From: Bacteroidetes bacterium HLUCCA01
GTDB taxonomy: Bacteria > Bacteroidota > Rhodothermia > Balneolales > HLUCCA01
DNA length: 64,000 nt
Reading direction: 5' to 3'
Assembly (NCBI GenBank): GCA_001314545.1
Contig: LIHN01000019.1
Span: 62,001 to 126,000, forward strand
The notes beneath the pieces are model-generated. The model did no database searches and was not told where the DNA came from. It saw only the letters and a program-made list of their open reading frames with translations. The stretch's first letter is position 1; every line of letters starts with the position of its first letter. The position numbers were made by a program, and so were the translations under genes. Positions 1-64,000 of this stretch are shown here, piece after piece.

Positions 1-83
1 CAATTATTCGTGTATATTCTGAGGCTCGTTCAGCACAGGAAGCCAGGGATCTGGCCGAACCGATTATGAACCAGCTACGATAA
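1..83 (+). CDS. Phosphohexomutase (GlmM/ManB family), C-terminal fragment
   Basis: The first 83 bases, read in the frame beginning at base 3, encode the last 26 residues of a protein ending in TAA. The peptide contains IIRVYSEA followed by an alanine-rich amphipathic helix (AQEARDLAEPI). This is the typical end of domain 4 of alpha-D-phosphohexomutases (phosphoglucosamine mutase or phosphomannomutase), where the RVY strand follows the phosphate-binding loop. The rest of the gene lies upstream of the window, so GlmM and ManB cannot be told apart. It is followed 22 bases later by the yicC homologue on the same strand. Confidence 0.6.
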   Translation, partial: IIRVYSEARSAQEARDLAEPIMNQLR

Positions 84-105
84 TCCATTTCAATTTCCTA
101 TCTCT

Positions 106-987
106 ATGATTAATTCAATGACCGGCTTCGGTCGCGGTGAGGTTACAACCAACGGAACTACAGTAACGACGGAAATACGTTCGGTAAACAACCGTTTTTG
201 CGAGGTTTCGCTGAAGCTGCCCCAGCAGATTCAGAATCTGGAAAACGAAGTTCGTGAGTTCATTCAACGCAATGTCAGCCGCGGCAAGCTGCATGTAATG
301 ATTCGTGTAGACGAGCCGGTTGAGTCGACCGCCAGAATGCATTTCGACCGCGAAGCTGCCCAGCAGTACCTCTCCATGCTGGAAGAACTTCGCTACATGA
401 TGCGTATTGAAGAGCCGATCACCCTGGACCATGTCATCAGCAATCCGAATATCTTCAAACTGACCGATGATCAGCTTGAACGGGTTGAGCGACTGCGACC
501 CTTGATTTTATCTTCCGTTGATCGGGCTATCGCTGAACTTAAAAAAATGCGTACCCAGGAAGGGTCCCACCTTATGGACGACTTCCAGAAGCGCCTGGAT
601 ACCATCGATGAAACGGTTCAGACCATAGCCTCGCACGCCAAAGAACGGGTTCCTGAAGCACGACTCAAGCTGCAGGAACGCATTGCCACGCTACTGGACA
701 GTGAGAGCTTCGATAAAGAACGGCTGGAGCTTGAAATAGCCATTATGGCTGATAAGCTGGATATCACCGAAGAATTGGTTCGCCTCTCCTCGCACACACG
801 ATTTTTCCGGGAAGCTATGCAAAACGATGAGTCGGTGGGTCGAAAGCTGAACTTTTTAATCCAGGAAATGCACCGGGAAATTAATACTATCGGCTCCAAA
901 GCGAGCCACGCCGGTATATCACATCATGTGGTGCAGCTGAAGGAAACCCTCGAAATTATCCGGGAACAGGTTCAAAATATCGAGTAA
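106..987 (+). CDS. yicC: YicC/YloC family endoribonuclease
   Basis: The 293-residue product matches the usual length (about 290) of the YicC/YloC family. It opens with MINSMTGFGRGE, the family hallmark, and has the TEIRSVNNRF segment of the N-terminal YicC domain at residues 22-31. The C-terminal half (from about residue 150) is the helical DUF1732 domain and ends in the conserved region FLIQEMHREINTIGSK. The E. coli homologue is an endoribonuclease involved in small-RNA turnover. Its stop codon overlaps the start of gmk (TAATG), so the two are translationally coupled. The yicC-gmk-rpoZ-coaBC order is widely conserved, which supports all four calls. The upstream spacer has no convincing Shine-Dalgarno sequence. 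Confidence 0.92.
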   Translation: MINSMTGFGRGEVTTNGTTVTTEIRSVNNRFCEVSLKLPQQIQNLENEVREFIQRNVSRGKLHVMIRVDEPVESTARMHFDREAAQQYLSMLEELRYMMRIEEPITLDHVISNPNIFKLTDDQLERVERLRPLILSSVDRAIAELKKMRTQEGSHLMDDFQKRLDTIDETVQTIASHAKERVPEARLKLQERIATLLDSESFDKERLELEIAIMADKLDITEELVRLSSHTRFFREAMQNDESVGRKLNFLIQEMHREINTIGSKASHAGISHHVVQLKETLEIIREQVQNIE

Positions 988-1559
988 TGGACGCGGGCAA
1001 ACTGATAATTCTCACAGCACCCAGCGGAAGCGGAAAAAGTACCCTCGCAGCCAGGCTTCTCAGTGATTTTCCCCGGATTAAATTTTCTGTATCAGCTACA
1101 ACCCGTAAACCGCGTGCAGGTGAGATTCATGGAGTGCACTATTTTTTTATGTCCGACGAGGAGTTTCGTCAGCATATTGAGCGGGGCAATTTCCTGGAGT
1201 ATGAAGAGTTTTACGGAGGCAAGCTGTACGGCACACTAAAGTCACATGTTGAACAAGAGCTTAATTCTGGGTATTTTGTTTTGTTAGACATTGAAGTAAA
1301 AGGTGCGTCGAATGTCAAGTCACGGTTTGGCCCGGATTGCCTGAGTATATTTGTTCGTCCCCCTTCGTTGCAGGAATTGGAAAAGCGGCTCAGGGAGCGG
1401 GGAACGGAAACCGAGGAAACCCTTACGCTCAGGCTGGAGCGGGCTCGAATGGAGCTCCATTATGAAAACCAGTTTGATGCCGTGGTTATCAATGACAATC
1501 TTGAACAGGCGTATCTGGACCTCAAGTCCATTGTTGAACCTTATTTAATTACCAGTTAA
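987..1559 (+). CDS. gmk: Guanylate kinase
   Basis: Guanylate kinase phosphorylates GMP to GDP with ATP in the cytoplasm, feeding GTP and dGTP synthesis. The P-loop APSGSGKSTL lies at residues 11-20. The GMP-binding segment SATTRKPRAGE and the YHF-like HYFFMSDEEF follow, and LLDIEVKGA is the expected strand after the GMP domain. At 190 residues it is close to the normal family length. It starts at the ATG overlapping the yicC stop and ends 4 bases before rpoZ, so it is probably co-transcribed with both. Nothing unusual was seen. Confidence 0.95.
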   Translation: MDAGKLIILTAPSGSGKSTLAARLLSDFPRIKFSVSATTRKPRAGEIHGVHYFFMSDEEFRQHIERGNFLEYEEFYGGKLYGTLKSHVEQELNSGYFVLLDIEVKGASNVKSRFGPDCLSIFVRPPSLQELEKRLRERGTETEETLTLRLERARMELHYENQFDAVVINDNLEQAYLDLKSIVEPYLITS

Positions 1560-1563
1560 TCCT

Positions 1564-1848
1564 ATGTCTCTTAAAACGTTAAATGTAGAAAAGCTCCAGG
1601 AAGCTACCGGCAATATCTACGAGTCTATCGTAATCTTGTCAAAACGGGCACGTCAGATTGCCGCTCGTGAAAAAATGGAGCTTGACGAGAAGCTCAAGTA
1701 TTTTGAAGGCTTCGAGGACGAGGAGGAATTTGCGTTCAACGAAGAACAAGAGCGAATATCCAAGGATTTTGAACGAAGACCTCATCCAACACAGCGCGCC
1801 ATTGTGGAGCTTGATCAGGATAAAGTCTCCTTCCGTAAGCCGGAGTAA
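1564..1848 (+). CDS. rpoZ: RNA polymerase omega subunit
   Basis: This is a 94-residue acidic protein directly after gmk, where rpoZ is normally found. The segment NIYESIVILSKRARQIA (about residues 17-33) is the conserved omega/Rpb6 helix pair that clamps the beta-prime subunit. The middle is acidic (EGFEDEEEFAFNEEQE) and a C-terminal RPHPTQRAI patch resembles omega proteins of the Bacteroidota group, which are diverged from the E. coli form. Position and the ILSKRARQI motif make the call; without the context, similarity would be weak. Confidence 0.85.
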   Translation: MSLKTLNVEKLQEATGNIYESIVILSKRARQIAAREKMELDEKLKYFEGFEDEEEFAFNEEQERISKDFERRPHPTQRAIVELDQDKVSFRKPE

Positions 1849-1893
1849 TACAGCTATTGATGTCGGCGGGCAGAACGTCGCAATCCCTTATAT

Positions 1894-3126
1894 ATGCAAG
1901 GTAAACGTATTTTACTGGGTGTGAGTGGCGGAATCGCCGCTTACAAGTCCGTTTACCTCCTCCGTGAATTACAGCAACAGGGTGCTGAGGTACGCGTGGT
2001 GATGACCCCCTCAGCTACCCGTTTTGTAGGCACGGAAACCTTCGCAGCACTCAGTCGCAACGAGGTTCCGGTTCACGTCTTCAACGATGAGGGCAACGGG
2101 GATATCAGTACGTCATGGAGCAGGCATATCCACTGGGCTGAATGGGCTGATTTGATGATTGTGGCCCCATGCACAGCCCATACGCTGGCCGGTCTGGTTC
2201 ATGGTTTTTCTGATAACATGCTCCTGACCACGGCACTTGCCGCCCGGTGCCCCTTACTGCTTTGCCCTACCATGGATGGAGGAATGTTCCGGTCCGCCCC
2301 GGTGCAGCGCAATCTAACCCTGGCCTCAGAATTGGGTTTTCATGTGCTCCAACCCGATAGCGGGTACCTGGCTTCCGGGCTCGATGATACGGGCAGATTA
2401 CCTGAAACGTCCGTCATCCTTGACTTTGCCCGTGGCTTGTTGCACGACACCCATAAAGCGTCTCTCCTGCCTGCATCCACCGGAGCATCATCCCCTTTAA
2501 GCGGTAAACGTGTTCTGGTTACTGCCGGACCAACGCGGGAGTTTATTGATGCAGTGCGGTTTATTTCAAATCCGAGCAGCGGAAAGATGGGCCTGGCCAT
2601 GGCCGAAGCTTCCAGGGAAATGGGAGCGGAAGTCACTTTGATACACGGTCCCCTCGCTATTCCCATCCCCGATGGTATCAACGCCCGGTCAATTATTTCT
2701 GCAAATGACTTATTTGAGGCAGTCAGCGCTCAGTTTGCCACTTACGATGTGATTATCATGGCTGCAGCCGTTTCTGATTTCAGCCCGGAGGAGCAGGTCA
2801 ACCATAAGATCAAAAAAACGGATGCTGCCGAGCAGCTCCTCCTTCGACCAACACCGGATACCCTGAAATGGTTAGGGGAAAACCGCCGTGAGGGTCAGGT
2901 TATCATTGGCTTTGCTATGGAAACTGACAACCTGGAGGCAGAAGTGGAACGCAAATTACAGACTAAAAACGCCGACTGGATTTGCGGTAACCTGTTAAAC
3001 GCTCCGAATAGCGGCTTCGAATCCGATGAAAACACGATTCTCCTAAAAGGAAGAGCCAGCCAGCATCTGCTGACCGGCTCTAAACTGGTTGTAGCCCGTA
3101 AAATTCTGACCGAAATTTTTACTTAA
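1894..3126 (+). CDS. coaBC: Bifunctional phosphopantothenoylcysteine decarboxylase / phosphopantothenate-cysteine ligase
   Basis: CoaBC carries out two consecutive steps of coenzyme A synthesis: ligation of cysteine to 4'-phosphopantothenate and FMN-dependent decarboxylation to phosphopantetheine. The N-terminal CoaC flavoprotein half starts with GVSGGIAAYKS and has the APCTAHTLA and CPTMDGGMF regions, the latter carrying the PXMNXXMW-like active-site motif in diverged form. The CoaB half starts near residue 205 with KRVLVTAGPTREFIDAVRFI and includes SNPSSGKMG and AAAVSDF. The length (410) is typical. The ORF ends by overlapping the stop of the convergent GHL10 gene by 8 bases, leaving no room for a terminator. 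PanB, an earlier enzyme of the same pathway, is at 21.7 kb. Confidence 0.93.
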   Translation: MQGKRILLGVSGGIAAYKSVYLLRELQQQGAEVRVVMTPSATRFVGTETFAALSRNEVPVHVFNDEGNGDISTSWSRHIHWAEWADLMIVAPCTAHTLAGLVHGFSDNMLLTTALAARCPLLLCPTMDGGMFRSAPVQRNLTLASELGFHVLQPDSGYLASGLDDTGRLPETSVILDFARGLLHDTHKASLLPASTGASSPLSGKRVLVTAGPTREFIDAVRFISNPSSGKMGLAMAEASREMGAEVTLIHGPLAIPIPDGINARSIISANDLFEAVSAQFATYDVIIMAAAVSDFSPEEQVNHKIKKTDAAEQLLLRPTPDTLKWLGENRREGQVIIGFAMETDNLEAEVERKLQTKNADWICGNLLNAPNSGFESDENTILLKGRASQHLLTGSKLVVARKILTEIFT

Positions 3127-4933
3127 TCAAGGTCATTTTTCCGGTTAACTGTACCCCTCCTGCCCTCAGCGTATACAAATACATTCCGGAAGCCAGTTCG
3201 GATGCATTAAACTGAACGCTGTGTGAACCTGCGCTTCGCAGTCCACTTTCCAGCACAGATACAACTCTGCCGGTTATGTCGTAGACGGTGAGTTGCACCA
3301 CACTGCTTTCCGGCAAGTGATAGCGTATCTGGGTTGTAGGATTAAACGGGTTCGGATAATTCTGTTCCAACACGATGTCTGCGGCAATCTGAACGGATTC
3401 CAGACTTGTTTCAACAAGGACGTCGGATGGTTCAGAAACCGGTCCTACCGTTGCATTTCGGCCCAGTACCTGCACATAGTAGGAGTAATTCATATCCTGT
3501 GGTCTAACCGATGCAAACGTTTCCCGGAAGGTTGTTTCTCCCGTCAGAGCAACAACATGATCTTCGGTTAGGGTACCGTCAAAGTCATCGTTATCAACAC
3601 GATATACTAGATAAAAGGCCAGAGAGTCGCCATTGGCGCGGTTAACCTGTACGGGATTCCAGCTCAGTTCTACTGAATTTCCATCTGTAGTAAGCTGACT
3701 TGTAACACCTTCAACCCGATCCGCAATAGGTTCCATTGATATCCAGTCAAGCTGCGGTGGCACAGCTGGAATTCGGTTAACCCGGGTCTCCAGCGAGTCA
3801 GCGAGACCCTTGGAAATAAATAATCCAGTGACATAACGAGACCGGAAAAGAATATTTCCTTGTATATCCGGGTTTTCCCGGTTGAAATCCAATTGATCCA
3901 GGACCTCCGTTACCGGCCAGTTTGACGGCGATGCGAACCGATACGGTGCGTTTCCGGTGTACAAGTGCCGTTGTGCTGGTCCTGTCTGTTCACTCCACCA
4001 TCGACTCAACCGGGCGTAATCTTGTTGTCCTCCGAATTGCCAGTATAATTGTGGGGTGAGGTAATCTACCGTTTCATCGTTTAGCCACGCCAGAGCATCA
4101 GCGTAGATCACCGAGTAGGCATCCATACCGACAACACCTATCGGAGTAGCATTCTTGTATATCCCAAATGGTGAAATTCCGAATTTGACATGCGGTTTTA
4201 CCGACTTGATACTGTCATGTACCGCTTCTACCATTCGGTTAATATTATCTCTTCGCCAATCGGCAATGTTTGTAAATCCACGATTATGATCCTGAAACGT
4301 CTGCGCGTCCTGCGTGGAGGTTGTTGTCATGTTATTGGGTGGATAGGGATAGAAATAATCATCGAAATGAATCCCGTCTACATCATACCGGCGGACGATA
4401 TCCATAACCACATTGGTAATGAGCTCCTTGGTTTCCGGTAATCCGGGATCAAATATTCGGATAGTACCGGAGGTCAGCAGCATTTCCGGGTTTGCTTTGG
4501 TGACATGACTGTCGGCCCGCGGATAAAGATCAATTACACGTTCAGCCCGGTAGGGATTCAACCATGCGTGAAGTTCCATTCCACGCTTATGCGCCTCTTC
4601 AATGGCAAATTCGAGTGGATCCCAATAGGGGTCCGGAGCTACACCTTCGGTTCCGGTCAGGTAATACGACCATGGTTCAAAGTTGGAATTGTATAGGGCA
4701 TCCCCTTCAGTGCGTACCTGAAAAATAATGGTATTGATACCAGCCTCTTTCAGATCATCCATCTGATTCGTCAGGGTTAGTTTTTGCGATTCGGAATTTA
4801 TTGAACGGTTTGTAGGCCAGTCCAGGTTGGCAACGGTTGCTATCCATACTCCCCGCATTTCTTCAGCGGGTTGTTGTGCCGTGGCCGTGACGCTTATGAG
4901 CATCAGGGCGAGTATACTAAGTAGTAGTTTCAT
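3119..4933 (-). CDS. T9SS-secreted glycoside hydrolase-like 10 (GHL10) protein, DigH/YngK-like
   Basis: After a signal peptide (MKLLLSILALMLISVTATAQ), the protein enters a GHL10 (formerly DUF187) barrel: EEMRGVWIATVANLDWP, then GINTIIFQVRTEGDALY, DGIHFDDYFYPYP and FGISPFGIY. A fibronectin-like region follows, and the last 85 or so residues are a T9SS type A sorting domain (NYPNPFNPTTQ... ending GKMTLIK). GHL10 includes E. coli DigH, which cleaves peptidoglycan glycan strands stripped of stem peptides; that substrate is inferred here from family membership. The ORF track starts at 5017, but that start would put the upstream terminator hairpin (4965-5000) inside the coding region and spoil the signal peptide. 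The ATG at 4933 is therefore preferred. Confidence 0.85.
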   Translation of the reverse strand: MKLLLSILALMLISVTATAQQPAEEMRGVWIATVANLDWPTNRSINSESQKLTLTNQMDDLKEAGINTIIFQVRTEGDALYNSNFEPWSYYLTGTEGVAPDPYWDPLEFAIEEAHKRGMELHAWLNPYRAERVIDLYPRADSHVTKANPEMLLTSGTIRIFDPGLPETKELITNVVMDIVRRYDVDGIHFDDYFYPYPPNNMTTTSTQDAQTFQDHNRGFTNIADWRRDNINRMVEAVHDSIKSVKPHVKFGISPFGIYKNATPIGVVGMDAYSVIYADALAWLNDETVDYLTPQLYWQFGGQQDYARLSRWWSEQTGPAQRHLYTGNAPYRFASPSNWPVTEVLDQLDFNRENPDIQGNILFRSRYVTGLFISKGLADSLETRVNRIPAVPPQLDWISMEPIADRVEGVTSQLTTDGNSVELSWNPVQVNRANGDSLAFYLVYRVDNDDFDGTLTEDHVVALTGETTFRETFASVRPQDMNYSYYVQVLGRNATVGPVSEPSDVLVETSLESVQIAADIVLEQNYPNPFNPTTQIRYHLPESSVVQLTVYDITGRVVSVLESGLRSAGSHSVQFNASELASGMYLYTLRAGGVQLTGKMTLIK

Positions 4934-4964
4934 GATAAACAGGCGGGCAAATGTAGTGAGGTAG

Positions 4965-5000
4965 AAAAAAAAAGCATACAACCCGAAGGTTGTATGCTTT
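4965..5000 (-). terminator. Rho-independent terminator after the T9SS propeller gene
   Basis: A perfect 13-bp stem (AAAGCATACAACC / GGTTGTATGCTTT on the plus strand) encloses a CGAA loop, which reads as the stable TTCG tetraloop on the minus strand. A run of T residues follows the stem on the minus strand. It lies 26 bases beyond the stop of the propeller gene at 5026 and 32 bases upstream of the GHL10 start, so it should end the TonB-receptor operon. GHL10 would then need its own promoter or read-through. Confidence 0.9.
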
Positions 5001-5025
5001 GTAATAGCCGCAATCAAGAGAATGA

Positions 5026-6342
5026 TTACTTAACAAGAGTCATTTTGTTCGTCAGGCGAACATTTCCGCTAACCAGTTCATAGATGTAAACACCGGATCC
5101 CAGGTTGCTGGCATCGAAGTTTACGGTATGATAGCCGGCAGGCATGGTGTCGTTAACCAGGGTAGCAACTACGCGACCAAGCATGTCATAAACTCGCAGG
5201 GTAGTCATACCGGATTGAGCCAGTTCATAGGTGATGGCAGTAGTTGGGTTGAACGGATTAGGAAAGTTCTGATTAAGGGTATAACCAGAAGCCAGATCTA
5301 CCTGATCTTCAACACTTACAACCAGTTCCGTATTAGGCCGGGTTGCGTGTTGCATACCAACAGGCTCACCGCTGGCACGGAAGACTCCATGGTAAACAGT
5401 CAAACCATCAGGACTGAACGCGATACCACGTGGACGATAGTTAACAGGATCTTCGGTTTCATACATGAATCCGCCGTCAACTATTTCTCCGGTAGCCGGA
5501 TCAATACCGTAGTAAGTATTAGGAGCATAATCGGTACCCGTTTCTTCACCATTAAAGAAGTTAGGAGCATCATTACCCGATCCGGTTGCAGAATAGAGCA
5601 GGTTATTGATTCTGTCATATACCATTGATTCAGAAGCGAAGCCCTTAACGAGCGTATCCGGTACCTGATCAAATCGGCTGAATTCATCCGGACGGCTGTA
5701 GGCAAGAATGGAGCCTGTGGTGTATCCTGGCCACCAGATGGTATTACCATCAGGAGAAACCTCCAGGGTTCGCGAGAAGCCGCGAGCGGAATCAACTGCG
5801 TTTTCGATGAAATTGAAGTTCTCATCGTAGATTTCAACCTGACGGACAGGAATTACGTAACCCATGAAGATATTACCATTATCATCAACACCGGGAGTGA
5901 TACCAGGAGAAGCAAGATCCATTTTACCCATGCCTTCACCGGTTTCATAGTTTATGCGGTACAGGGTATTGGGTCCACCCATGGTAAACAGAATGTTTCC
6001 ATTGTGATCAGCGCGCATTCCGCGTGCAGAAGCGGGTGACATAAGGGTATCAGGCACTCCGTCAATGGTAATGATCTGAATAGGCGAGAAGTCGGCCTCA
6101 GATCCATCTGGATTGAACACATCGATACGCAGTGTTGCTACCGTTGAATCCGGATTCCCTGCAAACGGTACGCCACCGACACGATAAAAGCTTGAAGTCC
6201 AGATTTTTCCGTCCGGATCAACAGCCAAACCATGCGTGTCAGTCAGATACTCAACATTAGGGAAAGGTCCTTGATTTTCCCATTGTGCAAATACCAAGAC
6301 AGGCAAAAGTATCACACCAAAGGTTAGTAGGAGTTTTTTCAT
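5026..6342 (-). CDS. T9SS-secreted SMP-30/NHL-like beta-propeller protein
   Basis: This 438-residue secreted protein has a signal peptide (MKKLLLTFGVILLPVLVFAQ) and repeated propeller strands of the type DPDGKIWTSS, DHNGNILFTMG, DDNGNIFMGY and SPDGNTIWWPG. Such repeats are typical of SMP-30/gluconolactonase-like or NHL-like folds. From about residue 350 it has a T9SS type A sorting domain (NFPNPFNPTTA... ending NKMTLVK), so it should be displayed on the cell surface or released. It is the last gene of the minus-strand operon, 24 bases after the IPT/TIG lipoprotein, and is followed by a strong terminator. I do not see lactonase active-site residues clearly, so no substrate or enzyme activity is proposed. 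Confidence 0.8.
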   Translation of the reverse strand: MKKLLLTFGVILLPVLVFAQWENQGPFPNVEYLTDTHGLAVDPDGKIWTSSFYRVGGVPFAGNPDSTVATLRIDVFNPDGSEADFSPIQIITIDGVPDTLMSPASARGMRADHNGNILFTMGGPNTLYRINYETGEGMGKMDLASPGITPGVDDNGNIFMGYVIPVRQVEIYDENFNFIENAVDSARGFSRTLEVSPDGNTIWWPGYTTGSILAYSRPDEFSRFDQVPDTLVKGFASESMVYDRINNLLYSATGSGNDAPNFFNGEETGTDYAPNTYYGIDPATGEIVDGGFMYETEDPVNYRPRGIAFSPDGLTVYHGVFRASGEPVGMQHATRPNTELVVSVEDQVDLASGYTLNQNFPNPFNPTTAITYELAQSGMTTLRVYDMLGRVVATLVNDTMPAGYHTVNFDASNLGSGVYIYELVSGNVRLTNKMTLVK

Positions 6343-6366
6343 AGTAGTCCTTTTTTGTTTTTTTAT

Positions 6367-7560
6367 TTAAAACCCATAGTACGGGCTTGGGTCTTTAAGT
6401 ACGTTTACTGTTCTTAAAGTTCTTTCCTCTTCCAGAGAAGGTGTTGCATCCATTGTCACCAGAATTTCAGTACCGGAGGCCCAGAAAGCGTCGACATAGT
6501 TAAAATCCAGTACACCGGGATAGAGCGGCTGAACACTTTCACCCTCAAAAAATCGAATAAATCCAGGGGATTGAGACAGTGCAACAAATATTTCCCCATC
6601 ATCAGCAATTTGTATACTCTGTAATGACCCACCATCTTCATAATTAAGCAATTCTACCGGAGTTTCCAATTCATTATTAGCATTAATTGGGATGCGCCAG
6701 ACAACTTCATTTTGTTCAACGTTGCCAACTACATATAAGTTATTATTGTAGTAACGAACACCACGCCAGTTACCAGGTACCTCGAAGGCTTGTCCGGCAG
6801 CAGTTTCAACATCAAATCGGAATATGTTGGTAGGAGATCCAACAGCCCATGCGTTCCCGTTGGGATCGAAATCCATGGAAGCAAAGGCGTTACCATTGGG
6901 GGCAACAAAGCGGGCACCAAGTGCTCCTCCACCGGGTGGTATCCGGAATATTGCACGCACTACAGGCCGTATCAGGTACAGCGAGCCGTCACTGCCGTAA
7001 CGCAGGGTTCGCCAATTGAACCGGGGTACACTCGCATAGACACTGTATTCACCCGTATCAACGTCCCTGCGCAAAACACCTACACTGGCACCATCTTCCT
7101 CAGCATACATGAAAATATTGCCGTCAGGGTCTGTCGTAACGCCAAATGGACGAGTTGAGCCAGCTCGTAATTCTACACGTTGATAGGCTGCTGAAAGGGT
7201 ATATGGTACAATTTCACTGTACTTATCGCTGGAGAGCGTGGATATTTGAACCGGTAAATCTTCACCAACCACAACGGGTGGTCGTACACGAAGCTCGGTG
7301 TCAGAAACCTGGTTCACCAAGGCTTTCTGACCGTCAAAGAACACAAAAACCTGATCTGGATTGGTTCCGAAATGTTGGCCCGATATCACCACTTCATCAA
7401 CGCCGGCCAGCCAGCCATCAGCTGGCGACATTGACTGAACGACGGGTTGCGGACCAAAAACTGCGTCCTCGTCAAAAAGGGAATTGACGGAGTCATCACA
7501 TGCTGTGAATACAACTGCCGTTACCACCATCAATCCTGCGATTTTACTATGTAATTTCAT
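6367..7560 (-). CDS. IPT/TIG-domain lipoprotein with C-terminal beta-propeller
   Basis: The N-terminus is a lipoprotein signal (MKLHSKIAGLMVVTAVVFTAC) with the lipidated Cys at about residue 21. An IPT/TIG immunoglobulin-like domain covers about residues 40-120 (VQSMSPADGWLAG, VVISGQHFGTNP, VFFDGQKALV). The remaining 270 residues are propeller-like, with repeats such as DPDGNIFMYAEED, GSDGSLYLIRP and DPNGNAWAVG, resembling those of the next gene. IPT/TIG plus NHL lipoproteins are common in polysaccharide-utilisation loci as surface glycan-binding proteins; a ligand-binding role here is inferred from that. It lies 12 bases after the PorV-like gene and shares its operon. Confidence 0.78.
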   Translation of the reverse strand: MKLHSKIAGLMVVTAVVFTACDDSVNSLFDEDAVFGPQPVVQSMSPADGWLAGVDEVVISGQHFGTNPDQVFVFFDGQKALVNQVSDTELRVRPPVVVGEDLPVQISTLSSDKYSEIVPYTLSAAYQRVELRAGSTRPFGVTTDPDGNIFMYAEEDGASVGVLRRDVDTGEYSVYASVPRFNWRTLRYGSDGSLYLIRPVVRAIFRIPPGGGALGARFVAPNGNAFASMDFDPNGNAWAVGSPTNIFRFDVETAAGQAFEVPGNWRGVRYYNNNLYVVGNVEQNEVVWRIPINANNELETPVELLNYEDGGSLQSIQIADDGEIFVALSQSPGFIRFFEGESVQPLYPGVLDFNYVDAFWASGTEILVTMDATPSLEEERTLRTVNVLKDPSPYYGF

Positions 7561-7572
7561 AATCCTTTATTC

Positions 7573-8595
7573 TTAAAAACTTAACTGGATTGAAAGACGA
7601 TTCACACTGTTGAAAACGCCGAAGGCCGAGTGGGAGAAATCAGCTTTGATGCCATATCGACTGGCAAAGGCTTGTGAAACACCGACACCGAAGGATAATC
7701 CCTGCTCGTCTGATGGGAATACATACCCCGAGCGAAGGTGAAGTCGTTGAGCAAAGGTATACTCCGCACCTATCATTAACTGTTCGTAGTAGTCGCGGGG
7801 CCGGTTGGCATCCACACTAACCCAAAGCTTATGCATGTCCGGATTCAAGGATGTAAGATCAAACACGTTCATCGCCAGTCCGATTCTGAATGTAAGCGGA
7901 AGCTCCTGCGTATCCCTGATGTAGGAGATTTCGCGAGAGTAGTTACGCAGTGACATGGCAAAATTCAGACTTTCGAAACCAGTCTTGAATAACACACCAA
8001 AATCGATGGTGAACGTATCGGCAATAAAACGCTCGCGTGTAAAACCATCAGCCTCATCATCCGAACGAGCCGTAATTGCGTTGGCCAGGTCCAGTTCTGC
8101 ATAGCGGATGTTACCGCCTACTGAAAACTGATTGCTGATAGCACGGGCATAGGTAAATCCAAATGCATAGGCTGAAGGACTGAATGTACCTAATACTTCA
8201 TATCCGAGATCCGAGTCTTGTCGGACGGTTTCTGTCATTTGGCCGTAATCAGTACTTAGCATAGACAATCCGAACACGCCGAATCTACCGTTTCGCGGAC
8301 GAAATGTCATGGCGGCATACTGATATTCGATATCGGCTATCCATGAGACATTTCCCATCGATACATCAAAAAGACTTTGCTGAAATCCAAGCGCTGCAGG
8401 ATTATAAAAAATCCCCATTGAGCCTGTTTCCATGGCTGTCACCGCGTCACCCATACCCGTGGCCCGGGCGCTGAGTGGTGCTGACAGGAATTTCATCGTA
8501 GTCTGAGCACGCTTTTCCTGGGCATAACTGTCGGCATAGGTAAAGACAGTCAGTAAAAGCGCAGCAATAAGGAATTTGGTTAGGTGTCTGTTCAC
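7573..8595 (-). CDS. PorV/PorQ family outer membrane beta-barrel protein
   Basis: The 340-residue product has a signal peptide ending near SYAQE and then the family pattern LSAPLSARATGMGDAVTAM and MGIFYNPAAL, seen in PorV/PorQ and related barrels. Alternating aromatic strands continue to a terminal SIQLSF, as expected for an outer membrane protein ending in Phe. PorV is the T9SS shuttle that passes cargo from the translocon to the attachment complex; family members outside the core T9SS often sit beside their cargo. Here it is 13 bases downstream of the 713-aa protein. The start is GTG at 8595, chosen because the signal peptide begins there. Confidence 0.8.
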   Translation of the reverse strand: MNRHLTKFLIAALLLTVFTYADSYAQEKRAQTTMKFLSAPLSARATGMGDAVTAMETGSMGIFYNPAALGFQQSLFDVSMGNVSWIADIEYQYAAMTFRPRNGRFGVFGLSMLSTDYGQMTETVRQDSDLGYEVLGTFSPSAYAFGFTYARAISNQFSVGGNIRYAELDLANAITARSDDEADGFTRERFIADTFTIDFGVLFKTGFESLNFAMSLRNYSREISYIRDTQELPLTFRIGLAMNVFDLTSLNPDMHKLWVSVDANRPRDYYEQLMIGAEYTFAQRLHLRSGYVFPSDEQGLSFGVGVSQAFASRYGIKADFSHSAFGVFNSVNRLSIQLSF

Positions 8596-8608
8596 AATAA
8601 TACCTCAG

Positions 8609-10726
8609 TTACATTATTACTACAAATTTTCTGGTAACACGCTCGCCTGTGTCCAAATTCTCAATACTGGCGATGTAAACCCCCGAGACAATGCGCTGCC
8701 GTGATGAAGTGTTCAGATTCCATTCAGCATCACCACTGCCATCGCTGTGATCAATGGTTTGAATATGTTCACCCATCTCGGTATAAATATCAATACGGGC
8801 ACGACCGGGAACTTCAAAGAAGAAAATTCTAGAGCGTTCAAAGGATACATCGGTACCCGCAGAATCAATATAGGGATTCGGTACTACTACAATCTGATCC
8901 ATGGTCTCACCGGGCTGTCTGCGTAAAAAAGCAGGATCGTATGTTTGGGTAAAGTACCGGCTGCTGCGAAGTGCCCGATCCGCCGGCGTGAGTGCTGCAC
9001 CGGTATTCTGATTGTCCAGACCTACAGCCTGGATGTAATAGTAGTAGTCAATACCACGAATCGGTCCACCCAATGGATTGTCATCAGTGTCGGCAAATTC
9101 GCGCACATTGGGATCAACGGTTGCAATTCGGACGTAGCTGCTGTCTCTGCGATAGCCGGCTCTGTAAATTTCGAACCCCTGGATGTTGGCTGTTTCGGCA
9201 TCCGGATACTCCCAACTCAGATAAATCCCGTCCCCACCGGAGTCCACATTAAAAACGCTGGGCGGTTGGGGTGCTTTCGGAGCAGAATAATCTGAAAGGA
9301 AGTTTTCAAGGGCCCGGTTGAACGTGAGCATTAACGAATCCCGTCCTTGGAAAACCCACTCATTTTTGTTGAAATTGTAGACGGTACCATTGACTTCGTA
9401 TGGTATATCCTCATCGTCGTCACCATCAGATAATTTATAGGCTTCACCGATAGCCTGAGCAGCTTCACGGCCAATACCTGATGCAGCCTCAACTTTAACA
9501 ATTCGTACAGATTCACCTGGTGCTAATGTATAAGGACCCACGCCGGAAGCAGCAGAATATCCACCGGAAGAACCACGACTCGGATCCTGAGTTTGTTCCT
9601 CAAATACACCTGACGGTGTTACCAGAAATGCGTGGCGTGGAGTACGTCCGGCTTCCATAAACCGTCGGTATTCCTGCTCCATACGAGTCTCGTTGAACGA
9701 GTCATTCGGACGGTTCAGGTCATCATCTGACTCAGTTTCTGTCATGGTTGAGGGTTGGTTGGGGTCATGTGCTGTATTTCCCGGAGCGGTGTCAATGTGC
9801 AGAAAGGCATTGCCAACAAAGTGATAGGCACCCAATCGTCCGGATGTATCATCAGCGGCTATGTCAGCTGAATTGGCACCAGTCCAGATAGGCCCGCCAA
9901 TGTGATTGTAATCTACAATAGCAGGCGGGTTGGTCATCAGGCCGTGCCAGGTAAAATGACCGGCAAGACGGGGATCGGCACCGTAGTTAGGTCCAAGGCC
10001 ATCCCCGATTCGGTCGGTCATGGCATTTTTACCCCAACCTGAAGCATTACCCACAACATATCGGGTTTCATTGACAACCGAGTATCGATACTGCCAGAAG
10101 AAGCGAACGTTTTCCAGTGTCTTATTAGGGAAAATGACCTCATCTGTATCATCCGCTCTGCCTGTGTTGGTAAACGTATACTCCATTACATGGTAGTTGT
10201 CATGAAACGCATTGGTGAACTGCATGATCCGGCGTTCCATTGTAATACCAAGCGACGTATTTACACGGGTATAAATCATGCGGTCAGATGGAAGATTAGG
10301 ATCAACCTCGTCAACCTCATCCGGATTATTAAACGATGCATCGCCGTCAACAAACACCTCGGTAGGTCCGTAGCGACCAATGAGTTTGTGCTCCATCGGG
10401 AAGAAGGTGTCAAGACCCGAAGTTCGAGGACCGGCATGAACCAGCTTATATGGATATTCAACCCCGTTTTCATCGGTAAAATTGGTGGTACCTATCCATA
10501 AACCTTTGGCAGCCTGGCTGTTCTGATTATTGTACACCGCAGGCCACTGCAGACCGAATTGCTGCTGGGTTACCAGCGCATGTTCCCGTTCATTACCTAC
10601 TGGCATGAAAAAGTTGTTCAGGGATCCAACGGATAACCAGCGAGGTTGCGTCTGAGCCGAGGCACTTTGACCAATGGCAATCAGTGCGATACAAACCGGT
10701 AGTATTCTGAAAATATATTTATACAT
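8609..10726 (-). CDS. Large secreted protein with fibronectin-III-like region and FlgD/T9SS-like C-terminal tail
   Basis: The ATG at 10726 gives a normal signal peptide (MYKYIFRILPVCIALIAIGQ, cleavage near SAQ). The ORF track's upstream TTG start at 10750 would add eight residues before it. The bulk (about residues 40-480) resembles no fold I recognise, though it is rich in Trp, Tyr and acidic loops. A fibronectin-III-like module follows (SWEYPDAETANIQGFEIYRA). The end resembles a FlgD-like or variant T9SS sorting domain (VVVPNPYIDSAG, GVYIASIEN, RKFVVIM). This tail differs from the NPFNP type of its neighbours. It sits between the TonB-dependent receptor and the PorV-like barrel, which suggests a surface-exposed partner of the receptor. 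Function is unknown. Confidence 0.7.
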   Translation of the reverse strand: MYKYIFRILPVCIALIAIGQSASAQTQPRWLSVGSLNNFFMPVGNEREHALVTQQQFGLQWPAVYNNQNSQAAKGLWIGTTNFTDENGVEYPYKLVHAGPRTSGLDTFFPMEHKLIGRYGPTEVFVDGDASFNNPDEVDEVDPNLPSDRMIYTRVNTSLGITMERRIMQFTNAFHDNYHVMEYTFTNTGRADDTDEVIFPNKTLENVRFFWQYRYSVVNETRYVVGNASGWGKNAMTDRIGDGLGPNYGADPRLAGHFTWHGLMTNPPAIVDYNHIGGPIWTGANSADIAADDTSGRLGAYHFVGNAFLHIDTAPGNTAHDPNQPSTMTETESDDDLNRPNDSFNETRMEQEYRRFMEAGRTPRHAFLVTPSGVFEEQTQDPSRGSSGGYSAASGVGPYTLAPGESVRIVKVEAASGIGREAAQAIGEAYKLSDGDDDEDIPYEVNGTVYNFNKNEWVFQGRDSLMLTFNRALENFLSDYSAPKAPQPPSVFNVDSGGDGIYLSWEYPDAETANIQGFEIYRAGYRRDSSYVRIATVDPNVREFADTDDNPLGGPIRGIDYYYYIQAVGLDNQNTGAALTPADRALRSSRYFTQTYDPAFLRRQPGETMDQIVVVPNPYIDSAGTDVSFERSRIFFFEVPGRARIDIYTEMGEHIQTIDHSDGSGDAEWNLNTSSRQRIVSGVYIASIENLDTGERVTRKFVVIM

Positions 10727-10746
10727 GATTGACTTGTGTCTGATTA

Positions 10747-13700
10747 TCAAAATGAAATTCGGACGCCGAATATTACATTGCGCGGGTTGAAGAAGTGGAA
10801 GGACTCAAAGTTTGGCATGTCTATGTATGCCTTGTCATCGAGTACCTGTCGTACAAAGTCAGGATCTGCTGTCACAAATTGACCTGTTTCAGCATTCCAA
10901 CGGTAGTAGGCTTCATCAGCATAGTTATAATACAGAGGCCTTACATGCGGCGAGTTGACATCGGTCAGCTGATTGACAGCTACAATTGGCTGGAATTCTA
11001 CACCGGGCTTTCGGAAATCACCGGGACGGTCACTGCCGGGAACAGTATTGTAAGATCCGCGGAGGGGTTCCAGCTTGTCAGCAGGAAGATGAAGCGAACG
11101 ATAGTAGTTGTTAGAATCTTCACCATCCATGAACCCTGCTGTAGAAAGTCTTCGGGTATTCAGCACATTATTTATGTCAACAAAGAAGTTCATCGACAAA
11201 TCAAATGGTCTGAAAGTTCTGCTGAATCGCAGGTCAAAGTTGTAATAGTCTCGCCACTGTAGGTTATTGGCTATTCCGGGTATTGAGCCCCCACCGGCCC
11301 AGGTCAGGTAAAAGCCTGACTGCCAGGAGGCAAGCAATGAAGCACGCCAGTCGGCCAGTGGTCGAAACGCACCCATTGAGGGACCGAAGTCAACCGGAGT
11401 GAAGAAATCCAGGTTGGCGCGCGCGTACGGTTGTGCGAGTGGCTTAACCTGTGGGTTGATAGCCTGCTGACGTTCAAATTCACGCTGGTCTTTCTGGTTC
11501 TGATAGACGTTGGTAAATCCAAAACGGCCGGTTGAACGTATCATATAGGTATAGTTCACAAAACCCTGGAAGTACCTGCCCTGCGCCTTGCGAACGGTTA
11601 TTTCAAAACCCCGGATATCACGATAACCGTCTGCGCTGGAGGTATTATAGAGTAACCCACCGGTTTGGTCGCGATAGGCAACATTGGAAGGCAGGTTCGA
11701 CTCATCTTTATAGTAGCCGGCCATTCTGAGCAGATATTGCTCGGAAAGTGCTTGCTCAAAGCCCAATTCGTACGATACAGTCTGGGGCAGGGCAAGATTT
11801 GGATTGGCTACGCGGTTGATGGAGTTGTTTTCAATCAGACGTTCAACCCGGTACAAGTTGTCGGGTGATGGCATCGACCGGAAGTGTCCATAGTTGAAAA
11901 ACAACTTGCTGCTGACGGTAATTGGAAATGATACGGCCAGACGTGGGCTGATTGTAAACTGGGGATCCGTGCTTTCCGTGTCAAAAAACTCTTCCAGCTC
12001 TCCAGGCAGGGCCGTAGCAAATCGTTCATCGAAGACATCGTAAACAATCCATTGTGCATTGGCATTGGAGTAGTCTACTCGCAGGCCGACTTCTGCTACG
12101 ATTCCTTCATATTCGAATTTGTTTTGTGCATAGATGGCACCGCGGATGGGGTTATTGTCCCATACCGTGGTTGTCCTGCCAGAAAGCAGGACCTCATCAA
12201 CCGAACCGTAATTTACATCACTGAAGGTCTGAACCAGTTGGAAACCTGTTTTCAGCTGATTGTATCGGTTATATTGATTGGTGTAATCGAAACGTACATT
12301 GGTGTAGGCAACTTGACTTGAATCGCGTGCATTACTCATACCGACGCCCATCCTCAGACTAGACCCGATTCCATTGGCAGGAAGTGGCCAGAATCCAAAG
12401 GGAGCCTCATCAACGGGAAAACCATTGCCGAAGGTACGAACTGCAGAGGTATCGCGAAGTGAGCCGGGGTTGGTATCGTACGCTGAACTGAAATAGTTGG
12501 CCGTAACCTCGTAGTAGGAGTCGCTATTGAGTACATGGGTAAATTTACCGCCTATGAGGCGATAGTCAACCTGGGTTGGTGCCCAGTAGTCGGAGGCGAA
12601 CATCCTGGAATCACCAAACGATGTGGAAGTACTGACCGAACTGGCAATGCCTGCAGCACTGGTGAAAATACCCGGAGCACCTACGTTGTTGGATGACGTA
12701 CCTGACTCCCCTCCCATCATCGCATCAATACTCAGTTTCATACCCTGAGCGATGTCGCTGGTAAGTTTGAAATTGGTCGTATAGGTCTCATACCGGTCTG
12801 AAGATAGCGGTATAACGTACATGGATTGTGAACGGCGATGGGATGCCCAGAAACGCAGGTTACCTGCAGATTCGGATATCACCGGAACCGGACCACCGAA
12901 ACCGAAATCAAGGGTAAAGTCGGGATCATTTATTGCCATATCCTTACGGTGCTGCCAAAGGAATATCTGTTGAGCGGCAAGCGGCGTAAGATGGCGGGTT
13001 GGATCCGGATTGGAAAGTGAGGCTTCGGCAATCGAATTCCATCCGTCAAAACGCGGATATTGTGCGCGTGTCCATGGATCCCATGCCTCTGTGCCTGTAA
13101 AAGCTACTTCCGAATCAACGTAAGGTCGAATCCAATACGAGTTGGGGTCGTTGGGAGCCGGACCAAAATGTTTGCTCGTTGGCGGATTGTGGCTGTAAAA
13201 AATATCAAAGTTAAAGCGGTCACGGCTGCCTTCTTTGGTAACCACATTAATCATCCCGGACTGTACATCGCCGTATTCAGCGCTAAATCCACCAGACTGA
13301 ACCTGAATCTCTGAAATAGATGTAATACTTACGGCAGTGAATGGGGTATTACTGCGCTCATCGCGGAGTGATAACCCGTTCAGATTGAAAGAAACCTCCT
13401 GTGTTGAACCACCACGAATGGCAAGCCCCTGGATACCGGCCTGAAGCCCGACAATCTGACCCACCGACTGAACCGGCAGGTTCCTGACTTCTTCGGCGTC
13501 AAGGTTGACCCGGCTCGCACCCACATCCCGCTGAATTACAGGTCTGTCGGCTACAACCACCACCTCAGAGCCGGCGAAAACTTCCTCACTCATAGCGAAG
13601 TCCAGCGTTGTGGTCTGATTGATATTTACACGGACATCGGTAATCCGGATGGTGCTGTAACCGATATAGGAGGCCCTTACGGTGTAGGTTCCTGCCCTGA

Positions 13701-13935
13701 CGTTGACCACAGAGAAGTAGCCGTCAAGATCGGTAGCCGCACCAATCTCCAGCTCTTCAATGTAGATGTTAACGCCAATCAGTGGCTCACCGCTGGTCTC
13801 GTCGACGACGGTTCCTTCCAACCGGCCCGTTTGTGCAACTACGCTTCCGGCAGTAACCAGAAGCAACAGCAACATCATGATGGGCTTGCGCAGGTTGAAA
13901 GTTGTCAGATCAGGTAGTAATCGTGCATCATACAT
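10747..13935 (-). CDS. TonB-dependent outer membrane receptor with carboxypeptidase-like N-terminal domain
   Basis: The 1062-residue product has a signal segment (KPIMMLLLLLVTAGSVVAQ), then a carboxypeptidase-regulatory-like (CarboxypepD_reg) domain (GRLEGTVVDETSGEPLIGVNI) at about residues 38-120. The plug follows with VVADRPVIQRDVG, LPVQSVGQIVGLQAGIQG and FSAEYGDVQSGMINVVTK. The remainder is a large 22-strand-type barrel ending in NVIFGVRISF with terminal Phe. Such receptors import ligands using the proton-motive force through TonB. It is the first gene of the operon, but no SusD gene follows, so it is not a classical SusCD pair. The next gene overlaps or abuts its stop, which implies coupling. 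Substrate is unknown. Confidence 0.88.
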   Translation of the reverse strand: MYDARLLPDLTTFNLRKPIMMLLLLLVTAGSVVAQTGRLEGTVVDETSGEPLIGVNIYIEELEIGAATDLDGYFSVVNVRAGTYTVRASYIGYSTIRITDVRVNINQTTTLDFAMSEEVFAGSEVVVVADRPVIQRDVGASRVNLDAEEVRNLPVQSVGQIVGLQAGIQGLAIRGGSTQEVSFNLNGLSLRDERSNTPFTAVSITSISEIQVQSGGFSAEYGDVQSGMINVVTKEGSRDRFNFDIFYSHNPPTSKHFGPAPNDPNSYWIRPYVDSEVAFTGTEAWDPWTRAQYPRFDGWNSIAEASLSNPDPTRHLTPLAAQQIFLWQHRKDMAINDPDFTLDFGFGGPVPVISESAGNLRFWASHRRSQSMYVIPLSSDRYETYTTNFKLTSDIAQGMKLSIDAMMGGESGTSSNNVGAPGIFTSAAGIASSVSTSTSFGDSRMFASDYWAPTQVDYRLIGGKFTHVLNSDSYYEVTANYFSSAYDTNPGSLRDTSAVRTFGNGFPVDEAPFGFWPLPANGIGSSLRMGVGMSNARDSSQVAYTNVRFDYTNQYNRYNQLKTGFQLVQTFSDVNYGSVDEVLLSGRTTTVWDNNPIRGAIYAQNKFEYEGIVAEVGLRVDYSNANAQWIVYDVFDERFATALPGELEEFFDTESTDPQFTISPRLAVSFPITVSSKLFFNYGHFRSMPSPDNLYRVERLIENNSINRVANPNLALPQTVSYELGFEQALSEQYLLRMAGYYKDESNLPSNVAYRDQTGGLLYNTSSADGYRDIRGFEITVRKAQGRYFQGFVNYTYMIRSTGRFGFTNVYQNQKDQREFERQQAINPQVKPLAQPYARANLDFFTPVDFGPSMGAFRPLADWRASLLASWQSGFYLTWAGGGSIPGIANNLQWRDYYNFDLRFSRTFRPFDLSMNFFVDINNVLNTRRLSTAGFMDGEDSNNYYRSLHLPADKLEPLRGSYNTVPGSDRPGDFRKPGVEFQPIVAVNQLTDVNSPHVRPLYYNYADEAYYRWNAETGQFVTADPDFVRQVLDDKAYIDMPNFESFHFFNPRNVIFGVRISF

Positions 13936-14024
13936 GTTGGTCTACAACTTAGGTTAATGTGTGAGATAAGAAACTGTGTGGAAATTCAGTGCAGGTGTCA
14001 GCAACAGCGTGATAAACTTTATTT

Positions 14025-14050
14025 CAAAAGGACTCATACAAAAGGACTCA
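14025..14050. repeat. Tandem 12-bp direct repeat upstream of the TonB-receptor operon
   Basis: CAAAAGGACTCA occurs at 14025-14036 and again at 14039-14050, a 14-base period. It lies about 90-115 bases upstream of the TonB-receptor start, a plausible place for a regulator that binds direct repeats on one face of the helix. No other copy was noticed in the window. Confidence 0.55.
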
Positions 14051-14258
14051 AAATCATGACTTCAGTGCTGTAAGCGCTTTTTGAAAACCCCGTACGTACT
14101 TTCGTCATGTATAAGTGACAAGCTATTAAATTTGAACCCGATTGTCAAAGTTTTAAACCGTTATCAGCATAGGCAAATCGGTATTTTTAATCACCTAAAC
14201 TCTTTAACATACTGTTTTACAGTCAGTTAAGATCGAATTATTTTCTAAGAATTTTTTA

Positions 14259-14276
14259 CTACGTATAAATACGTAG
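14259..14276. promoter_or_regulatory. Candidate operator: perfect inverted repeat
   Basis: CTACGTATAAATACGTAG is an 8-bp perfect inverted repeat around a 2-base AA centre. It lies between divergent transcription units, about 140 bases before the PD40 gene start at 14415. The centre is too short for a stable RNA hairpin loop, which favours a dimeric DNA-binding protein site over a terminator. Confidence 0.45.
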
Positions 14277-14414
14277 AAGTCATTTTTAATACCTATGTTG
14301 TACGGGAGACGAGATCAAGGCCGATCTGCAAGTAAACGGCTTTATGGCCTGATTGCTGCTGACAGGCATTATTTACCAACGAGAACGCCTTCCCGGCAAA
14401 TTTATTCACCTGCA

Positions 14415-15377
14415 ATGACACCTACCCATCTAGCTTTTGCCATCGTACTTACCGGTATAATGGCCACCTCCGTTCAGTCCCAGATAAGACCGGCCGGTGA
14501 ACCCGTTATGCTTACGGATAACATGGACCTTTCCCTGCAACGCCCGGTCCCCTCACCTGATGGTAAAACCATCGCACTTACCGGAAGTAATTTTACCGGA
14601 CTCTATCTGATTGATGCAGAGCAGCCATCGGAGCTGATAACCCTGCATTCGCAACCACACTCAGGCTTCAATGTACGCTGGTCGCCTGACGGCCGGCATC
14701 TGCTCACCCGGTACTCACACCCACAGCAGATGGGCCGGTATTTCAGTATCCGGTTATACGATGTAGACGGAGAAGGCTACCTGGATTTGAACGAACCCGT
14801 TCCCCATATGCCGGCAACACCCTTCTTCGACAGTCATCAAGAGCAGGTGGTGCTACCACTCGGCGGCGATGTTCAGTATTTCAGACTCCCACCGGCAAAG
14901 ACAGCCTCATCACCCACAAATCCAGAACCGCAGGTACAGGCTTCAGGTGACCGTATCATATACATCGATGAAGACAATACCCTTCGTCAAATTCAGCCAG
15001 ATACCGCTGCAGATCTACACTATCTCAACGCACGTTTATCACCGGATGGCAACTATCTGGCCTACGAGGTATATGGAGGCAACTTGTATGTCCTCAACAA
15101 CGTGACCGGTGAAATCACCGATTTCGGAGTCGGTTTTTTCCCGACCTGGTCACCCGATAGCAAGTACCTGTCCTTCACACGCAACACCGATGACGGGTAC
15201 CGGCACACCTACGGCGAAATCGTGGTTGCCTCACCGAACCGTTCACAGGAAGAGGTGATTTATGCGAGCAGTGAAAATATACCTGCTCACCCTCATTTCT
15301 GTACCGTTCAGAACCGCATCTACTTCGACTATATGGGAAGTGGAACCATCATGTACATCGACCTTCTCACCAATTAA
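14415..15377 (+). CDS. Secreted PD40/TolB-like beta-propeller protein
   Basis: The start at 14415 (MTPTHLAFAIVLTGIMATS...) gives a clean signal peptide; the ORF track's 14295 start adds 40 basic residues with no export signal. The mature protein carries PD40/WD40-like strands typical of TolB C-terminal propellers: RPVPSPDGKTIALTG, VRWSPDGRHLLTRY, ARLSPDGNYLAYEV and PTWSPDSKYLSFTR. No TolB N-terminal domain is present and the protein is short (320 residues), so it is not TolB itself. It is 9 bases upstream of the T9SS-tagged amidase, almost certainly in one transcript with it. Its role may be binding or scaffolding for that amidase, which is inference. Confidence 0.75.
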   Translation: MTPTHLAFAIVLTGIMATSVQSQIRPAGEPVMLTDNMDLSLQRPVPSPDGKTIALTGSNFTGLYLIDAEQPSELITLHSQPHSGFNVRWSPDGRHLLTRYSHPQQMGRYFSIRLYDVDGEGYLDLNEPVPHMPATPFFDSHQEQVVLPLGGDVQYFRLPPAKTASSPTNPEPQVQASGDRIIYIDEDNTLRQIQPDTAADLHYLNARLSPDGNYLAYEVYGGNLYVLNNVTGEITDFGVGFFPTWSPDSKYLSFTRNTDDGYRHTYGEIVVASPNRSQEEVIYASSENIPAHPHFCTVQNRIYFDYMGSGTIMYIDLLTN

Positions 15378-15386
15378 TCAGTCGCT

Positions 15387-17900
15387 ATGAAATCGTTGAA
15401 TGCAGTTATTTATTCTATCCTCTTCATCGCGCTGCTCCTTCCATCTCCCCTGCAGGCTCAGCAAGAAGACACCCCTGCTGTAACCGGATTGTCGGAATGG
15501 AGCATCTTTCTGGACCCCGGACACTCCCAACGCCAGAATATGGGACTTTATAACTACTCCGAGGCTGAAAAAGTGCTTCGGGTTGCCCTGGCGCTCAAGG
15601 ATATGCTCGAAAATCAGACCGATATCGGTGCGGTTTACATAACCCGCACCAATGATGATGTGGAAGTAGGCCTGACCCAGCGAACGGAAATGGCCAATGC
15701 TACCGGTGCCGATTTCTACTACTCCATTCACAGTGATGCCGGACCTCCGGGTGTAAACTCAACGCTGATGCTCTGGGGTGCCGACGGTCAGGGCGTTGAA
15801 AAATTCCCCCGTGGCGGGAAAAAAATGGGCGATATTATGGACGTCGACCTTACCGAAAGTATGCGCATCGGCAGAAGAGGTTCCAGAGCTGACTCCCCTT
15901 TTTACGGAGCCACAACCAGAACAACCCCCTATCTGGCCGTTAACCGCCTTACCAACATGGCCTCGGTTCTCAGCGAGGCGGGATTTCATACCAACCCTAC
16001 ACAGCAAATGCGTAACATGAACGCGGAATGGAAGCGACTTGAAGCACAGTCTGCCTTCTGGTCCATACTGGCGTATCATGGTCTGGAACGACCTTCAGTA
16101 GGTATTGCAACCGGCTATATCACCGATGTGGATGACAATGCCTACATCAACGGGGCAACCATCGAAATCAACGGCCAATCCTACACAACCGACAGTTTTG
16201 AGTCGCTTTTCAATCGCTACTCCAGCAATCCTGACGCCCTTGCCAACGGATTTTATTATCTGGAAAATCTGCAACCCGAAGGTTCCTACACGATGGATGT
16301 CAGTGCCCCCGGTTACTATCCGGAAAGCCGGCAAATAACCCTTCGAAACGACTTCTTCACATTTACGGATGTTGAGCTGGTATCCAGCGTTCCTCCTGCC
16401 GTAGTGAGTACCCTTCCCCAATCAGACGCTGATAACTTCGACCGTCGCGAGCTCATCCAGATTACATTCAGCCGGCAGGTGCTGGCCTCATCGCTTGAAA
16501 ATCAGATTTCGTTCACACCGGCGGTGGATTTCACCTACACCCTGCGCGAGGGTCGTTATCTTGAAATTGCTGCCCCGGATATGGACTATGACACCCAATA
16601 CAGCGTCACCCTGGGCGAGGGAATCGAAGATCTGGCCGGTCATACGTTCGACGGTAACGCAGATGGTACCGAAGGTGAGTCATACACGTTTGTATTTAAA
16701 ACCGGTCCGCAGGACACCAACCCTCCGGTAGTTACCGATGCCTATCCATCCAGCTCCAATCAGGCCGTAGACCGTAATACCATCATATCATTTACGCTGG
16801 ATGAACCGATTCTTCGCTCAAGTGTCACCGATGAAACCGTAACGATTTCAAGCTCAGACGGCAGTCACGTGGCAGAACTCCACACGCAGGTGTATACATC
16901 GGGTGATCTATCTGTGATTCAGGCCTTCCCGGCGGAACTGCTGCAGCCCAACACATCCTACATAGCCACCCTGCAGCCCGGCGTAACGGATCTGAATGAC
17001 AATATGACCAGTCAGGCTGTAGAATTGTCGTTTTCTACTAACAACCTGGACTATGAGTACGATGTAATCGACAATTTCAACAGTGGCATTTCCGGGTGGT
17101 GGGAACCACAACAAAGCGGCAGTACCGTGGGTATCATCACTGAGCAAACATCACGGACATCCAACACCAGCATTACCAACCCGGTCACAGGAAGCACCGG
17201 TGCCATGAATATGAATTACGGATGGGATCCGGGAAATGGGGCCTGGCTTATTCGTAATTATCTGCCGCCCGGAGCCCCGCAGAATGCATCGGTACGGGTG
17301 AATCGAAATCAGATGCTTGAGGTATACCTTTTTGGTGACGGTTCCGAAAACCGGTTTCGTTTCATGCTCCGCGACGGCAGCGGTCAGCTGGAGGGAAGTC
17401 CATGGTATCAGGTTGACTGGATCGGCTGGCGGAAGGTACGATGGGACCTGTCATCGGTTTCGGCGGTGGGATGGGTCAACGGGAACGGTACCGTAGACGG
17501 CAACGCCTACACAGACAGCTTCCAGATGACCTATACCAGCGGAGCAGCCACACAAGGGCAGTTTATTGTGGATGATTACCGGGTGGTAACTGCGGTTATG
17601 GAAACCAGCACAGATGATATGTCGGTATCACTGCCCGGCGAGGTAACACTGCGCAATAACTACCCGAATCCGTTCAACCCAAGTACCCAAATCCAGTTTG
17701 AATTACCACAGGCCATGCCCGTACAGCTGCATGTCTATGATATTACCGGCAGGATGGTTGCTCAGTTGGCGGACGGCAACTTTACCGCAGGACTCCACTC
17801 GGTTACGTTTAATGCCGCAGGACTCTCCAGCGGGATGTACATCTATCAGCTGTCTACACCAGAAGGCAGGCTTTCCGGCAAAATGATGCTCGTTAAGTAG
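15387..17900 (+). CDS. T9SS-secreted N-acetylmuramoyl-L-alanine amidase (Amidase_3) with Big_5 domains
   Basis: Behind a signal peptide, residues about 30-225 form an Amidase_3 domain. Its expected zinc and catalytic positions are visible: FLDPGHS, NYSEAEKVL, YYSIHSDAG and LSEAGFHTNP. This enzyme class cuts the bond between MurNAc and the L-Ala of the stem peptide. A carboxypeptidase-regulatory-like module follows (about 230-330), then two Big_5 Ig-like domains (PAVVSTLPQSDADNFDRREL and PPVVTDAYPSSSNQAVDRNT). A carbohydrate-binding-like jelly-roll comes next, and then a T9SS sorting domain (NYPNPFNPSTQ... GKMMLVK). Export by T9SS places the enzyme outside the outer membrane, away from the cell's own wall, which is unusual for this family. 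Confidence 0.87.
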   Translation: MKSLNAVIYSILFIALLLPSPLQAQQEDTPAVTGLSEWSIFLDPGHSQRQNMGLYNYSEAEKVLRVALALKDMLENQTDIGAVYITRTNDDVEVGLTQRTEMANATGADFYYSIHSDAGPPGVNSTLMLWGADGQGVEKFPRGGKKMGDIMDVDLTESMRIGRRGSRADSPFYGATTRTTPYLAVNRLTNMASVLSEAGFHTNPTQQMRNMNAEWKRLEAQSAFWSILAYHGLERPSVGIATGYITDVDDNAYINGATIEINGQSYTTDSFESLFNRYSSNPDALANGFYYLENLQPEGSYTMDVSAPGYYPESRQITLRNDFFTFTDVELVSSVPPAVVSTLPQSDADNFDRRELIQITFSRQVLASSLENQISFTPAVDFTYTLREGRYLEIAAPDMDYDTQYSVTLGEGIEDLAGHTFDGNADGTEGESYTFVFKTGPQDTNPPVVTDAYPSSSNQAVDRNTIISFTLDEPILRSSVTDETVTISSSDGSHVAELHTQVYTSGDLSVIQAFPAELLQPNTSYIATLQPGVTDLNDNMTSQAVELSFSTNNLDYEYDVIDNFNSGISGWWEPQQSGSTVGIITEQTSRTSNTSITNPVTGSTGAMNMNYGWDPGNGAWLIRNYLPPGAPQNASVRVNRNQMLEVYLFGDGSENRFRFMLRDGSGQLEGSPWYQVDWIGWRKVRWDLSSVSAVGWVNGNGTVDGNAYTDSFQMTYTSGAATQGQFIVDDYRVVTAVMETSTDDMSVSLPGEVTLRNNYPNPFNPSTQIQFELPQAMPVQLHVYDITGRMVAQLADGNFTAGLHSVTFNAAGLSSGMYIYQLSTPEGRLSGKMMLVK

Positions 17901-17985
17901 AAGCACTACGTTCCTGCGGGCAGACAGCCCTGATGAATAGGACTCAACTCCGTTTACTCAAAATACCAGGCCTGCGGCAGGGTAC

Positions 17986-18021
17986 AAAAAAAGGCGCCGT
18001 CTTTCAGACAGCGCCTTTTTT
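17986..18021. terminator. Bidirectional rho-independent terminator between the two amidase genes
   Basis: The stem AAAAAAAGGCGC...GCGCCTTTTTT with a CGTCT/AGACA inner pair (one mismatch) and TTC loop is flanked by A- and T-runs, so it can work on both strands. It lies between the convergent Amidase_3 gene (ends 17900) and the Amidase_2 gene (ends 18082). The flanks AAAAAAAGGC and GCCTTTTTTATTGGTG recur in the terminator at 52491. Confidence 0.9.
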
Positions 18022-18081
18022 ATTGGTGGCAACCATAATTTCGACAAGAAAAAAGAGTGGAAGCTGCCTGTTTTCCCGTCC

Positions 18082-19887
18082 CTACTTAAGCAGCAGCATC
18101 TTTCGGGTCTGAACAATTCGTCCGTTTACTTCCAGTCCGTAAAAATACAATCCGGAAGAAAGATTGCCTGCATTAAAGGAGACCTGATGCCTGCCGGCAC
18201 TGTACCCGCCCTGCGCCAGCACCTCAACCTGCTGCCCGCGGGCATCGTGTACGATGATCCGTACCTGAGCGCTTTCAGGGAGTTCAAACCGAATATCCGT
18301 AGACGGATTAAAGGGATTGGGGAAGTTCTGGGCGAGCTGTGCAGCAGCCGGTATCTGAGATTCATCCTCAAGGGAGGTCGGCTCACCCGCCGTGAATACG
18401 CCGACCGGACTCAGACTTAAGGTGTCTGAATTGACGGCTACAACCTGGTAGTAGTAATCCACACCGGGCTGCAGCTCGTTCAGTTCAATAACGGCCTGCT
18501 GCAACTGGTCACTTCCCGTCAGGTTAAATTCTGCTGACTCCATGAAAAGATTATCCTCCTCTGGTCCATACGCTACAAATCCGGCAACATCCGCCCGGTA
18601 TGTTTCAATCATTGCGTTAACCGTTGCCTGTTGTGGACTGGCTGCACTTACCTGAGCATCAACCCCGGCAAATGCAGGTGGATTCAGCCGGGCATTGACG
18701 CGATTTCTGATTTCGGGGAGCTGGTCGTACAGGCGGTCGCCGGGACATGCCGTTGAAGTACCATCGCGGTGACCGGAGATGGTAAACATACTGCGGGTAG
18801 TGCCACTGACCAGTTTATTACGCCGCACCAGCACATCAATGTCGAAATCATGGGCTTTCCAGGCCAGCATTTCACGCAATCTGTCAACCGCAATCTCGCT
18901 GGGTGGCGTAAAACTGTAGCTGCCGATTACACAAATTCCCATAGTATTGCTGTTACCACCCCCCATGTGCGCGCCAACTACATTCATATTGATATCCCCA
19001 AAGGAATCCTCGTAAAATGCTCTTCCCTGATAGATTACCCCATTGGGATCAACCAGCCAGTTATATCCGATATCAGCCCAATTCAGCTGCGGACCGGTAT
19101 GGTAGTTGTAATACGATCGAACCACGGCCGCAAAGTCGTTGGAGGTGGTTTGTCCGGCACTGTGGTGAACAATCAGGTGGGTTACGGAGGTGGGGGTCCG
19201 GTTCGATACGGCGTTGGGAAGACTTCCCCACGCCTGACGGTCTACATAGTCGGGCAGTGCGTAGGCTACATCTGTATTAACGGCAAAGTCCAGATCTCCG
19301 GTCGACTTCTCACGCAGCAATTCATCCGGACTGCTCTTGTGCTCAACGGTCTGCAGGTGGGCATGCAGATCCTGTTGTGACGTGTTTCCGGGATTGATAA
19401 ATGCGATGTTTACCTGCTCAATATCCGGATTCGGAAATGTAATATGAGGTGTAACGGTGCTACGGTATTGGATGTAGCCATGTTCGGCCGGAATAAAAAC
19501 GAGGGTTCCGGCATAGTGATTTTCCTGAAGGGTTACGTGATGGTCAACCGGCACGGGCATCCAGTCCGACCAGGTTTGGCCATCGTGTGAGCTTCGGACT
19601 TCCATAACGGCCTGGTGTGAATCGCCCAGCGCCCCCTGCCATGTCATGCCGAGCGCTGTAAAAGGTCGGTCCATTCTCAAGGGTACCTGTAACGCCTCGG
19701 ATGTGATCGTAGCCCGGCCACGCTCAGCTGTTTGTATCTGAAATCCGGAAGAGACCCTGCCCTCGTAGGTATCCATGCGGATGGTTTGACTCAGGGTCTC
19801 ATATTCTGCTACGCTTGGAGATTGCGCATATGAAAGCGAGAATAACAATAAAATGGCCGTTGATGCGGCAGAAAGTGTCTTAAACAT
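18082..19887 (-). CDS. T9SS-secreted N-acetylmuramoyl-L-alanine amidase (Amidase_2/PGRP)
   Basis: The 601-residue product has a signal peptide (MFKTLSAASTAILLLFSLSYA), an N-terminal region of about 180 residues without a recognised fold, and then a PGRP/Amidase_2 domain. That domain shows THLIVHHSAG, YNWLVDPNGVIYQGR, GAHMGGGNSNTMGICVIG and TISGHRDGTSTACPGD; the two His and the Cys of the zinc site are all present. A fibronectin-like stretch precedes a T9SS sorting domain (NFPNPFNPSTD... RKMLLLK). It should hydrolyse the MurNAc-L-Ala bond outside the cell. A lipoprotein gene lies 14 bases upstream in the same direction. Together with the neighbouring Amidase_3 it forms a convergent pair of exported amidases. 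Confidence 0.87.
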   Translation of the reverse strand: MFKTLSAASTAILLLFSLSYAQSPSVAEYETLSQTIRMDTYEGRVSSGFQIQTAERGRATITSEALQVPLRMDRPFTALGMTWQGALGDSHQAVMEVRSSHDGQTWSDWMPVPVDHHVTLQENHYAGTLVFIPAEHGYIQYRSTVTPHITFPNPDIEQVNIAFINPGNTSQQDLHAHLQTVEHKSSPDELLREKSTGDLDFAVNTDVAYALPDYVDRQAWGSLPNAVSNRTPTSVTHLIVHHSAGQTTSNDFAAVVRSYYNYHTGPQLNWADIGYNWLVDPNGVIYQGRAFYEDSFGDINMNVVGAHMGGGNSNTMGICVIGSYSFTPPSEIAVDRLREMLAWKAHDFDIDVLVRRNKLVSGTTRSMFTISGHRDGTSTACPGDRLYDQLPEIRNRVNARLNPPAFAGVDAQVSAASPQQATVNAMIETYRADVAGFVAYGPEEDNLFMESAEFNLTGSDQLQQAVIELNELQPGVDYYYQVVAVNSDTLSLSPVGVFTAGEPTSLEDESQIPAAAQLAQNFPNPFNPSTDIRFELPESAQVRIIVHDARGQQVEVLAQGGYSAGRHQVSFNAGNLSSGLYFYGLEVNGRIVQTRKMLLLK

Positions 19888-19901
19888 TGCTACAGATTTG
19901 A

Positions 19902-20408
19902 TTAATTATTGGCAAAATATTCATTAATAATCGACGAATTGGCCAGACCCAGAAATGTATCCATCGTGAAGAATTCAACTTTCTCATTTCGGATGAACAC
20001 AAATAATCCGGTAGAATCCTGTTCATAGGGAAGATATACCCTGACTTCACGTCGAACCGGCGCTCCGGGTACAGCTTGCCTGACCAAAACCGGCGCCTCA
20101 CCCAGAACTCGGGTCAGTTCATCCGACGTAACCCCCTCCAAACTCAGATACCCATCTTCATCCAGAAAAATTACATAGGGTTCTGTATTCAGACGGAAGC
20201 GCTGTGGTTGCGATGAATCCCCGGAGTCCGGGTCATTTCGCAGCCTGGACTGGAGGTCCTGAACCCGGTCAGAATTCACCGTTGTCCCTTGATTTTGAGC
20301 AGTGGTGTCTGATGGGGCGCCGGCTGATGGCATTTGTTGTTGTGGGTCAGCGGTACATGATAGTACAATGACCGCAGTCAGTGCTATGGCGGCAGCGTGG
20401 AGTTTCAT
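19902..20408 (-). CDS. Small lipoprotein of unknown function
   Basis: The 168-residue product has a lipoprotein signal (MKLHAAAIALTAVIVLSC) with the Cys at residue 18. A Pro/Gln/Ser/Thr-rich linker follows to about residue 60, and then a compact domain with several short beta strands (YVIFLDEDGYLSL, VRVYLPYEQDSTGLFVFI, VEFFTMDTF). I recognise no family. It lies 14 bases before the PGRP-type amidase and is probably transcribed with it, so it could be an anchor, chaperone or immunity-type partner. None of these can be supported from sequence alone. Confidence 0.65.
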   Translation of the reverse strand: MKLHAAAIALTAVIVLSCTADPQQQMPSAGAPSDTTAQNQGTTVNSDRVQDLQSRLRNDPDSGDSSQPQRFRLNTEPYVIFLDEDGYLSLEGVTSDELTRVLGEAPVLVRQAVPGAPVRREVRVYLPYEQDSTGLFVFIRNEKVEFFTMDTFLGLANSSIINEYFANN

Positions 20409-20533
20409 AATGCTTGCAGATTGATAAACGATGGTCTGTAGTGCAATTTAAGCTAAACTGTCAGATTTAAAAACGAAAACACGTCATTATTTGTATACTA
20501 GCTTTTTGAAAATCCAAACGAGCCCCCGGAACC

Positions 20534-20938
20534 ATGCTGGCAGACAAAAAGTTACTGACACTCCTTTTTTTGTGTAATCTGGCCGCGGTTGTCCTGCTTT
20601 TGACAACGGAGGCAGAAGAGTCAACGCCACTGTCTGACTGGAATCAGCTGGACCAGCTGCTGCTTACCACTATTCAGGATTTTCGACAGCCTCCGGAGCG
20701 TGTACAGATTCGGACCATTGATGCACATGAAAATCTGGAAAGGAAAATTATCACGGTGGATATTGCCGAAGGTTATCCTCAGACTGAGTTTCACAGAACG
20801 GTTTTGCAACAAGTACAACAGTACCGGGGAGGAACCTATGGCCTGGTTTCCTTTCCGGATCAGATGCTTACCATCTATATCATGTTCGAAAATACAGTGG
20901 TTCGAACGATCCGCTTCCGTGAATGGGAGCAGGAGTAA
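20534..20938 (+). CDS. Unrecognised 134-aa membrane-anchored protein
   Basis: This single short ORF runs divergent from the lipoprotein gene and convergent with surE, whose stop is 3 bases away. An N-terminal hydrophobic segment (LLTLLFLCNLAAVVLLLT, residues 7-24) suggests a signal anchor. The rest is a mixed alpha/beta domain with several charged strands (VQIRTIDAHENLERKIITVD, and a C-terminal TIYIMFENTVVRTIRFREWE). I do not recognise the family. The coding pattern looks real (no internal stops, typical composition, gene-sized gap), but there is no supporting context beyond being between two transcription units. Confidence 0.55.
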   Translation: MLADKKLLTLLFLCNLAAVVLLLTTEAEESTPLSDWNQLDQLLLTTIQDFRQPPERVQIRTIDAHENLERKIITVDIAEGYPQTEFHRTVLQQVQQYRGGTYGLVSFPDQMLTIYIMFENTVVRTIRFREWEQE

Positions 20939-20941
20939 CTA

Positions 20942-21706
20942 TCACAGCACATTTTTCTTGATTTCATGGAAAAAACCATGTGCGGTTAAATCGTACTGAA
21001 TAGGTGTAACCGATGCTTTACCCTCGTCGATGACCGAGACATCCAGGTCAGAGCCATTTTCCAGGAGTTCAAATTTTCCGGTCATCCAATAATATGGTCT
21101 GTTGAAGGGGTCTACCCTTCCGTCGTACTCTTCAACATAGCGACTGTCAGCCTGCTTCGTCCAGACCAGGTCCTTCAGCGGTCCGGCTGGCGCGTTCACA
21201 TTCAGCGTCACACCTTTGGGAAGACCGTTCTTCAGAACGAACTGAATTACTCTGGAGGCCGCATCGGCACATCCGGAGAGGTCCGCATCTTCATCAAAAT
21301 CGCTGCAGCTCACGGCGATGGCGGGGTAACCTAAGATAGTGGCCTCGGTTGCAGCACTCACGGTACCCGAGTATATAATGTTGATTCCCGCATTGGAACC
21401 GTGATTAATACCGCTGAGAACCAGATCCGGTTTGCGGTCCATCAGTTTGTCATGGGCAAGTTTAATGCAGTCAGCGGGAGTTCCGTTCACAGCCGTCGCA
21501 TCTAACCCACTGGGCATTTTGACTTTATTGGCCCTGAGGGGCTGGGAGATGGTTATGGAATGACCGACGGCACTTTGTTGGCGGTCCGGAGCGATAACGC
21601 GTACCTCACCAAAACGTTGGGCAACTTCCGTGAGTTTCTGTATACCCGGTGAATAAAATCCATCGTCATTACAAACTAAAATCAACGGGCGAAGGGTCTC
21701 AGACAT
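20942..21706 (-). CDS. surE: 5'/3'-nucleotidase SurE
   Basis: SurE is a metal-dependent survival-protein phosphatase acting on nucleoside monophosphates in the cytoplasm. The N-terminal LVCNDDGFYSPGIQ carries the metal-binding Asp-Asp pair and Ser. The segments APDRQQSAVGHSIT, TPADCIKLA and LSGINHGSNAGINIIYSGTVSAA are all family signatures, and NHGSNAG supplies the metal-binding Asn. The length (254) is normal. It is the last gene of a minus-strand run with panB and fabZ, 8 bases after panB, and ends 3 bases from the stop of the convergent orphan gene with no terminator. Confidence 0.95.
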   Translation of the reverse strand: MSETLRPLILVCNDDGFYSPGIQKLTEVAQRFGEVRVIAPDRQQSAVGHSITISQPLRANKVKMPSGLDATAVNGTPADCIKLAHDKLMDRKPDLVLSGINHGSNAGINIIYSGTVSAATEATILGYPAIAVSCSDFDEDADLSGCADAASRVIQFVLKNGLPKGVTLNVNAPAGPLKDLVWTKQADSRYVEEYDGRVDPFNRPYYWMTGKFELLENGSDLDVSVIDEGKASVTPIQYDLTAHGFFHEIKKNVL

Positions 21707-21714
21707 ACTTTGCG

Positions 21715-22542
21715 TTAGTTATACTGTTCAGTGTCTGACGGGAAATCCCCCGATTTGACATCTTGTACATAGGTAGAAATTGCCTGGGTCATGTCATCAA
21801 ACATGTTGGCATAGCGTCGGATGAAACGGGGATGAAAGTCGCGTGTGAGACCGAGCATATCATGCACAACCAAAACCTGACCATCACACGCACTGCCTGC
21901 ACCGATTCCTATGGTAGGAATGTCCAGCATTTCGGTGACTTTACGAGCCAGTCCTGATGGGATTTTCTCCAGAACCAGTGCGAAGCAACCGGCTTGCTGC
22001 AACGCCAGGGCATCATTGATAAGCTGCTCGGCTTCTGCTTCCTCCTTGGCACGAACCTTATAGGTACCGAATTTGTAAATCGACTGCGGTGTTAGTCCGA
22101 GATGTCCCATAACCGGAATGCCGGCATCAACAATACGCCTGATGGTTTCGGCTACAGGTGCTCCTCCCTCCAGTTTGACCGCATGCGCTCCGGCGTCTTT
22201 CATCATTCTTCCGGCGCTGATAAGGGCCTCTTTGACGGTTACCTGGTAACTCATAAACGGCAGATCAGCCACAACCAGTGCGCGGTCAACACCACGGACT
22301 ACACAGCTGGTATGGTATATCATCTGATCGAGGGTGATGGGAAGCGTTGTTTCATGACCGGCCATCACGTTACTGGCTGAATCGCCAACCAGTATTACAT
22401 CAATACCGGCATAATTCACGATGCGTGCCATTGTGAAATCGTAGGCCGTAATCATGCTGATTTTTTCGCCTTTGCGTTTGAAATCAACTACCGTTCGGGT
22501 GGTTACCTTGTCGGGGCGGCCGTCGGATTTGGCTGTACTCAT
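21715..22542 (-). CDS. panB: 3-methyl-2-oxobutanoate hydroxymethyltransferase (ketopantoate hydroxymethyltransferase)
   Basis: PanB transfers a hydroxymethyl group from methylene-tetrahydrofolate to 2-oxoisovalerate, the first committed step towards pantothenate and CoA. Visible family segments are [67 protein letters not shown] and [21 protein letters not shown], including the Mg-coordinating Asp of VGDS. The length is 275, as usual. The 4-base overlap with fabZ upstream and 8-base gap to surE point to one transcript. A later step of the pathway, coaBC, is at 1.9-3.1 kb. Confidence 0.95.
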
Positions 22543-22979
22543 ACGGTCTGCTGTTTTGGAATGAGTGCGGCTGTGGCTTCCAGCTGACAGGTTACCTGAC
22601 CATCCACACTTGCAACGGATTTCATCGTGATAAACTGGCGTTTGGTCCCTGTGATTTCAACATTCATGATCAGCTGATCTCCGGGAACAACCGGCCGGCG
22701 AAATTTACAGTTGTTAATTGCAGAAAAAACAATGGTATAATCGTCTGGATTCAGATTGTGCTGAGACAGATAGAGCAGGCACCCGGTCTGGGCGAGCGCT
22801 TCAACCTGCAAGACCCCCGGCATTATGGGTTCACCCGGAAAGTGACCATTAAAAAACTCTTCATTAACCGTCACATTTTTCAGGCAGGTGATATTATTTT
22901 CTCGTTGTTCCAGTACACGATCAACGAGAAGGAATGGGTATCGATGTGGCAAGAGTGCTTTGATTTCAGCAATTTTCAT
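22539..22979 (-). CDS. fabZ: 3-hydroxyacyl-ACP dehydratase FabZ
   Basis: FabZ dehydrates 3-hydroxyacyl-ACP in fatty-acid elongation. The hot-dog fold signatures are present: [16 protein letters not shown] at the N-terminus and [23 protein letters not shown] with the catalytic His and the Glu of VEAL. The length (146) matches single-domain FabZ and not the LpxC-FabZ fusion that occurs in some Bacteroidota. It overlaps panB by 4 bases (ATGA-type coupling). It lies 40 bases downstream of the methyltransferase gene. Confidence 0.95.
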
Positions 22980-23019
22980 AAGAATGGTGTTTGATGAGAG
23001 AGTAAACAGTCAGGTGCTG

Positions 23020-23709
23020 TCAGGCTACAATGCCCACGTAAATATAGGCAATACCACCGTTTAGTTCGTGGTATTCCTGTGCGGTGAAACAACCGGCCTG
23101 CTTCATCAGGTCGGTAAATTTATCCGCAGCCGGAAAAGCAGCACTGGTTTCGGGCAAATACTGATATGCGTCACGGTTCCCGGTGAGTATGCCGCCCACA
23201 AAAGGAATAATATACTTACTGTAGAATGTGTAAGGCCATGCCATGATACCTGTGGGCTGGCCAAATTCCAATACAACCACCCGACCGCCGGGTTTGACAA
23301 CCCTTGCCATTTCCTGAAGGCATACCAGCGGATCGTCTACATTACGGATGCCAAAGGATATACTGCTGATATCAAATGTGTTATCCTGATAAGGCAGATT
23401 CATGGCATCGGCAACCTCGAAATCAATTTTTAGTCCCTTTTTGGTTGCCTTCGCGGGCGCAGGTACAATCATGGCATCACAGAAATCCGTACCCATAACA
23501 TACCCTGACTCTCCTACCTTCTTTTTAAAGGTAATGGCCAGATCACCGGTTCCTGTAGCACAGTCCAGCACGCGGTCACCCGCGGCGGCTTTACTCAGGC
23601 GTACAGCCTTGTTTCGCCAAAGATGGTGGATCCCCAACGACAAAACACTGTTGGTGATATCGTAACGGTCTGCTATGGAAGCAAACATGGTGCGAACTTT
23701 TTCGCTCAT
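23020..23709 (-). CDS. menG: Demethylmenaquinone methyltransferase (UbiE/MenG family)
   Basis: This SAM-dependent methyltransferase makes menaquinone from demethylmenaquinone. Motifs include MFASIADRYDITNSVLSLGIHHLWR at the N-terminus, SAM motif I VLDCATGTGDLA, ISSISFGIRNVDD and the post-motif region VVKPGGRVVVLEFGQP. The length (229) is standard. Menaquinone is the expected quinone donor for ACIII, encoded at 37.8-45.4 kb. MenG is preferred over the ubiquinone reading because organisms of this type lack ubiquinone, which is an assumption from the taxonomic context. Confidence 0.92.
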   Translation of the reverse strand: MSEKVRTMFASIADRYDITNSVLSLGIHHLWRNKAVRLSKAAAGDRVLDCATGTGDLAITFKKKVGESGYVMGTDFCDAMIVPAPAKATKKGLKIDFEVADAMNLPYQDNTFDISSISFGIRNVDDPLVCLQEMARVVKPGGRVVVLEFGQPTGIMAWPYTFYSKYIIPFVGGILTGNRDAYQYLPETSAAFPAADKFTDLMKQAGCFTAQEYHELNGGIAYIYVGIVA

Positions 23710-23765
23710 CGGATAAATTCCTGTAAAATTATGAGTGACAAATCGTACAAACCGCTAATGAGGGT

Positions 23766-24404
23766 CTACCGTTTCCCGGGTTTGTTGCGTTTACGCATCA
23801 GCGATTTAATATGCTCTTCCATGGAGGCAAGCTGGGTAACCGGAATGGAATACTGCATGGCATATTGAACTATGAGCATTTTCATCACACGGTCGTTCAG
23901 AGAGATGTTGCCGCTGTACCGTTCATAAAATGAATCAAAACCCCGCCGGATCCACCCGAAACGAAACAGAATAAAAAAAAGCAGTCCATACCCCACACCG
24001 GAATAGTTCTGAGAAATACCGGCATAACTGATTGATGCAACGGCTGCAAGCACCACAAGTGGCTCCCAGGTAAGGATTTTCAATGCAAAGGTGGAAATTT
24101 TTGAAATAAAGGCACTCTTGGTCAGATGCCAGAGTAGTAGTGTTACAACCGAGGCAACGGCGGCGGCATAACCGGGCAGCAGCTGAAGCCCTGCAACCAG
24201 AACCCATACCGCTACCGCATCGCCTGAGCGCACCCACATTCCTGCATCATTAATCAGCTCTTTCACTGATATCTTCTGCAGCAACCCGGGAGCAAACTTT
24301 TCAATTTGTTCTGAGTTGGTGTAAAACCAGGACCCCTGAGCCGTAAATATGCCCAACGGGGTCTCAACATAATCGCTGTGATCGGATAGGCCAGAATTTT
24401 TCAT
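23766..24404 (-). CDS. Conserved membrane protein of unknown function
   Basis: The ATG at 24404 (MKNSGLSDHSDYVETPLG...) is preferred to the ORF-track TTG at 24446. The product has about 212 residues. After a soluble N-terminal part (about 60 residues), it has hydrophobic stretches VAVWVLVAGLQLLPGYAAAV, VVTLLLWHLT, LVVLAAVASISYAGI and YGLLFFILFRF, suggesting four membrane segments. The C-terminal part is cytoplasmic, helical and strongly basic, ending SLMRKRNKPGKR. No family was recognised. It lies 51 bases after comF and 56 before menG on the same strand, so co-transcription is likely but gives no functional clue. Confidence 0.65.
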   Translation of the reverse strand: MKNSGLSDHSDYVETPLGIFTAQGSWFYTNSEQIEKFAPGLLQKISVKELINDAGMWVRSGDAVAVWVLVAGLQLLPGYAAAVASVVTLLLWHLTKSAFISKISTFALKILTWEPLVVLAAVASISYAGISQNYSGVGYGLLFFILFRFGWIRRGFDSFYERYSGNISLNDRVMKMLIVQYAMQYSIPVTQLASMEEHIKSLMRKRNKPGKR

Positions 24405-24455
24405 AGCCTCAAATATAAGGAATTCCGCAATCCAACCTCGGATCAAACATATACC

Positions 24456-25181
24456 TCAAGGTGCATAGGCGATGGTAACCACCCCCATTCCTTCCGGAGC
24501 CGCTTCTCTGAGGCATGTGGCAAGGGCGTAGGTAGTGGCACCGGTTGTAAAAACATCATCAACCAGCATGAGGTGTTTTCCCGCCAACGCCTGCTCATCT
24601 TCAAGCTGAAAGGCACCGGCCATATTGGAATTCCGGGCAAGCAAAGAAAAACCGGTCTGCGTACGGGTATACCGCGACCTGCTCACCGCTGTATCATCTG
24701 CCACCGGAATGCCGGTCACGCTGGAAATGCCCATTGCAATCAACTCGGCCTGGTTGAACCCCCTCATGCGCTTTCTGCGGGGATGAAGCGGTACGGGCAC
24801 CAGCAGCATTGACATACCCGAATTCAGATAACCGCTCACTGCCGGACAATTACGCAACCGTTCTCCAAGCAGGCACCCCAGCTCAAAACCAAGTCTGCCC
24901 AGTCCGTTGTACTTGATATTATGCAACAATCGTTGAAGCGACCCGCCCTTGTCATACCGCCACATCGCAAACTGATACTCCAGTATAGCCGGTAAAATTA
25001 CTCCCGGACAGGTATTGGTGCGGAACGGATTCGCCTCATCGAAGGAGTTTTCTTTGCAGAACGGACACAGCAATTCCAGACCCTCAACACTGGGCTGACC
25101 GCACGACAAACAAACCCCGGGAAAAAGCAAGTTCCTGAATCCGGTTACCGCCTCGGATACTATTTCATGCAATACTCTCAT
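24456..25181 (-). CDS. comF: ComF family phosphoribosyltransferase-like protein
   Basis: An N-terminal zinc ribbon (CLSCGQPSVEGLELLCPFC) is followed by a phosphoribosyltransferase-like domain with the PRPP-loop motif LMLVDDVFTTGATTYAL near residue 205 and RRKRMRGFNQAELIA in the middle, both family marks. ComF proteins of naturally competent bacteria help single-stranded DNA handling during transformation, though many members lie outside competence operons. The start is supported by an unusually good Shine-Dalgarno match for this genome: AGGAG six bases before ATG. It is divergent from the RodZ-like gene. Confidence 0.92.
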   Translation of the reverse strand: MRVLHEIVSEAVTGFRNLLFPGVCLSCGQPSVEGLELLCPFCKENSFDEANPFRTNTCPGVILPAILEYQFAMWRYDKGGSLQRLLHNIKYNGLGRLGFELGCLLGERLRNCPAVSGYLNSGMSMLLVPVPLHPRRKRMRGFNQAELIAMGISSVTGIPVADDTAVSRSRYTRTQTGFSLLARNSNMAGAFQLEDEQALAGKHLMLVDDVFTTGATTYALATCLREAAPEGMGVVTIAYAP

Positions 25182-25330
25182 TTCCGACTCCTCTTATTTC
25201 TGGTTACTACATTTTAGTTCAACTTCCGTTGTATACTAGAGTCAGAAGAGCGCCATTTATTTCACAAATCTGCACAAATCTCACACAAAAAATAGACCGA
25301 TTGAGCACAGTTTCACTGTCGATTATTTAT

Positions 25331-25338
25331 TATGTTTG
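25331..25338 (+). promoter_or_regulatory. Bacteroidota-type -7 box for the RodZ-like/ligA unit
   Basis: TATGTTTG fits the TAnnTTTG -7 consensus of the Bacteroidota sigma factor. It is 32 bases before the ATG at 25371, giving a short leader. A TTT sits about 17 bases upstream, where TTG would be expected at about 19-21, so the -33 element is weak. The same octamer occurs upstream of the E1 dehydrogenase gene (56218-56225, minus strand). Confidence 0.4.
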
Positions 25339-25370
25339 CTGTGTAAAGACGTTAACCACTAAGTACTGTC

Positions 25371-26495
25371 ATGGCATTATTAAACGAAGATCTGGTATCG
25401 GTCAGAGAAGCAGCCGGACTCAAACCCAATGATATTTTCGAAAAAACGCGCATCCCGCTGAATATCATTGATGAAATTGAGAGGGGCACAATTTTTACCA
25501 ACCGAAACCACCAGCTCACCTACATCCGCAGCTATGTTAGATCCTACGCGAAGGCCATCGGAATACACGAAGATGACATCGTCGAGGCGTTAGATCAGCA
25601 TCAGGCTGACCGTTACGAGGGTCTCCTTGCTCAAAAATACCTGCATAGTGAGCCCCTGACCGACAACGTACCCGATCAAAAAAAATCGGAAGACACAGCA
25701 ATTCAGTCTGCCGGCGGGAAACCATCATCAACGGCAACCCTGGGTGAGAATGAATACTCACGACCGGACCCCCGGAAAAACTACAATCAGCAGACCATGC
25801 CTCCCCCCGGGCTTGAATCCGTTGACTGGGCCGGAGTTGGCAGAAAAGCGGCCGTTGGCAAAGGTAGTCCTATGATTTATGCCGGTCTGATCAGTATTCT
25901 TGCCCTCATCGCGCTGCTTGTGTACTTCCTGTTTATCAGGCCTTCCGGTGATCCCGTGGTGGAAAACAATACAGACAGTATGCAAAATGGTACCGAATTA
26001 CCGGTCTCTGTGCAGCCTGAATCCGATACTCCGGATGAACCCGTTACACCGGCAGCCGACCCTCAGCCCGAGGAAGAATTAAGTCCGGTTGCAGCACTTC
26101 CCTCCGCTCCGGTCCGACCCACCACCAATCCCGTTAGCGGCGCTTTGCCGGATACACTGCAGATTGTACTGCACGCAGCCATCGACAAACTTGAACCGGT
26201 TCGCGTTACCTCCGATGTAAACAATGTTCGCAGTCCGTATTGGATTGAGGCTGGCCAGGCCATGCGTTTTGAATTTATCGATTCGATCCGGATTGAAGGT
26301 CAGCTCACACGCATGGCAATATGGATCAACGGCAATCATTTTGCCGACATCATGGAATACAGCACCGGCGACCGAACACTGGAACTATCCAGGGAAGCCC
26401 TGAGCCAGTATGCTGAGTTATTCAGCGCCCCGGGTGATTTTACTTCGCAAACCATTGATTCCCCCATTGAAATCACTGACAGACCACTCTTTTAG
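25371..26495 (+). CDS. RodZ-like helix-turn-helix membrane protein
   Basis: The 374-residue product has an N-terminal HTH_25-type domain (LVSVREAAGLKPNDIFEKTRIP, ...YIRSYVRSYAKAIGI) at residues 8-75, as in RodZ. A Pro/Ser/Glu-rich linker follows, then one transmembrane helix near residue 170 (MIYAGLISILALIALLVYFL), a second disordered Pro-rich linker, and a C-terminal beta domain like DUF4115 (about residues 255-365: DTLQIVLHAAIDKLEPVRV). RodZ links the MreB cytoskeleton to the wall-synthesis machinery. The topology agrees with that role, but sequence divergence means function is inferred from architecture. It lies 8 bases before ligA and is probably co-transcribed. Confidence 0.8.
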   Translation: MALLNEDLVSVREAAGLKPNDIFEKTRIPLNIIDEIERGTIFTNRNHQLTYIRSYVRSYAKAIGIHEDDIVEALDQHQADRYEGLLAQKYLHSEPLTDNVPDQKKSEDTAIQSAGGKPSSTATLGENEYSRPDPRKNYNQQTMPPPGLESVDWAGVGRKAAVGKGSPMIYAGLISILALIALLVYFLFIRPSGDPVVENNTDSMQNGTELPVSVQPESDTPDEPVTPAADPQPEEELSPVAALPSAPVRPTTNPVSGALPDTLQIVLHAAIDKLEPVRVTSDVNNVRSPYWIEAGQAMRFEFIDSIRIEGQLTRMAIWINGNHFADIMEYSTGDRTLELSREALSQYAELFSAPGDFTSQTIDSPIEITDRPLF

Positions 26496-26503
26496 CTACC
26501 TGC

Positions 26504-28498
26504 ATGACCAAAGACGAGGCCGTTTCCAGAGTCTGTGAGCTCAGAAACCTGCTGGATGAAGCCAACAAACAGTACTATGACCAGGCACAACCTGTAATCA
26601 GCGACCGCCAGTATGATACGTACATGCAAGAGCTGATGGGTCTCGAGGATGCCTACGGTCTGCATGATCCCGCCTCACCGAGCCGCCGCGTCGGAGAAAG
26701 CATATCCGAAGCATTTACAACCGTAGAGCATCCCCGTGCTATGCTCAGTCTGGCCAACACCTACAATGAGCAGGAGCTGCGTGAATTTGACCGCAGAGTC
26801 AAGGATCTGCTCGGGTCCAGACCGTTTACCTACTTCGTTGAACTGAAATTTGACGGTATGGCCCTGAGATTGCGCTATGAAAACGGAGTTTTGCAGCTGG
26901 CTGCCACACGGGGTAACGGCAGGCAGGGCGATGATATCACACAAAACGTGCGTACACTGCGCGATATTCCCCTCAAACTCAGTACCGATAACTGGCCTGA
27001 AATCGTTGAAGTTCGAGGGGAAGCCTACATGGAACGGGAGGCCTTCGCCCGCTTTAATGCTCAGCGGCAGGAAAATGGAGAGGCCGCGTTTGCCAATCCC
27101 CGAAATGCTACAGCCGGTTCGCTGAAACTTCTGGATTCGTCGCTGACCGCCCGCCGCCCCATACGATTCTTCTGCTATGATCTCATTCTTGATCAGGAAA
27201 CGGACTCGACCCATCTGCAACGCATGCAAATGCTCGAACAATGGGGTTTGAGAGTGTGCTCGCATCGATGGACCTGCCAGACCATTGAGGATGTACTGAA
27301 AATCATACAGTCGCTTGAACATACCCGTAAGGATCTCCCCTATGACACCGACGGCGTTGTAGTCAAGGTTAACGAAGACCGATACCGTGAAGAACTCGGG
27401 TATACCGCAAAAGCACCGAAATGGGCAATTGCCTACAAGTTTGAAGCTGAACAAGCCACTACAACCATCCGGGATATTACCCTGCAGGTAGGTCGGCTTG
27501 GAACCATAACCCCGGTTGCTGAACTCGAACCGGTGTTGCTGGCAGGTACCACCGTTAAGCGTGCCTCCCTGCACAATCAAGACGAAATTACGCGTAAAGA
27601 CATTCGCATCGGCGATCGTGTAATCATCGAAAAGGCCGGTGAAATCATCCCTCAGGTGGTGCAGGTAGCCTCACCAGACGACCCCGGCCGCTCACAACCC
27701 TACGTCATTCCCTTGCAGTGCCCGGCATGCCAGTCCGAGTTGGTACAGTCTCCGGGCGAAGTTGCCTTACGTTGTGTCAATCCAGAGTGTCCGCCGCAGG
27801 TTCGGATACGCATTGAGCATTTCGCTTCCAGGGATGCTATGGACATCGACGGTATGGGCGAAGCCGTTATTGACCAGCTGGTAGGCGCCAATCTGATACA
27901 CAACTATGCTGATCTATACAAACTGACCGTTGAAGATCTGCTCCCGCTGGACCGTATGGCCCAGAAAAGTGCCCGAAATCTCATCCATGCCATACAACAA
28001 AGCAAGAACAAACCCTTCGATAGATTGTTGTTCGGCCTTGGGATACGGTTTGTCGGCTCCACGGTAGCCCGTGATCTGGCCGATGCATACTCAACCATCG
28101 ATGCACTTATGCAGGCCAGCGAAGACCAGATTGCAGATGTGCACGGCATTGGTGTGAAAATTGCCGCATCGGTTCGGGATTTCATGGACCGGCCTGAAAA
28201 CCAACGAATAATCGAACAACTCCGGGATTATGGCTTGAAATTGCATCATGAAAAGCAGGAAGTGCACAGTAATTCACTGGAAGGATGCACCTTCGTCATA
28301 ACCGGAACACTGCCATCCCTTTCACGAAAAGAAGCTGCCGAGCTCATCCAGGCCCATGCCGGCAGCGTAACCGGGTCGGTAAGTAAAAATACAACCTATG
28401 TACTGGCCGGAGAGTCGGCCGGTTCCAAACTGGATAAAGCACAAAAACTGGGCATAAAAGTTGTCTCAGAAGAAGATCTGAAATCCATGATTTCCTGA
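26504..28498 (+). CDS. ligA: NAD+-dependent DNA ligase
   Basis: LigA seals nicks in replication and repair using NAD+. The adenylated lysine is K115 in LKFDGMALRL (KXDG motif). The N-terminal Ia domain has QYYDQAQPVISDRQYD, and the OB fold follows from about residue 320 (KRASLHNQDE). A four-Cys zinc finger is present (CPACQSELVQSPG...CVNPECP), then helix-hairpin-helix repeats and a C-terminal BRCT domain (CTFVITGTLPSLSRKEA). At 664 residues it is full length and no motif is missing. It lies in the plus-strand run from the RodZ-like gene to mtnA. Confidence 0.96.
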   Translation: MTKDEAVSRVCELRNLLDEANKQYYDQAQPVISDRQYDTYMQELMGLEDAYGLHDPASPSRRVGESISEAFTTVEHPRAMLSLANTYNEQELREFDRRVKDLLGSRPFTYFVELKFDGMALRLRYENGVLQLAATRGNGRQGDDITQNVRTLRDIPLKLSTDNWPEIVEVRGEAYMEREAFARFNAQRQENGEAAFANPRNATAGSLKLLDSSLTARRPIRFFCYDLILDQETDSTHLQRMQMLEQWGLRVCSHRWTCQTIEDVLKIIQSLEHTRKDLPYDTDGVVVKVNEDRYREELGYTAKAPKWAIAYKFEAEQATTTIRDITLQVGRLGTITPVAELEPVLLAGTTVKRASLHNQDEITRKDIRIGDRVIIEKAGEIIPQVVQVASPDDPGRSQPYVIPLQCPACQSELVQSPGEVALRCVNPECPPQVRIRIEHFASRDAMDIDGMGEAVIDQLVGANLIHNYADLYKLTVEDLLPLDRMAQKSARNLIHAIQQSKNKPFDRLLFGLGIRFVGSTVARDLADAYSTIDALMQASEDQIADVHGIGVKIAASVRDFMDRPENQRIIEQLRDYGLKLHHEKQEVHSNSLEGCTFVITGTLPSLSRKEAAELIQAHAGSVTGSVSKNTTYVLAGESAGSKLDKAQKLGIKVVSEEDLKSMIS

Positions 28499-28520
28499 CA
28501 TCCCCATTTCATTGTTAACC

Positions 28521-28622
28521 ATGAAACCTACCACACAAACCACCGGTTACGGCACCCTGAACACCAATATATTCGTCATCATTGCTGTTGCCGCCCACGC
28601 CGAGCCGCTTTTGCAGGAATAG
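28521..28622 (+). CDS. Possible 33-aa micro-ORF before the symporter gene
   Basis: An ATG-started ORF of 33 codons fills most of the 127-base gap between ligA and the symporter and ends 3 bases before the symporter ATG. The peptide is Thr-rich at first, then has a short hydrophobic run (NIFVIIAVAA). It could be a small membrane peptide, a leader that couples translation to the symporter, or chance. It is too short for the ORF track and I recognise no family. Confidence 0.25.
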   Translation: MKPTTQTTGYGTLNTNIFVIIAVAAHAEPLLQE

Positions 28623-28625
28623 CCC

Positions 28626-30074
28626 ATGTCACTTACCCTGCTCGATATAATCGCAATAATCGCATACCTTGCCCTGTGCGTAGTTATCGGCCTGAAGGTC
28701 GGTGGCAGACCCGGAGACACCGACTCCTACTTCACATCTCGCGGCAGCGTCCCCTGGTGGGCCGTTTCCTTCTCCATCGTGGCCACAGAAACCAGCATGT
28801 TAACCGTAATTTCCGTTCCGGCCGTGGCCTACCTGGGATCGCTCGCTTTTTTTCAGATTGTCATCGGGTACGTCATTGGCAGAATGATTGTAGCCTGGCT
28901 CATGCTTCCGGCCTATTTCACCTGTCAGCAACAAACCGCCTACTCTTTTTTTCAGGAACGTTTCGGTGCTGGATTTCGCAGAGCCATCTCGGGCACCTTT
29001 CTGACTACCCGACTTCTGGCCGATGGTGTGCGATTGTTTGCCGCTGCCATTCCCATCAAGGTGGTTACCGGCCTCGACTATCCAACATCAATTTTCATCA
29101 TTGCTGCCATGACCCTTGCCTACACCTACTATGGGGGGCTCAAATCGGTAATATGGATTGACGTACTTCAGCTTTTCGTTTACTTATCAGGTGGCATCTT
29201 TGTTATTTCCTGGATATTGGGCTCAGTTCTGCCCGTTGAAACGGGATTACTGCAAAACTCCGGCAAACTCACTGTCATCCAGCTGCCCACCAGCATTTCA
29301 GACCTCTTCTACGTTCCCTATAATCTTATTGGTGCTGTCATCGGTGGCATTTTCCTCACCCTCGCTTCCCACGGAACCGATCATCTCATAGTCCAGCGCC
29401 TGCTGGCCTGCGGAAGCCTGAAAAATGCACGTAAAGCATTGGTATCCAGCGCGTTATTTGTAATGCTTCAGTTCGGGTTATTCCTTTCGGTCGGGCTGGC
29501 CCTGTATGCATTTTACAACGGTGCGAGCATAGCAGCACTGGGCATCAACAACGGCGATGAAATTTTCCTCAAGTTCGTTACCGAACAAATACCTTCCGGC
29601 GTTACCGGTCTGATAATTGCGGGCCTTTTTGCAGCGGCGATGAGTACACTCAGCAGCTCACTGTCCGCATTATCGTCAACAACCCTGTTCGACATCTTTC
29701 CCAAACTGGCCTTGCGCCCCGATGCCATGCGGATATCCCGCTATCTGATGGTCGGCTGGACCCTGGTATTCTTCCTGTTCGCCGTATCGTTTACATCCAC
29801 GGAAAATCCAATCATCGAACTGGGACTGGGTATCGCAGGTTTCACCTATGGTGGATTGCTGGGTGCATTTTTTGTGGGTCGGTTCACTACCTTTTCAGCC
29901 ACAGCTGCCTTTGCCGGACTAATATCCTGTATTTCCGGTATGATATTGATTATATTTCTAACCGATATCGCATGGCCCTGGTACACTTTCTTGGGAATAT
30001 CCATATTCTTTACGGTAGCCGCACTGGTCAACCAGCTAAATCCAATAGCTGGCAAGACTTCACCAACCCCGTAA
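28626..30074 (+). CDS. Sodium:solute symporter (SSS family)
   Basis: The 482-residue integral membrane protein has about 13 hydrophobic helices and clear SSS features. These include the N-terminal DTDSYFTSRGSVPWWAVSFSIVATETS (the Na+-site helix after TM1), AYTYYGGLKSVIWIDVLQLFVY and, later, FAAAMSTLSSSLSALSSTT, which resembles the TM8 sodium-site sequence. Such carriers use the Na+ gradient to import sugars, amino acids, proline, pantothenate or sialic acid. The sequence does not indicate which. It lies in a housekeeping run between ligA and the 7TM-HD gene, so context gives no substrate hint. Confidence 0.9.
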   Translation: MSLTLLDIIAIIAYLALCVVIGLKVGGRPGDTDSYFTSRGSVPWWAVSFSIVATETSMLTVISVPAVAYLGSLAFFQIVIGYVIGRMIVAWLMLPAYFTCQQQTAYSFFQERFGAGFRRAISGTFLTTRLLADGVRLFAAAIPIKVVTGLDYPTSIFIIAAMTLAYTYYGGLKSVIWIDVLQLFVYLSGGIFVISWILGSVLPVETGLLQNSGKLTVIQLPTSISDLFYVPYNLIGAVIGGIFLTLASHGTDHLIVQRLLACGSLKNARKALVSSALFVMLQFGLFLSVGLALYAFYNGASIAALGINNGDEIFLKFVTEQIPSGVTGLIIAGLFAAAMSTLSSSLSALSSTTLFDIFPKLALRPDAMRISRYLMVGWTLVFFLFAVSFTSTENPIIELGLGIAGFTYGGLLGAFFVGRFTTFSATAAFAGLISCISGMILIIFLTDIAWPWYTFLGISIFFTVAALVNQLNPIAGKTSPTP

Positions 30075-30089
30075 TTCGCTACATCCACT

Positions 30090-32504
30090 ATGATTAAACT
30101 CGAACAATTCGGGTTAGGCCGCAAGAAGAAAACGCAGTTTTCCCCAAAAAAAACCCGGAAGAACCGTGCCGGCGCAGACTCCTATGTAAAAGCCGCCATC
30201 ATACTTGGTTTCCTGAGTCTGGTTATTGGTTTTTTCCCTGGTAACACCTTCAGGGATTTTAACTACAAGGTAGGGGAACCCTGGCGCGATGACGACCTCA
30301 CCGCACCCTTTACCTTTAGTCTGCTCAAAGACCGTGAGGAAATTCGTGAGGAAGAAGAGGAAATCCGGCGCAATACCCCTGCTGTTTTTTACACCAACAG
30401 GGAAGCAACTTCGCAGGCTGAGTCACGCATTGATGACTTATTCAACAAGCTCACACCGGTTTTAAATGCTTATGAACAGTGGAACAATACACAACGGTCT
30501 GAACCGGATTCCCTGAACAACGACAGCCTGAATTTCCGGCAGACCCTGGATACGTCATCTATCCCGCTGTCGGCCGGCAGTATTCAATTGTTGCTGGATA
30601 ATTACGCGTCTTCCAGCTCCGGTTTAAACCAACGGCAAGTAGCCCGATTTATCGGCGTAGACATACGCATTCAGGTGAGTCGAATTATCCGGGAATTACA
30701 TGCCGATGGTGTTATAGATCGGGCCAAAAACGAGCTTAACAGCGCTGAAATTATTGTACGTGACGCCCGGGAACGCACCCAGCAAACCACGAATATTGCC
30801 TCCATGCGGGATATGGAGGAGGCACGTGAATTCGCCCGAACCCGTCTCAACCAAAACTTCCCCTCTGAAATTGCAGCCGTTGCCGGCGAAGTTTTTGAAC
30901 TGGTCTTCCTAGCCAACTATGCCTACAATCCTGAAGATACCCAACAGGCGGTAAATGAAGCCATAGATTCCATATCCCCCACCAAGGGAGCCGTCACAGC
31001 CGGACAAATGATAATCAGGAAAGGGGATCTTATTACACCGGAGCGACTTAGCATGCTCCAGAGTCTGGAAGCAGCACGCGCTGCCCGGGCCAGTGACCTT
31101 GAAATCTGGCAACAGACTGCAGGTAATGCACTCATCGTAACCGGTATTTTCCTGTTTTTCCTGATGTACCTGTACCTGTACCGAAACCCCATATTCGACA
31201 ATAATGCTATGCTCAGCCTGGTTTTGCTGGCCATGGGTATTGTCATTGCATTTGCGGTCTTCGCCATACGGCTGGAGGGGGTTTCCGTGTACCTGGTCCC
31301 TATTGCCATCGCACCGATTATCCTCACCATTATTTTTGATTCCAGAGTTGGTTTGATGAGCACTTCCGTGCTGGCCCTGCTGATTGCATTTATGAGCGGT
31401 AACAACTTCGAGTATGTGGTTGCCAGCATGTCGGCCAGCAGTATTGCCGTCTATTCGGTCCGGGATATCAAGAACAGAAGTCAATTTTTCCTGACCACCC
31501 CTGCCCTTGTATTCATCTCCTTCGGTATCATTCTCCTGGGCTTTGCCCTGAACAGACCCAATGCCTGGGATGGGTTTGGCAGCCAAATTCTGCACGTTGC
31601 AGGTGGAGCCGTTTTCATTTGGCTCACTTACCCGTTGATTCTGCTGTTCGAAAAGCTCTTCAAAGTCACCACCGAGGTATCGCTGCTGGAGCTCAATAAC
31701 AACAATCAACCCTTATTGAAGGAACTGATGACCCGGGCTCCGGGTACTTTTCAGCACAGTCTGCAGGTAGCCAACCTGGCCGAGGCGGCTGCAAGTGCAA
31801 TCAACGCCAATTCATTGCTGTGCAGAGTGGGCGCTTTGTACCACGATATCGGCAAAATGGAAAAACCCGAATACTTTGTCGAAAATCAGTTTGGAAGCAA
31901 TGAACACGACAAACTTAAGCCGCGCATGAGTGCCATGGTCATAAAAAATCATGTCACATCCGGAGTAAAAATGGCCCGGGAAGCCAATCTGCCTGACGTT
32001 CTGGTGGATTTTATCCAAACGCATCATGGAAACTCTGTAATCAGGTATTTCTATGACAAAGCGCTCAAAACCAATGAAAAAGGCAGTGAAGTGCGCGAAG
32101 ACGACTTCCGCTATGACGGTCCGATCCCAAATTCCAAGGAAACCGGCATTCTGCTGCTGGCCGATTGCATTGAAGCATCATCGCGGGCGATGAGTGAACC
32201 CGGTTACCAAAAACTTGAAAACCTTGTAAACCGGATGGTGGATGAACGCCTGGAAGAGGGGCAGCTGAACAACTGCGACCTCACCTATCGTGACCTCACA
32301 AAAATCAAAGAGGCTTTCCTGGGTATCCTGGTGGGTATGTATCACAGCCGGATTAAATATCCTGGACAGGACGAAAAAGACGGAACTGCTAAAGCTGCTG
32401 AACCCAAAAGTGAAAAAAATGAAATTAAGGGCAACAGTGAAGTACATGCGAATACCGTAACTGAAACGGACAACACCGACGGCGACCCGTCCGGCTCCGA
32501 CTAA
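30090..32504 (+). CDS. 7TM-HD cyclic-di-AMP phosphodiesterase (PgpH/YqfF family)
   Basis: The 804-residue protein shows the full PgpH plan. There is one N-terminal membrane helix (residues about 31-47), a long extracytoplasmic 7TMR-HDED domain to about residue 340 (AGQMIIRKGDLITPERLSML at its end), a block of seven membrane helices to about residue 545, and a cytoplasmic HD domain. The HD domain contains APGTFQHSLQVANLAEAAA and VGALYHDIGKMEKPEYF (HD pair near 585), with a further DFIQTHHGN. PgpH hydrolyses c-di-AMP, a second messenger for potassium and wall homeostasis. The C-terminal 45 residues form a charged low-complexity tail. No c-di-AMP cyclase is visible in this window. Confidence 0.92.
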   Translation: MIKLEQFGLGRKKKTQFSPKKTRKNRAGADSYVKAAIILGFLSLVIGFFPGNTFRDFNYKVGEPWRDDDLTAPFTFSLLKDREEIREEEEEIRRNTPAVFYTNREATSQAESRIDDLFNKLTPVLNAYEQWNNTQRSEPDSLNNDSLNFRQTLDTSSIPLSAGSIQLLLDNYASSSSGLNQRQVARFIGVDIRIQVSRIIRELHADGVIDRAKNELNSAEIIVRDARERTQQTTNIASMRDMEEAREFARTRLNQNFPSEIAAVAGEVFELVFLANYAYNPEDTQQAVNEAIDSISPTKGAVTAGQMIIRKGDLITPERLSMLQSLEAARAARASDLEIWQQTAGNALIVTGIFLFFLMYLYLYRNPIFDNNAMLSLVLLAMGIVIAFAVFAIRLEGVSVYLVPIAIAPIILTIIFDSRVGLMSTSVLALLIAFMSGNNFEYVVASMSASSIAVYSVRDIKNRSQFFLTTPALVFISFGIILLGFALNRPNAWDGFGSQILHVAGGAVFIWLTYPLILLFEKLFKVTTEVSLLELNNNNQPLLKELMTRAPGTFQHSLQVANLAEAAASAINANSLLCRVGALYHDIGKMEKPEYFVENQFGSNEHDKLKPRMSAMVIKNHVTSGVKMAREANLPDVLVDFIQTHHGNSVIRYFYDKALKTNEKGSEVREDDFRYDGPIPNSKETGILLLADCIEASSRAMSEPGYQKLENLVNRMVDERLEEGQLNNCDLTYRDLTKIKEAFLGILVGMYHSRIKYPGQDEKDGTAKAAEPKSEKNEIKGNSEVHANTVTETDNTDGDPSGSD

Positions 32505-32518
32505 AATCGTTTTGTACT

Positions 32519-33430
32519 GTGAAAGCACCCTTTAAAACGCATCTGGACAGCTATCTTGCATTTCTTCGTATTGAAAAGGCGCTCCAACCGAATACACTGG
32601 CCTCATATCGCCTTGACCTCACCCGATACCTGACTTTCTTATGTAGTGAACAGGGTTTTCAAAATATAGCGTATGTGGATGTCCATCATATTGAAGCTTT
32701 CCTTCAGGAGCTGAAGGCAGCCGGTCTGTCACCCGCCAGTTTAGGCAGAAATATTTCTTCTGTTCGAAATTTTCATACCTGGCTGGTTATGGAGCAACTT
32801 GCCCCTGCCAATCCCGCTGAACATATCGATCTGCCCAAAAACGTAAGGAAATTACCTGAAGTTTTGTCGGTGACAGAGGTAACCGATATGATTTCAGTAT
32901 ACTCAGACAGTGACAAACCTGCCGATCTGCGTAATCAGGCCGTGATTGAGCTGCTTTACAGTGCCGGTCTGCGCGTGTCTGAACTGACGGGCATGGTACT
33001 GGATCAGCTTTACTTTGAAATTGGGTTTGTTCGGGTAATCGGCAAAGGTAACAAAGAACGACTGGTACCGGTCGGGACGATTGCCGTTGAGACTGTCGAA
33101 AACTATCTTGAGCATGTCAGACCCACTTTTTTTCGCACCCGTGAAAAGTCGCGCGGCGCCGTATTTCTGAACCAACGAGGCGGCCCCCTATCCCGGATGG
33201 GCGTATGGAATATTGTACAGGAAGCAGCACTGCGCGCCGGAGTCACCAAAAACGTATATCCGCATATATTCCGGCACTCCTTTGCCACCCATCTGCTGGA
33301 AGGCGGGGCCGACCTGCGGGCTGTACAGGAAATGCTTGGTCACGTAAACATCACAACCACAGAGATATACACGCACGTAGACCGTAGTTTGCTTCATCAG
33401 ATTCATAAACAATACCACCCCAGGGCTTAA
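32519..33430 (+). CDS. Tyrosine site-specific recombinase (XerC/XerD type)
   Basis: All six catalytic residues of the tyrosine recombinases are visible: R152 (SAGLRVSEL), K176 (GKGNKE), H249 and R252 (HIFRHSF), H275 (LGHVNITT) and Y284 (TEIYTH). The N-terminal SAM-like core-binding domain occupies residues 1-105. At 303 residues it matches chromosomal Xer proteins that resolve chromosome dimers at dif, and its housekeeping setting argues against a mobile integrase. XerC and XerD cannot be separated from sequence inspection alone. The start is GTG at 32519, 14 bases after pgpH; no other start keeps the N-terminal helix. Confidence 0.9.
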   Translation: MKAPFKTHLDSYLAFLRIEKALQPNTLASYRLDLTRYLTFLCSEQGFQNIAYVDVHHIEAFLQELKAAGLSPASLGRNISSVRNFHTWLVMEQLAPANPAEHIDLPKNVRKLPEVLSVTEVTDMISVYSDSDKPADLRNQAVIELLYSAGLRVSELTGMVLDQLYFEIGFVRVIGKGNKERLVPVGTIAVETVENYLEHVRPTFFRTREKSRGAVFLNQRGGPLSRMGVWNIVQEAALRAGVTKNVYPHIFRHSFATHLLEGGADLRAVQEMLGHVNITTTEIYTHVDRSLLHQIHKQYHPRA

Positions 33431-33499
33431 CCCAACGTTCACAGACTGACTGGAAAAAGTCGCGTTTCAGCAACATCATAGAAAACAAACTGATACCCC

Positions 33500-34558
33500 A
33501 TGGAAGAACAGCAATACAATACCATCAACGCTATTGAATGGCGAGGTGATCACGTACGGATACTTGATCAGACGTTTTTACCGGGCCGGACCGTGTTCAG
33601 TGACATACGTGACGTTGGCCGGATGTGGGAAGCCATAAAAAAACTCCGTGTACGCGGTGCACCGGCAATTGGAATAGCCGCTGCATACGGTCTTTATCTG
33701 GGAGTCAGAGAACTCCACGAAAACAACTATTCCAGCTTCGAAATCGAAGTAAAAAGGATTTCGGAGTACCTTAACAGCGCACGGCCAACCGCGGTGAATC
33801 TGAGCTGGGCGCTGCACAGAATCCAGTCTACGCTGCACGCCCATCGCAATGAGTCCATTGCGGAGCTGAAAAACCGGGTACTCAAAACGGCACAGACTAT
33901 TCACGATGAAGACAAACGTGTGTGTAAATCCATTGGAATCAATGGCGTTGAACTGGTGGGAAAAAAAGCCCGGATACTTACGCATTGCAATACGGGCGCT
34001 CTGGCTACAGGCCAGTACGGAACGGCCCTATCGGTAATTTATCATGCGCACGAGGCAGGCAAGAAGATTCATGTCTGGGTTGATGAAACCCGGCCCTTAT
34101 TGCAAGGTGCACGACTTACGGCCTGGGAACTGCAACGGGCCAATATTCCCATGAAGCTGGTTACCGACTCCATGGCGGGTCACCTGATGTACACCGGCAA
34201 GGTTGACATGGTTATTGTAGGCACAGACCGTGTTGCGGCTAACGGTGATATGGCCAACAAAATCGGCACCTACAGTCTTGCTGTTCTGGCCAGACACCAC
34301 AACATTCCCTTTTATGTGGCCACTCCGGCTTCAACCATTGATTTGCAAATTGCTCATGGTGGAGATATACCCATTGAAGAGCGTGATCCACGTGAAATAA
34401 CAACCATCGGAAGTTCAGAGATTGCTCCGCCCAAGGTGGAAGTGTATAATCCGGCATTTGATATAACGCCGGCCGAACTGATCACAGCCTATATCACCGA
34501 AAAAGGAATCATCCGGCCGGCATTCCCGGAAAATCTGAAGAAGGCCTTCGGATCATGA
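33500..34558 (+). CDS. mtnA: S-methyl-5-thioribose-1-phosphate isomerase
   Basis: MtnA converts methylthioribose-1-phosphate to methylthioribulose-1-phosphate in the methionine salvage pathway. Family blocks present include VRGAPAIGIAAAYGLYLG, LTHCNTGALATGQYGTALSVI with the catalytic Cys in HCNTG, VWVDETRPLLQGARLTAWEL, and VIVGTDRVAANGDMANKIGTY with the catalytic Asp in GTDR. The length (352) is typical. No other mtn gene lies nearby, so it appears isolated from the rest of the salvage pathway. It converges on the yciO-like gene with a 25-base gap and no clear terminator. Confidence 0.94.
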   Translation: MEEQQYNTINAIEWRGDHVRILDQTFLPGRTVFSDIRDVGRMWEAIKKLRVRGAPAIGIAAAYGLYLGVRELHENNYSSFEIEVKRISEYLNSARPTAVNLSWALHRIQSTLHAHRNESIAELKNRVLKTAQTIHDEDKRVCKSIGINGVELVGKKARILTHCNTGALATGQYGTALSVIYHAHEAGKKIHVWVDETRPLLQGARLTAWELQRANIPMKLVTDSMAGHLMYTGKVDMVIVGTDRVAANGDMANKIGTYSLAVLARHHNIPFYVATPASTIDLQIAHGGDIPIEERDPREITTIGSSEIAPPKVEVYNPAFDITPAELITAYITEKGIIRPAFPENLKKAFGS

Positions 34559-34583
34559 CGGGTTGATGGTCTCGTTCTTCGTA

Positions 34584-35246
34584 CTAAATTTCGCTGTAAT
34601 CGTGATCGTTGTAGGCGAAGGCAAACTCCAGATTCTCCATTCCTCTACCTTTCCGAAGAATTACGGCTTCCTCCTGAGTCATATCAACTACGGTAGTTGG
34701 ATTGGATTCAAGGGGAAGTTCATCGTCAATAAACACATCAATATGATGCCTGAAATCCTCGAACATATCTTTTGTATCAAGATACTCGCGGTCAGGCGCA
34801 TCGGGGAGTTTGGCTGTAGCAGCCATTAACGGCTCACCTAGTTCCTGAACAATCATCTGGCATATGGCATGATCGGGGACTTTTATGCCGATTGTTTTTC
34901 TTCGTTCATGCATAAGCAGACGCGGAACTTCCTTTGTGCCGGGCAATACAAACGTGTAGGGACCCGGTATAAGGCGGCGAATAACCTTAAAATTGGTATC
35001 GGATAGTTTGCCAAATTTCGAAACGCCATTCAGGCCGTCTGTTATGAGGGTAAAAAGGTGATCTTTTTTAAGATTCCGCATTGAGCGAATCCGGTCTACA
35101 CTTTTTTTACTGGAATATGCACACGCAAGCGCATACTGGCTGTCAGTGGGTAATAGGATGACCGCACCGGCGCGCAGACGATCAACAATTTCAAATACAC
35201 GCTTCTGATGCGGATTTTGTGGATGCAGTACGATTCGTTCGGCCAT
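34584..35246 (-). CDS. yciO: YciO-like Sua5/YrdC-fold protein
   Basis: The 220-residue protein has the YrdC fold, with ILLPTDSQYALACAYSSK in the nucleotide/carbonate-binding region and RIRSMRNLKKDHLFTLI after it. The opening HPQNPHQKRVF and the block KEVPRLLMHERRKTIGIKVPDH closely follow E. coli YciO, a paralogue of TsaC/Sua5. TsaC makes threonylcarbamoyl-AMP for the t6A tRNA modification; YciO resembles it but its biological role is less certain. The YciO-type N-terminus is the reason for that name here. It follows the phosphofructokinase gene after a terminator-like hairpin. Confidence 0.8.
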   Translation of the reverse strand: MAERIVLHPQNPHQKRVFEIVDRLRAGAVILLPTDSQYALACAYSSKKSVDRIRSMRNLKKDHLFTLITDGLNGVSKFGKLSDTNFKVIRRLIPGPYTFVLPGTKEVPRLLMHERRKTIGIKVPDHAICQMIVQELGEPLMAATAKLPDAPDREYLDTKDMFEDFRHHIDVFIDDELPLESNPTTVVDMTQEEAVILRKGRGMENLEFAFAYNDHDYSEI

Positions 35247-35263
35247 AATATCTCGTTAAAACG

Positions 35264-35286
35264 AAAAAGGCCTCCCGAAGGAGGCC
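35264..35286 (-). terminator. Terminator after the phosphofructokinase gene
   Basis: A 7-bp GC-rich stem GGCCTCC/GGAGGCC encloses a CGAA (TTCG on the minus strand) loop. On the minus strand it is followed by TTTTT (A-run at 35264-35268 on plus). It lies just after the phosphofructokinase stop at 35294 and before the yciO-like start at 35246, so it should separate the two genes. Confidence 0.85.
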
Positions 35287-35293
35287 CTTTTAC

Positions 35294-36646
35294 TTATTTT
35301 TTTGCTTTTTTTGCGGCTTCCTTCTCTTTCTTTTCTACAGGAAGGTCCGGTACCTGAGACGCGTCCTCATGCTGAATTTCCTGACTGAAAAGCTGGTCGT
35401 TCTCCAGCAGGTAATAGAACTGTTTCCGGAAGTCATCCAGGGTCATACCACACGTATCTGCAAATTTAGCGAGCTCGTGCGGGTCATTGAAATCGTCGGT
35501 GTTCAGACGCAACATGTAGTTACGGGCAATCTGGTACGACTCCGAGTGGATATCTACCAGGCGAACTTTCGTACGACCCGTCTTCGGATCCATGATATCC
35601 TTGAAGTACATGGGAACGAAATTACCGTTCTGAACCGATACCATGGCTGCATTCCCGCCGTTGATAATAAAATCGGCCGCGCAATATCCCAGATCACGGG
35701 TGTATTCCATGTCATAGGGAATCGGGTCCGCACAGCGCAGCTCATAACCGATATTCTTGGCTACAAGAGTTGCCTTCTGACCAAATTGCTCGAGCCGCTT
35801 CTGCACCAGCATTTTGAGAATTTCGCCAAAGTTGATTTCAGCAAAACGTACGTTATTGTGTGCATCCCGCTCAATTTCAGCAAGTTTTTCCAGATCAGTA
35901 GGGTCAATACGGTCGATGAGACCTTCAGCCAGAATCGCAACACCGTCCTGCTTGCCATAACTCATACGCTTGATAATGGCGCCCACCAGAATATCAACGA
36001 TATTCATAAGGGAAATTTTGCCGGGAGCAAATTCCTCGGGTATGATACTCAGCGTGGCGCCGGCGGCTTTGCCGATTCCAAGTGCGAGGTGACCTGCATT
36101 ACGCCCCATTGAAACCACAAAATACCATCGTGAAGTGGTTTGGGCGTCAACCATGATATTCTTGACGATCTCAACACCGATGTGGCGGGCCGTCTGATAG
36201 CCGAACGTAGGCAGACCAAAAGGCAGTGCCAGATCATTGTCAATAGTTTTGGGAACATGAACCACACGGATTCTTCCGTCGGCCATTTCTTCAACACATT
36301 TAGCTGAATAAGCTGTGTCATCACCACCGATGGTAATAAGTCTGTCTACATTAAGACGCAACAGGGAGGTTACTGTATTTTCGAGGTGCTTTTTTTCCTT
36401 GGTAGGGTTGTCCCGCGCAATTCCGATATGGGATCCGCCACGGAAATGAATTCGGCTTACACTGTCGATATTGAGTATGGAGTGATGTGAAATATCACCG
36501 CGCATAATCCACTTGAATCCATCATGGATTCCAACCACCTCATTTTTTTCCATGATGGCTCGGATGGTAGCCGCACTGATTACACTATTGATACCCGGGG
36601 CAGGACCGCCTGCGACCAAAATCGCTATTCTTTTATGGGAAATCAT
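35294..36646 (-). CDS. 6-phosphofructokinase, probably PPi-dependent
   Basis: The protein phosphorylates fructose 6-phosphate at C1, the committed step of glycolysis. It begins IAILVAGGPAPGINSVI, continues with the substrate loop PKTIDND (132-138) and has VSMGRNAGHLALGIG. At the phosphoryl-donor site it has GGDD (107-110), where ATP-dependent enzymes have GGDG, and Lys133 where they have Gly. In the PFK family, Asp and Lys at these two positions mark pyrophosphate-dependent enzymes, whose reaction is reversible. This is inferred from residues, not measured. The length (450) exceeds bacterial ATP-PFK (about 320), and the C-terminal 20 residues are Lys/Glu/Ala-rich. It has its own terminator. 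Confidence 0.88.
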   Translation of the reverse strand: MISHKRIAILVAGGPAPGINSVISAATIRAIMEKNEVVGIHDGFKWIMRGDISHHSILNIDSVSRIHFRGGSHIGIARDNPTKEKKHLENTVTSLLRLNVDRLITIGGDDTAYSAKCVEEMADGRIRVVHVPKTIDNDLALPFGLPTFGYQTARHIGVEIVKNIMVDAQTTSRWYFVVSMGRNAGHLALGIGKAAGATLSIIPEEFAPGKISLMNIVDILVGAIIKRMSYGKQDGVAILAEGLIDRIDPTDLEKLAEIERDAHNNVRFAEINFGEILKMLVQKRLEQFGQKATLVAKNIGYELRCADPIPYDMEYTRDLGYCAADFIINGGNAAMVSVQNGNFVPMYFKDIMDPKTGRTKVRLVDIHSESYQIARNYMLRLNTDDFNDPHELAKFADTCGMTLDDFRKQFYYLLENDQLFSQEIQHEDASQVPDLPVEKKEKEAAKKAKK

Positions 36647-36859
36647 ATATCCTCTAACCTTTCCTTAAATAATAAATTGATAAATATCGCTATCTGATTG
36701 GATATGCTGTTTTATATCCAGCCTCCAAAGTACTAAAAAAAGACGAGAAAATATAAGTGTGGGCCCTGTTAATCGGTTCCGGCAATTTGAATTATCAGGA
36801 ATCTGACGTAGTTTTTTGCTGTTTATTTGTTGTGTGCAACTTTTGACACATCACCATAC

Positions 36860-36875
36860 ACGCGCCAGGGCGCGT
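36860..36875. repeat. Short GC-rich inverted repeat upstream of the DUF420 gene
   Basis: ACGCGCC-AG-GGCGCGT is a 7-bp inverted repeat (a realistic RNA hairpin would pair six and loop four). It lies about 32 bases before the DUF420 start, between the divergent phosphofructokinase and DUF420 genes, and could be an operator or leader hairpin. Nothing else recognisable was seen in this 260-base spacer apart from AT-rich sequence. Confidence 0.35.
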
Positions 36876-36906
36876 TTACACTATTATTCCCGACTTGTTA
36901 CTATTT

Positions 36907-37476
36907 ATGCAAAACGATTTCAAACGAAAAGTTACTATTGATGCCCTCCAGCACCTGAGTACGTATAAAGCCATCATTGGTATTGTCCTTTTCAGCGCAG
37001 TAGCGGTGGTGTTTCTGTTCTGGCTGCTATATTTCAAGGAAGCAGCGGATCACACTTTTGCATGGGTCGCTCATCTGCCGGCAGTTAATGCCACGCTGAA
37101 CTCACTGGCAACCATATTACTGGTAGGCGGATTTTACCAGATAAAAAAGCGCGATTTCGACCGCCATATGCAGTTCATGATCGGTTCCTTTCTGATGTCA
37201 ACACTGTTCCTGGTCAGTTATGTGATTTACCATAATTTCGTGGGACATACCCCCTTCCCGGGCCAGGGATTCATCAGACCGGTGTATTTCTTTATTTTGA
37301 TAACCCACATCATTTTGTCGGTAGCTGTGGTCCCCATGATTCTGGGCAGCTTTTATTTTGCCTTCGCCGGTAAATTTGACGTGCATCGAAAATTATCCAA
37401 ACTCACCTTCCCTGTCTGGCTGTATGTATCCGTAACCGGAGTCGTTATCTACTTCATACTGAATGCTTACGTGTAG
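36907..37476 (+). CDS. DUF420 membrane protein, CtaM/YozB-like oxidase assembly factor
   Basis: The product has about 189 residues with five hydrophobic segments (AIIGIVLFSAVAVVFLFWLLY, TLNSLATILLVGGFYQI, FLMSTLFLVSYVIYHNF, FFILITHIILSVAVVPMILGS and VWLYVSVTGVVIYFIL). The conserved DUF420 His residues appear in DRHMQFM, YHNF, ITHIILS and DVHRKL. DUF420 includes CtaM/YozB, needed for maturation of haem-copper oxidases in Firmicutes. Its position just before the ACIII-caa3 operon supports a similar assembly role. The ATG at 36907 is preferred to the ORF-track TTG at 36895. It is 349 bases from actA and probably transcribed separately. Confidence 0.82.
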   Translation: MQNDFKRKVTIDALQHLSTYKAIIGIVLFSAVAVVFLFWLLYFKEAADHTFAWVAHLPAVNATLNSLATILLVGGFYQIKKRDFDRHMQFMIGSFLMSTLFLVSYVIYHNFVGHTPFPGQGFIRPVYFFILITHIILSVAVVPMILGSFYFAFAGKFDVHRKLSKLTFPVWLYVSVTGVVIYFILNAYV

Positions 37477-37522
37477 CCAGCTCATACCGGTCTTCACCTA
37501 CAGCACCCATCGGCCCGATTAA

Positions 37523-37553
37523 ACAAGGTATATCCGCGGATATGAAGCCTTGT
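37523..37553. repeat. Palindromic hairpin after the DUF420 gene
   Basis: A 14-bp perfect palindrome ATATCCGCGGATAT is nested inside outer arms ACAAGG and CCTTGT. As RNA it could form a two-part stem; as DNA the palindrome could be a dimeric protein site. It lies 47 bases past the DUF420 stop. No T-run follows on the plus strand, so it is not a standard intrinsic terminator. Confidence 0.45.
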
Positions 37554-37749
37554 CCCTGAACAGCTGAACCTTACGATGTTGGCCGCCTTGTAAAGTCATG
37601 AACGCCGTAATTTCTGATAATTTTCGGGCATTTTTGCTTTTTTGGCGATAACTTTGAAGCTATCTTAAACAGGTCAGCGTTTAGCTTTAGCATTGTTTAG
37701 AATAGATACAAATAACTTCGTTTCAGGATGCTGAACGCCGCCTTTGCCG

Positions 37750-37757
37750 TATATTTG
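37750..37757 (+). promoter_or_regulatory. Candidate -7 box of the ACIII operon
   Basis: TATATTTG matches the TAnnTTTG -7 consensus. The position 20-22 bases upstream reads ATG where TTG is expected, so the -33 element is one mismatch away. A start site just downstream would give a leader of about 60 bases to actA at 37826. Confidence 0.4.
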
Positions 37758-37825
37758 GCACTTGTCTGAACACGGCTGTTTTCTCTATCACGACATACAA
37801 TCACAAAACCTGAACCTGGTCAAAC

Positions 37826-38473
37826 ATGGCTCAACTTTTCCCGGAGTGGAGTAACAAAGTACCTCGACTGCTTCTAATCGGCACCATTTTACTGTTAACC
37901 TTCATTGTATTTGGTTTCTGGTACTTCGCTTCTCCTAAATTTACTGATGTTGGTTACGCCCCTATCCAACCCATTGATTATTCTCATAAACTTCACGCCG
38001 GCGAACTTGGCATTGACTGTCGATATTGCCACAGTTCCGTAGAAGTTTCAGCAGTTGCGGGAATCCCCTCTGCCCAAACCTGTATGAACTGCCATACGCA
38101 GATTCTCCCGGATAGTGAAGACCTGGAACTTTTGCGCGAAAGCTGGGAAACCGGCGTGGCTATTGAGTGGGTTAAGGTCCACGATTTACCGGAATACACC
38201 TATTTCAATCATGCTGCCCATGTGAATGTGGGTGTCGGATGCGAGTCGTGCCATGGCCGAATCGACCGAATGGAGGTAGTAATGCAGGCAGAGCCGATGA
38301 GCATGGGATGGTGCCTTGATTGCCATAACAACCCCGAACCTCATATCAGACCTATCGAAGAGGTATTCACCATGGGTTGGCAGGCTCCCGAAAACCAGTT
38401 TGAATTCGCCTCGGAGATGATTACTCGCATGAATATTGCCCCTCCGATATATTGCAACGCCTGCCATCGCTAA
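37826..38473 (+). CDS. actA: Alternative complex III subunit A, pentahaem cytochrome c
   Basis: The 215-residue protein has one N-terminal membrane helix (LLLIGTILLLTFIVFGFWYF) and five CXXCH haem-binding motifs: CRYCH, CMNCH, CESCH, CLDCH and CNACH. Five haems, one anchor and position directly before the large Fe-S subunit identify ActA, which relays electrons in ACIII, the menaquinol:cytochrome c oxidoreductase that replaces the bc1 complex in many bacteria of this group. It is the first gene of the operon; the next gene begins 48 bases later. Confidence 0.93.
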   Translation: MAQLFPEWSNKVPRLLLIGTILLLTFIVFGFWYFASPKFTDVGYAPIQPIDYSHKLHAGELGIDCRYCHSSVEVSAVAGIPSAQTCMNCHTQILPDSEDLELLRESWETGVAIEWVKVHDLPEYTYFNHAAHVNVGVGCESCHGRIDRMEVVMQAEPMSMGWCLDCHNNPEPHIRPIEEVFTMGWQAPENQFEFASEMITRMNIAPPIYCNACHR

Positions 38474-38521
38474 ACGCGGAAAGCACCCGAATTTTATCAC
38501 TAGCAAATCGTACACATCAGC

Positions 38522-41500
38522 ATGAGCAAAAACAAGCAGAAAACCTATTGGCGGAGCTTAAACGAACTCGCAAAGAACGAGGAATACAAAAAGTTTGCCG
38601 AAAGAGAATTTCCTGAAGGTGCTTCTGAACTCCGTGACGGGTACACAAGACGCAATTTCCTGCAGATTATGGGAGCCTCCATTGCACTGGCCGGTTTTGC
38701 AGCCTGTCGTAAACCGGTCAAGAAAATCGTGCCTCATTCACGAATGCCGGAGTACATGGTACCCGGAAGAGCACTGTTCTACGCAACCGCAGCTCCTACC
38801 GGCTCCTATCTGACCGGTTTACTGGTAGAAACCAATGAAGGTCGGCCAACAAAAATTGAGGGTAATCCGGATCACCCGTCCAGCAAAGGCGGTACCAACA
38901 TCCAGCACCAGGCTTCCGTACTGGATATGTACGACCCTGACCGCAGTCGCGGAATCCGCCACAATGGCGAATCATCCAGCTGGAATGATTTCCTGCAGGC
39001 AGCCAACACCTCGCTTACCTCTTCCGCCAGAATCGCTTTTATCAGCGAACCAAATTCCTCGGCAACCCTGAACCGCATCAAGCGACAGGCACTGCAAAAA
39101 TATCCGAATGCACAGTGGATAACCTACGCTCCATTCAGCGAGGAAAATCAACTACTGGGTAATCAGATTGCTTTCGGGCGCAAACTCCGTACGCTCCCTG
39201 ACATTTCACAAGCAAGGGTGATAATCAGCTTTGATGCCGATTTCATGGGTACCGAAGCCGATAGTGTTCGCAACATCCGCGCATTTGCTGACGGAAGGCG
39301 AATGAGCAGTGCTGCCGATGATATCAACCGACTCTATGTGGTTGAGTCAAACTACAGCCTGACCGGTTCGAACGCTGATCACCGTCTGCGCATCAAAACC
39401 TCACAAATTAAACCGCTTCTGCGTGCCGTTGTAGCTGAGTTATCAGATAATTTCAGTGCTCTGTCGGCTTTCCGGGGATACAGTAATGCATTGCGTAACC
39501 GCGAATGGGTTGGGATACTGGCCGATGAAATTCGCGGAAATCAGGGTTCATCCCTGGTTATGGCCGGCGCCGACCACGATGCCGAAACACATGCTCTGGT
39601 TGCTGCAATCAACGATGCAGCCGGAAATACCACCCGAACGGTAAACTACGCAGCCCTGCCGTTTACCGACGAAGCAAATCAGCATGAGGCCCTCGCACAG
39701 CTGGTTACGCAAATGAATCAGGGCCAGATTGATGCAGTTGTGATGCTGGGTGGAAATCCTGTCTTCACAGCTCCGGCCAATCTGAATTTCGCCGAAGCAC
39801 TCCGCAGTGTTCCGTTCAGTGTTCATCTGGCCAATCATGTTGACGAAACATCGCGTGCATCCGTATGGCATATTAACCGCGCGCACTATCTTGAATATTG
39901 GGGCGATGGGTACGATTACACCGGAGTACCTTCTGTCATTCAACCCATGATTCAACCACTTTTCGATGGGAAGAGCGAAATTGAAGTACTGGGCTCCATC
40001 GTCTCGGGTGAAACCATCGACGCCGTAGAGGAGGTCAAATCAACCTGGAGACCTTTACTTGGCAGTGGATTTGAAACCAAATGGCAAACCCTGCTCCATG
40101 ACGGTATGCTGACCGGAACCGAATTCCAGCGTGCTTCAGTAAGCTTGCAGGCTTCCGGCTTACAGAGCCTGGTTCAGGGGGCTTCCGACACCGCTGATGA
40201 CGGACTGGAGCTGGTAATTAAACCAGATCCACGCATTTTGGACGGTAGCCTGGCTAACAATGGCTGGCTGCAGGAGCTTCCTGATCCTATGACCAAAATC
40301 ACATGGGATAACGTAGCGCTGCTAAGTCCTTCAACAGCCGAAAAACTGGGTATTTCAACCCGTCGATTTGGTCAGACCGATGTAGATATGCTGACCATTT
40401 CGGCCAATGGAGAAAGCTTTACCATAGCAGCCTGGGTTGTACCCGGCCACACCGATGATAACATCACTATCTACGCAGGATATGGTCGCCAGGGTGTAGG
40501 TCGGGTTGCCGATGGTGTTGGCCAAAATGCCTATGCCCTGCGCACGGAAGCAAATCCGCTTTACACAAGCAACATCGGTGTAACACTGGCCTCCGGAAGC
40601 TATGATATCGCCTGCGTTCAGGATCACCACAGTATGGAAGGCCGACCACTCGTTCGGGAAGCCAGTCTGACCGAATATCGGGAAGACCCTCGCTTTGCTG
40701 CCGATATGGTTTACGTACCCGGCAAAAAAGGCGGTGCTGAGCATCCGGTTACACTATTCGAGGCACAGACATTCCCGGAGCGGCAGCCGCAATGGGGTAT
40801 GGCTATAGACCTGGCCACGTGTATTGGTTGCGGCGTATGTACCATAGCCTGCCAGGCAGAAAACAACATCCCCGTAATCGGCAAGGAAGAAGTCAGACGT
40901 GGACGTGAAATGCACTGGATACGTACAGACCGCTATTTCAGCGGAGACGAGCGCGGTGATGCCAAGGTAGTACATCAGCCCGTAACCTGTATGCACTGCG
41001 AACTGGCTCCGTGCGAGCAGGTTTGTCCGGTAGCGGCCACTACCCACTCCGATGATGGTTTGAATCAGATGACCTACAATCGATGTATCGGTACCCGGTA
41101 TTGTGCCAACAACTGCCCGTTCAAGGTACGCCGATTCAATTTCTTCAATTATACCAAAGAGTACCTGACTACCGGAGACGACCCGGAAGTAATTCAGATG
41201 GCGATGAACCCGGATGTTTCTATCCGGTTCCGAGGGGTTATGGAGAAGTGTACCTACTGCGTACAACGGATAAGTCGGGGCAAAATCGATACCAAACTGG
41301 AAACGGGTAACTCAATCAAGCCCGCCGACGGAACGGTAAAAACAGCCTGCCAGCAAGCTTGTCCGGCCAATGCCATTACCTTTGGCGATCTCACAGATGA
41401 TCAAAGCGTGATATCGGTGACCAAGCGCAACGAGCGAAACTATGTTATGCTCGAGGAGCTGGGCATCAGACCACGGACCAGCTATCTGGCAAAAATTCGA

Positions 41501-41524
41501 AATACAAACGAGCAACTGGCCTGA
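38522..41524 (+). CDS. actB: Alternative complex III subunit B, molybdopterin-like/Fe-S fusion protein
   Basis: This 1000-residue protein has an internal Tat-type signal (TRRNFLQIMGASIALAGFAAC, residues about 42-62; the final Cys may be lipidated). A molybdopterin-oxidoreductase-like domain (B1) runs to about residue 740, and a four-cluster ferredoxin domain (B2) follows. Cluster ligands are visible in CIGCGVCTIACQ, CMHCELAPCEQVC, CIGTRYCANNC and CTYC...CQQAC. In known ACIII complexes the B1 part has no Mo cofactor. The fused B1-B2 form is the one usual in Bacteroidota/Rhodothermota. The ORF is intact. Confidence 0.94.
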   Translation: MSKNKQKTYWRSLNELAKNEEYKKFAEREFPEGASELRDGYTRRNFLQIMGASIALAGFAACRKPVKKIVPHSRMPEYMVPGRALFYATAAPTGSYLTGLLVETNEGRPTKIEGNPDHPSSKGGTNIQHQASVLDMYDPDRSRGIRHNGESSSWNDFLQAANTSLTSSARIAFISEPNSSATLNRIKRQALQKYPNAQWITYAPFSEENQLLGNQIAFGRKLRTLPDISQARVIISFDADFMGTEADSVRNIRAFADGRRMSSAADDINRLYVVESNYSLTGSNADHRLRIKTSQIKPLLRAVVAELSDNFSALSAFRGYSNALRNREWVGILADEIRGNQGSSLVMAGADHDAETHALVAAINDAAGNTTRTVNYAALPFTDEANQHEALAQLVTQMNQGQIDAVVMLGGNPVFTAPANLNFAEALRSVPFSVHLANHVDETSRASVWHINRAHYLEYWGDGYDYTGVPSVIQPMIQPLFDGKSEIEVLGSIVSGETIDAVEEVKSTWRPLLGSGFETKWQTLLHDGMLTGTEFQRASVSLQASGLQSLVQGASDTADDGLELVIKPDPRILDGSLANNGWLQELPDPMTKITWDNVALLSPSTAEKLGISTRRFGQTDVDMLTISANGESFTIAAWVVPGHTDDNITIYAGYGRQGVGRVADGVGQNAYALRTEANPLYTSNIGVTLASGSYDIACVQDHHSMEGRPLVREASLTEYREDPRFAADMVYVPGKKGGAEHPVTLFEAQTFPERQPQWGMAIDLATCIGCGVCTIACQAENNIPVIGKEEVRRGREMHWIRTDRYFSGDERGDAKVVHQPVTCMHCELAPCEQVCPVAATTHSDDGLNQMTYNRCIGTRYCANNCPFKVRRFNFFNYTKEYLTTGDDPEVIQMAMNPDVSIRFRGVMEKCTYCVQRISRGKIDTKLETGNSIKPADGTVKTACQQACPANAITFGDLTDDQSVISVTKRNERNYVMLEELGIRPRTSYLAKIRNTNEQLA

Positions 41525-41558
41525 GAATAGACCTATTATATAGAAATCAACATTTCAG

Positions 41559-42959
41559 ATGAGTCAAAAAACAACTTACATACCTGAACCTGAGCTCGTA
41601 CAAGGCAATCATACGTTCGGTAGTATCACATCACTGGTGGGTGATATTGTAGAAACTCCGGCACCAAGATGGTGGTACATCGCATTTGCTGTTTCAAATC
41701 TGCTTCTGGGATTATTGCTGGCTATGCTCGCCTATCTGATATGGGAAGGTACAGGCGTTTGGGGCCTGCAGAACCCGGTTGGATGGGGATGGGCCATTGT
41801 CAATTTTGTGTGGTGGGTCGGTATCGGTCACGCCGGCACACTGATTTCGGCTATCCTCTTCCTGTTCCGTCAGGGCTGGAGAACGGCAATCAACCGTTTT
41901 GCAGAAGCCATGACCATTTTTGCCGTAATGTGTGCCGGTATTTTTCCTGCAGTACACGTTGGTAGGATATGGGTTATTTACTGGGTGTTCCCTCTGCCGA
42001 ATCAGATGCAAATGTGGCCGAACTTTAACTCCCCCCTGCTGTGGGACGTATTTGCGGTCTCAACCTACTTTACCGTGTCCCTGCTTTTCTGGTATGTTGG
42101 CCTGGTCCCTGACCTTGCAACCTTGCGTGACCGGGTAAAAAGCAAGCTGGGAAAAATGCTCTACGGGACTTTTGCATTGGGATGGACCGGTGGTAACCGA
42201 CAATGGCAACACTACGAGAAATCCTACCTGATACTGGCCGGCCTTGCCACTCCGCTGGTACTCTCTGTACACACCATTGTATCCTTCGACTTTGCCGTAT
42301 CTATCATTCCCGGCTGGCATACTACCATTTTCCCACCTTATTTCGTTGCAGGGGCTGTTTTCTCAGGATTTGCCATGGTAATGACCCTGATGCTTATCAC
42401 ACGGAAAATCTATGGCCTGCAAGATATCATGACCATAAACCACATCGAAAAGATGAACATCATCATTCTGGTGACCGGTAACATGGTCGGTTTTGCCTAT
42501 ATCATGGAGTTTTTTATTGCCTGGTACTCCGGATTTGAATACGAAAAATTTGCCTTTGTAAATCGTGCCTTCGGACCGTATGCCTGGGCCTACTGGATTA
42601 TGTTCCTTTGCAATGTGATCAGCCCGCAATTTTTCTGGAGCAAGAAAATGCGAACCAGTATCACTGCATCGTTCATCCTATCCATTGTAGTGAACATTGG
42701 TATGTGGTTTGAACGCTTCGTAATCACAGTAACATCCCTGGCTCAAGATTATATCCCAGCTTCATGGGGATACTACAGTCCAACCTGGGTTGACATACTC
42801 ACCTATGTAGGAACATTCGGTCTGTTTTTCAGCAATTTCCTGCTTTTCCTTCGTTTTCTGCCCATGGTTGCTATTGCCGAAGTCAAAATGGTTATGCCGC
42901 AGGCAGATCCCCACAACTATGACGAAGATGGAAACGAACTGCCCAAGGAATCACACTAA
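41559..42959 (+). CDS. actC: Alternative complex III subunit C, NrfD-like membrane protein
   Basis: The 466-residue polytopic protein of the NrfD/polysulphide reductase membrane-subunit family has about ten hydrophobic helices. Examples are [41 protein letters not shown] and [26 protein letters not shown]; the last has the His and Asp typical of ActC quinol-side residues. It ends in a polar, His- and Glu-bearing tail ([17 protein letters not shown]). It follows actB by 34 bases and precedes actD by 6. ActC and ActF are paralogues, and ActC is the proposed menaquinol-oxidising subunit. Confidence 0.93.
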
Positions 42960-42965
42960 ATCCGC

Positions 42966-43517
42966 ATGCCAACGATGAGCAACACTACAGATAAAACTTT
43001 CGGAATTCTGGCTGAATTCAAAAATCCGGGTCATTTGATGAAAGCAGCCAAAATGACTCATAAAGCCGGATACAAAAAATTTGACTGCTACAGCCCATTC
43101 CCGATTCACGGTATGGATGATGCCATGGGACTTAAACCCTCCAAACTGGGGTACATCGTTTTGGGTCATGCCCTGATCGGATTTTTAGGCGGTATGGCTT
43201 TGCAAATCTGGACCAGTGCTATTGCCTACCCCATCAACATCAGCGGTAAACCTTTCATTAACCTGCCGGCTTTCATTCCGGTCACCTTCGAGTTAACCAT
43301 CCTGCTTTCTGCATTTGGCGCTGTTTTTGGTATGTTCTTTCTTAATAATATGCCCAAACACCACAATCCACTGTTTAACTCAGAACGCTTTAAGAAAGTT
43401 ACTGACGATGGGTTCTTCGTTATAATCGAGTCGGAAGATCCACTGTACAACCCGGAAAAAACAAAAGCTTTTTTCGAACAGGCTGGCGCCGTGCATATAG
43501 AATCCATCGCCCACTAA
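42966..43517 (+). CDS. actD: Alternative complex III subunit D (DUF3341)
   Basis: The 183-residue DUF3341 protein begins with a cytoplasmic domain (FGILAEFKNPGHLMKAAKM, FDCYSPFPIHGMDDAMGL), which is the DUF3341 signature. Two membrane helices follow (YIVLGHALIGFLGGMALQIW and FELTILLSAFGAVFGMFFL). Another cytoplasmic stretch has DDGFFVIIESEDPLY near the end. It contacts the membrane part of ACIII and has no cofactor. The start may be either Met1 or Met4 (42975); both lie within 16 bases of the actC stop. Confidence 0.93.
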   Translation: MPTMSNTTDKTFGILAEFKNPGHLMKAAKMTHKAGYKKFDCYSPFPIHGMDDAMGLKPSKLGYIVLGHALIGFLGGMALQIWTSAIAYPINISGKPFINLPAFIPVTFELTILLSAFGAVFGMFFLNNMPKHHNPLFNSERFKKVTDDGFFVIIESEDPLYNPEKTKAFFEQAGAVHIESIAH

Positions 43518-43544
43518 AACGGAACCCGATTTACCAATAAATCT

Positions 43545-44198
43545 ATGTTTAGTAAAAACAACCTATTATTTGCTTCCCTTGTTGTTTTGGTGGTTGGTTG
43601 CCAGGGCATGCCATCAGAAAAGCCTCCGGTTCACCCCAACCAAAATATGGACAATCAGGAGCGATTCGGCTCTCAGGATGCCAATCCTTTTTTTGCTGAC
43701 AATCGCTCTGACAGGTTGCCGGTGGAGGGTACGGTAGCCCGTGGGCAGCTGGCCGTGGATATGCAATATCATCAGGGGATAAACGATGATGGATCATTTG
43801 TTGGAACGATACCTGCAGCGGTATCACGGGAGATGGTTCAACGCGGTAAAATTCGTTACGATATATACTGCCAGCCATGTCACGGAGGTACGGGCGACGG
43901 CGACGGGATTGTCATTGGTTATGGATATGTGCCTCCCCCGTCATTCTACGAGGACAGAATTCGAGAAATGCCTGATGGTGAAATCTACAGCTCAATCTAC
44001 AATGGTGTGCGATCAATGCCATCATACCGGCATCAAATTCCCGTAGAAGACCGTTGGGCTATAGTTGCGTATATACGCGCCTTGCAACGAAGTCGGAATG
44101 CAACCGAAGAGGATCTTCGCCAGCTAGGACTAACACCGGAGTCAGTTGCCCTGAAATCCGGCACGCAGTCTTCAAGTACATCCGCAGCGACACCGTAA
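43545..44198 (+). CDS. actE: Alternative complex III subunit E, monohaem cytochrome c lipoprotein
   Basis: The 217-residue lipoprotein (signal LLFASLVVLVVGC, Cys at about residue 19) has one haem motif, CQPCHGGTGDGDG, and a downstream Met ligand candidate in YNGVRSMPSYRHQ. The mature N-terminus contains PPVHPNQNMDNQERFG, a conserved ActE feature. ActE is one of the two cytochrome subunits that pass electrons from the Fe-S protein to soluble or oxidase-bound cytochrome c. A Thr/Ser-rich C-terminus ends the protein. Confidence 0.93.
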   Translation: MFSKNNLLFASLVVLVVGCQGMPSEKPPVHPNQNMDNQERFGSQDANPFFADNRSDRLPVEGTVARGQLAVDMQYHQGINDDGSFVGTIPAAVSREMVQRGKIRYDIYCQPCHGGTGDGDGIVIGYGYVPPPSFYEDRIREMPDGEIYSSIYNGVRSMPSYRHQIPVEDRWAIVAYIRALQRSRNATEEDLRQLGLTPESVALKSGTQSSSTSAATP

Positions 44199-44232
44199 TT
44201 TTTTGATATAAAATCATATAGTCAGATTTCTT

Positions 44233-45417
44233 ATGCACCAGGCAAAATTAATTGACAGCCTCACCTATCCGGAGACGGCAAAAACACATAAAATACTGTT
44301 TGGAATAGCCCTGATTGCCGGGTTGATCAGTTTGGCTGGTCTTTTTACGGATACCAAACAGTTCTTCTTCTCCTACCTTACCAGTTTCGTATTCATAGCC
44401 AGTATAGGATTGGGCTGTCTGTTTTTCGTGATGATTCACTACATCACACGATCAGAGTATGGAGTAACGCTGCGAAGGATTCCGGAAACCTATTCTTCAA
44501 ACATGCTTTATGTGGGATTACTTTTCATTCCCATCTTATTCGGTATGCAGTATTTGTACCCCTGGACGGATCAGGCACTGCTTGCCAAAGACCAGCTCAT
44601 AGCAGACAAAACTCCATACCTGAATACTACTTTTTTCATAATCCGAAACGTGATTTATTTCGGAATATGGAGTTTCCTGGGGTACAGACTCTACACCAAT
44701 GCAACCAATCTGGACAAAACCGGTGATCTGAGTCTGGATGCTGCCCAGCGAAAAGTAAGTGCGCCCGGTCTTTTTATCTTTGGTTTTACCACGGCTTTTG
44801 CTTCATTTGACTGGATGATGTCGTTGGATCCGGCCTGGTTTTCCACCATGTTTGGCGTTTATCTGTTTGCCATGAGTTTTCAGGTATTCTTTGCCGTGAC
44901 CATTCTTACCGTACTGTATCTGCGAAGCAAGCAATTGCTCACAAATACCATAACAAACGCCCACATGCGGGATATTTCACTGCTGTTCTTCGGTTTCACC
45001 GTATTCTATGCTTACATCGCATTCGGTCAGTATTTCCTGATCTACTACGCCAACTTTCCAAAAAGTATTCTGTGGTACTACAATCGCTTCGATGGTGGAT
45101 ATGATACCATGGCCTGGCTGCTGTTGTTTGGGAAATTTGTAGTTCCTTTTATTCTCATGCTTCCGGCTAAAGCCAAAACGAACATGAAAATTGTGGGATC
45201 CATGTCAGTACTAATTATTGCACTTCACTTTGTTGAAATCTACTGGATTGTCATGCCAACATTGCACAAAGGTACAGCGGTTTTTCACTGGCTTGACATA
45301 ACGCTGTTGATAAGTCTGTCAGCCGTATTTCTAGGGTTGTTTTTCAGCAAATTCAGAAGCAATAACATGGTAAGCAACAATGACCCACGCCTGCAGGCAT
45401 CATTAAGTAAACACTAA
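44233..45417 (+). CDS. actF: Alternative complex III subunit F, membrane protein
   Basis: The 394-residue polytopic protein is related to ActC but shorter, with about ten hydrophobic helices. Examples are ILFGIALIAGLISLAGLF, MLYVGLLFIPILFGMQYLYPW, FFIIRNVIYFGIWSFLGYRL and SVLIIALHFVEIYWIVMPTLH. The SFDWMMSLDPAWFSTMFGVY block is a strong ActF signature. It completes the six-gene ACIII set with no ActG homologue seen. It is 13 bases before the 123-aa orphan gene. Confidence 0.93.
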   Translation: MHQAKLIDSLTYPETAKTHKILFGIALIAGLISLAGLFTDTKQFFFSYLTSFVFIASIGLGCLFFVMIHYITRSEYGVTLRRIPETYSSNMLYVGLLFIPILFGMQYLYPWTDQALLAKDQLIADKTPYLNTTFFIIRNVIYFGIWSFLGYRLYTNATNLDKTGDLSLDAAQRKVSAPGLFIFGFTTAFASFDWMMSLDPAWFSTMFGVYLFAMSFQVFFAVTILTVLYLRSKQLLTNTITNAHMRDISLLFFGFTVFYAYIAFGQYFLIYYANFPKSILWYYNRFDGGYDTMAWLLLFGKFVVPFILMLPAKAKTNMKIVGSMSVLIIALHFVEIYWIVMPTLHKGTAVFHWLDITLLISLSAVFLGLFFSKFRSNNMVSNNDPRLQASLSKH

Positions 45418-45430
45418 GGCTACCCTAACT

Positions 45431-45802
45431 ATGTCAGACAAACAACCGGACCCTCTTAAGGGAGAGCGTAAAGAAGATATTCTTGCACGCAAAGATGTGC
45501 AGGATTCCATCAGACTAGGCGTGAGCCCTGATGATTTGAACTACAAAAAGCTCTTCGGGTACACCTTCCTCGGAATTATCGTCGTTGGCGCGCTGTTGAT
45601 ATTGGCATTGAACATGTTCCGTTATGCGGCATTTCAAAAATCTCAGGAAGCAGCAATAAATGCGGAGTTCTATGAACTGGAAGCACTTCAATCCAGACAT
45701 GCAGCTCAGTTACAATCATTCTCTGTCATTGACGAACAATCGGGTATCTATGCTGTACCAGTAGACTCAGCTATCACCTTGATTGTCGAGGATTATAAAT
45801 AA
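45431..45802 (+). CDS. Single-helix membrane protein between actF and the SCO gene
   Basis: The 123-residue protein has a charged cytoplasmic N-terminus (about 40 residues: LKGERKEDILARKD, VSPDDLNYKKL), one membrane helix (YTFLGIIVVGALLILALNMFRY) and an extracytoplasmic tail of about 55 residues. I do not recognise a family. Its place between actF and the SCO gene, with gaps of 13 and 4 bases, suggests it is an accessory or structural subunit of ACIII or of the caa3 oxidase. That is inference from context only. Confidence 0.75.
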   Translation: MSDKQPDPLKGERKEDILARKDVQDSIRLGVSPDDLNYKKLFGYTFLGIIVVGALLILALNMFRYAAFQKSQEAAINAEFYELEALQSRHAAQLQSFSVIDEQSGIYAVPVDSAITLIVEDYK

Positions 45803-45806
45803 ATTA

Positions 45807-46583
45807 ATGCGCTTTATACTATTGCTTTTACTTCCGGTTGCGCTCTACGCCCAACCCGTTACCCCACCAGCTGAGCTTAACGATGTTGGAATAACTGAAA
45901 AGTTGGGAGACACGTTGCCGGGAGACATACAGCTGGTGAATTCCATGGGTGAAACCGTGACTGTCGATGAGTTGCTCTCATCGGGCAAGCCCCTGATTTT
46001 CACGCCTATTTACTACGAGTGCCCGATGTTATGCAACCTTATCCTGAATGGGGTAACCTACGGTCTGCGAGACTTGCAGTGGCAGATAGGAGACCGATTC
46101 GAAGTTGTCACCTTCAGTATTGATTCGGCTGAAACCCCGGAGCTTGCTCGAGACAACAAAGAGAGTTATCTACGACTCCTCGGCAAGCCGGAGGCTGCAG
46201 ACGGATGGCACTTTATGACTGCCGACCAGCAAAATATTGACCGGCTCACAGATGCGCTGGGTTTTGAGTTCGTCTGGAGTGATGAGGCCCAGGAGTTCCT
46301 GCATGGATCAGCCATCATGTTCGTCAGTCCGAATGGAATGATAACCCGCTATCTGTATGGAATCGAATATACGGAGCTCAGCTTGCGTAACGCACTTTTT
46401 GACGCAGCAGAAGGCAAGATTGGCACTACACTGGAAAGAGTAATGTTGTTTTGCTACACTTTTGACCCGGATTCACGCTCGTACGTACCCAATGCCCTGA
46501 ATATTATGAAAGTCGGCGGGTTACTTACGATGACTTTTTTGGGTATATTTCTCGGACTTCTCTGGTTCCGAAAAAAAGCATAG
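45807..46583 (+). CDS. SCO1/SenC-type copper chaperone
   Basis: The ATG at 45807 gives a signal peptide MRFILLLLLPVALYAQ; the ORF-track TTG start at 45783 overlaps the previous gene. The thioredoxin-fold domain has the copper-binding CPMLC motif (YYECPMLCNLILNG), corresponding to CXXXC of SCO proteins, and the distal His in FLHGSAIMFVSP. SCO proteins load copper into the CuA site of subunit II, the next gene. A C-terminal membrane helix is present (VGGLLTMTFLGIFLGLLWF), less usual but known in this clade. The length from 45807 is 258 residues. Confidence 0.9.
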   Translation: MRFILLLLLPVALYAQPVTPPAELNDVGITEKLGDTLPGDIQLVNSMGETVTVDELLSSGKPLIFTPIYYECPMLCNLILNGVTYGLRDLQWQIGDRFEVVTFSIDSAETPELARDNKESYLRLLGKPEAADGWHFMTADQQNIDRLTDALGFEFVWSDEAQEFLHGSAIMFVSPNGMITRYLYGIEYTELSLRNALFDAAEGKIGTTLERVMLFCYTFDPDSRSYVPNALNIMKVGGLLTMTFLGIFLGLLWFRKKA

Positions 46584-46616
46584 AACCTATAACGAAAAAT
46601 AACGGCACGTTCCCGC

Positions 46617-47561
46617 ATGTTGGAAACTATTAACAGACTAATCTTACCCCAGGTAAGCTCAACTTTTGCCGCTGATGTGGATGGACTGTTTACATTCATT
46701 AATGTGGCAAGCGCAATTATATTATTGGGTATAACTGTTGCGATTATTTATTTCTCCGTGAAATACAAACGAAAGTCTGAGGATGATGTTACACCGGTCA
46801 TCCGGTATAACACAACGCTTGAACTAACCTGGACTATCATTCCACTAATCCTGATTCTTATCGTGTTTGCCTGGGGATTCAGAGGACATATCGATATGCG
46901 AACACCTCCCTCCAACGCCTATGAAGTGTACGTCACAGCCAATTCCTTTTTCTGGCAGTTCACCTATCCCAACGGGGTACAAACCACGGACGAGTTGTAT
47001 GTTCCAGCCGGACGACCTGTTAAGCTTATTATGCAGTCAAGGGATGTAATTCACTCCTTTTTTGTGCCTGATTTCAGGGTTAAACAAGATGTACTGCCCG
47101 GCAGATATACAACAGCCTGGTTTCAGACTCTTGGTACCGGGGAGCACGTTATTTTCTGCACAGAGTACTGTGGTAGTGGTCATTCAGATATGGATGGCAT
47201 GGTTTATGCAATTGAGCCGGAAGAATTTGATGCCTGGCTACGGGAACAAAAAGAACTTTCTGAACAGGAACTTCCCCTGGCTGTACTGGGTCAAAATCTG
47301 TATCAACAGCAGGGTTGTGCCGGTTGCCACAGCCTGGACGGTAACGTAGTTATCGGTCCATCGTTCCAGGGACTCTACATGGACGAGCGTCAGGGTGCAG
47401 ACGGGTCTTCGCGGGTAGCAGACGAAGATTATCTGCGGGAATCCATAAACAATCCCGGTGAGTTCATCACTAGCGGGTTCAATAATATCATGCCTGGTTA
47501 CTCATATTTATCTGAAGATCAGGTTTCTGCAATCATCGAATTTATCAAGGAACAACAGTAA
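46617..47561 (+). CDS. ctaC: Cytochrome c oxidase subunit II with fused cytochrome c domain (caa3)
   Basis: The 314-residue subunit II has two membrane helices (ASAIILLGITVAIIYF and WTIIPLILILIVFAWGF). The CuA domain shows the ligand block CTEYCGSGHSDMDGM and the upstream His in RDVIHSFFVPDFRVKQD. A C-terminal cytochrome c module has CAGCH and a Met in NIMPGYSYL. The haem fusion identifies a caa3-type enzyme that can accept electrons directly from ACIII. It is 33 bases after the SCO gene and 7 before ctaD. Confidence 0.95.
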   Translation: MLETINRLILPQVSSTFAADVDGLFTFINVASAIILLGITVAIIYFSVKYKRKSEDDVTPVIRYNTTLELTWTIIPLILILIVFAWGFRGHIDMRTPPSNAYEVYVTANSFFWQFTYPNGVQTTDELYVPAGRPVKLIMQSRDVIHSFFVPDFRVKQDVLPGRYTTAWFQTLGTGEHVIFCTEYCGSGHSDMDGMVYAIEPEEFDAWLREQKELSEQELPLAVLGQNLYQQQGCAGCHSLDGNVVIGPSFQGLYMDERQGADGSSRVADEDYLRESINNPGEFITSGFNNIMPGYSYLSEDQVSAIIEFIKEQQ

Positions 47562-47568
47562 TTAAGCT

Positions 47569-49290
47569 ATGTCAGCTGCCACTAAAGACTTCAAAATCAG
47601 GGAATTTCCGGTAGAGGAAAACCCAAAAGAACACTACTTGAATGCAGCCAGCGGGCTCAAATCGTGGTTGTTCACCGTAGACCATAAACGAATCGGGTTG
47701 ATGTATCTGGCATCAATCATATTCTTTTTCTTTGTTGGCGGTCTGCTGGCTCTGGCTCTGCGTCTTGAGCTCTGGGAACCGGCAAGAACGTTTATGGATG
47801 CCGACACCTACAACAGGGTGTTTACCCTGCACGGAGCTGTAATGGTATTCCTGTTTATAATCCCTTCTATTCCAGCTGCCCTGGGAAACTTCTTCCTGCC
47901 GATGATGCTCGGTGCCAAAGACGTAGCCTTCCCGAAACTTAACCTGCTGAGCTTCTGGATTTACTCATTCGGTGCTTTGTTCACGCTGTATTCTATTGCA
48001 CATGGCGGTGTTGATACCGGTTGGACTTTCTACACACCCTACTCCACATCAACCGGTACGGCTGTTATTTCGATGACTCTCGGTGTCTTCATTATGGGAT
48101 TTTCATCAATCCTTACAGGCATCAATTTCATCGTTACTGTGCACAAGATGCGTGCTCCTGGTCAGACATGGGGTAAGCTTCCGCTGTTCATCTGGAGTCT
48201 ATACGCAACGGCAATCATTCAGGTCCTTGCTACTCCGGTTTTGGCTATTACATTGCTTCTGCTCATTATGGAACGAACACTGGGCGTTGGAATCTTTGAT
48301 CCGGCACTGGGCGGAGATCCTGTACTGTACCAACACTTTTTCTGGTTCTACTCCCACCCTGCTGTATACATCATGATTGTACCGGCTTTTGGAATTATTT
48401 CAGAAATTATTTCAACGTTTTCAAAAAAAACCATTTTCGGATACTGGCTCATTGCCCTGTCCAGCCTGGCCATAGCATTTACAGGGTTCCTTGTCTGGGG
48501 ACATCACATGTTCGTATCCGGGCAGTCCGAACTGTCAACAATAATCTTTTCTTTCCTGACATTCTTTGTAGGTATACCGACAGGCATCAAGATTCTGAAC
48601 TGGGTAGCCACAATGTACAAGGGCTCCATCGATATGAAAACACCTATGCTCTATGCAATGATGTTTTTGTTTTTGTTTTCTATTGGCGGATTTACCGGAA
48701 TTATGCTCGGGGCATTATCTGTGAACGTACACCTGCACGACACCTACTATGTAGTAGCTCACTTTCATTATGTGATGATGGGAGGTACCGTTTTTGCTTT
48801 CCTTGCAGGCATACATTACTGGTGGCCTAAAATGACCGGGAAAATGTATAATGAACTCTGGGCAAAGATTGCCAGCGTAGTTCTGTTCATCGGGTTCAAT
48901 GTTACCTTCCTTCCTCAATTTGTAATGGGAAGCCAGGGGATGCCACGACGATATTACAGCTATATTGAACAGTTTCAGACATTGCACCAAACCTCAACGG
49001 TTGGATCCTGGGTGCTTGGACTAGGGTTCATTATTGTTGGTATATATCTGACTATTTCCCTTTTCTCCAAAGCAAATAAGGCATCCTCCAACCCGTGGGG
49101 AGCCCGTGCTCTTGAGTGGATGTCTAGCTCACCTCCACCACATCACAATTTCAATCACACCCCGGTTGTACTGCATAATCCCTATGATTTCCACAAACCC
49201 ATTTCGGAGTTCCGACTTGGCATAGACGGGTCAGACAATCATCACGAACACACTGAGGTTGCTCAGACTCAGCCCGCTGAAAAATCGTAA
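47569..49290 (+). CDS. ctaD: Cytochrome c oxidase subunit I (A2-type haem-copper oxidase)
   Basis: The 573-residue catalytic subunit reduces O2 and pumps protons. Ligand and channel regions are clear: [12 protein letters not shown] (low-spin haem His), [11 protein letters not shown] (CuB His), GHHMFVSG (CuB His pair) and [17 protein letters not shown] (haem a3 and a His). At the helix VI position it has YSHP rather than the GHPE sequence carrying the D-channel glutamate, so it is an A2-subfamily enzyme, as first described for Rhodothermus marinus caa3. A polar His-rich tail ends the protein. Confidence 0.96.
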
Positions 49291-49355
49291 CGGGCTCCCT
49301 GAAGCAAATTAATCCTTAAAGCCTTTAATCCAAACCTGTACCAAGATTTTCATTC

Positions 49356-50009
49356 ATGGCTAATATTAACGCAACACCTGGTGAGTCGCACCTTGCTCAC
49401 CACTTTGTTGACTCAGAACAGCAGTTCGACTCTTCAAAACTGGGGATGTGGATATTTCTGGTTACTGAAGTTCTCTTCTTTGGAGGATTGTTTGTAGCCT
49501 ACATTGTCTACAGATCGTGGAACCCGGAGCTGTTCTACATGTCGGCCAAAGAGCTGAGTACCATTATGGGTGCGATAAACACCGTAGTCCTCATCGGTAG
49601 TTCGCTTACCATAGCCCTGGCAGTTCGAGCCGCACAATTAAATCAGCAGGCCAATATATCGCGATATCTGATTGCTACTATTCTGCTGGCATGTGTGTTT
49701 CTGGTTATCAAATATTTTGAATACACCAGTAAATTTGCCGTCGGCATTCTTCCCGGTGAGCTGTACACCTATACAGGTATCGACCATCCCGGTGCACCCA
49801 TTTTCTTCAGTATTTACTACATGATGACCGGCTTACACGGTATTCACGTAATTATAGGCATAGGCCTGATGGTTTATTTGCTCGTTAAAACGCGACAAGG
49901 CAGTTACAACGCCGCATATTTTACTCCAGTGGAGATTACGGCACTATACTGGCACCTTGTTGACCTTATCTGGATTTTTCTGTTCCCCCTCCTCTATTTA
50001 ATTGAATGA
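49356..50009 (+). CDS. ctaE: Cytochrome c oxidase subunit III
   Basis: The 217-residue product has five hydrophobic helices, the usual number for short bacterial subunit III. Family sites visible are KLGMWIFLVTEVLFFGGLFVAYIVYR (helix I, with the conserved Glu), IKYFEYTSKFAVGILPG, FSIYYMMTGLHGIHVIIGIGLM, and YWHLVDLIWIFLFPLLYL at the end. It stabilises subunit I and its proton uptake. It follows ctaD after 65 bases and precedes the subunit IV gene by 4. Confidence 0.95.
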   Translation: MANINATPGESHLAHHFVDSEQQFDSSKLGMWIFLVTEVLFFGGLFVAYIVYRSWNPELFYMSAKELSTIMGAINTVVLIGSSLTIALAVRAAQLNQQANISRYLIATILLACVFLVIKYFEYTSKFAVGILPGELYTYTGIDHPGAPIFFSIYYMMTGLHGIHVIIGIGLMVYLLVKTRQGSYNAAYFTPVEITALYWHLVDLIWIFLFPLLYLIE

Positions 50010-50013
50010 TTCT

Positions 50014-50325
50014 ATGAGCTCACACGAACACCACGTTATCGATTTGAAATATCTTCTCGGTGCGGCTGCCGGACTTATCATTTTAACCATTCTTACGGTA
50101 GGCGCTTCTTACGTAGAGATCCCCAGACCTTTCGATCTGCTGACTGCCATGGCATTGGCATTCGGTAAAGCAACACTCGTAGCCGCAGTTTTCATGGGTC
50201 TTATCTGGGATAAGAAAATCAACACAATGGCTTTATTATTCTCGTTGCTTTTCTTCTTTCTGATGATAGGTATTACCTTGCTTGATACCCTATTCAGAGA
50301 TCGCCCGTTCTGGATTTATAACTAA
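50014..50325 (+). CDS. ctaF: Cytochrome c oxidase subunit IV
   Basis: This small protein of about 103 residues has three hydrophobic helices (YLLGAAAGLIILTILTVGAS, DLLTAMALAFGKATLVAAVFMGLIW and MALLFSLLFFFLMIGITLLD). The pattern matches caa3 subunit IV (prokaryotic COX4-type), and it is the last gene of the operon. The ATG at 50014 is preferred; the ORF-track TTG start at 50002 lies inside ctaE and has no advantage. A hairpin follows at 50345. Confidence 0.9.
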   Translation: MSSHEHHVIDLKYLLGAAAGLIILTILTVGASYVEIPRPFDLLTAMALAFGKATLVAAVFMGLIWDKKINTMALLFSLLFFFLMIGITLLDTLFRDRPFWIYN

Positions 50326-50344
50326 TTAAAGTCAACTCAAGTTT

Positions 50345-50379
50345 CGAAGGCCGGTATTGTATTGCAGTTCCGGCCTTCG
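50345..50379. terminator. Hairpin between the convergent ctaF and ctaA genes
   Basis: A perfect 10-bp stem CGAAGGCCGG/CCGGCCTTCG with a 15-base loop lies between the ctaF stop (50325) and the ctaA stop (50399). No T-run follows on either strand, so a rho-independent role is likely but not textbook; it could also protect transcript 3' ends. Confidence 0.6.
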
Positions 50380-50398
50380 CCATATAAACCCCTGGTAT

Positions 50399-51337
50399 TC
50401 AAGCTGCAGCTATTTCAGTTCCCGCTTCTCTCGCGCTGAAAACCATGAGCAGTACGGCACCGATTAACAGGGCCGAGCCCAGCAGATGAAACACCTGAAA
50501 TACCGGTGGCATACCCAGATAGGCAAGAACGATACCAGCCACAACCTGAGAGATAACCAGGGCAAGTATCAGGACTGATAGCCTGCTAAAAAACGGTGTG
50601 ACCTTACTTTTTTTCGCAAACCAGACAAGGTATACAGATGAAAAAATTACCAGCCATGAAAATGAGCGGTGAACTGCGTCTATAGCTCCCAGATTATCAA
50701 CCCACAACGATCGATCAAGATCCGGATTACCCCGTGATATCACATCAATGGCTTCCCTTACCTGCGTTCCAAGAACCATTTGTATCAACGTGACTAGTAA
50801 CAGAAAGAGCGCAGCACGTGATATGATAGTTTTATGATCTGGATGTAGTTTAACTGGTATATCGCCGTTCACAGCCTTAAATGCTGCATAAATTAGTACT
50901 CCTACGATAGCCATAGCAACCAGCATATGGATTGTAATAACCCATTCGGTTAATCCTGACCTTACTACCTGTCCACCCAGCCAGCCTTGAAACACTACCA
51001 TAACAAAAGCCGCGAATGATGCCATCGTAACCGCAGGAACTGACTTTCGATATCTGAATGAAAACAAAAATGTAAGTGTTATCAAAAAACCGATAAGAAC
51101 GCCGATGAGTCGGTTGACATACTCTGTCCACGTCTTAACTGCATTGAAAGCAGACTCATCGAACTCTGACGGCAACCCTTCCACGGTGGTGGGCGGTATC
51201 CATAATCCATAGCATTTGGGCCAGTCAGGACAACCCAATCCCGCTCCGGATGCACGGACCAATCCACCAACGAAAATGAGAAAAAATGTGGCCGCGATGG
51301 TAATCAGAGCTGTCTTTTGATATAGATTTAATTTCAT
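50399..51337 (-). CDS. ctaA: Haem A synthase (COX15/CtaA)
   Basis: CtaA hydroxylates the C8 methyl of haem O to form haem A for the caa3 oxidase. The 312-residue membrane protein has eight hydrophobic helices and four conserved His sites: ENRL-type region LVRASGAGLGCPDWPKCYG (loop Cys pair), TEYVNRLIGVLIGFL, VITIHMLVAMAIVG, DAVHRSFSWLVIF and VFHLLGSALLIG. The Cys pair in the first loop marks the Cys-containing class. It lies between ctaF (convergent) and ctaB (divergent), forming one functional set. Confidence 0.94.
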   Translation of the reverse strand: MKLNLYQKTALITIAATFFLIFVGGLVRASGAGLGCPDWPKCYGLWIPPTTVEGLPSEFDESAFNAVKTWTEYVNRLIGVLIGFLITLTFLFSFRYRKSVPAVTMASFAAFVMVVFQGWLGGQVVRSGLTEWVITIHMLVAMAIVGVLIYAAFKAVNGDIPVKLHPDHKTIISRAALFLLLVTLIQMVLGTQVREAIDVISRGNPDLDRSLWVDNLGAIDAVHRSFSWLVIFSSVYLVWFAKKSKVTPFFSRLSVLILALVISQVVAGIVLAYLGMPPVFQVFHLLGSALLIGAVLLMVFSAREAGTEIAAA

Positions 51338-51504
51338 AAATAGTATTCAAAATTGTGGAATCTTGGATAAAATGATGCAAACACTAACAATCAACTTGTC
51401 TTAACCGTTGCAAAACGTGTCTGTCAGACAAATAATTCATAAATTAGTGAGTTTGCACAGCGGATTATGAGAAACCTCACCCCTTATATTTTAGCAAATT
51501 ATTG

Positions 51505-52413
51505 ATGAAACAATCGGTGGTATACACTGCTCAAATGAACACAGAGCCGGGTCGTGTGTTAAAAGCATATTATGAGCTTACTAAGCCCGGAATAACCTAC
51601 ATGGTTCTTGCCAGTATGGCTATTGGTTTCGTTCTCGGATCAACCGGTGGATTCGACTTCATGATATTCCTTCATGCTGCTTTGGGTACTTTTCTGATAG
51701 CCGGAGGAACAGCGGCTCATAATCAGTATATGGAGCGTCAATTTGACAAACTCATGGTCAGAACAGCACGAAGACCGCTTCCATCATTCCGGATTAAAGA
51801 TCGTCATGCACTGGCATTTTCTGTTTCAATGATAATATTGGGGTTGGTTTATCTGATTTTCAACGTAAACTTTGCAGCGGGCCTGGTATCCCTGGCCACC
51901 TCGTTTATATACCTGGTACTGTATACGCCCCTTAAACAAGTTTCTTTCTGGAATGTACCCATAGGATCCGTTGCAGGTGCGCTTCCACCTGTTGGTGGAT
52001 GGGCCGCAGCCAGCGGCACCGTTACAGATCCGGGTATGTGGATACTGTTTGCTGTTGTTTTTTTATGGCAAGTACCCCACGTTCTGGCAATTGCCTGGCT
52101 CTGTAATGAAGACTATACCAAAGCGGGATTTCATATGCTTCCGGAAGGCGATGGAAGCGGGATTAAGACAGCCTGGTATTCAATAGTTTGTCTTGCAGGA
52201 CTCCTTCCGGCGGTGGCAGGACTGTACCTTCTGGATTACAACACCATGTTCTATCTGGTTCCGGCGGTAGCTGCAACATTATGGTTCATTTTCCAGGGAA
52301 TCCGCTTTTTTTACGAGCGTAGTGCAGTTACGGCCCGAAAACTGATGTTTGCATCATTTTTCTACCTGCCAATAATCTGGATCATTGTGCTGATTGATAA
52401 ACTCGTATTTTGA
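51505..52413 (+). CDS. ctaB: Protohaem IX farnesyltransferase (haem O synthase)
   Basis: CtaB (CyoE) attaches a farnesyl group to protohaem, making haem O, the substrate of CtaA. The UbiA-type prenyltransferase signature is visible in AAHNQYMERQFDKLMVRTARRPLPS (the NXXXD-type motif, here NQYMERQFD), and a second Asp motif appears in LCNEDYTKAGFHMLPE. About nine hydrophobic helices span the 303 residues. The ATG at 51505 is the likely start; the ORF track begins one codon earlier at TTG. It is divergent from ctaA with a 167-base AT-rich spacer in which I found no convincing promoter. Confidence 0.94.
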   Translation: MKQSVVYTAQMNTEPGRVLKAYYELTKPGITYMVLASMAIGFVLGSTGGFDFMIFLHAALGTFLIAGGTAAHNQYMERQFDKLMVRTARRPLPSFRIKDRHALAFSVSMIILGLVYLIFNVNFAAGLVSLATSFIYLVLYTPLKQVSFWNVPIGSVAGALPPVGGWAAASGTVTDPGMWILFAVVFLWQVPHVLAIAWLCNEDYTKAGFHMLPEGDGSGIKTAWYSIVCLAGLLPAVAGLYLLDYNTMFYLVPAVAATLWFIFQGIRFFYERSAVTARKLMFASFFYLPIIWIIVLIDKLVF

Positions 52414-52490
52414 TAAGCAAATTTCCTGTCAGTTCCTTACGATGAAGCGATAGCAGGAAAGGGTGCTTCTATACCCCGGTAAAGCGTTTG

Positions 52491-52529
52491 AAAAAAAGGC
52501 TTCGCTCTGTAAAGAACGAAGCCTTTTTT
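52491..52529. terminator. Bidirectional terminator between ctaB and fumC
   Basis: A 13-bp stem AAAAAAGGCTTCG/CGAAGCCTTTTTT with flanking A- and T-runs works in both directions, ending ctaB (plus) and fumC (minus). Its outer sequences AAAAAAAGGC and GCCTTTTTTATTGGTG also flank the terminator at 17986-18021. Confidence 0.92.
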
Positions 52530-52540
52530 ATTGGTGAGAT

Positions 52541-53941
52541 TTACTCCGTAAACCCGCCGAGTGTCATTTTAATCGGATCCAGAGCCTTATCCAGGTCGCT
52601 CTCACTAAGATCCGTCATTTCAAGGGCTACATCCTTGAGCGAACGATCTTCCTTATATGCTTTTTTAGCAATTTGCGCAGCCAGGTCATACCCGATAATC
52701 GGGTTCAGGGCCGTAACTAAAATGGGATTTTTATCGAGTTGTTCACGCACACGAATTTCATTGACTACGATTGCTCTGATTGAGCGATCAGCAAAATTCC
52801 GTGTAACGTTAGCGAGTAATTTGATGGATTCCAGCAGATTATGTGCCGCTACAGGCAGCATAACATTGAGCTCGAAGTTAGATCCCATCCCTCCTGCAAG
52901 AGTCACAGTGGCGTCATTGCCGATTACCTGGGCACACACCATCACCGTTGATTCCTCGATAACGGGATTGACCTTCCCGGGCATGATTGAACTTCCAGGC
53001 TGGAGGGGAGCAAGCATAACATCAGAAATACCACTTTTCGGTCCGCTGTTCATCCAACGCAAGTCATTGGCTATTTTCATCAGGCTGACCGCAATTGTTT
53101 TCAGCTGACCACTAAGTTCTACAGGAGCATCAATGGTGGCCTGTGCCTCAAAATGGTCAACCGACTCCATGAAAGGAAGTCCGGTTACACGGGCTACTTC
53201 AGCAGCAAAACGGGCGCCGAATTCGGCATGGGTGTTGATACCGGTTCCTACAGCCGTGCCGCCCTGCGGAAGCTCCAGCACACGCTCCAGGGCACTGTCT
53301 ATGCGGGCCACACCCAGCTCGAGGGCTCGAGCGTACCCATCAAAAACTTGCTTGAATGTAACCGGCATAGCGTCCATGAGGTGGGTTCTTCCGGTTTTGA
53401 CTACATCCTTATACTGCTCACCTTTTTCACGCAGGGCCGTATGTAAATGTTCAAGAGAAGGCACCAGAGACTGTTTGGCTTCAACAGCGGCGGCTATGCG
53501 GATTGCGGTCGGAAATACATCGTTCGAACTCTGGCCGAAGTTTACATGATCATTGGGATGAATACGAAGTTCAACACCGTCTGTGCTCGCCATTTCAGAG
53601 CCACGAAACGCGATAACTTCATTGGTATTCATATTAGTAGACGTTCCTGATCCCGTCTGAAAGATATCCAATGGGAAATGCTCATCGAGTTTACCATCTA
53701 TGACTTCCTGAGCAGCTTTCATAATGTAGGACGCAACCGTTTGATCGAGTAACCCGAGGTCTGCATTTACTTTGGCACAGGAGGCTTTAACAATACCCAG
53801 GGCTTTGATCATGTAGCGACTCATGGGGATGCCGCTTATGGGGAAATTTTCAACGGCCCGTTGGGTCTGGGCAGCGTAATAGGCATTTTTGGGCACTTTA
53901 ATTTCGCCCATCGAGTCTTTTTCAATTCTGTAGTCACTCAT
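52541..53941 (-). CDS. fumC: Fumarate hydratase class II
   Basis: FumC hydrates fumarate to L-malate in the TCA cycle, as an iron-free homotetramer. Catalytic positions are in place: H187 (TGRTHLMD) and S317/S318 within [12 protein letters not shown]. The substrate-site block [17 protein letters not shown] (about residues 94-110) is of the fumarase type seen in actinobacterial FumC, as is [13 protein letters not shown]. Aspartase is the other possibility because the families are close, but these blocks agree better with fumarase. The length (466) is normal. It is one gene between a terminator and the E1 gene, 179 bases away. Confidence 0.9.
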
Positions 53942-54026
53942 AACAGTTTTTTTAAGGGTTTAATACTACAATCCGCATCAATCTGGCGGGATAACAGGTG
54001 TTGAGAATACTATTTTGGAGTTATTC

Positions 54027-54074
54027 AGCACACACATACGTTGTGCTCCCTGCACTGCATAACGCGTACGTTAT
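54027..54074. repeat. Two adjacent short hairpins between fumC and the E1 gene
   Basis: AGCACA...TGTGCT (54027-54047, 9-base loop) and ATAACG-CGTA-CGTTAT (54059-54074) lie in the 179-base spacer downstream of E1 and upstream of fumC, both minus-strand genes. Neither is followed by a T-run. They may form an E1 3'-end structure or a fumC leader. Confidence 0.35.
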
Positions 54075-54120
54075 CAGCAAGCAGGTGCGATTTCAGTAAA
54101 CAATGAACGAACATGGCAGG

Positions 54121-56193
54121 TCAAAATTTCAGCAGTACATCCATCGCTTCACGCAAGTCTTCATCATTGGGCAGAACGTAATCTTCCATTGCGGTTGCGT
54201 ACGGAATGTAGGCATACCTGGCCGCCACACGTTTAACCGGTGCATCCAGCCAGGTAAAGCACTGATCGGCAATTTGAGCGGCAATTTCAGCGCCGAGTCC
54301 GACAAACTCCAGGTCTTCGTGTGCAACCAGTACCCTGCCGGTTTTTTTGATCGAATTCAAAATGGTTTGCATATCAAGCGGTACGATAGAGCGAATATCG
54401 ATGACCTCAACAGTAAGACCGATTTTGGCATATTCTTTTGCGGCATTGATGCATTTTTGAACCAGGGCACCATACGTTACTACCGTAAGCTGATCCCCTT
54501 CATGAACCACTTTGGCCGAGCCAATCTCAACGAGGTAGTTGGAATCCGGTTCCGGTGATCGCGCAAATCCCTGGCGGTAAAGTGCCTTATGCTCAAGAAA
54601 AAGAATAGGGTCATCGGAGCGGATGGCCGTTTTGAGCATTCCCTTGGCATCGGCGGCGTTGCTTGGCATCACAATTTTGAAACCAGGAATATGCGCCATT
54701 ATGGACTCAATATTCTGACTATGGCACAAGCCGCCGTGGATATAGCCGCCGATGGGAATACGGATGACCATTGGAGCCCCGTACTGATTGTGTGAGCGGA
54801 ATCTCAGGGAGGGAACCTGGTTGCGCAGCTGCTGCATAGCGGGCCAGATGTAATCGCCGAACTGAATTTCAACAACAGGTTTAAACCCCTGAATAGCAAG
54901 GCCGCATGCGGAACCAACAATGGAAGTTTCAGAAAGCGGAGAGTTATAGCAACGGTCGTACCCAAATCGCTCTGTCAGACCCCGTGTAGCCGTAAAAACA
55001 CCACCTTTACCACCGGCCACATCCTGTCCGAAAACAAGAACCTTGTCGTCTCGCTCCATTTCTTCATGCAAGGCGTGATTAATGGCATCCACAATCACAA
55101 CCGGATCTCCGGATTCCACTGACCTGCCATACTCCAGACCAAGGTCTTTCTCACTGTACATATACCGAACCCCATCCTCGGCTTTCGGCTCATCCTGGGC
55201 TAGCACCCACTGGGTATCTTCGTCAATTTCACGTTTTACCTCTTCCCTTAGAATATCCAGCTCCGTTTCAGTGGCATAACCTGCATCCATTAATTTCTCA
55301 GCTAACCGTGCGATGGGATCGTTGGCTTTGTCGCGTTCCAGGTCTTCTTCATCGCGGTACTTGCGATGATCATCAGAGCTGGAATGGGGCAACAGACGAA
55401 CCGTATGTGCATGAACCAGGGTAGGACCTTCACCGGCACGCGCGCGTTTTACCGCAGCCTGCATAGCAGCTACCGAATTGAAATACTCCGTCCCGTCACA
55501 CTCGATGATTTCAAGGTTCTCAAATCCGGCTACCGTTCTGGATATACTACCGTGGCTGGTTTGGTGTTTAACCGGGGTACTGATTGCATATTTATTGTCT
55601 TGTACAATGACAATCAGGGGAATTTTATCACGTGAGGCCCAATTGATCATTTCAAAGAACGAACCCTGCGATGTTCCGCCATCACCCAGAGAAACCAGGG
55701 TAACCTCATCTGTACCTCTGCGCCTGCTCGCCTGAGCCACCCCTACAGATGGCAGATATTGAGCGCCGATAGCGCTGGAAACAGAGACAATACGTAGCGC
55801 GCTGCTATTGAAATGTGACGGCATTTGTTTGCCGTAAGAAGTATCGGTAACACGTGAGAGATGCGCAGAAAGTAAATCCCGACTGGTCAGGCCAATACCC
55901 ACGGCCAGAGCCATATCACGGTAATATGGAAGTGCCCAGTCCTTTCCGGGAACTATACTTTTTGCTGCAGCAATCTGTATGGCTTCATGACCGCTGGAGC
56001 CGATATGAAAATGGCCTTTACCCTGCTTGAGCAGTATTAACATTTTCTCGTCCAACCGTCGGGCGGTAAGCATACAACGGTATGCGTCAAGTAACTCTTC
56101 TTTTGAAAACTGTTTTATACTGGCAGAGCGAATCTTGAATTTTGAAGCAGACGGCACCAGATTTTTAGCTTTAAGCAGGGTCTTCTCACTCAT
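54121..56193 (-). CDS. 2-oxoacid dehydrogenase E1, fused alpha and beta subunits
   Basis: The 690-residue protein joins both E1 chains. The alpha half (about 1-340) has HFHIGSSGHEAIQIA, the thiamine-diphosphate motif GDGGTSQGSFFEMINWA with G170-D171-G172, and VQDNKYAIS. The beta half (from about 370) has ALHEEMERDDKVLVFGQDVAGGKGGVF, PLSETSIVGSACGLAIQGFKPVVEIQFGDY and VVAHEDLEF. Fused E1 chains of this kind occur in Bacteroidota and act with E2 and E3 on pyruvate or branched-chain 2-oxoacids. The substrate is not clear, and no E2/E3 gene lies beside it. A TATGTTTG -7 box lies just upstream. Confidence 0.88.
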   Translation of the reverse strand: MSEKTLLKAKNLVPSASKFKIRSASIKQFSKEELLDAYRCMLTARRLDEKMLILLKQGKGHFHIGSSGHEAIQIAAAKSIVPGKDWALPYYRDMALAVGIGLTSRDLLSAHLSRVTDTSYGKQMPSHFNSSALRIVSVSSAIGAQYLPSVGVAQASRRRGTDEVTLVSLGDGGTSQGSFFEMINWASRDKIPLIVIVQDNKYAISTPVKHQTSHGSISRTVAGFENLEIIECDGTEYFNSVAAMQAAVKRARAGEGPTLVHAHTVRLLPHSSSDDHRKYRDEEDLERDKANDPIARLAEKLMDAGYATETELDILREEVKREIDEDTQWVLAQDEPKAEDGVRYMYSEKDLGLEYGRSVESGDPVVIVDAINHALHEEMERDDKVLVFGQDVAGGKGGVFTATRGLTERFGYDRCYNSPLSETSIVGSACGLAIQGFKPVVEIQFGDYIWPAMQQLRNQVPSLRFRSHNQYGAPMVIRIPIGGYIHGGLCHSQNIESIMAHIPGFKIVMPSNAADAKGMLKTAIRSDDPILFLEHKALYRQGFARSPEPDSNYLVEIGSAKVVHEGDQLTVVTYGALVQKCINAAKEYAKIGLTVEVIDIRSIVPLDMQTILNSIKKTGRVLVAHEDLEFVGLGAEIAAQIADQCFTWLDAPVKRVAARYAYIPYATAMEDYVLPNDEDLREAMDVLLKF

Positions 56194-56217
56194 TGTACTA
56201 TCATTAAATTAGAAGAG

Positions 56218-56225
56218 CAAACATA
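56218..56225 (-). promoter_or_regulatory. Candidate -7 box for the E1 gene
   Basis: Read on the minus strand the sequence is TATGTTTG, a full TAnnTTTG match, ending about 25 bases before the E1 ATG at 56193. The nearest TTG upstream is about 24 bases away, longer than the usual 19-21, so the -33 part is weak. Confidence 0.4.
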
Positions 56226-56321
56226 TGCGATTCAGCTACAGAATAAACGCAATTATACGCTCAAATTCAAGACAATTCGGTTCTCTGACACCTCCTGACA
56301 GACCTTTAGCTTAAGCGTAAG

Positions 56322-57449
56322 CTATTGATTTTTATATACTCGATAGCGTTTTGTCGGGACTGCACCAAAGCGTTCAGCCAAATTAATTACGCTCGTGTTG
56401 GTTTCCAGCAGCCAGCTGAACTCAGCCTCGTGATATCCCTTTGCAAGTCCGTTACGAATCGTGTGCAGATTCATTAATGCATCCACGCCCTTACCCTGGT
56501 ATTCAGGCAGAACTCCCATGAGTGCGAGTCGGAGGGTTTTGATTTTTTTCAGTTCCGTTAGCAGCTTGTACCAACCGGTTGGAAAAAGCTTACCGTTGCC
56601 AATTTTAATCAGGATGCGGTTTATGTCAGGCAGCCCTACGGAGAAGGCAATCGGTCTTCCCTTATCCTCGGCAACCAGGGCGAAGTCATTATCAACAATG
56701 TAGCGTAAATCACCGACCAGGAATTCGAATTCATCCGGACTCATCGGGGCGAATCCCCAGTTGCGGGCCCAGGCCTTATTGAAGATCTCTCGGATGATAA
56801 CAACCTCATCACTCCATTTGCGCATATTGATTTTGCGAATAGTCAGACCGGGGTAGCGTTTTTGCACCAGCGTCTCCGCCTTTTCAGCCCGGGCCAGCTC
56901 GGTTACATCCTTGTGGATGTAATAGGCCAGCAAATCCACATGTTTTTGAAAACCAGCCGAGGTAATCAGCCTGTCATAGTAGGAATCGTTGTAGGGCATC
57001 AGAAACATTGGCGAATGCTCAAAACCATCAACCAATACGCCAATTTCGCCCATCATATTCGGACTCATCGGGCCATAAATCACCTCGCAACCACGCTCAT
57101 TCAACCAGTCTCCGGCTATTTTGAAGAGCAAGTCGGCCATCCCCTGATTGTCAATACATTCAAAAAAACCAAAGAATCCTGCTTTTTCACCGGCATGCTG
57201 GTTATACGCATTATTCACTATAGACATAATACGGCCGGCAGGTTTTCCGTCTTTTTCGGCCAGAAACATTGCCGTATCAGCCTGCTTGTAGAAAGGATTC
57301 TTTTTGATATCGATCAAATCCTTGATCAGCAGACGAAGGTGGGGGACCCACTGTTCACTGTTTTGATACAGGCTATAGGGAAACTCAAGAAAGTTTCTGA
57401 CGTCCTCTTTACTGCTGACCAGTTTTACGCCATAGGTGGTGGTTGCCAT
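56322..57449 (-). CDS. GNAT-family acyltransferase, candidate bacterial ceramide synthase
   Basis: The 375-residue protein has a GNAT-like fold in its C-terminal part with the acyl-CoA loop in LMGVLPEYQGKGVDALMN (about residues 310-327). A long N-terminal region contains WVPHLRLLIKDLIDIKKNPFY and VIYGPMSPNMMGEIGVLVDGF, a pattern of YghO-like proteins. The family includes the acyltransferase that N-acylates the sphingoid base in Caulobacter (bCerS), recalled from the literature. The gene lies 9 bases after serine palmitoyltransferase, which supports a ceramide role. The stop codon falls inside a 7-bp hairpin (56307-56324). I assign the function by context, not by catalytic residues. Confidence 0.7.
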   Translation of the reverse strand: MATTTYGVKLVSSKEDVRNFLEFPYSLYQNSEQWVPHLRLLIKDLIDIKKNPFYKQADTAMFLAEKDGKPAGRIMSIVNNAYNQHAGEKAGFFGFFECIDNQGMADLLFKIAGDWLNERGCEVIYGPMSPNMMGEIGVLVDGFEHSPMFLMPYNDSYYDRLITSAGFQKHVDLLAYYIHKDVTELARAEKAETLVQKRYPGLTIRKINMRKWSDEVVIIREIFNKAWARNWGFAPMSPDEFEFLVGDLRYIVDNDFALVAEDKGRPIAFSVGLPDINRILIKIGNGKLFPTGWYKLLTELKKIKTLRLALMGVLPEYQGKGVDALMNLHTIRNGLAKGYHEAEFSWLLETNTSVINLAERFGAVPTKRYRVYKNQ

Positions 57450-57458
57450 GTGCGCAGC

Positions 57459-58700
57459 CTATGCTTCTACCTGAGCTTGACCGTTGACATTAATAATGCC
57501 GTGTTTTAAACCCACTTTGCGGAAAGCATCCAAAATTTTGTCGAGCTGTTCGTTGGTATGCGTAGCGCTGTAACTGGTTCTGACCAGGGATTGTCCCGGA
57601 GGTACTGCGGGGGGAATAACAGCATTTACATACACGCCGGCCTCAAAAAGATCTTTCCAAAACTGGAAGCAGCTCATCATATCGCCTACAACAACGGGGA
57701 TAATTGGCGTTTGGGAGGTCCATACATTAAATCCGAGATCTCTCAAGCCGTTTCGCATATAATCGGATATTTCTTCCAGCCGGTCCAGCCGCCAGGTCTC
57801 TTCCTGCAGAATTTCAAGTGCTTTCAGTACGGTTGCCACATTCGCCGGTGGCATGGATGCGCTGAAAATATGCGCGGGCGAGGAATGACGGATGTACTCG
57901 ATAACTTTGCGGTCACCAACCAGAAATCCACCAAGGGAAGCAAACGATTTTGAGAAGGTTCCGCTGATAAGATCAACCTCGTCGACCAATCCAAATACGG
58001 ATGCAGATCCCCTGCCCTGCTCACCGATTACACCAATGGCGTGGGCGTCATCCAGGTAGAGTCGGGCGCCAAACTCTTTGGCAAGCTCCACAAGTTCCGG
58101 GATTTTGGCCAGGGTACCAGACATTGAAAATACACCATCGCTGATGATAATTTTACCCACATCCGGATCTTCCCGTTCCAGAAGTTTGCGGAGGTGGTCC
58201 ATATCGTTATGATGGTAGCGGACTGTTTTGGCCGATGAACACAAGGTACCCACTACAATACAGGCGTGATTGTCTTTATCTGAGAAAATCACGTCGTTCC
58301 GACCTGCAATGGTCTGAATGGATCCTTCGTTGGTCTGGTATCCGGTTGAGAAAAGTACACAGGCTTCTTTTCGCATGAATGCCGCAAGTTTTTCCTCCAG
58401 TTCAAGGTGCAGATCTAACGTACCATTCAGGTAACGTGATCCGGTGCAGCCTGATCCGTATTTGAGAATAGCTGCACGGGCAGCTTCCAGAACCCGGGGG
58501 TCATTGGTAAGGCCGAGGTAGTTGTTGGAACCGGCCATAATTACCTGTTTTCCTTCGATTTCAACAACCGTACCGTCTGTAGCGGTCAACGGCTTGAAAT
58601 AAGGATACAGTCCCAGGGCCCGAACTTCCTCAGCTTTAGTAAATTCAAATGCTTTGCTAAATATGTCTTTCGACTTTAATGCAGTATTCGATTTGGACAT
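57459..58700 (-). CDS. spt: Serine palmitoyltransferase (alpha-oxoamine synthase family)
   Basis: This PLP enzyme condenses L-serine with a long-chain acyl-CoA or acyl-ACP to give 3-ketosphinganine, the first step of sphingolipid synthesis. The PLP lysine is K251 in SGTFSKSFASLGGF; D217/D218 and H220 (LYLDDAHAIG) and H145 (DNHACI) are the partner residues. GTFSKSFAS is the serine palmitoyltransferase form; 8-amino-7-oxononanoate and 2-amino-3-ketobutyrate synthases carry GTLGKA/GKALGG-type sequence. The length is 413. It overlaps no gene but sits 9 bases before the GNAT gene, and a TACATTTG box at 58762-58769 (minus) may be its own promoter. Confidence 0.85.
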   Translation of the reverse strand: MSKSNTALKSKDIFSKAFEFTKAEEVRALGLYPYFKPLTATDGTVVEIEGKQVIMAGSNNYLGLTNDPRVLEAARAAILKYGSGCTGSRYLNGTLDLHLELEEKLAAFMRKEACVLFSTGYQTNEGSIQTIAGRNDVIFSDKDNHACIVVGTLCSSAKTVRYHHNDMDHLRKLLEREDPDVGKIIISDGVFSMSGTLAKIPELVELAKEFGARLYLDDAHAIGVIGEQGRGSASVFGLVDEVDLISGTFSKSFASLGGFLVGDRKVIEYIRHSSPAHIFSASMPPANVATVLKALEILQEETWRLDRLEEISDYMRNGLRDLGFNVWTSQTPIIPVVVGDMMSCFQFWKDLFEAGVYVNAVIPPAVPPGQSLVRTSYSATHTNEQLDKILDAFRKVGLKHGIINVNGQAQVEA

Positions 58701-58778
58701 CCCGCTGTTCCTATGGGCTTCATGATTAATTCAATAAATATACTCAGTATTCCAATGCAATCAAATGTATGCAGTTTG

Positions 58779-59921
58779 CTACCAGGTATTGTGCTGATGC
58801 AGACGGTAGTTTACCACAACAGATTTCAGATAATCCAGGTAGCGTTGAGAAACTTGCTCCCAGGTAAATGTACTGCCAACATAATTACGAGCCGACTCAG
58901 ATAGTTCCGCGAGGTTGCCATCCAGTAAATCATCTATTTTCTCACTGAACAAACCAGCCTCCCCGGGCGCAATTCTGTAGCCGTTATGGCCGTTACGGAC
59001 TACATCTCTGATACCTTCCAGATCCGAGGCAACCACGGGCGTACCCGCCACGTTGGCCTCCAACATAACAATCCCGAAGCCTTCCATGTCACCTGCCACG
59101 CGGATGTTGGGCATCACAAACAGGTCTGCCGCGACATAAGCAGCCTGCAGCAGTTCATCAGACTGCCTGCCAAGCAAGTGTATCCGTTCTCTGCATGTCG
59201 AATTAAGGGTAGCCTCAACAACAGACTGCATTTCAGGTCCGTCCCCGATAATTACATATTCCACAGGGCTTTTGACACGTGGCAACACCTCATTGATGAA
59301 CCACTCATGCCCTTTTCGGAGTACCAGCCTGCCCGTTGTAAGCAGTATTGGTCGACCTTCCAGGTTTTTGCCGGCAGCCTCGCCCAGCATTTGCACTGCC
59401 TGAGATTTTGGCAATGAAAGTGTTAAGGCGTCTGCTTCAAAACCATTCGGAAGTGCAGTTCCTTTATCAGCGTGCATACCCCGGAGAATACAGGCCTCGC
59501 GGGTGGCAGAGCTCACACTGATAACGCCGTCAAGGTTTCGGAATACTTTAGGCAGGTACCATTGATAGGGCGCCATATTCATGGTAACATCGTGGCCGTG
59601 ATTGATAGTAACCATAGGCACATCGACGCGTTCACGGATAACGGGCGCCAGGGCAGCTGTTACCATGGATGAAAATAGCAGAACATCAGGTTTGAGTCGT
59701 GCTGCAAGAACCGGCAGCCTGGTATATAAATCTACCAGAAATCGCATGGTTTTAAGTTCGATGTAATCCCAGCTGGTTTCCTGTCCGATGGTCGTCAGTT
59801 CAACATCCTCGCGTGCGCTGAGGGTCTTTACCAATTGAAGACTGACACGTTGCATACCCCCCATATTCTTAAGGGGTTCATCAGCCGGGGGATGCAAATG
59901 AGAGATATACAGTATTTTCAA
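58779..59921 (-). CDS. GT4-family glycosyltransferase
   Basis: The 380-residue GT-B enzyme has the N-terminal Rossmann start MKILYISHLHPPADEP and GGMQRVSLQL. Its C-terminal nucleotide-sugar site shows LLTTGRLVLRKGHEWFI, the EX7E-type stretch FGIVMLEANVAGTPVVAS (about residues 300-317) and GYRIAPGE. It transfers a sugar from an activated donor to an unidentified acceptor. The start is TTG at 59921; the ATG codons inside would cut off the first strand. It lies 9 bases after the upstream GT4 gene and 78 before spt on the same strand, so a lipid acceptor is plausible by context. Confidence 0.85.
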   Translation of the reverse strand: MKILYISHLHPPADEPLKNMGGMQRVSLQLVKTLSAREDVELTTIGQETSWDYIELKTMRFLVDLYTRLPVLAARLKPDVLLFSSMVTAALAPVIRERVDVPMVTINHGHDVTMNMAPYQWYLPKVFRNLDGVISVSSATREACILRGMHADKGTALPNGFEADALTLSLPKSQAVQMLGEAAGKNLEGRPILLTTGRLVLRKGHEWFINEVLPRVKSPVEYVIIGDGPEMQSVVEATLNSTCRERIHLLGRQSDELLQAAYVAADLFVMPNIRVAGDMEGFGIVMLEANVAGTPVVASDLEGIRDVVRNGHNGYRIAPGEAGLFSEKIDDLLDGNLAELSESARNYVGSTFTWEQVSQRYLDYLKSVVVNYRLHQHNTW

Positions 59922-59930
59922 GATCCGGCT

Positions 59931-61076
59931 TTATCGTGGTTGGTAAGCATTGATTGCAGTGTAGTAGTCGTTTTCCAGTCCGCCCAGGATATTCTCCCAG
60001 GTAAATTGGCGGGCAAATTCACGGGCGTTTACGCCAAACTCACTACGAAGTTCTGATTGCGTAATCAATGTGCCAATTGCTGAGGCAAAGGATTCAGGCT
60101 GTCTGGGTGTAACTAAAAAACCATGTTTTCCGTGCCTGACCAACGACTTATTCCCCTGGGCGTTGGCTACAACGGCAGGTACGCCACTGGCCAGTGCTTC
60201 AAGGGTGACATTGCCGAAGGTCTCTGATATGGAAGGAAACACAAAGACATCGCTGCCAGCGTACGCTACAGCCAGATCATCGCCCTGAAGGTGACCGGTA
60301 AAGAGGGTATCAGGCATTGATTGCTGCATTTCCTGCAATGCGGGACCGTCCCCTACTACCATGGTTTTAACGTCTGGGTAACGACTATGCAACAATTCGT
60401 AGGTTTTTCGCAGGGTATCCATTTCCTTTTCCCATACCAGTCTGGACACCATCGTAACCAGAACCTGGTTTTCGCCGACTCCCTGTGAGTTGCGCCAATG
60501 TGCTGATCGTTGGTCAGGATTGAAACGCTGCAGGTCGATTCCACGCGACCAGATCCGCATATTTTGCCGGAAACCCTGTTCGGTTAGCGTATCAATCATG
60601 GATTGCGAAGGCACATACGTGTGTTCAACGCGGGAGTAAAACCAACGCAGATAGGACCATACGGCCGGTTCGATAAACTCAATGTTGTAATAACTGAAAT
60701 AGCTTGTGAAGTGCGTATGATACGAAGCTACCACAGGGATTTTTTTACGAAGCCCATAGAGCAGGCTCTGGCACCCGGTGATATCCGGTGTAGCTACGTG
60801 AATAAGGTCGGGCCTGAACAAACGCAGTGTTTCAACGGAGGCATCGCCAAGTCCGCAGGAAAACAGATATTCTTTACGTTTGGGAATAGAAACTGCGCGA
60901 ACTGGATGAAGATCTCCGTTGTGAACGAAGGCGGCCGGGTCGCGCGTTGGCGCAAAAATTTTCACCTCGTGTCCGCGTTCAAGCAAATAGCCCACCAGGC
61001 GATTCAGTGTAAGTGACACCCCATCGGCAATGTGATTGTAATTACCCGTAGTCAGCGCTATGCGCAGTTTCTTCAT
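59931..61076 (-). CDS. GT4-family glycosyltransferase, MgtA/SqdX-like
   Basis: The first strand MKKLRIALTTGNYNHIADGVSLTLNRL begins at Met8 of the ORF-track protein (ATG 61076), preferred to the 61097 start because nothing conserved precedes it. ASYHTHFTSYFSYY and the C-terminal FPSISETFGNVTLEALASGVPAV are typical of GT4 enzymes that glycosylate lipids (MgtA, SqdX and GDP-mannose-dependent mannosyltransferases). The donor cannot be told from sequence inspection. It is the first of the four minus-strand genes ending at the ceramide-synthase-like gene and runs divergent from the reductase gene. Confidence 0.85.
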   Translation of the reverse strand: MKKLRIALTTGNYNHIADGVSLTLNRLVGYLLERGHEVKIFAPTRDPAAFVHNGDLHPVRAVSIPKRKEYLFSCGLGDASVETLRLFRPDLIHVATPDITGCQSLLYGLRKKIPVVASYHTHFTSYFSYYNIEFIEPAVWSYLRWFYSRVEHTYVPSQSMIDTLTEQGFRQNMRIWSRGIDLQRFNPDQRSAHWRNSQGVGENQVLVTMVSRLVWEKEMDTLRKTYELLHSRYPDVKTMVVGDGPALQEMQQSMPDTLFTGHLQGDDLAVAYAGSDVFVFPSISETFGNVTLEALASGVPAVVANAQGNKSLVRHGKHGFLVTPRQPESFASAIGTLITQSELRSEFGVNAREFARQFTWENILGGLENDYYTAINAYQPR

Positions 61077-61171
61077 ATTTTTTTCAGCTTCAGCCATAAA
61101 AGCTGTGTATTTTTGGGCTTACTGTGCGTTCAATATCATGATTGAGGGCAAACTATAAAGATAAGCAATTT

Positions 61172-62143
61172 ATGAAAGCCTTTATCACAGGTGGGACAGG
61201 ATTTATAGGCAGCCATCTGGTAGACCGGCTGCTGGCTGACAACGCAGGTGAACTTCGCTGCATGGTTCGCGCACAGGAGCGTTGGCTGACCGGAAAATCG
61301 TACACCCGTGTGAGTGCCGGTTTGCACGATGTAGACACTATCGCTGAGGCGCTTGAGGGTGTGGATGTGCTATTTCATACAGCCGGTGTAGTAAAGGCAA
61401 GGGATACCCGTACTTTTCACCAGGTTAACGTGGAGGCTACTGAAAACCTGCTTCGACTGGCCATGCGAAAGGGCGTGCCTAAAGTGGTCATTCTTTCTTC
61501 TCAGGCAGCTGCGGGACCTTCGTTCAACAAGCCGGTTGAAGAAACGATGCCGATGATGCCGGTGAGCCGGTACGGGGAGTCCAAAAAGCGGATGGAAGAG
61601 ATGATTCATCAGGTAGCCGGTGAGGGCATATCGGTGAGTATTATCCGTCCTTCCTCGGTGTATGGTCCGCGTGAGGAAGATATTTACACCATTTTCAAGA
61701 TAGCTGCCAAGGGTATATTCCCTATTATCGGAAAGGCTCCGGGCAAACCGATTTCGCTGGTGCACGTCCGGGACGTTGTTGAAGGCAGCTTGCTTGCCGC
61801 CGCTGACCGTACACCGGGTGTGCAGACCTGGTTTATCAGCAGTGAGCGCGGATACTCCTGGCATGAAATTGCCGAAGCCACCCAAATGGCTTTAGGCAAA
61901 AAGCTTACCAAAATTCATGTTCCTGAGTCGTGGGTATCGCGTGTTGGCACCATCGCTGAAACCGGCGCATCATTTTTCGGCAAGTATCCCGTTTTAAATC
62001 GGGACAAGGCCGCTGAAATGGTCTTATCCTGGGTTTGTTCGGTGGAGAAAGCCCGCATCGAACTGGGATACCAACCATCCGTGTCTTTGCAGGAGGGTAT
62101 CCGGGAAACCATCGCATGGTACAAAACACATAACTGGCTATGA
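61172..62143 (+). CDS. NAD-dependent epimerase/dehydratase-family protein, candidate ceramide reductase
   Basis: This extended-SDR protein of about 323 residues has the NAD(P) motif ITGGTGFIGSHLVDRL at the N-terminus (ATG 61172; the ORF-track TTG at 61142 adds 10 unconserved residues) and the YXXXK catalytic pair in SRYGESKKRMEE. FHTAGVVKARD and SVYGPREEDIY fit the family. Sugar epimerases and lipid-linked reductases share these motifs. Because it is divergent from a cluster with serine palmitoyltransferase and a GNAT acyltransferase, a reductase like Caulobacter CerR is a fair candidate, though a sugar-nucleotide enzyme for the two glycosyltransferases is equally possible. The stop overlaps the next gene by 4 bases. 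Confidence 0.78.
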   Translation: MKAFITGGTGFIGSHLVDRLLADNAGELRCMVRAQERWLTGKSYTRVSAGLHDVDTIAEALEGVDVLFHTAGVVKARDTRTFHQVNVEATENLLRLAMRKGVPKVVILSSQAAAGPSFNKPVEETMPMMPVSRYGESKKRMEEMIHQVAGEGISVSIIRPSSVYGPREEDIYTIFKIAAKGIFPIIGKAPGKPISLVHVRDVVEGSLLAAADRTPGVQTWFISSERGYSWHEIAEATQMALGKKLTKIHVPESWVSRVGTIAETGASFFGKYPVLNRDKAAEMVLSWVCSVEKARIELGYQPSVSLQEGIRETIAWYKTHNWL

Positions 62144-63666
62144 TTAAACTATTTCGTATACACACGGCAGTCTGTTTTCTGGTCGTATTCGCTGCTTCGG
62201 CAGCTCAGGCTCAGGTTCAACTCTCAGCCGATTTCAGCACAACACTGCGCATACCGGATATAGTCAGTGTTCAGGAAAGTGCCACACACCTGTATGTTCT
62301 GTCGGAAAGTGAGGGTTTGGTTGTTTTCCGCACCCATGCCGATTCGCTTCAATGGATTTTGACCTCCGAGGGAATGAGCGACCGGGGCAGAACCATGCAG
62401 CCTGATGTGCGCTTCGCTTACCTTTACGGCAGCGGGAACCGGCTGACCGTACTGGAACCCACATCTATTCTGGGGGTATATTCATCGACCTTCCTTCCTG
62501 CCGAGCCGTTCGGTGTCAGCAGGATTGGTACCAGTCTATACATTGCGATGGGTGAAACAGGTCTGGGCCGGTTACCTCTTACCGATCCGGCCGACTTCGA
62601 CACTGCGCCGCAAATGATTGATACCCGTGATACACCGGTATTTGACCTTGTTCGCATTGGCACCAACCTTATTGCGCTGGACAGCGGACAAAACCTGTTA
62701 TTTTACGATGTTGACGGCGATGATATCCGGTTTAGTCAGACCGTTCAGCTGGACCGTGAAGTGCAGCGCATACACAACATGAATTCAACATTGTATGCTT
62801 CTGATTCGACGGGATCCCTCTACGAGGTTCGTTCAACAGGACTCACGAGACTGATAGCACAACTTTCGGGACCCGTCAGCAAAATTACCCCTTTGGGTGA
62901 TCAGATTTTGGCACGCAGCACCTCGGGAATCCTTGAGTTGATTGAATCCTCCGGCAGGGTTACAACGTTGCGCGCCGATGGAAGCAATGGAAACTATTTC
63001 GCTGTTACCGGACAGCGGCTATGGGTTTCAAATTTTGATGAACTGTCGGTCAATGTTTTTTTTGAGTCCACTCAAACCACACCCGGCACAGATCGCTTTC
63101 GGCTTGAACCCGCTGAAAACATAGTACTCCCCTTTCCCCGACCCGTACTTTTCCCGCTGGTGGTTCATGGAGCTGCGGCCGGTGAGGTTCGCTTCAATCT
63201 TCGCAGTGACGCCGAAAACGCTCAAATCCGCGGAAACGGATTCTACTGGCAGCCCCAAAGCAATCAAATTGGAGTAACGGAGTTTGTGGTAACAGCAACC
63301 GATGCTGAAGGCAGGACAGACAGTACCCGCTTTCAGGTAGACGTGCGTACATTCAATGCCCCTCCCCGCTTTAATCCGGTCAGGCCGATGTCTGTGATAG
63401 TCGGAGAATTGTTTCAGCTGCCGCTTCGGGCAGTAGATCCTGATGGACTGGACCGCGGGCTGATTCGTTACCACGGGGTTGATATGCCGGATGGTGCTAC
63501 CATTTCTGAGCGTACCGGTATGCTTACATGGACTCCGGAGCGACGCCAGGTGGGGGTTCATACCTTTCAAATCATCGCAACAGATCAGTTTGGCGCGGCT
63601 GCTTCGCTCAGTATAACCATGACGGTGCGGAACATGTCGGCGCAGCCGGACGAAACAGGCCGATAA
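62140..63666 (+). CDS. Secreted beta-propeller protein with C-terminal Ig-like (He_PIG/cadherin-like) domain
   Basis: The 508-residue protein has a signal peptide (CFLVVFAASAAQAQ) and a propeller-like region of about 300 residues with short repeated strands (THLYVLSESEGLVVF, GTSLYIAMGETGLGRLP, NSTLYASDSTGSLYEV). Two Ig-like modules follow, the second with the He_PIG-type pattern VGELFQLPLRAVDPDG and GMLTWTPERRQVG. It has no T9SS sorting domain and ends in a polar tail. The function is unknown; surface or periplasmic binding is a guess. It overlaps the upstream reductase by 4 bases and mutY starts 2 bases after it. Confidence 0.75.
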   Translation: MIKLFRIHTAVCFLVVFAASAAQAQVQLSADFSTTLRIPDIVSVQESATHLYVLSESEGLVVFRTHADSLQWILTSEGMSDRGRTMQPDVRFAYLYGSGNRLTVLEPTSILGVYSSTFLPAEPFGVSRIGTSLYIAMGETGLGRLPLTDPADFDTAPQMIDTRDTPVFDLVRIGTNLIALDSGQNLLFYDVDGDDIRFSQTVQLDREVQRIHNMNSTLYASDSTGSLYEVRSTGLTRLIAQLSGPVSKITPLGDQILARSTSGILELIESSGRVTTLRADGSNGNYFAVTGQRLWVSNFDELSVNVFFESTQTTPGTDRFRLEPAENIVLPFPRPVLFPLVVHGAAAGEVRFNLRSDAENAQIRGNGFYWQPQSNQIGVTEFVVTATDAEGRTDSTRFQVDVRTFNAPPRFNPVRPMSVIVGELFQLPLRAVDPDGLDRGLIRYHGVDMPDGATISERTGMLTWTPERRQVGVHTFQIIATDQFGAAASLSITMTVRNMSAQPDETGR

Positions 63667-63668
63667 TC

Positions 63669-64000
63669 ATGCAGCTGGTAACTGATCCTGATGAGGGTGG
63701 CCTTGGTTTCACTGAACCTTTGATTGCCTGGTACAGGAAAAACAAACGATCGCTGCCCTGGCGTGACAGTGGTGATCCATATCTGATATGGATTTCAGAA
63801 ATTATGCTGCAGCAAACACGTGTAGATCAGATGCAACCCTACTTTGAGCGGTTTACTGCGAAATTTCCGACCATATTCAAGTTGGCACAGGCCGATCAGC
63901 AGGAGGTTTTATCGGCCTGGGAAGGACTGGGTTACTATTCCCGAGCCCGGAACCTGCATCATACTGCCCGCACAGTGGTTGAATCGTTTGGTGGAGCCAT
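63669..64000 (+). CDS. mutY: A/G-specific adenine glycosylase, N-terminal part
   Basis: The last 332 bases start a MutY homologue, cut by the window edge. MutY removes adenine mispaired with 8-oxoguanine. The segments LPWRDSGDPYLIWISEIMLQQTRVDQM and LSAWEGLGYYSRARNLH are the standard N-terminal HhH-GPD features, and the Glu in SEIMLQQ is the catalytic acid. The start ATG lies 2 bases after the preceding stop. It is too short to be in the ORF track. Confidence 0.92.
   Translation, partial: MQLVTDPDEGGLGFTEPLIAWYRKNKRSLPWRDSGDPYLIWISEIMLQQTRVDQMQPYFERFTAKFPTIFKLAQADQQEVLSAWEGLGYYSRARNLHHTARTVVESFGGA

Follow-up and report, generated by a model that had tools for sequence, protein, structure and literature searches.

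A TonB-dependent receptor operon of Bacteroidota encoding a predicted T9SS-type surface protein and a PorV-family barrel of its own

Glycan uptake in Bacteroidota is classically described by the SusCD design, in which a TonB-dependent receptor (TBDR) is followed by a surface partner and shares its locus with additional surface binders and with secreted enzymes that act on glycans. Pairs of a surface protein and an outer-membrane barrel are also known from the T9SS machinery, where PorZ is held by PorQ and PorU by PorV (PMC5562754) and where the C-terminal domains of PorU and PorZ stay uncleaved (PMC11285876). In addition, type B cargo proteins, as in F. johnsoniae, form dedicated pairs with PorP/SprF barrels without receptors (PMC12618676; PMC9143113). 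The locus described here has the layout of a SusCD locus, but the putative surface partner is a predicted all-beta protein (termed P713) that carries a T9SS-type C-terminal domain in place of a lipid anchor and is encoded together with its own PorV-family barrel. Among described principles, the closest is that of type B cargo and PorP/SprF, in which cargo tail and cognate barrel are likewise co-encoded, implying dedicated export or anchoring; the present set differs from it in the barrel family (PorV/PorQ), in the PorU/PorZ-like tail and in the presence of a TBDR. A search of the open literature, whose coverage left subscription journals and preprints largely outside, returned no description of a TonB receptor that is combined with a surface partner of T9SS type and a PorV-family barrel of its own, in line with the impression of an earlier note on this DNA that the function of the set is undescribed.

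The window, i.e. the whole stretch of 64,000 nucleotides that was analyzed, contains the five tightly spaced minus-strand genes that the earlier note had pointed out (Table 1). Their spacing was verified as one 4-bp overlap and gaps of 12, 13 and 24 bp, and so was the strong terminator that closes the operon. Receptor identity is supported by matches to CarbopepD_reg_2 (1.6e-21) and Plug (4.6e-6), and the lipoprotein assignment by a lipobox cysteine (Cys21) that is present in 20 of 20 homologs. For the last gene, which had been called a T9SS-tagged propeller, the type A tail was confirmed, and the propeller part draws on weak NHL matches. The gene encoding a GHL10 enzyme is the first one past the terminator, yet it is a member of the conserved set, and the divergent genes for a TolB-like protein and an Amidase_3 protein also belong to the conserved neighborhood, though in eight loci each. 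The set of five, conserved together as it is, was thus drawn too narrowly, as it left out the GHL10, TolB-like and Amidase_3 genes.

Table 1. Features of the receptor operon and its neighborhood (positions in the window)
Feature	Position	Strand	Evidence or remark
GHL10 enzyme, T9SS type A tail, likely start ATG at 4933	3119..4936	-	PF02638 1.7e-73
Intrinsic terminator, 13-bp stem and T-run	4971..5000	-	
Propeller-like protein, T9SS type A tail	5026..6342	-	TIGR04183 39.6 bits
IPT/TIG lipoprotein, predicted propeller	6367..7560	-	TIG 5.2e-12; lipobox Cys21 followed by Asp-Asp
PorV/PorQ-family outer-membrane barrel, 340 aa	7573..8595	-	NF033709
P713, predicted surface protein, 713 aa	8609..10750	-	Gene shares 4 bp with receptor gene; no Pfam family
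P713 C-terminal domain, residues 606-713, PorU/PorZ-like rather than type A	8612..8935	-	TIGR04183 below cut-off; weak PDB profile matches
P713 FN3-like domain, residues ~487-600	8951..9292	-	PDB profile matches to pectate lyase FN3; Foldseek FN3 matches
P713 N-terminal domain, residues ~34-482, beta super-sandwich	9305..10651	-	Model pLDDT 90; Foldseek
TonB-dependent receptor, 1062 aa; N-terminal CarboxypepD_reg-like domain, Plug, barrel	10747..13935	-	Present in 39/39 loci
TolB-like propeller, divergent	14295..15377	+	PD40 6.5e-12
Amidase_3 with T9SS type A tail, divergent	15387..17900	+	PF01520 9.6e-20 and T9SS tail
Amidase_2 with T9SS type A tail, convergent with Amidase_3 gene	18082..19887	-	PF01510 6.1e-17

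The conservation of the set was analyzed in 20 regions from within the order, 20 from distant families and two named contigs, an orthologue being present at 39 loci. These range from members of the same genus to distant families of Bacteroidota, and all 39 contain the TBDR, P713 and the PorV-family barrel together, followed in frequency by TIG (37), the propeller (32), GHL10 (28), Amidase_3 (8) and the TolB-like protein (8). GHL10 is absent at 11 loci, some of which are truncated by contig ends. From its 42 matches across 16 genomes, each about 3.4 Mb in size, chance alone would place roughly 0.01 per locus. The operon is conserved far above chance expectation, and the neighborhood search with P713 that had been proposed as a check verified that the gene order is kept in relatives, phylum-wide. 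In every intact locus P713 adjoins the TBDR, at the position taken by SusD in SusCD loci. Homologs of P713 were detected in 44 of the 129 genomes of the order (E <= 1e-10; some match the tail alone), and full-length copies occur in many families of the phylum; a search of plasmid records returned no homolog. In the Ignavibacteriales genome SURF_24 (L007), the four-gene core is kept and the propeller and GHL10 are absent. Two loci (L055 and L056, in G126 and G102) hold a divergent version with a P713 of about 26% identity, a DeoR regulator and an EamA transporter upstream, proteins of about 510-530 aa without known family downstream and, further along in L055, an amidohydrolase. Two distant genomes (L117 and L121) carry a gene of 318-342 aa without known family between P713 and PorV (L117:9075-10103 and L121:7951-8907) and another of 488-489 aa, also without known family, upstream of the TBDR, with the TolB-like and amidase genes kept. 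Every part of the set comes from a known family except P713.

The receptor scores 68.2 bits with the SusC/RagA model TIGR04056, well under the cut-off of 368.25, and the match is confined to residues 39-180; by this family model it is not a SusC. The earlier note had placed an unrecognized protein, and no SusD, in the partner position, and this view withstood examination of both sequence and structure. SusD family models did not match the P713 sequence, SusD was absent among the Foldseek matches listed for the P713 model, and the alpha-helical SusD fold is excluded by the modeled mature chain, of which 38% is strand and 13% helix. Four matches to classical SusD genes are found elsewhere in the genome, so the cassette adds to SusCD and is no lineage replacement. 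An inverse distribution with SusD was considered and is not seen, PF07980 being present in 126 of the 129 genomes of the order. As in SusCD loci, receptor and surface partner are encoded with glycan-active enzymes (receptor and P713 at 39/39 loci, GHL10 at 28/39).

P713 likely starts at the ATG at 10726, which is followed by a signal peptide, and its super-sandwich, FN3 and C-terminal domains (the latter of about 105 residues) follow each other in this order. AlphaFold predicts full-length P713 with a mean pLDDT of 82 and its N-terminal domain with one of 90. According to Foldseek, the latter resembles the super-sandwich of glycoside phosphorylases, GH15, GH65 and GH116 (E 1e-6 to 1e-5, with low TM values of at most 0.35), and a search of a viral structure library gave weak GH65-like matches only. 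Super-sandwich domains are found in GH65, GH94 and GH116 enzymes. P713 might accordingly be a catalytic or modifying protein instead of a lid that delivers substrate, as its Foldseek matches are the N-terminal domains of such enzymes and its homologs share invariant Trp, Asp, Gln and Arg residues; we consider this very improbable, because the helical catalytic barrel of super-sandwich enzymes is missing from the largely non-helical model. The modeled fold leaves the ligand of P713 unfixed.

The C-terminal domain of P713 had been described as a FlgD/T9SS-like tail. A T9SS-type domain is indeed present, but it does not appear to be an ordinary cargo tail and seems PorU/PorZ-like instead. It is not the cleavable signal of type A, as it scores 14.1 bits with the type A model TIGR04183, under the cut-off of 23 that the tails of the propeller-like and GHL10 proteins (42.6 bits for the latter) exceed. 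A profile of the domain, searched against the whole PDB, matched only PorZ (5m11, E 0.021), PorU (6za2, E 0.062) and one chance entry, the PorZ and PorU E-values being marginal, and a PorZ model matches the P713 tail at 1.1e-4. The neighboring barrel had been assigned to the PorV/PorQ family, which was borne out by 187.9 bits with NF033709 (cut-off 90). Scores under the cut-offs of the core equivalog models for PorV (NF033710, 81.8 of 250), PorQ (NF033711, 80.1 of 220) and PorV2 (46.2 of 325) mark it as a paralog that is neither core PorV nor core PorQ. The genome has separate genes for the core PorU-PorV pair, for PorZ and for PorQ, each above its own cut-off, so the cassette barrels are extra.

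Tail and barrel go together. The profile of the C-terminal domain has 55 strong matches in 16 good genomes: 37 of these genes have a PorV-family gene directly downstream (85-277 bp on), in 12, all of a second conserved cassette type, such a gene follows on the same strand at a distance of 7.2-7.9 kb, and six run off contig ends, which gives a pairing of 49/49 among the resolvable genes. Two genomes without such tail genes are also without cassette PorV paralogs. By contrast, type A-tailed P713 paralogs have a PorV or TBDR neighbor in none of seven cases. Among P713 homologs with enough sequence, PorV is in the operon in 54/55 cases with a non-type-A tail versus 0/7 with a type A tail (Fisher p 1.6e-8, a value that ignores relatedness and thus overstates the evidence for genes related by descent); the direction of the association of the PorU/PorZ-like tail with a special barrel is clear. 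Six apparently unpaired tail genes and seven P713 genes apparently lacking PorV were inspected individually, and all but L141 are explained by contig ends, mis-called starts, one intervening gene or a PorV gene upstream of the receptor. The suggestion that an embedded PorV indicates a dedicated route of export or display is strengthened by this pairing. As with PorU:PorV and PorZ:PorQ, a predicted surface protein with a non-type-A, apparently (if weakly) related C-terminal domain is paired with a FadL-type barrel, and PorU precedes PorV in the genome just as P713 precedes the cassette barrel. Unlike those pairs, the cassette has no sortase or LPS delivery function, is partnered with a TBDR and occurs in extra copies, several per genome, besides the core genes.

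The pairing is strong by itself, in one cassette type the tail gene sits several kb from receptor and PorV, and receptor-free pairs of cargo and barrel exist in the type B systems cited above. The PorV paralog could therefore serve display only, exporting or anchoring P713 as a surface binder or enzyme, with a co-regulated TBDR that imports the products alone. We regard this as unlikely, since P713 lies beside the TBDR, in the SusD position, in all intact loci and since paralogs that lose PorV also lose the TBDR. The reading preferred here is that P713 would act as the lid of the receptor.

The enzymes encoded around the operon point to a candidate substrate. In the PDB, the GHL10 protein matches Cwp19 (5oq2) at an E-value of 2.5e-88, and a control search for GHL10 finds a match in E. 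coli, whose GHL10 protein we take to be DigH. Cwp19 of C. difficile, a lytic transglycosylase acting on peptidoglycan, established GHL10 as a peptidoglycan-degrading domain (PMC6016235), and DigH cleaves the denuded glycan strands left by amidases (PMC12288456). The protein of the window is a clear GHL10 homolog; unlike these two enzymes, it is T9SS-tagged and encoded with an importer. Two T9SS-tagged amidase genes lie less than 6 kb from the set in the window. In one relative (G108), a run of TIG, propeller and GHL10 genes is followed by genes for a BadF-type sugar kinase, MurQ, an NlpC/P60 protein and NamZ, a family of exo-muramidases. This MurQ-NamZ neighborhood is seen in that one genome, where it presumably joins the TBDR-P713-PorV genes, which lie at the end of another contig. 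An NlpC/P60 gene also follows GHL10 in the distant locus L118. The kinase-MurQ pair of the relative resembles the MurT-MurK-MurQ and AmpG system of Tannerella forsythia, for which work has covered inner-membrane and cytoplasmic steps; a paper on MurNAc scavenging in this species calls import across membranes an open question (PMC7670621). AnmK and MurQ are both present in the genome of the window, and they are near-universal in the order (114 and 117 of 129 genomes), for which reason they were rejected as discriminating markers and only permit a peptidoglycan reading. The rest of the window was also considered as a peptidoglycan catabolic region and rejected as such, its annotated part consisting of housekeeping and respiratory genes. 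Among these, positions 36895-49290 encode DUF420, a multihaem cytochrome, an Fe-S protein, NrfD, ActD and cytochrome c oxidase subunits, i.e. an alternative complex III and oxidase operon.

Taken together, the nearby amidases, GHL10, NlpC/P60, MurQ and NamZ suggest peptidoglycan fragments, foraged or from the cell's own turnover, as the most likely substrate. The neighbors of the set vary and include a divergent PF07555 N-acetylglucosaminidase (L040:216-2129 and L042:12467-14386), the phosphodiester glycosidase NAGPA (L044, L046, L049 at 1-1218, and L050) and a metallophosphatase (L047, L051 and L053); the first two, found in several genera, are genes pointing to HexNAc-containing wall polymers. 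Such variation, together with a second GHL10 cassette that has a GntR/LacI regulator and an SSF-like transporter, would also fit a different polysaccharide (for example another HexNAc glycan or an exopolysaccharide) or a role in turnover of the own wall at division instead of foraging. This alternative appears somewhat unlikely to us in view of the peptidoglycan activity of Cwp19 and DigH, the characterized GHL10 enzymes consulted, the two amidases of the window and the genes that follow GHL10 in G108.

Our favored reading, on which we are evenly balanced, is a TonB uptake system with a T9SS-exported lid held on a dedicated PorU:PorV-like barrel and with peptidoglycan fragments as the likeliest ligand. 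The T9SS would carry P713 out of the cell, and its tail, retained as in PorU and PorZ, would dock on the cognate PorV-like barrel that is sited with the receptor. The super-sandwich of P713 would then present glycan fragments to the TBDR for import powered by TonB. The TIG lipoprotein, which is probably outward-facing as judged by the Asp-Asp after its cysteine, may be a further surface glycan binder, and the propeller and GHL10 proteins, with their type A tails, would be carried by the core PorV as ordinary cargo of the T9SS. In such a pathway, amidases would remove the stem peptides, GHL10 would cleave the denuded strands, the receptor would take in the pieces and AnmK and MurQ would use them in the cytoplasm.

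The genome of the window contains five cassettes, namely that of the window, L067, L068, L069 and L072 (cut by a contig end). L067 (C7:729000-746000) consists of a receptor, a 1084-aa protein, PorV, a GntR/LacI regulator, two GHL10 genes and an SSF-like transporter. L096 in genome G003 is alike, with a TBDR, a PorU/PorZ-tailed protein of about 1090 aa, a PorV paralog, a GntR/LacI-type regulator, two GHL10 genes and an SSF-like transporter, and this type is a regulated sugar locus on the same architecture. L069 (C7:40000-57000) represents the second conserved cassette type, which covers 12 of the 55 tail genes in the 16 genomes. It encodes, in this order, a PorU/PorZ-tailed protein of about 700 aa, a type A protein (DUF5689 and chitobiase-like), a lipoprotein of about 520 aa, a TBDR, a PorV paralog and an NHL lipoprotein. 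The divergent gene beside it encodes a T9SS-tagged Exo_endo_phos/DUF5689 protein, which suggests use of extracellular DNA or phosphate. As other cassettes adjoin nuclease-like or different genes, the architecture itself is not bound to peptidoglycan. Tandem arrangements also occur: in L102 (G093:C1:3248000-3267000) the pair of tail protein and PorV is repeated behind one TBDR, with identical scores for both PorV copies, and in L074 (C7:315000-330000 of the window's genome) tandem weak PorV-family barrels follow a 520-aa protein with a weak T9SS-like tail. Tandem weak-barrel pairs like the latter are present in most of the genomes sampled, and many genomes of the order have about ten PorV/PorQ-family genes each.

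We tentatively propose, with more doubt than confidence, that these cassettes represent a second general design of TonB uptake parallel to SusCD, of which most sampled genomes of the order would hold several versions for different substrates, the one in the window importing peptidoglycan fragments. If true, this would be an alternative to SusCD that borrows the attachment principle of the T9SS and would link two outer-membrane systems that have been studied separately. It would also explain the abundance of PorV/PorQ-family genes in the order, and would supply testable pairs of cargo and shuttle as well as a candidate outer-membrane route for peptidoglycan scavenging.
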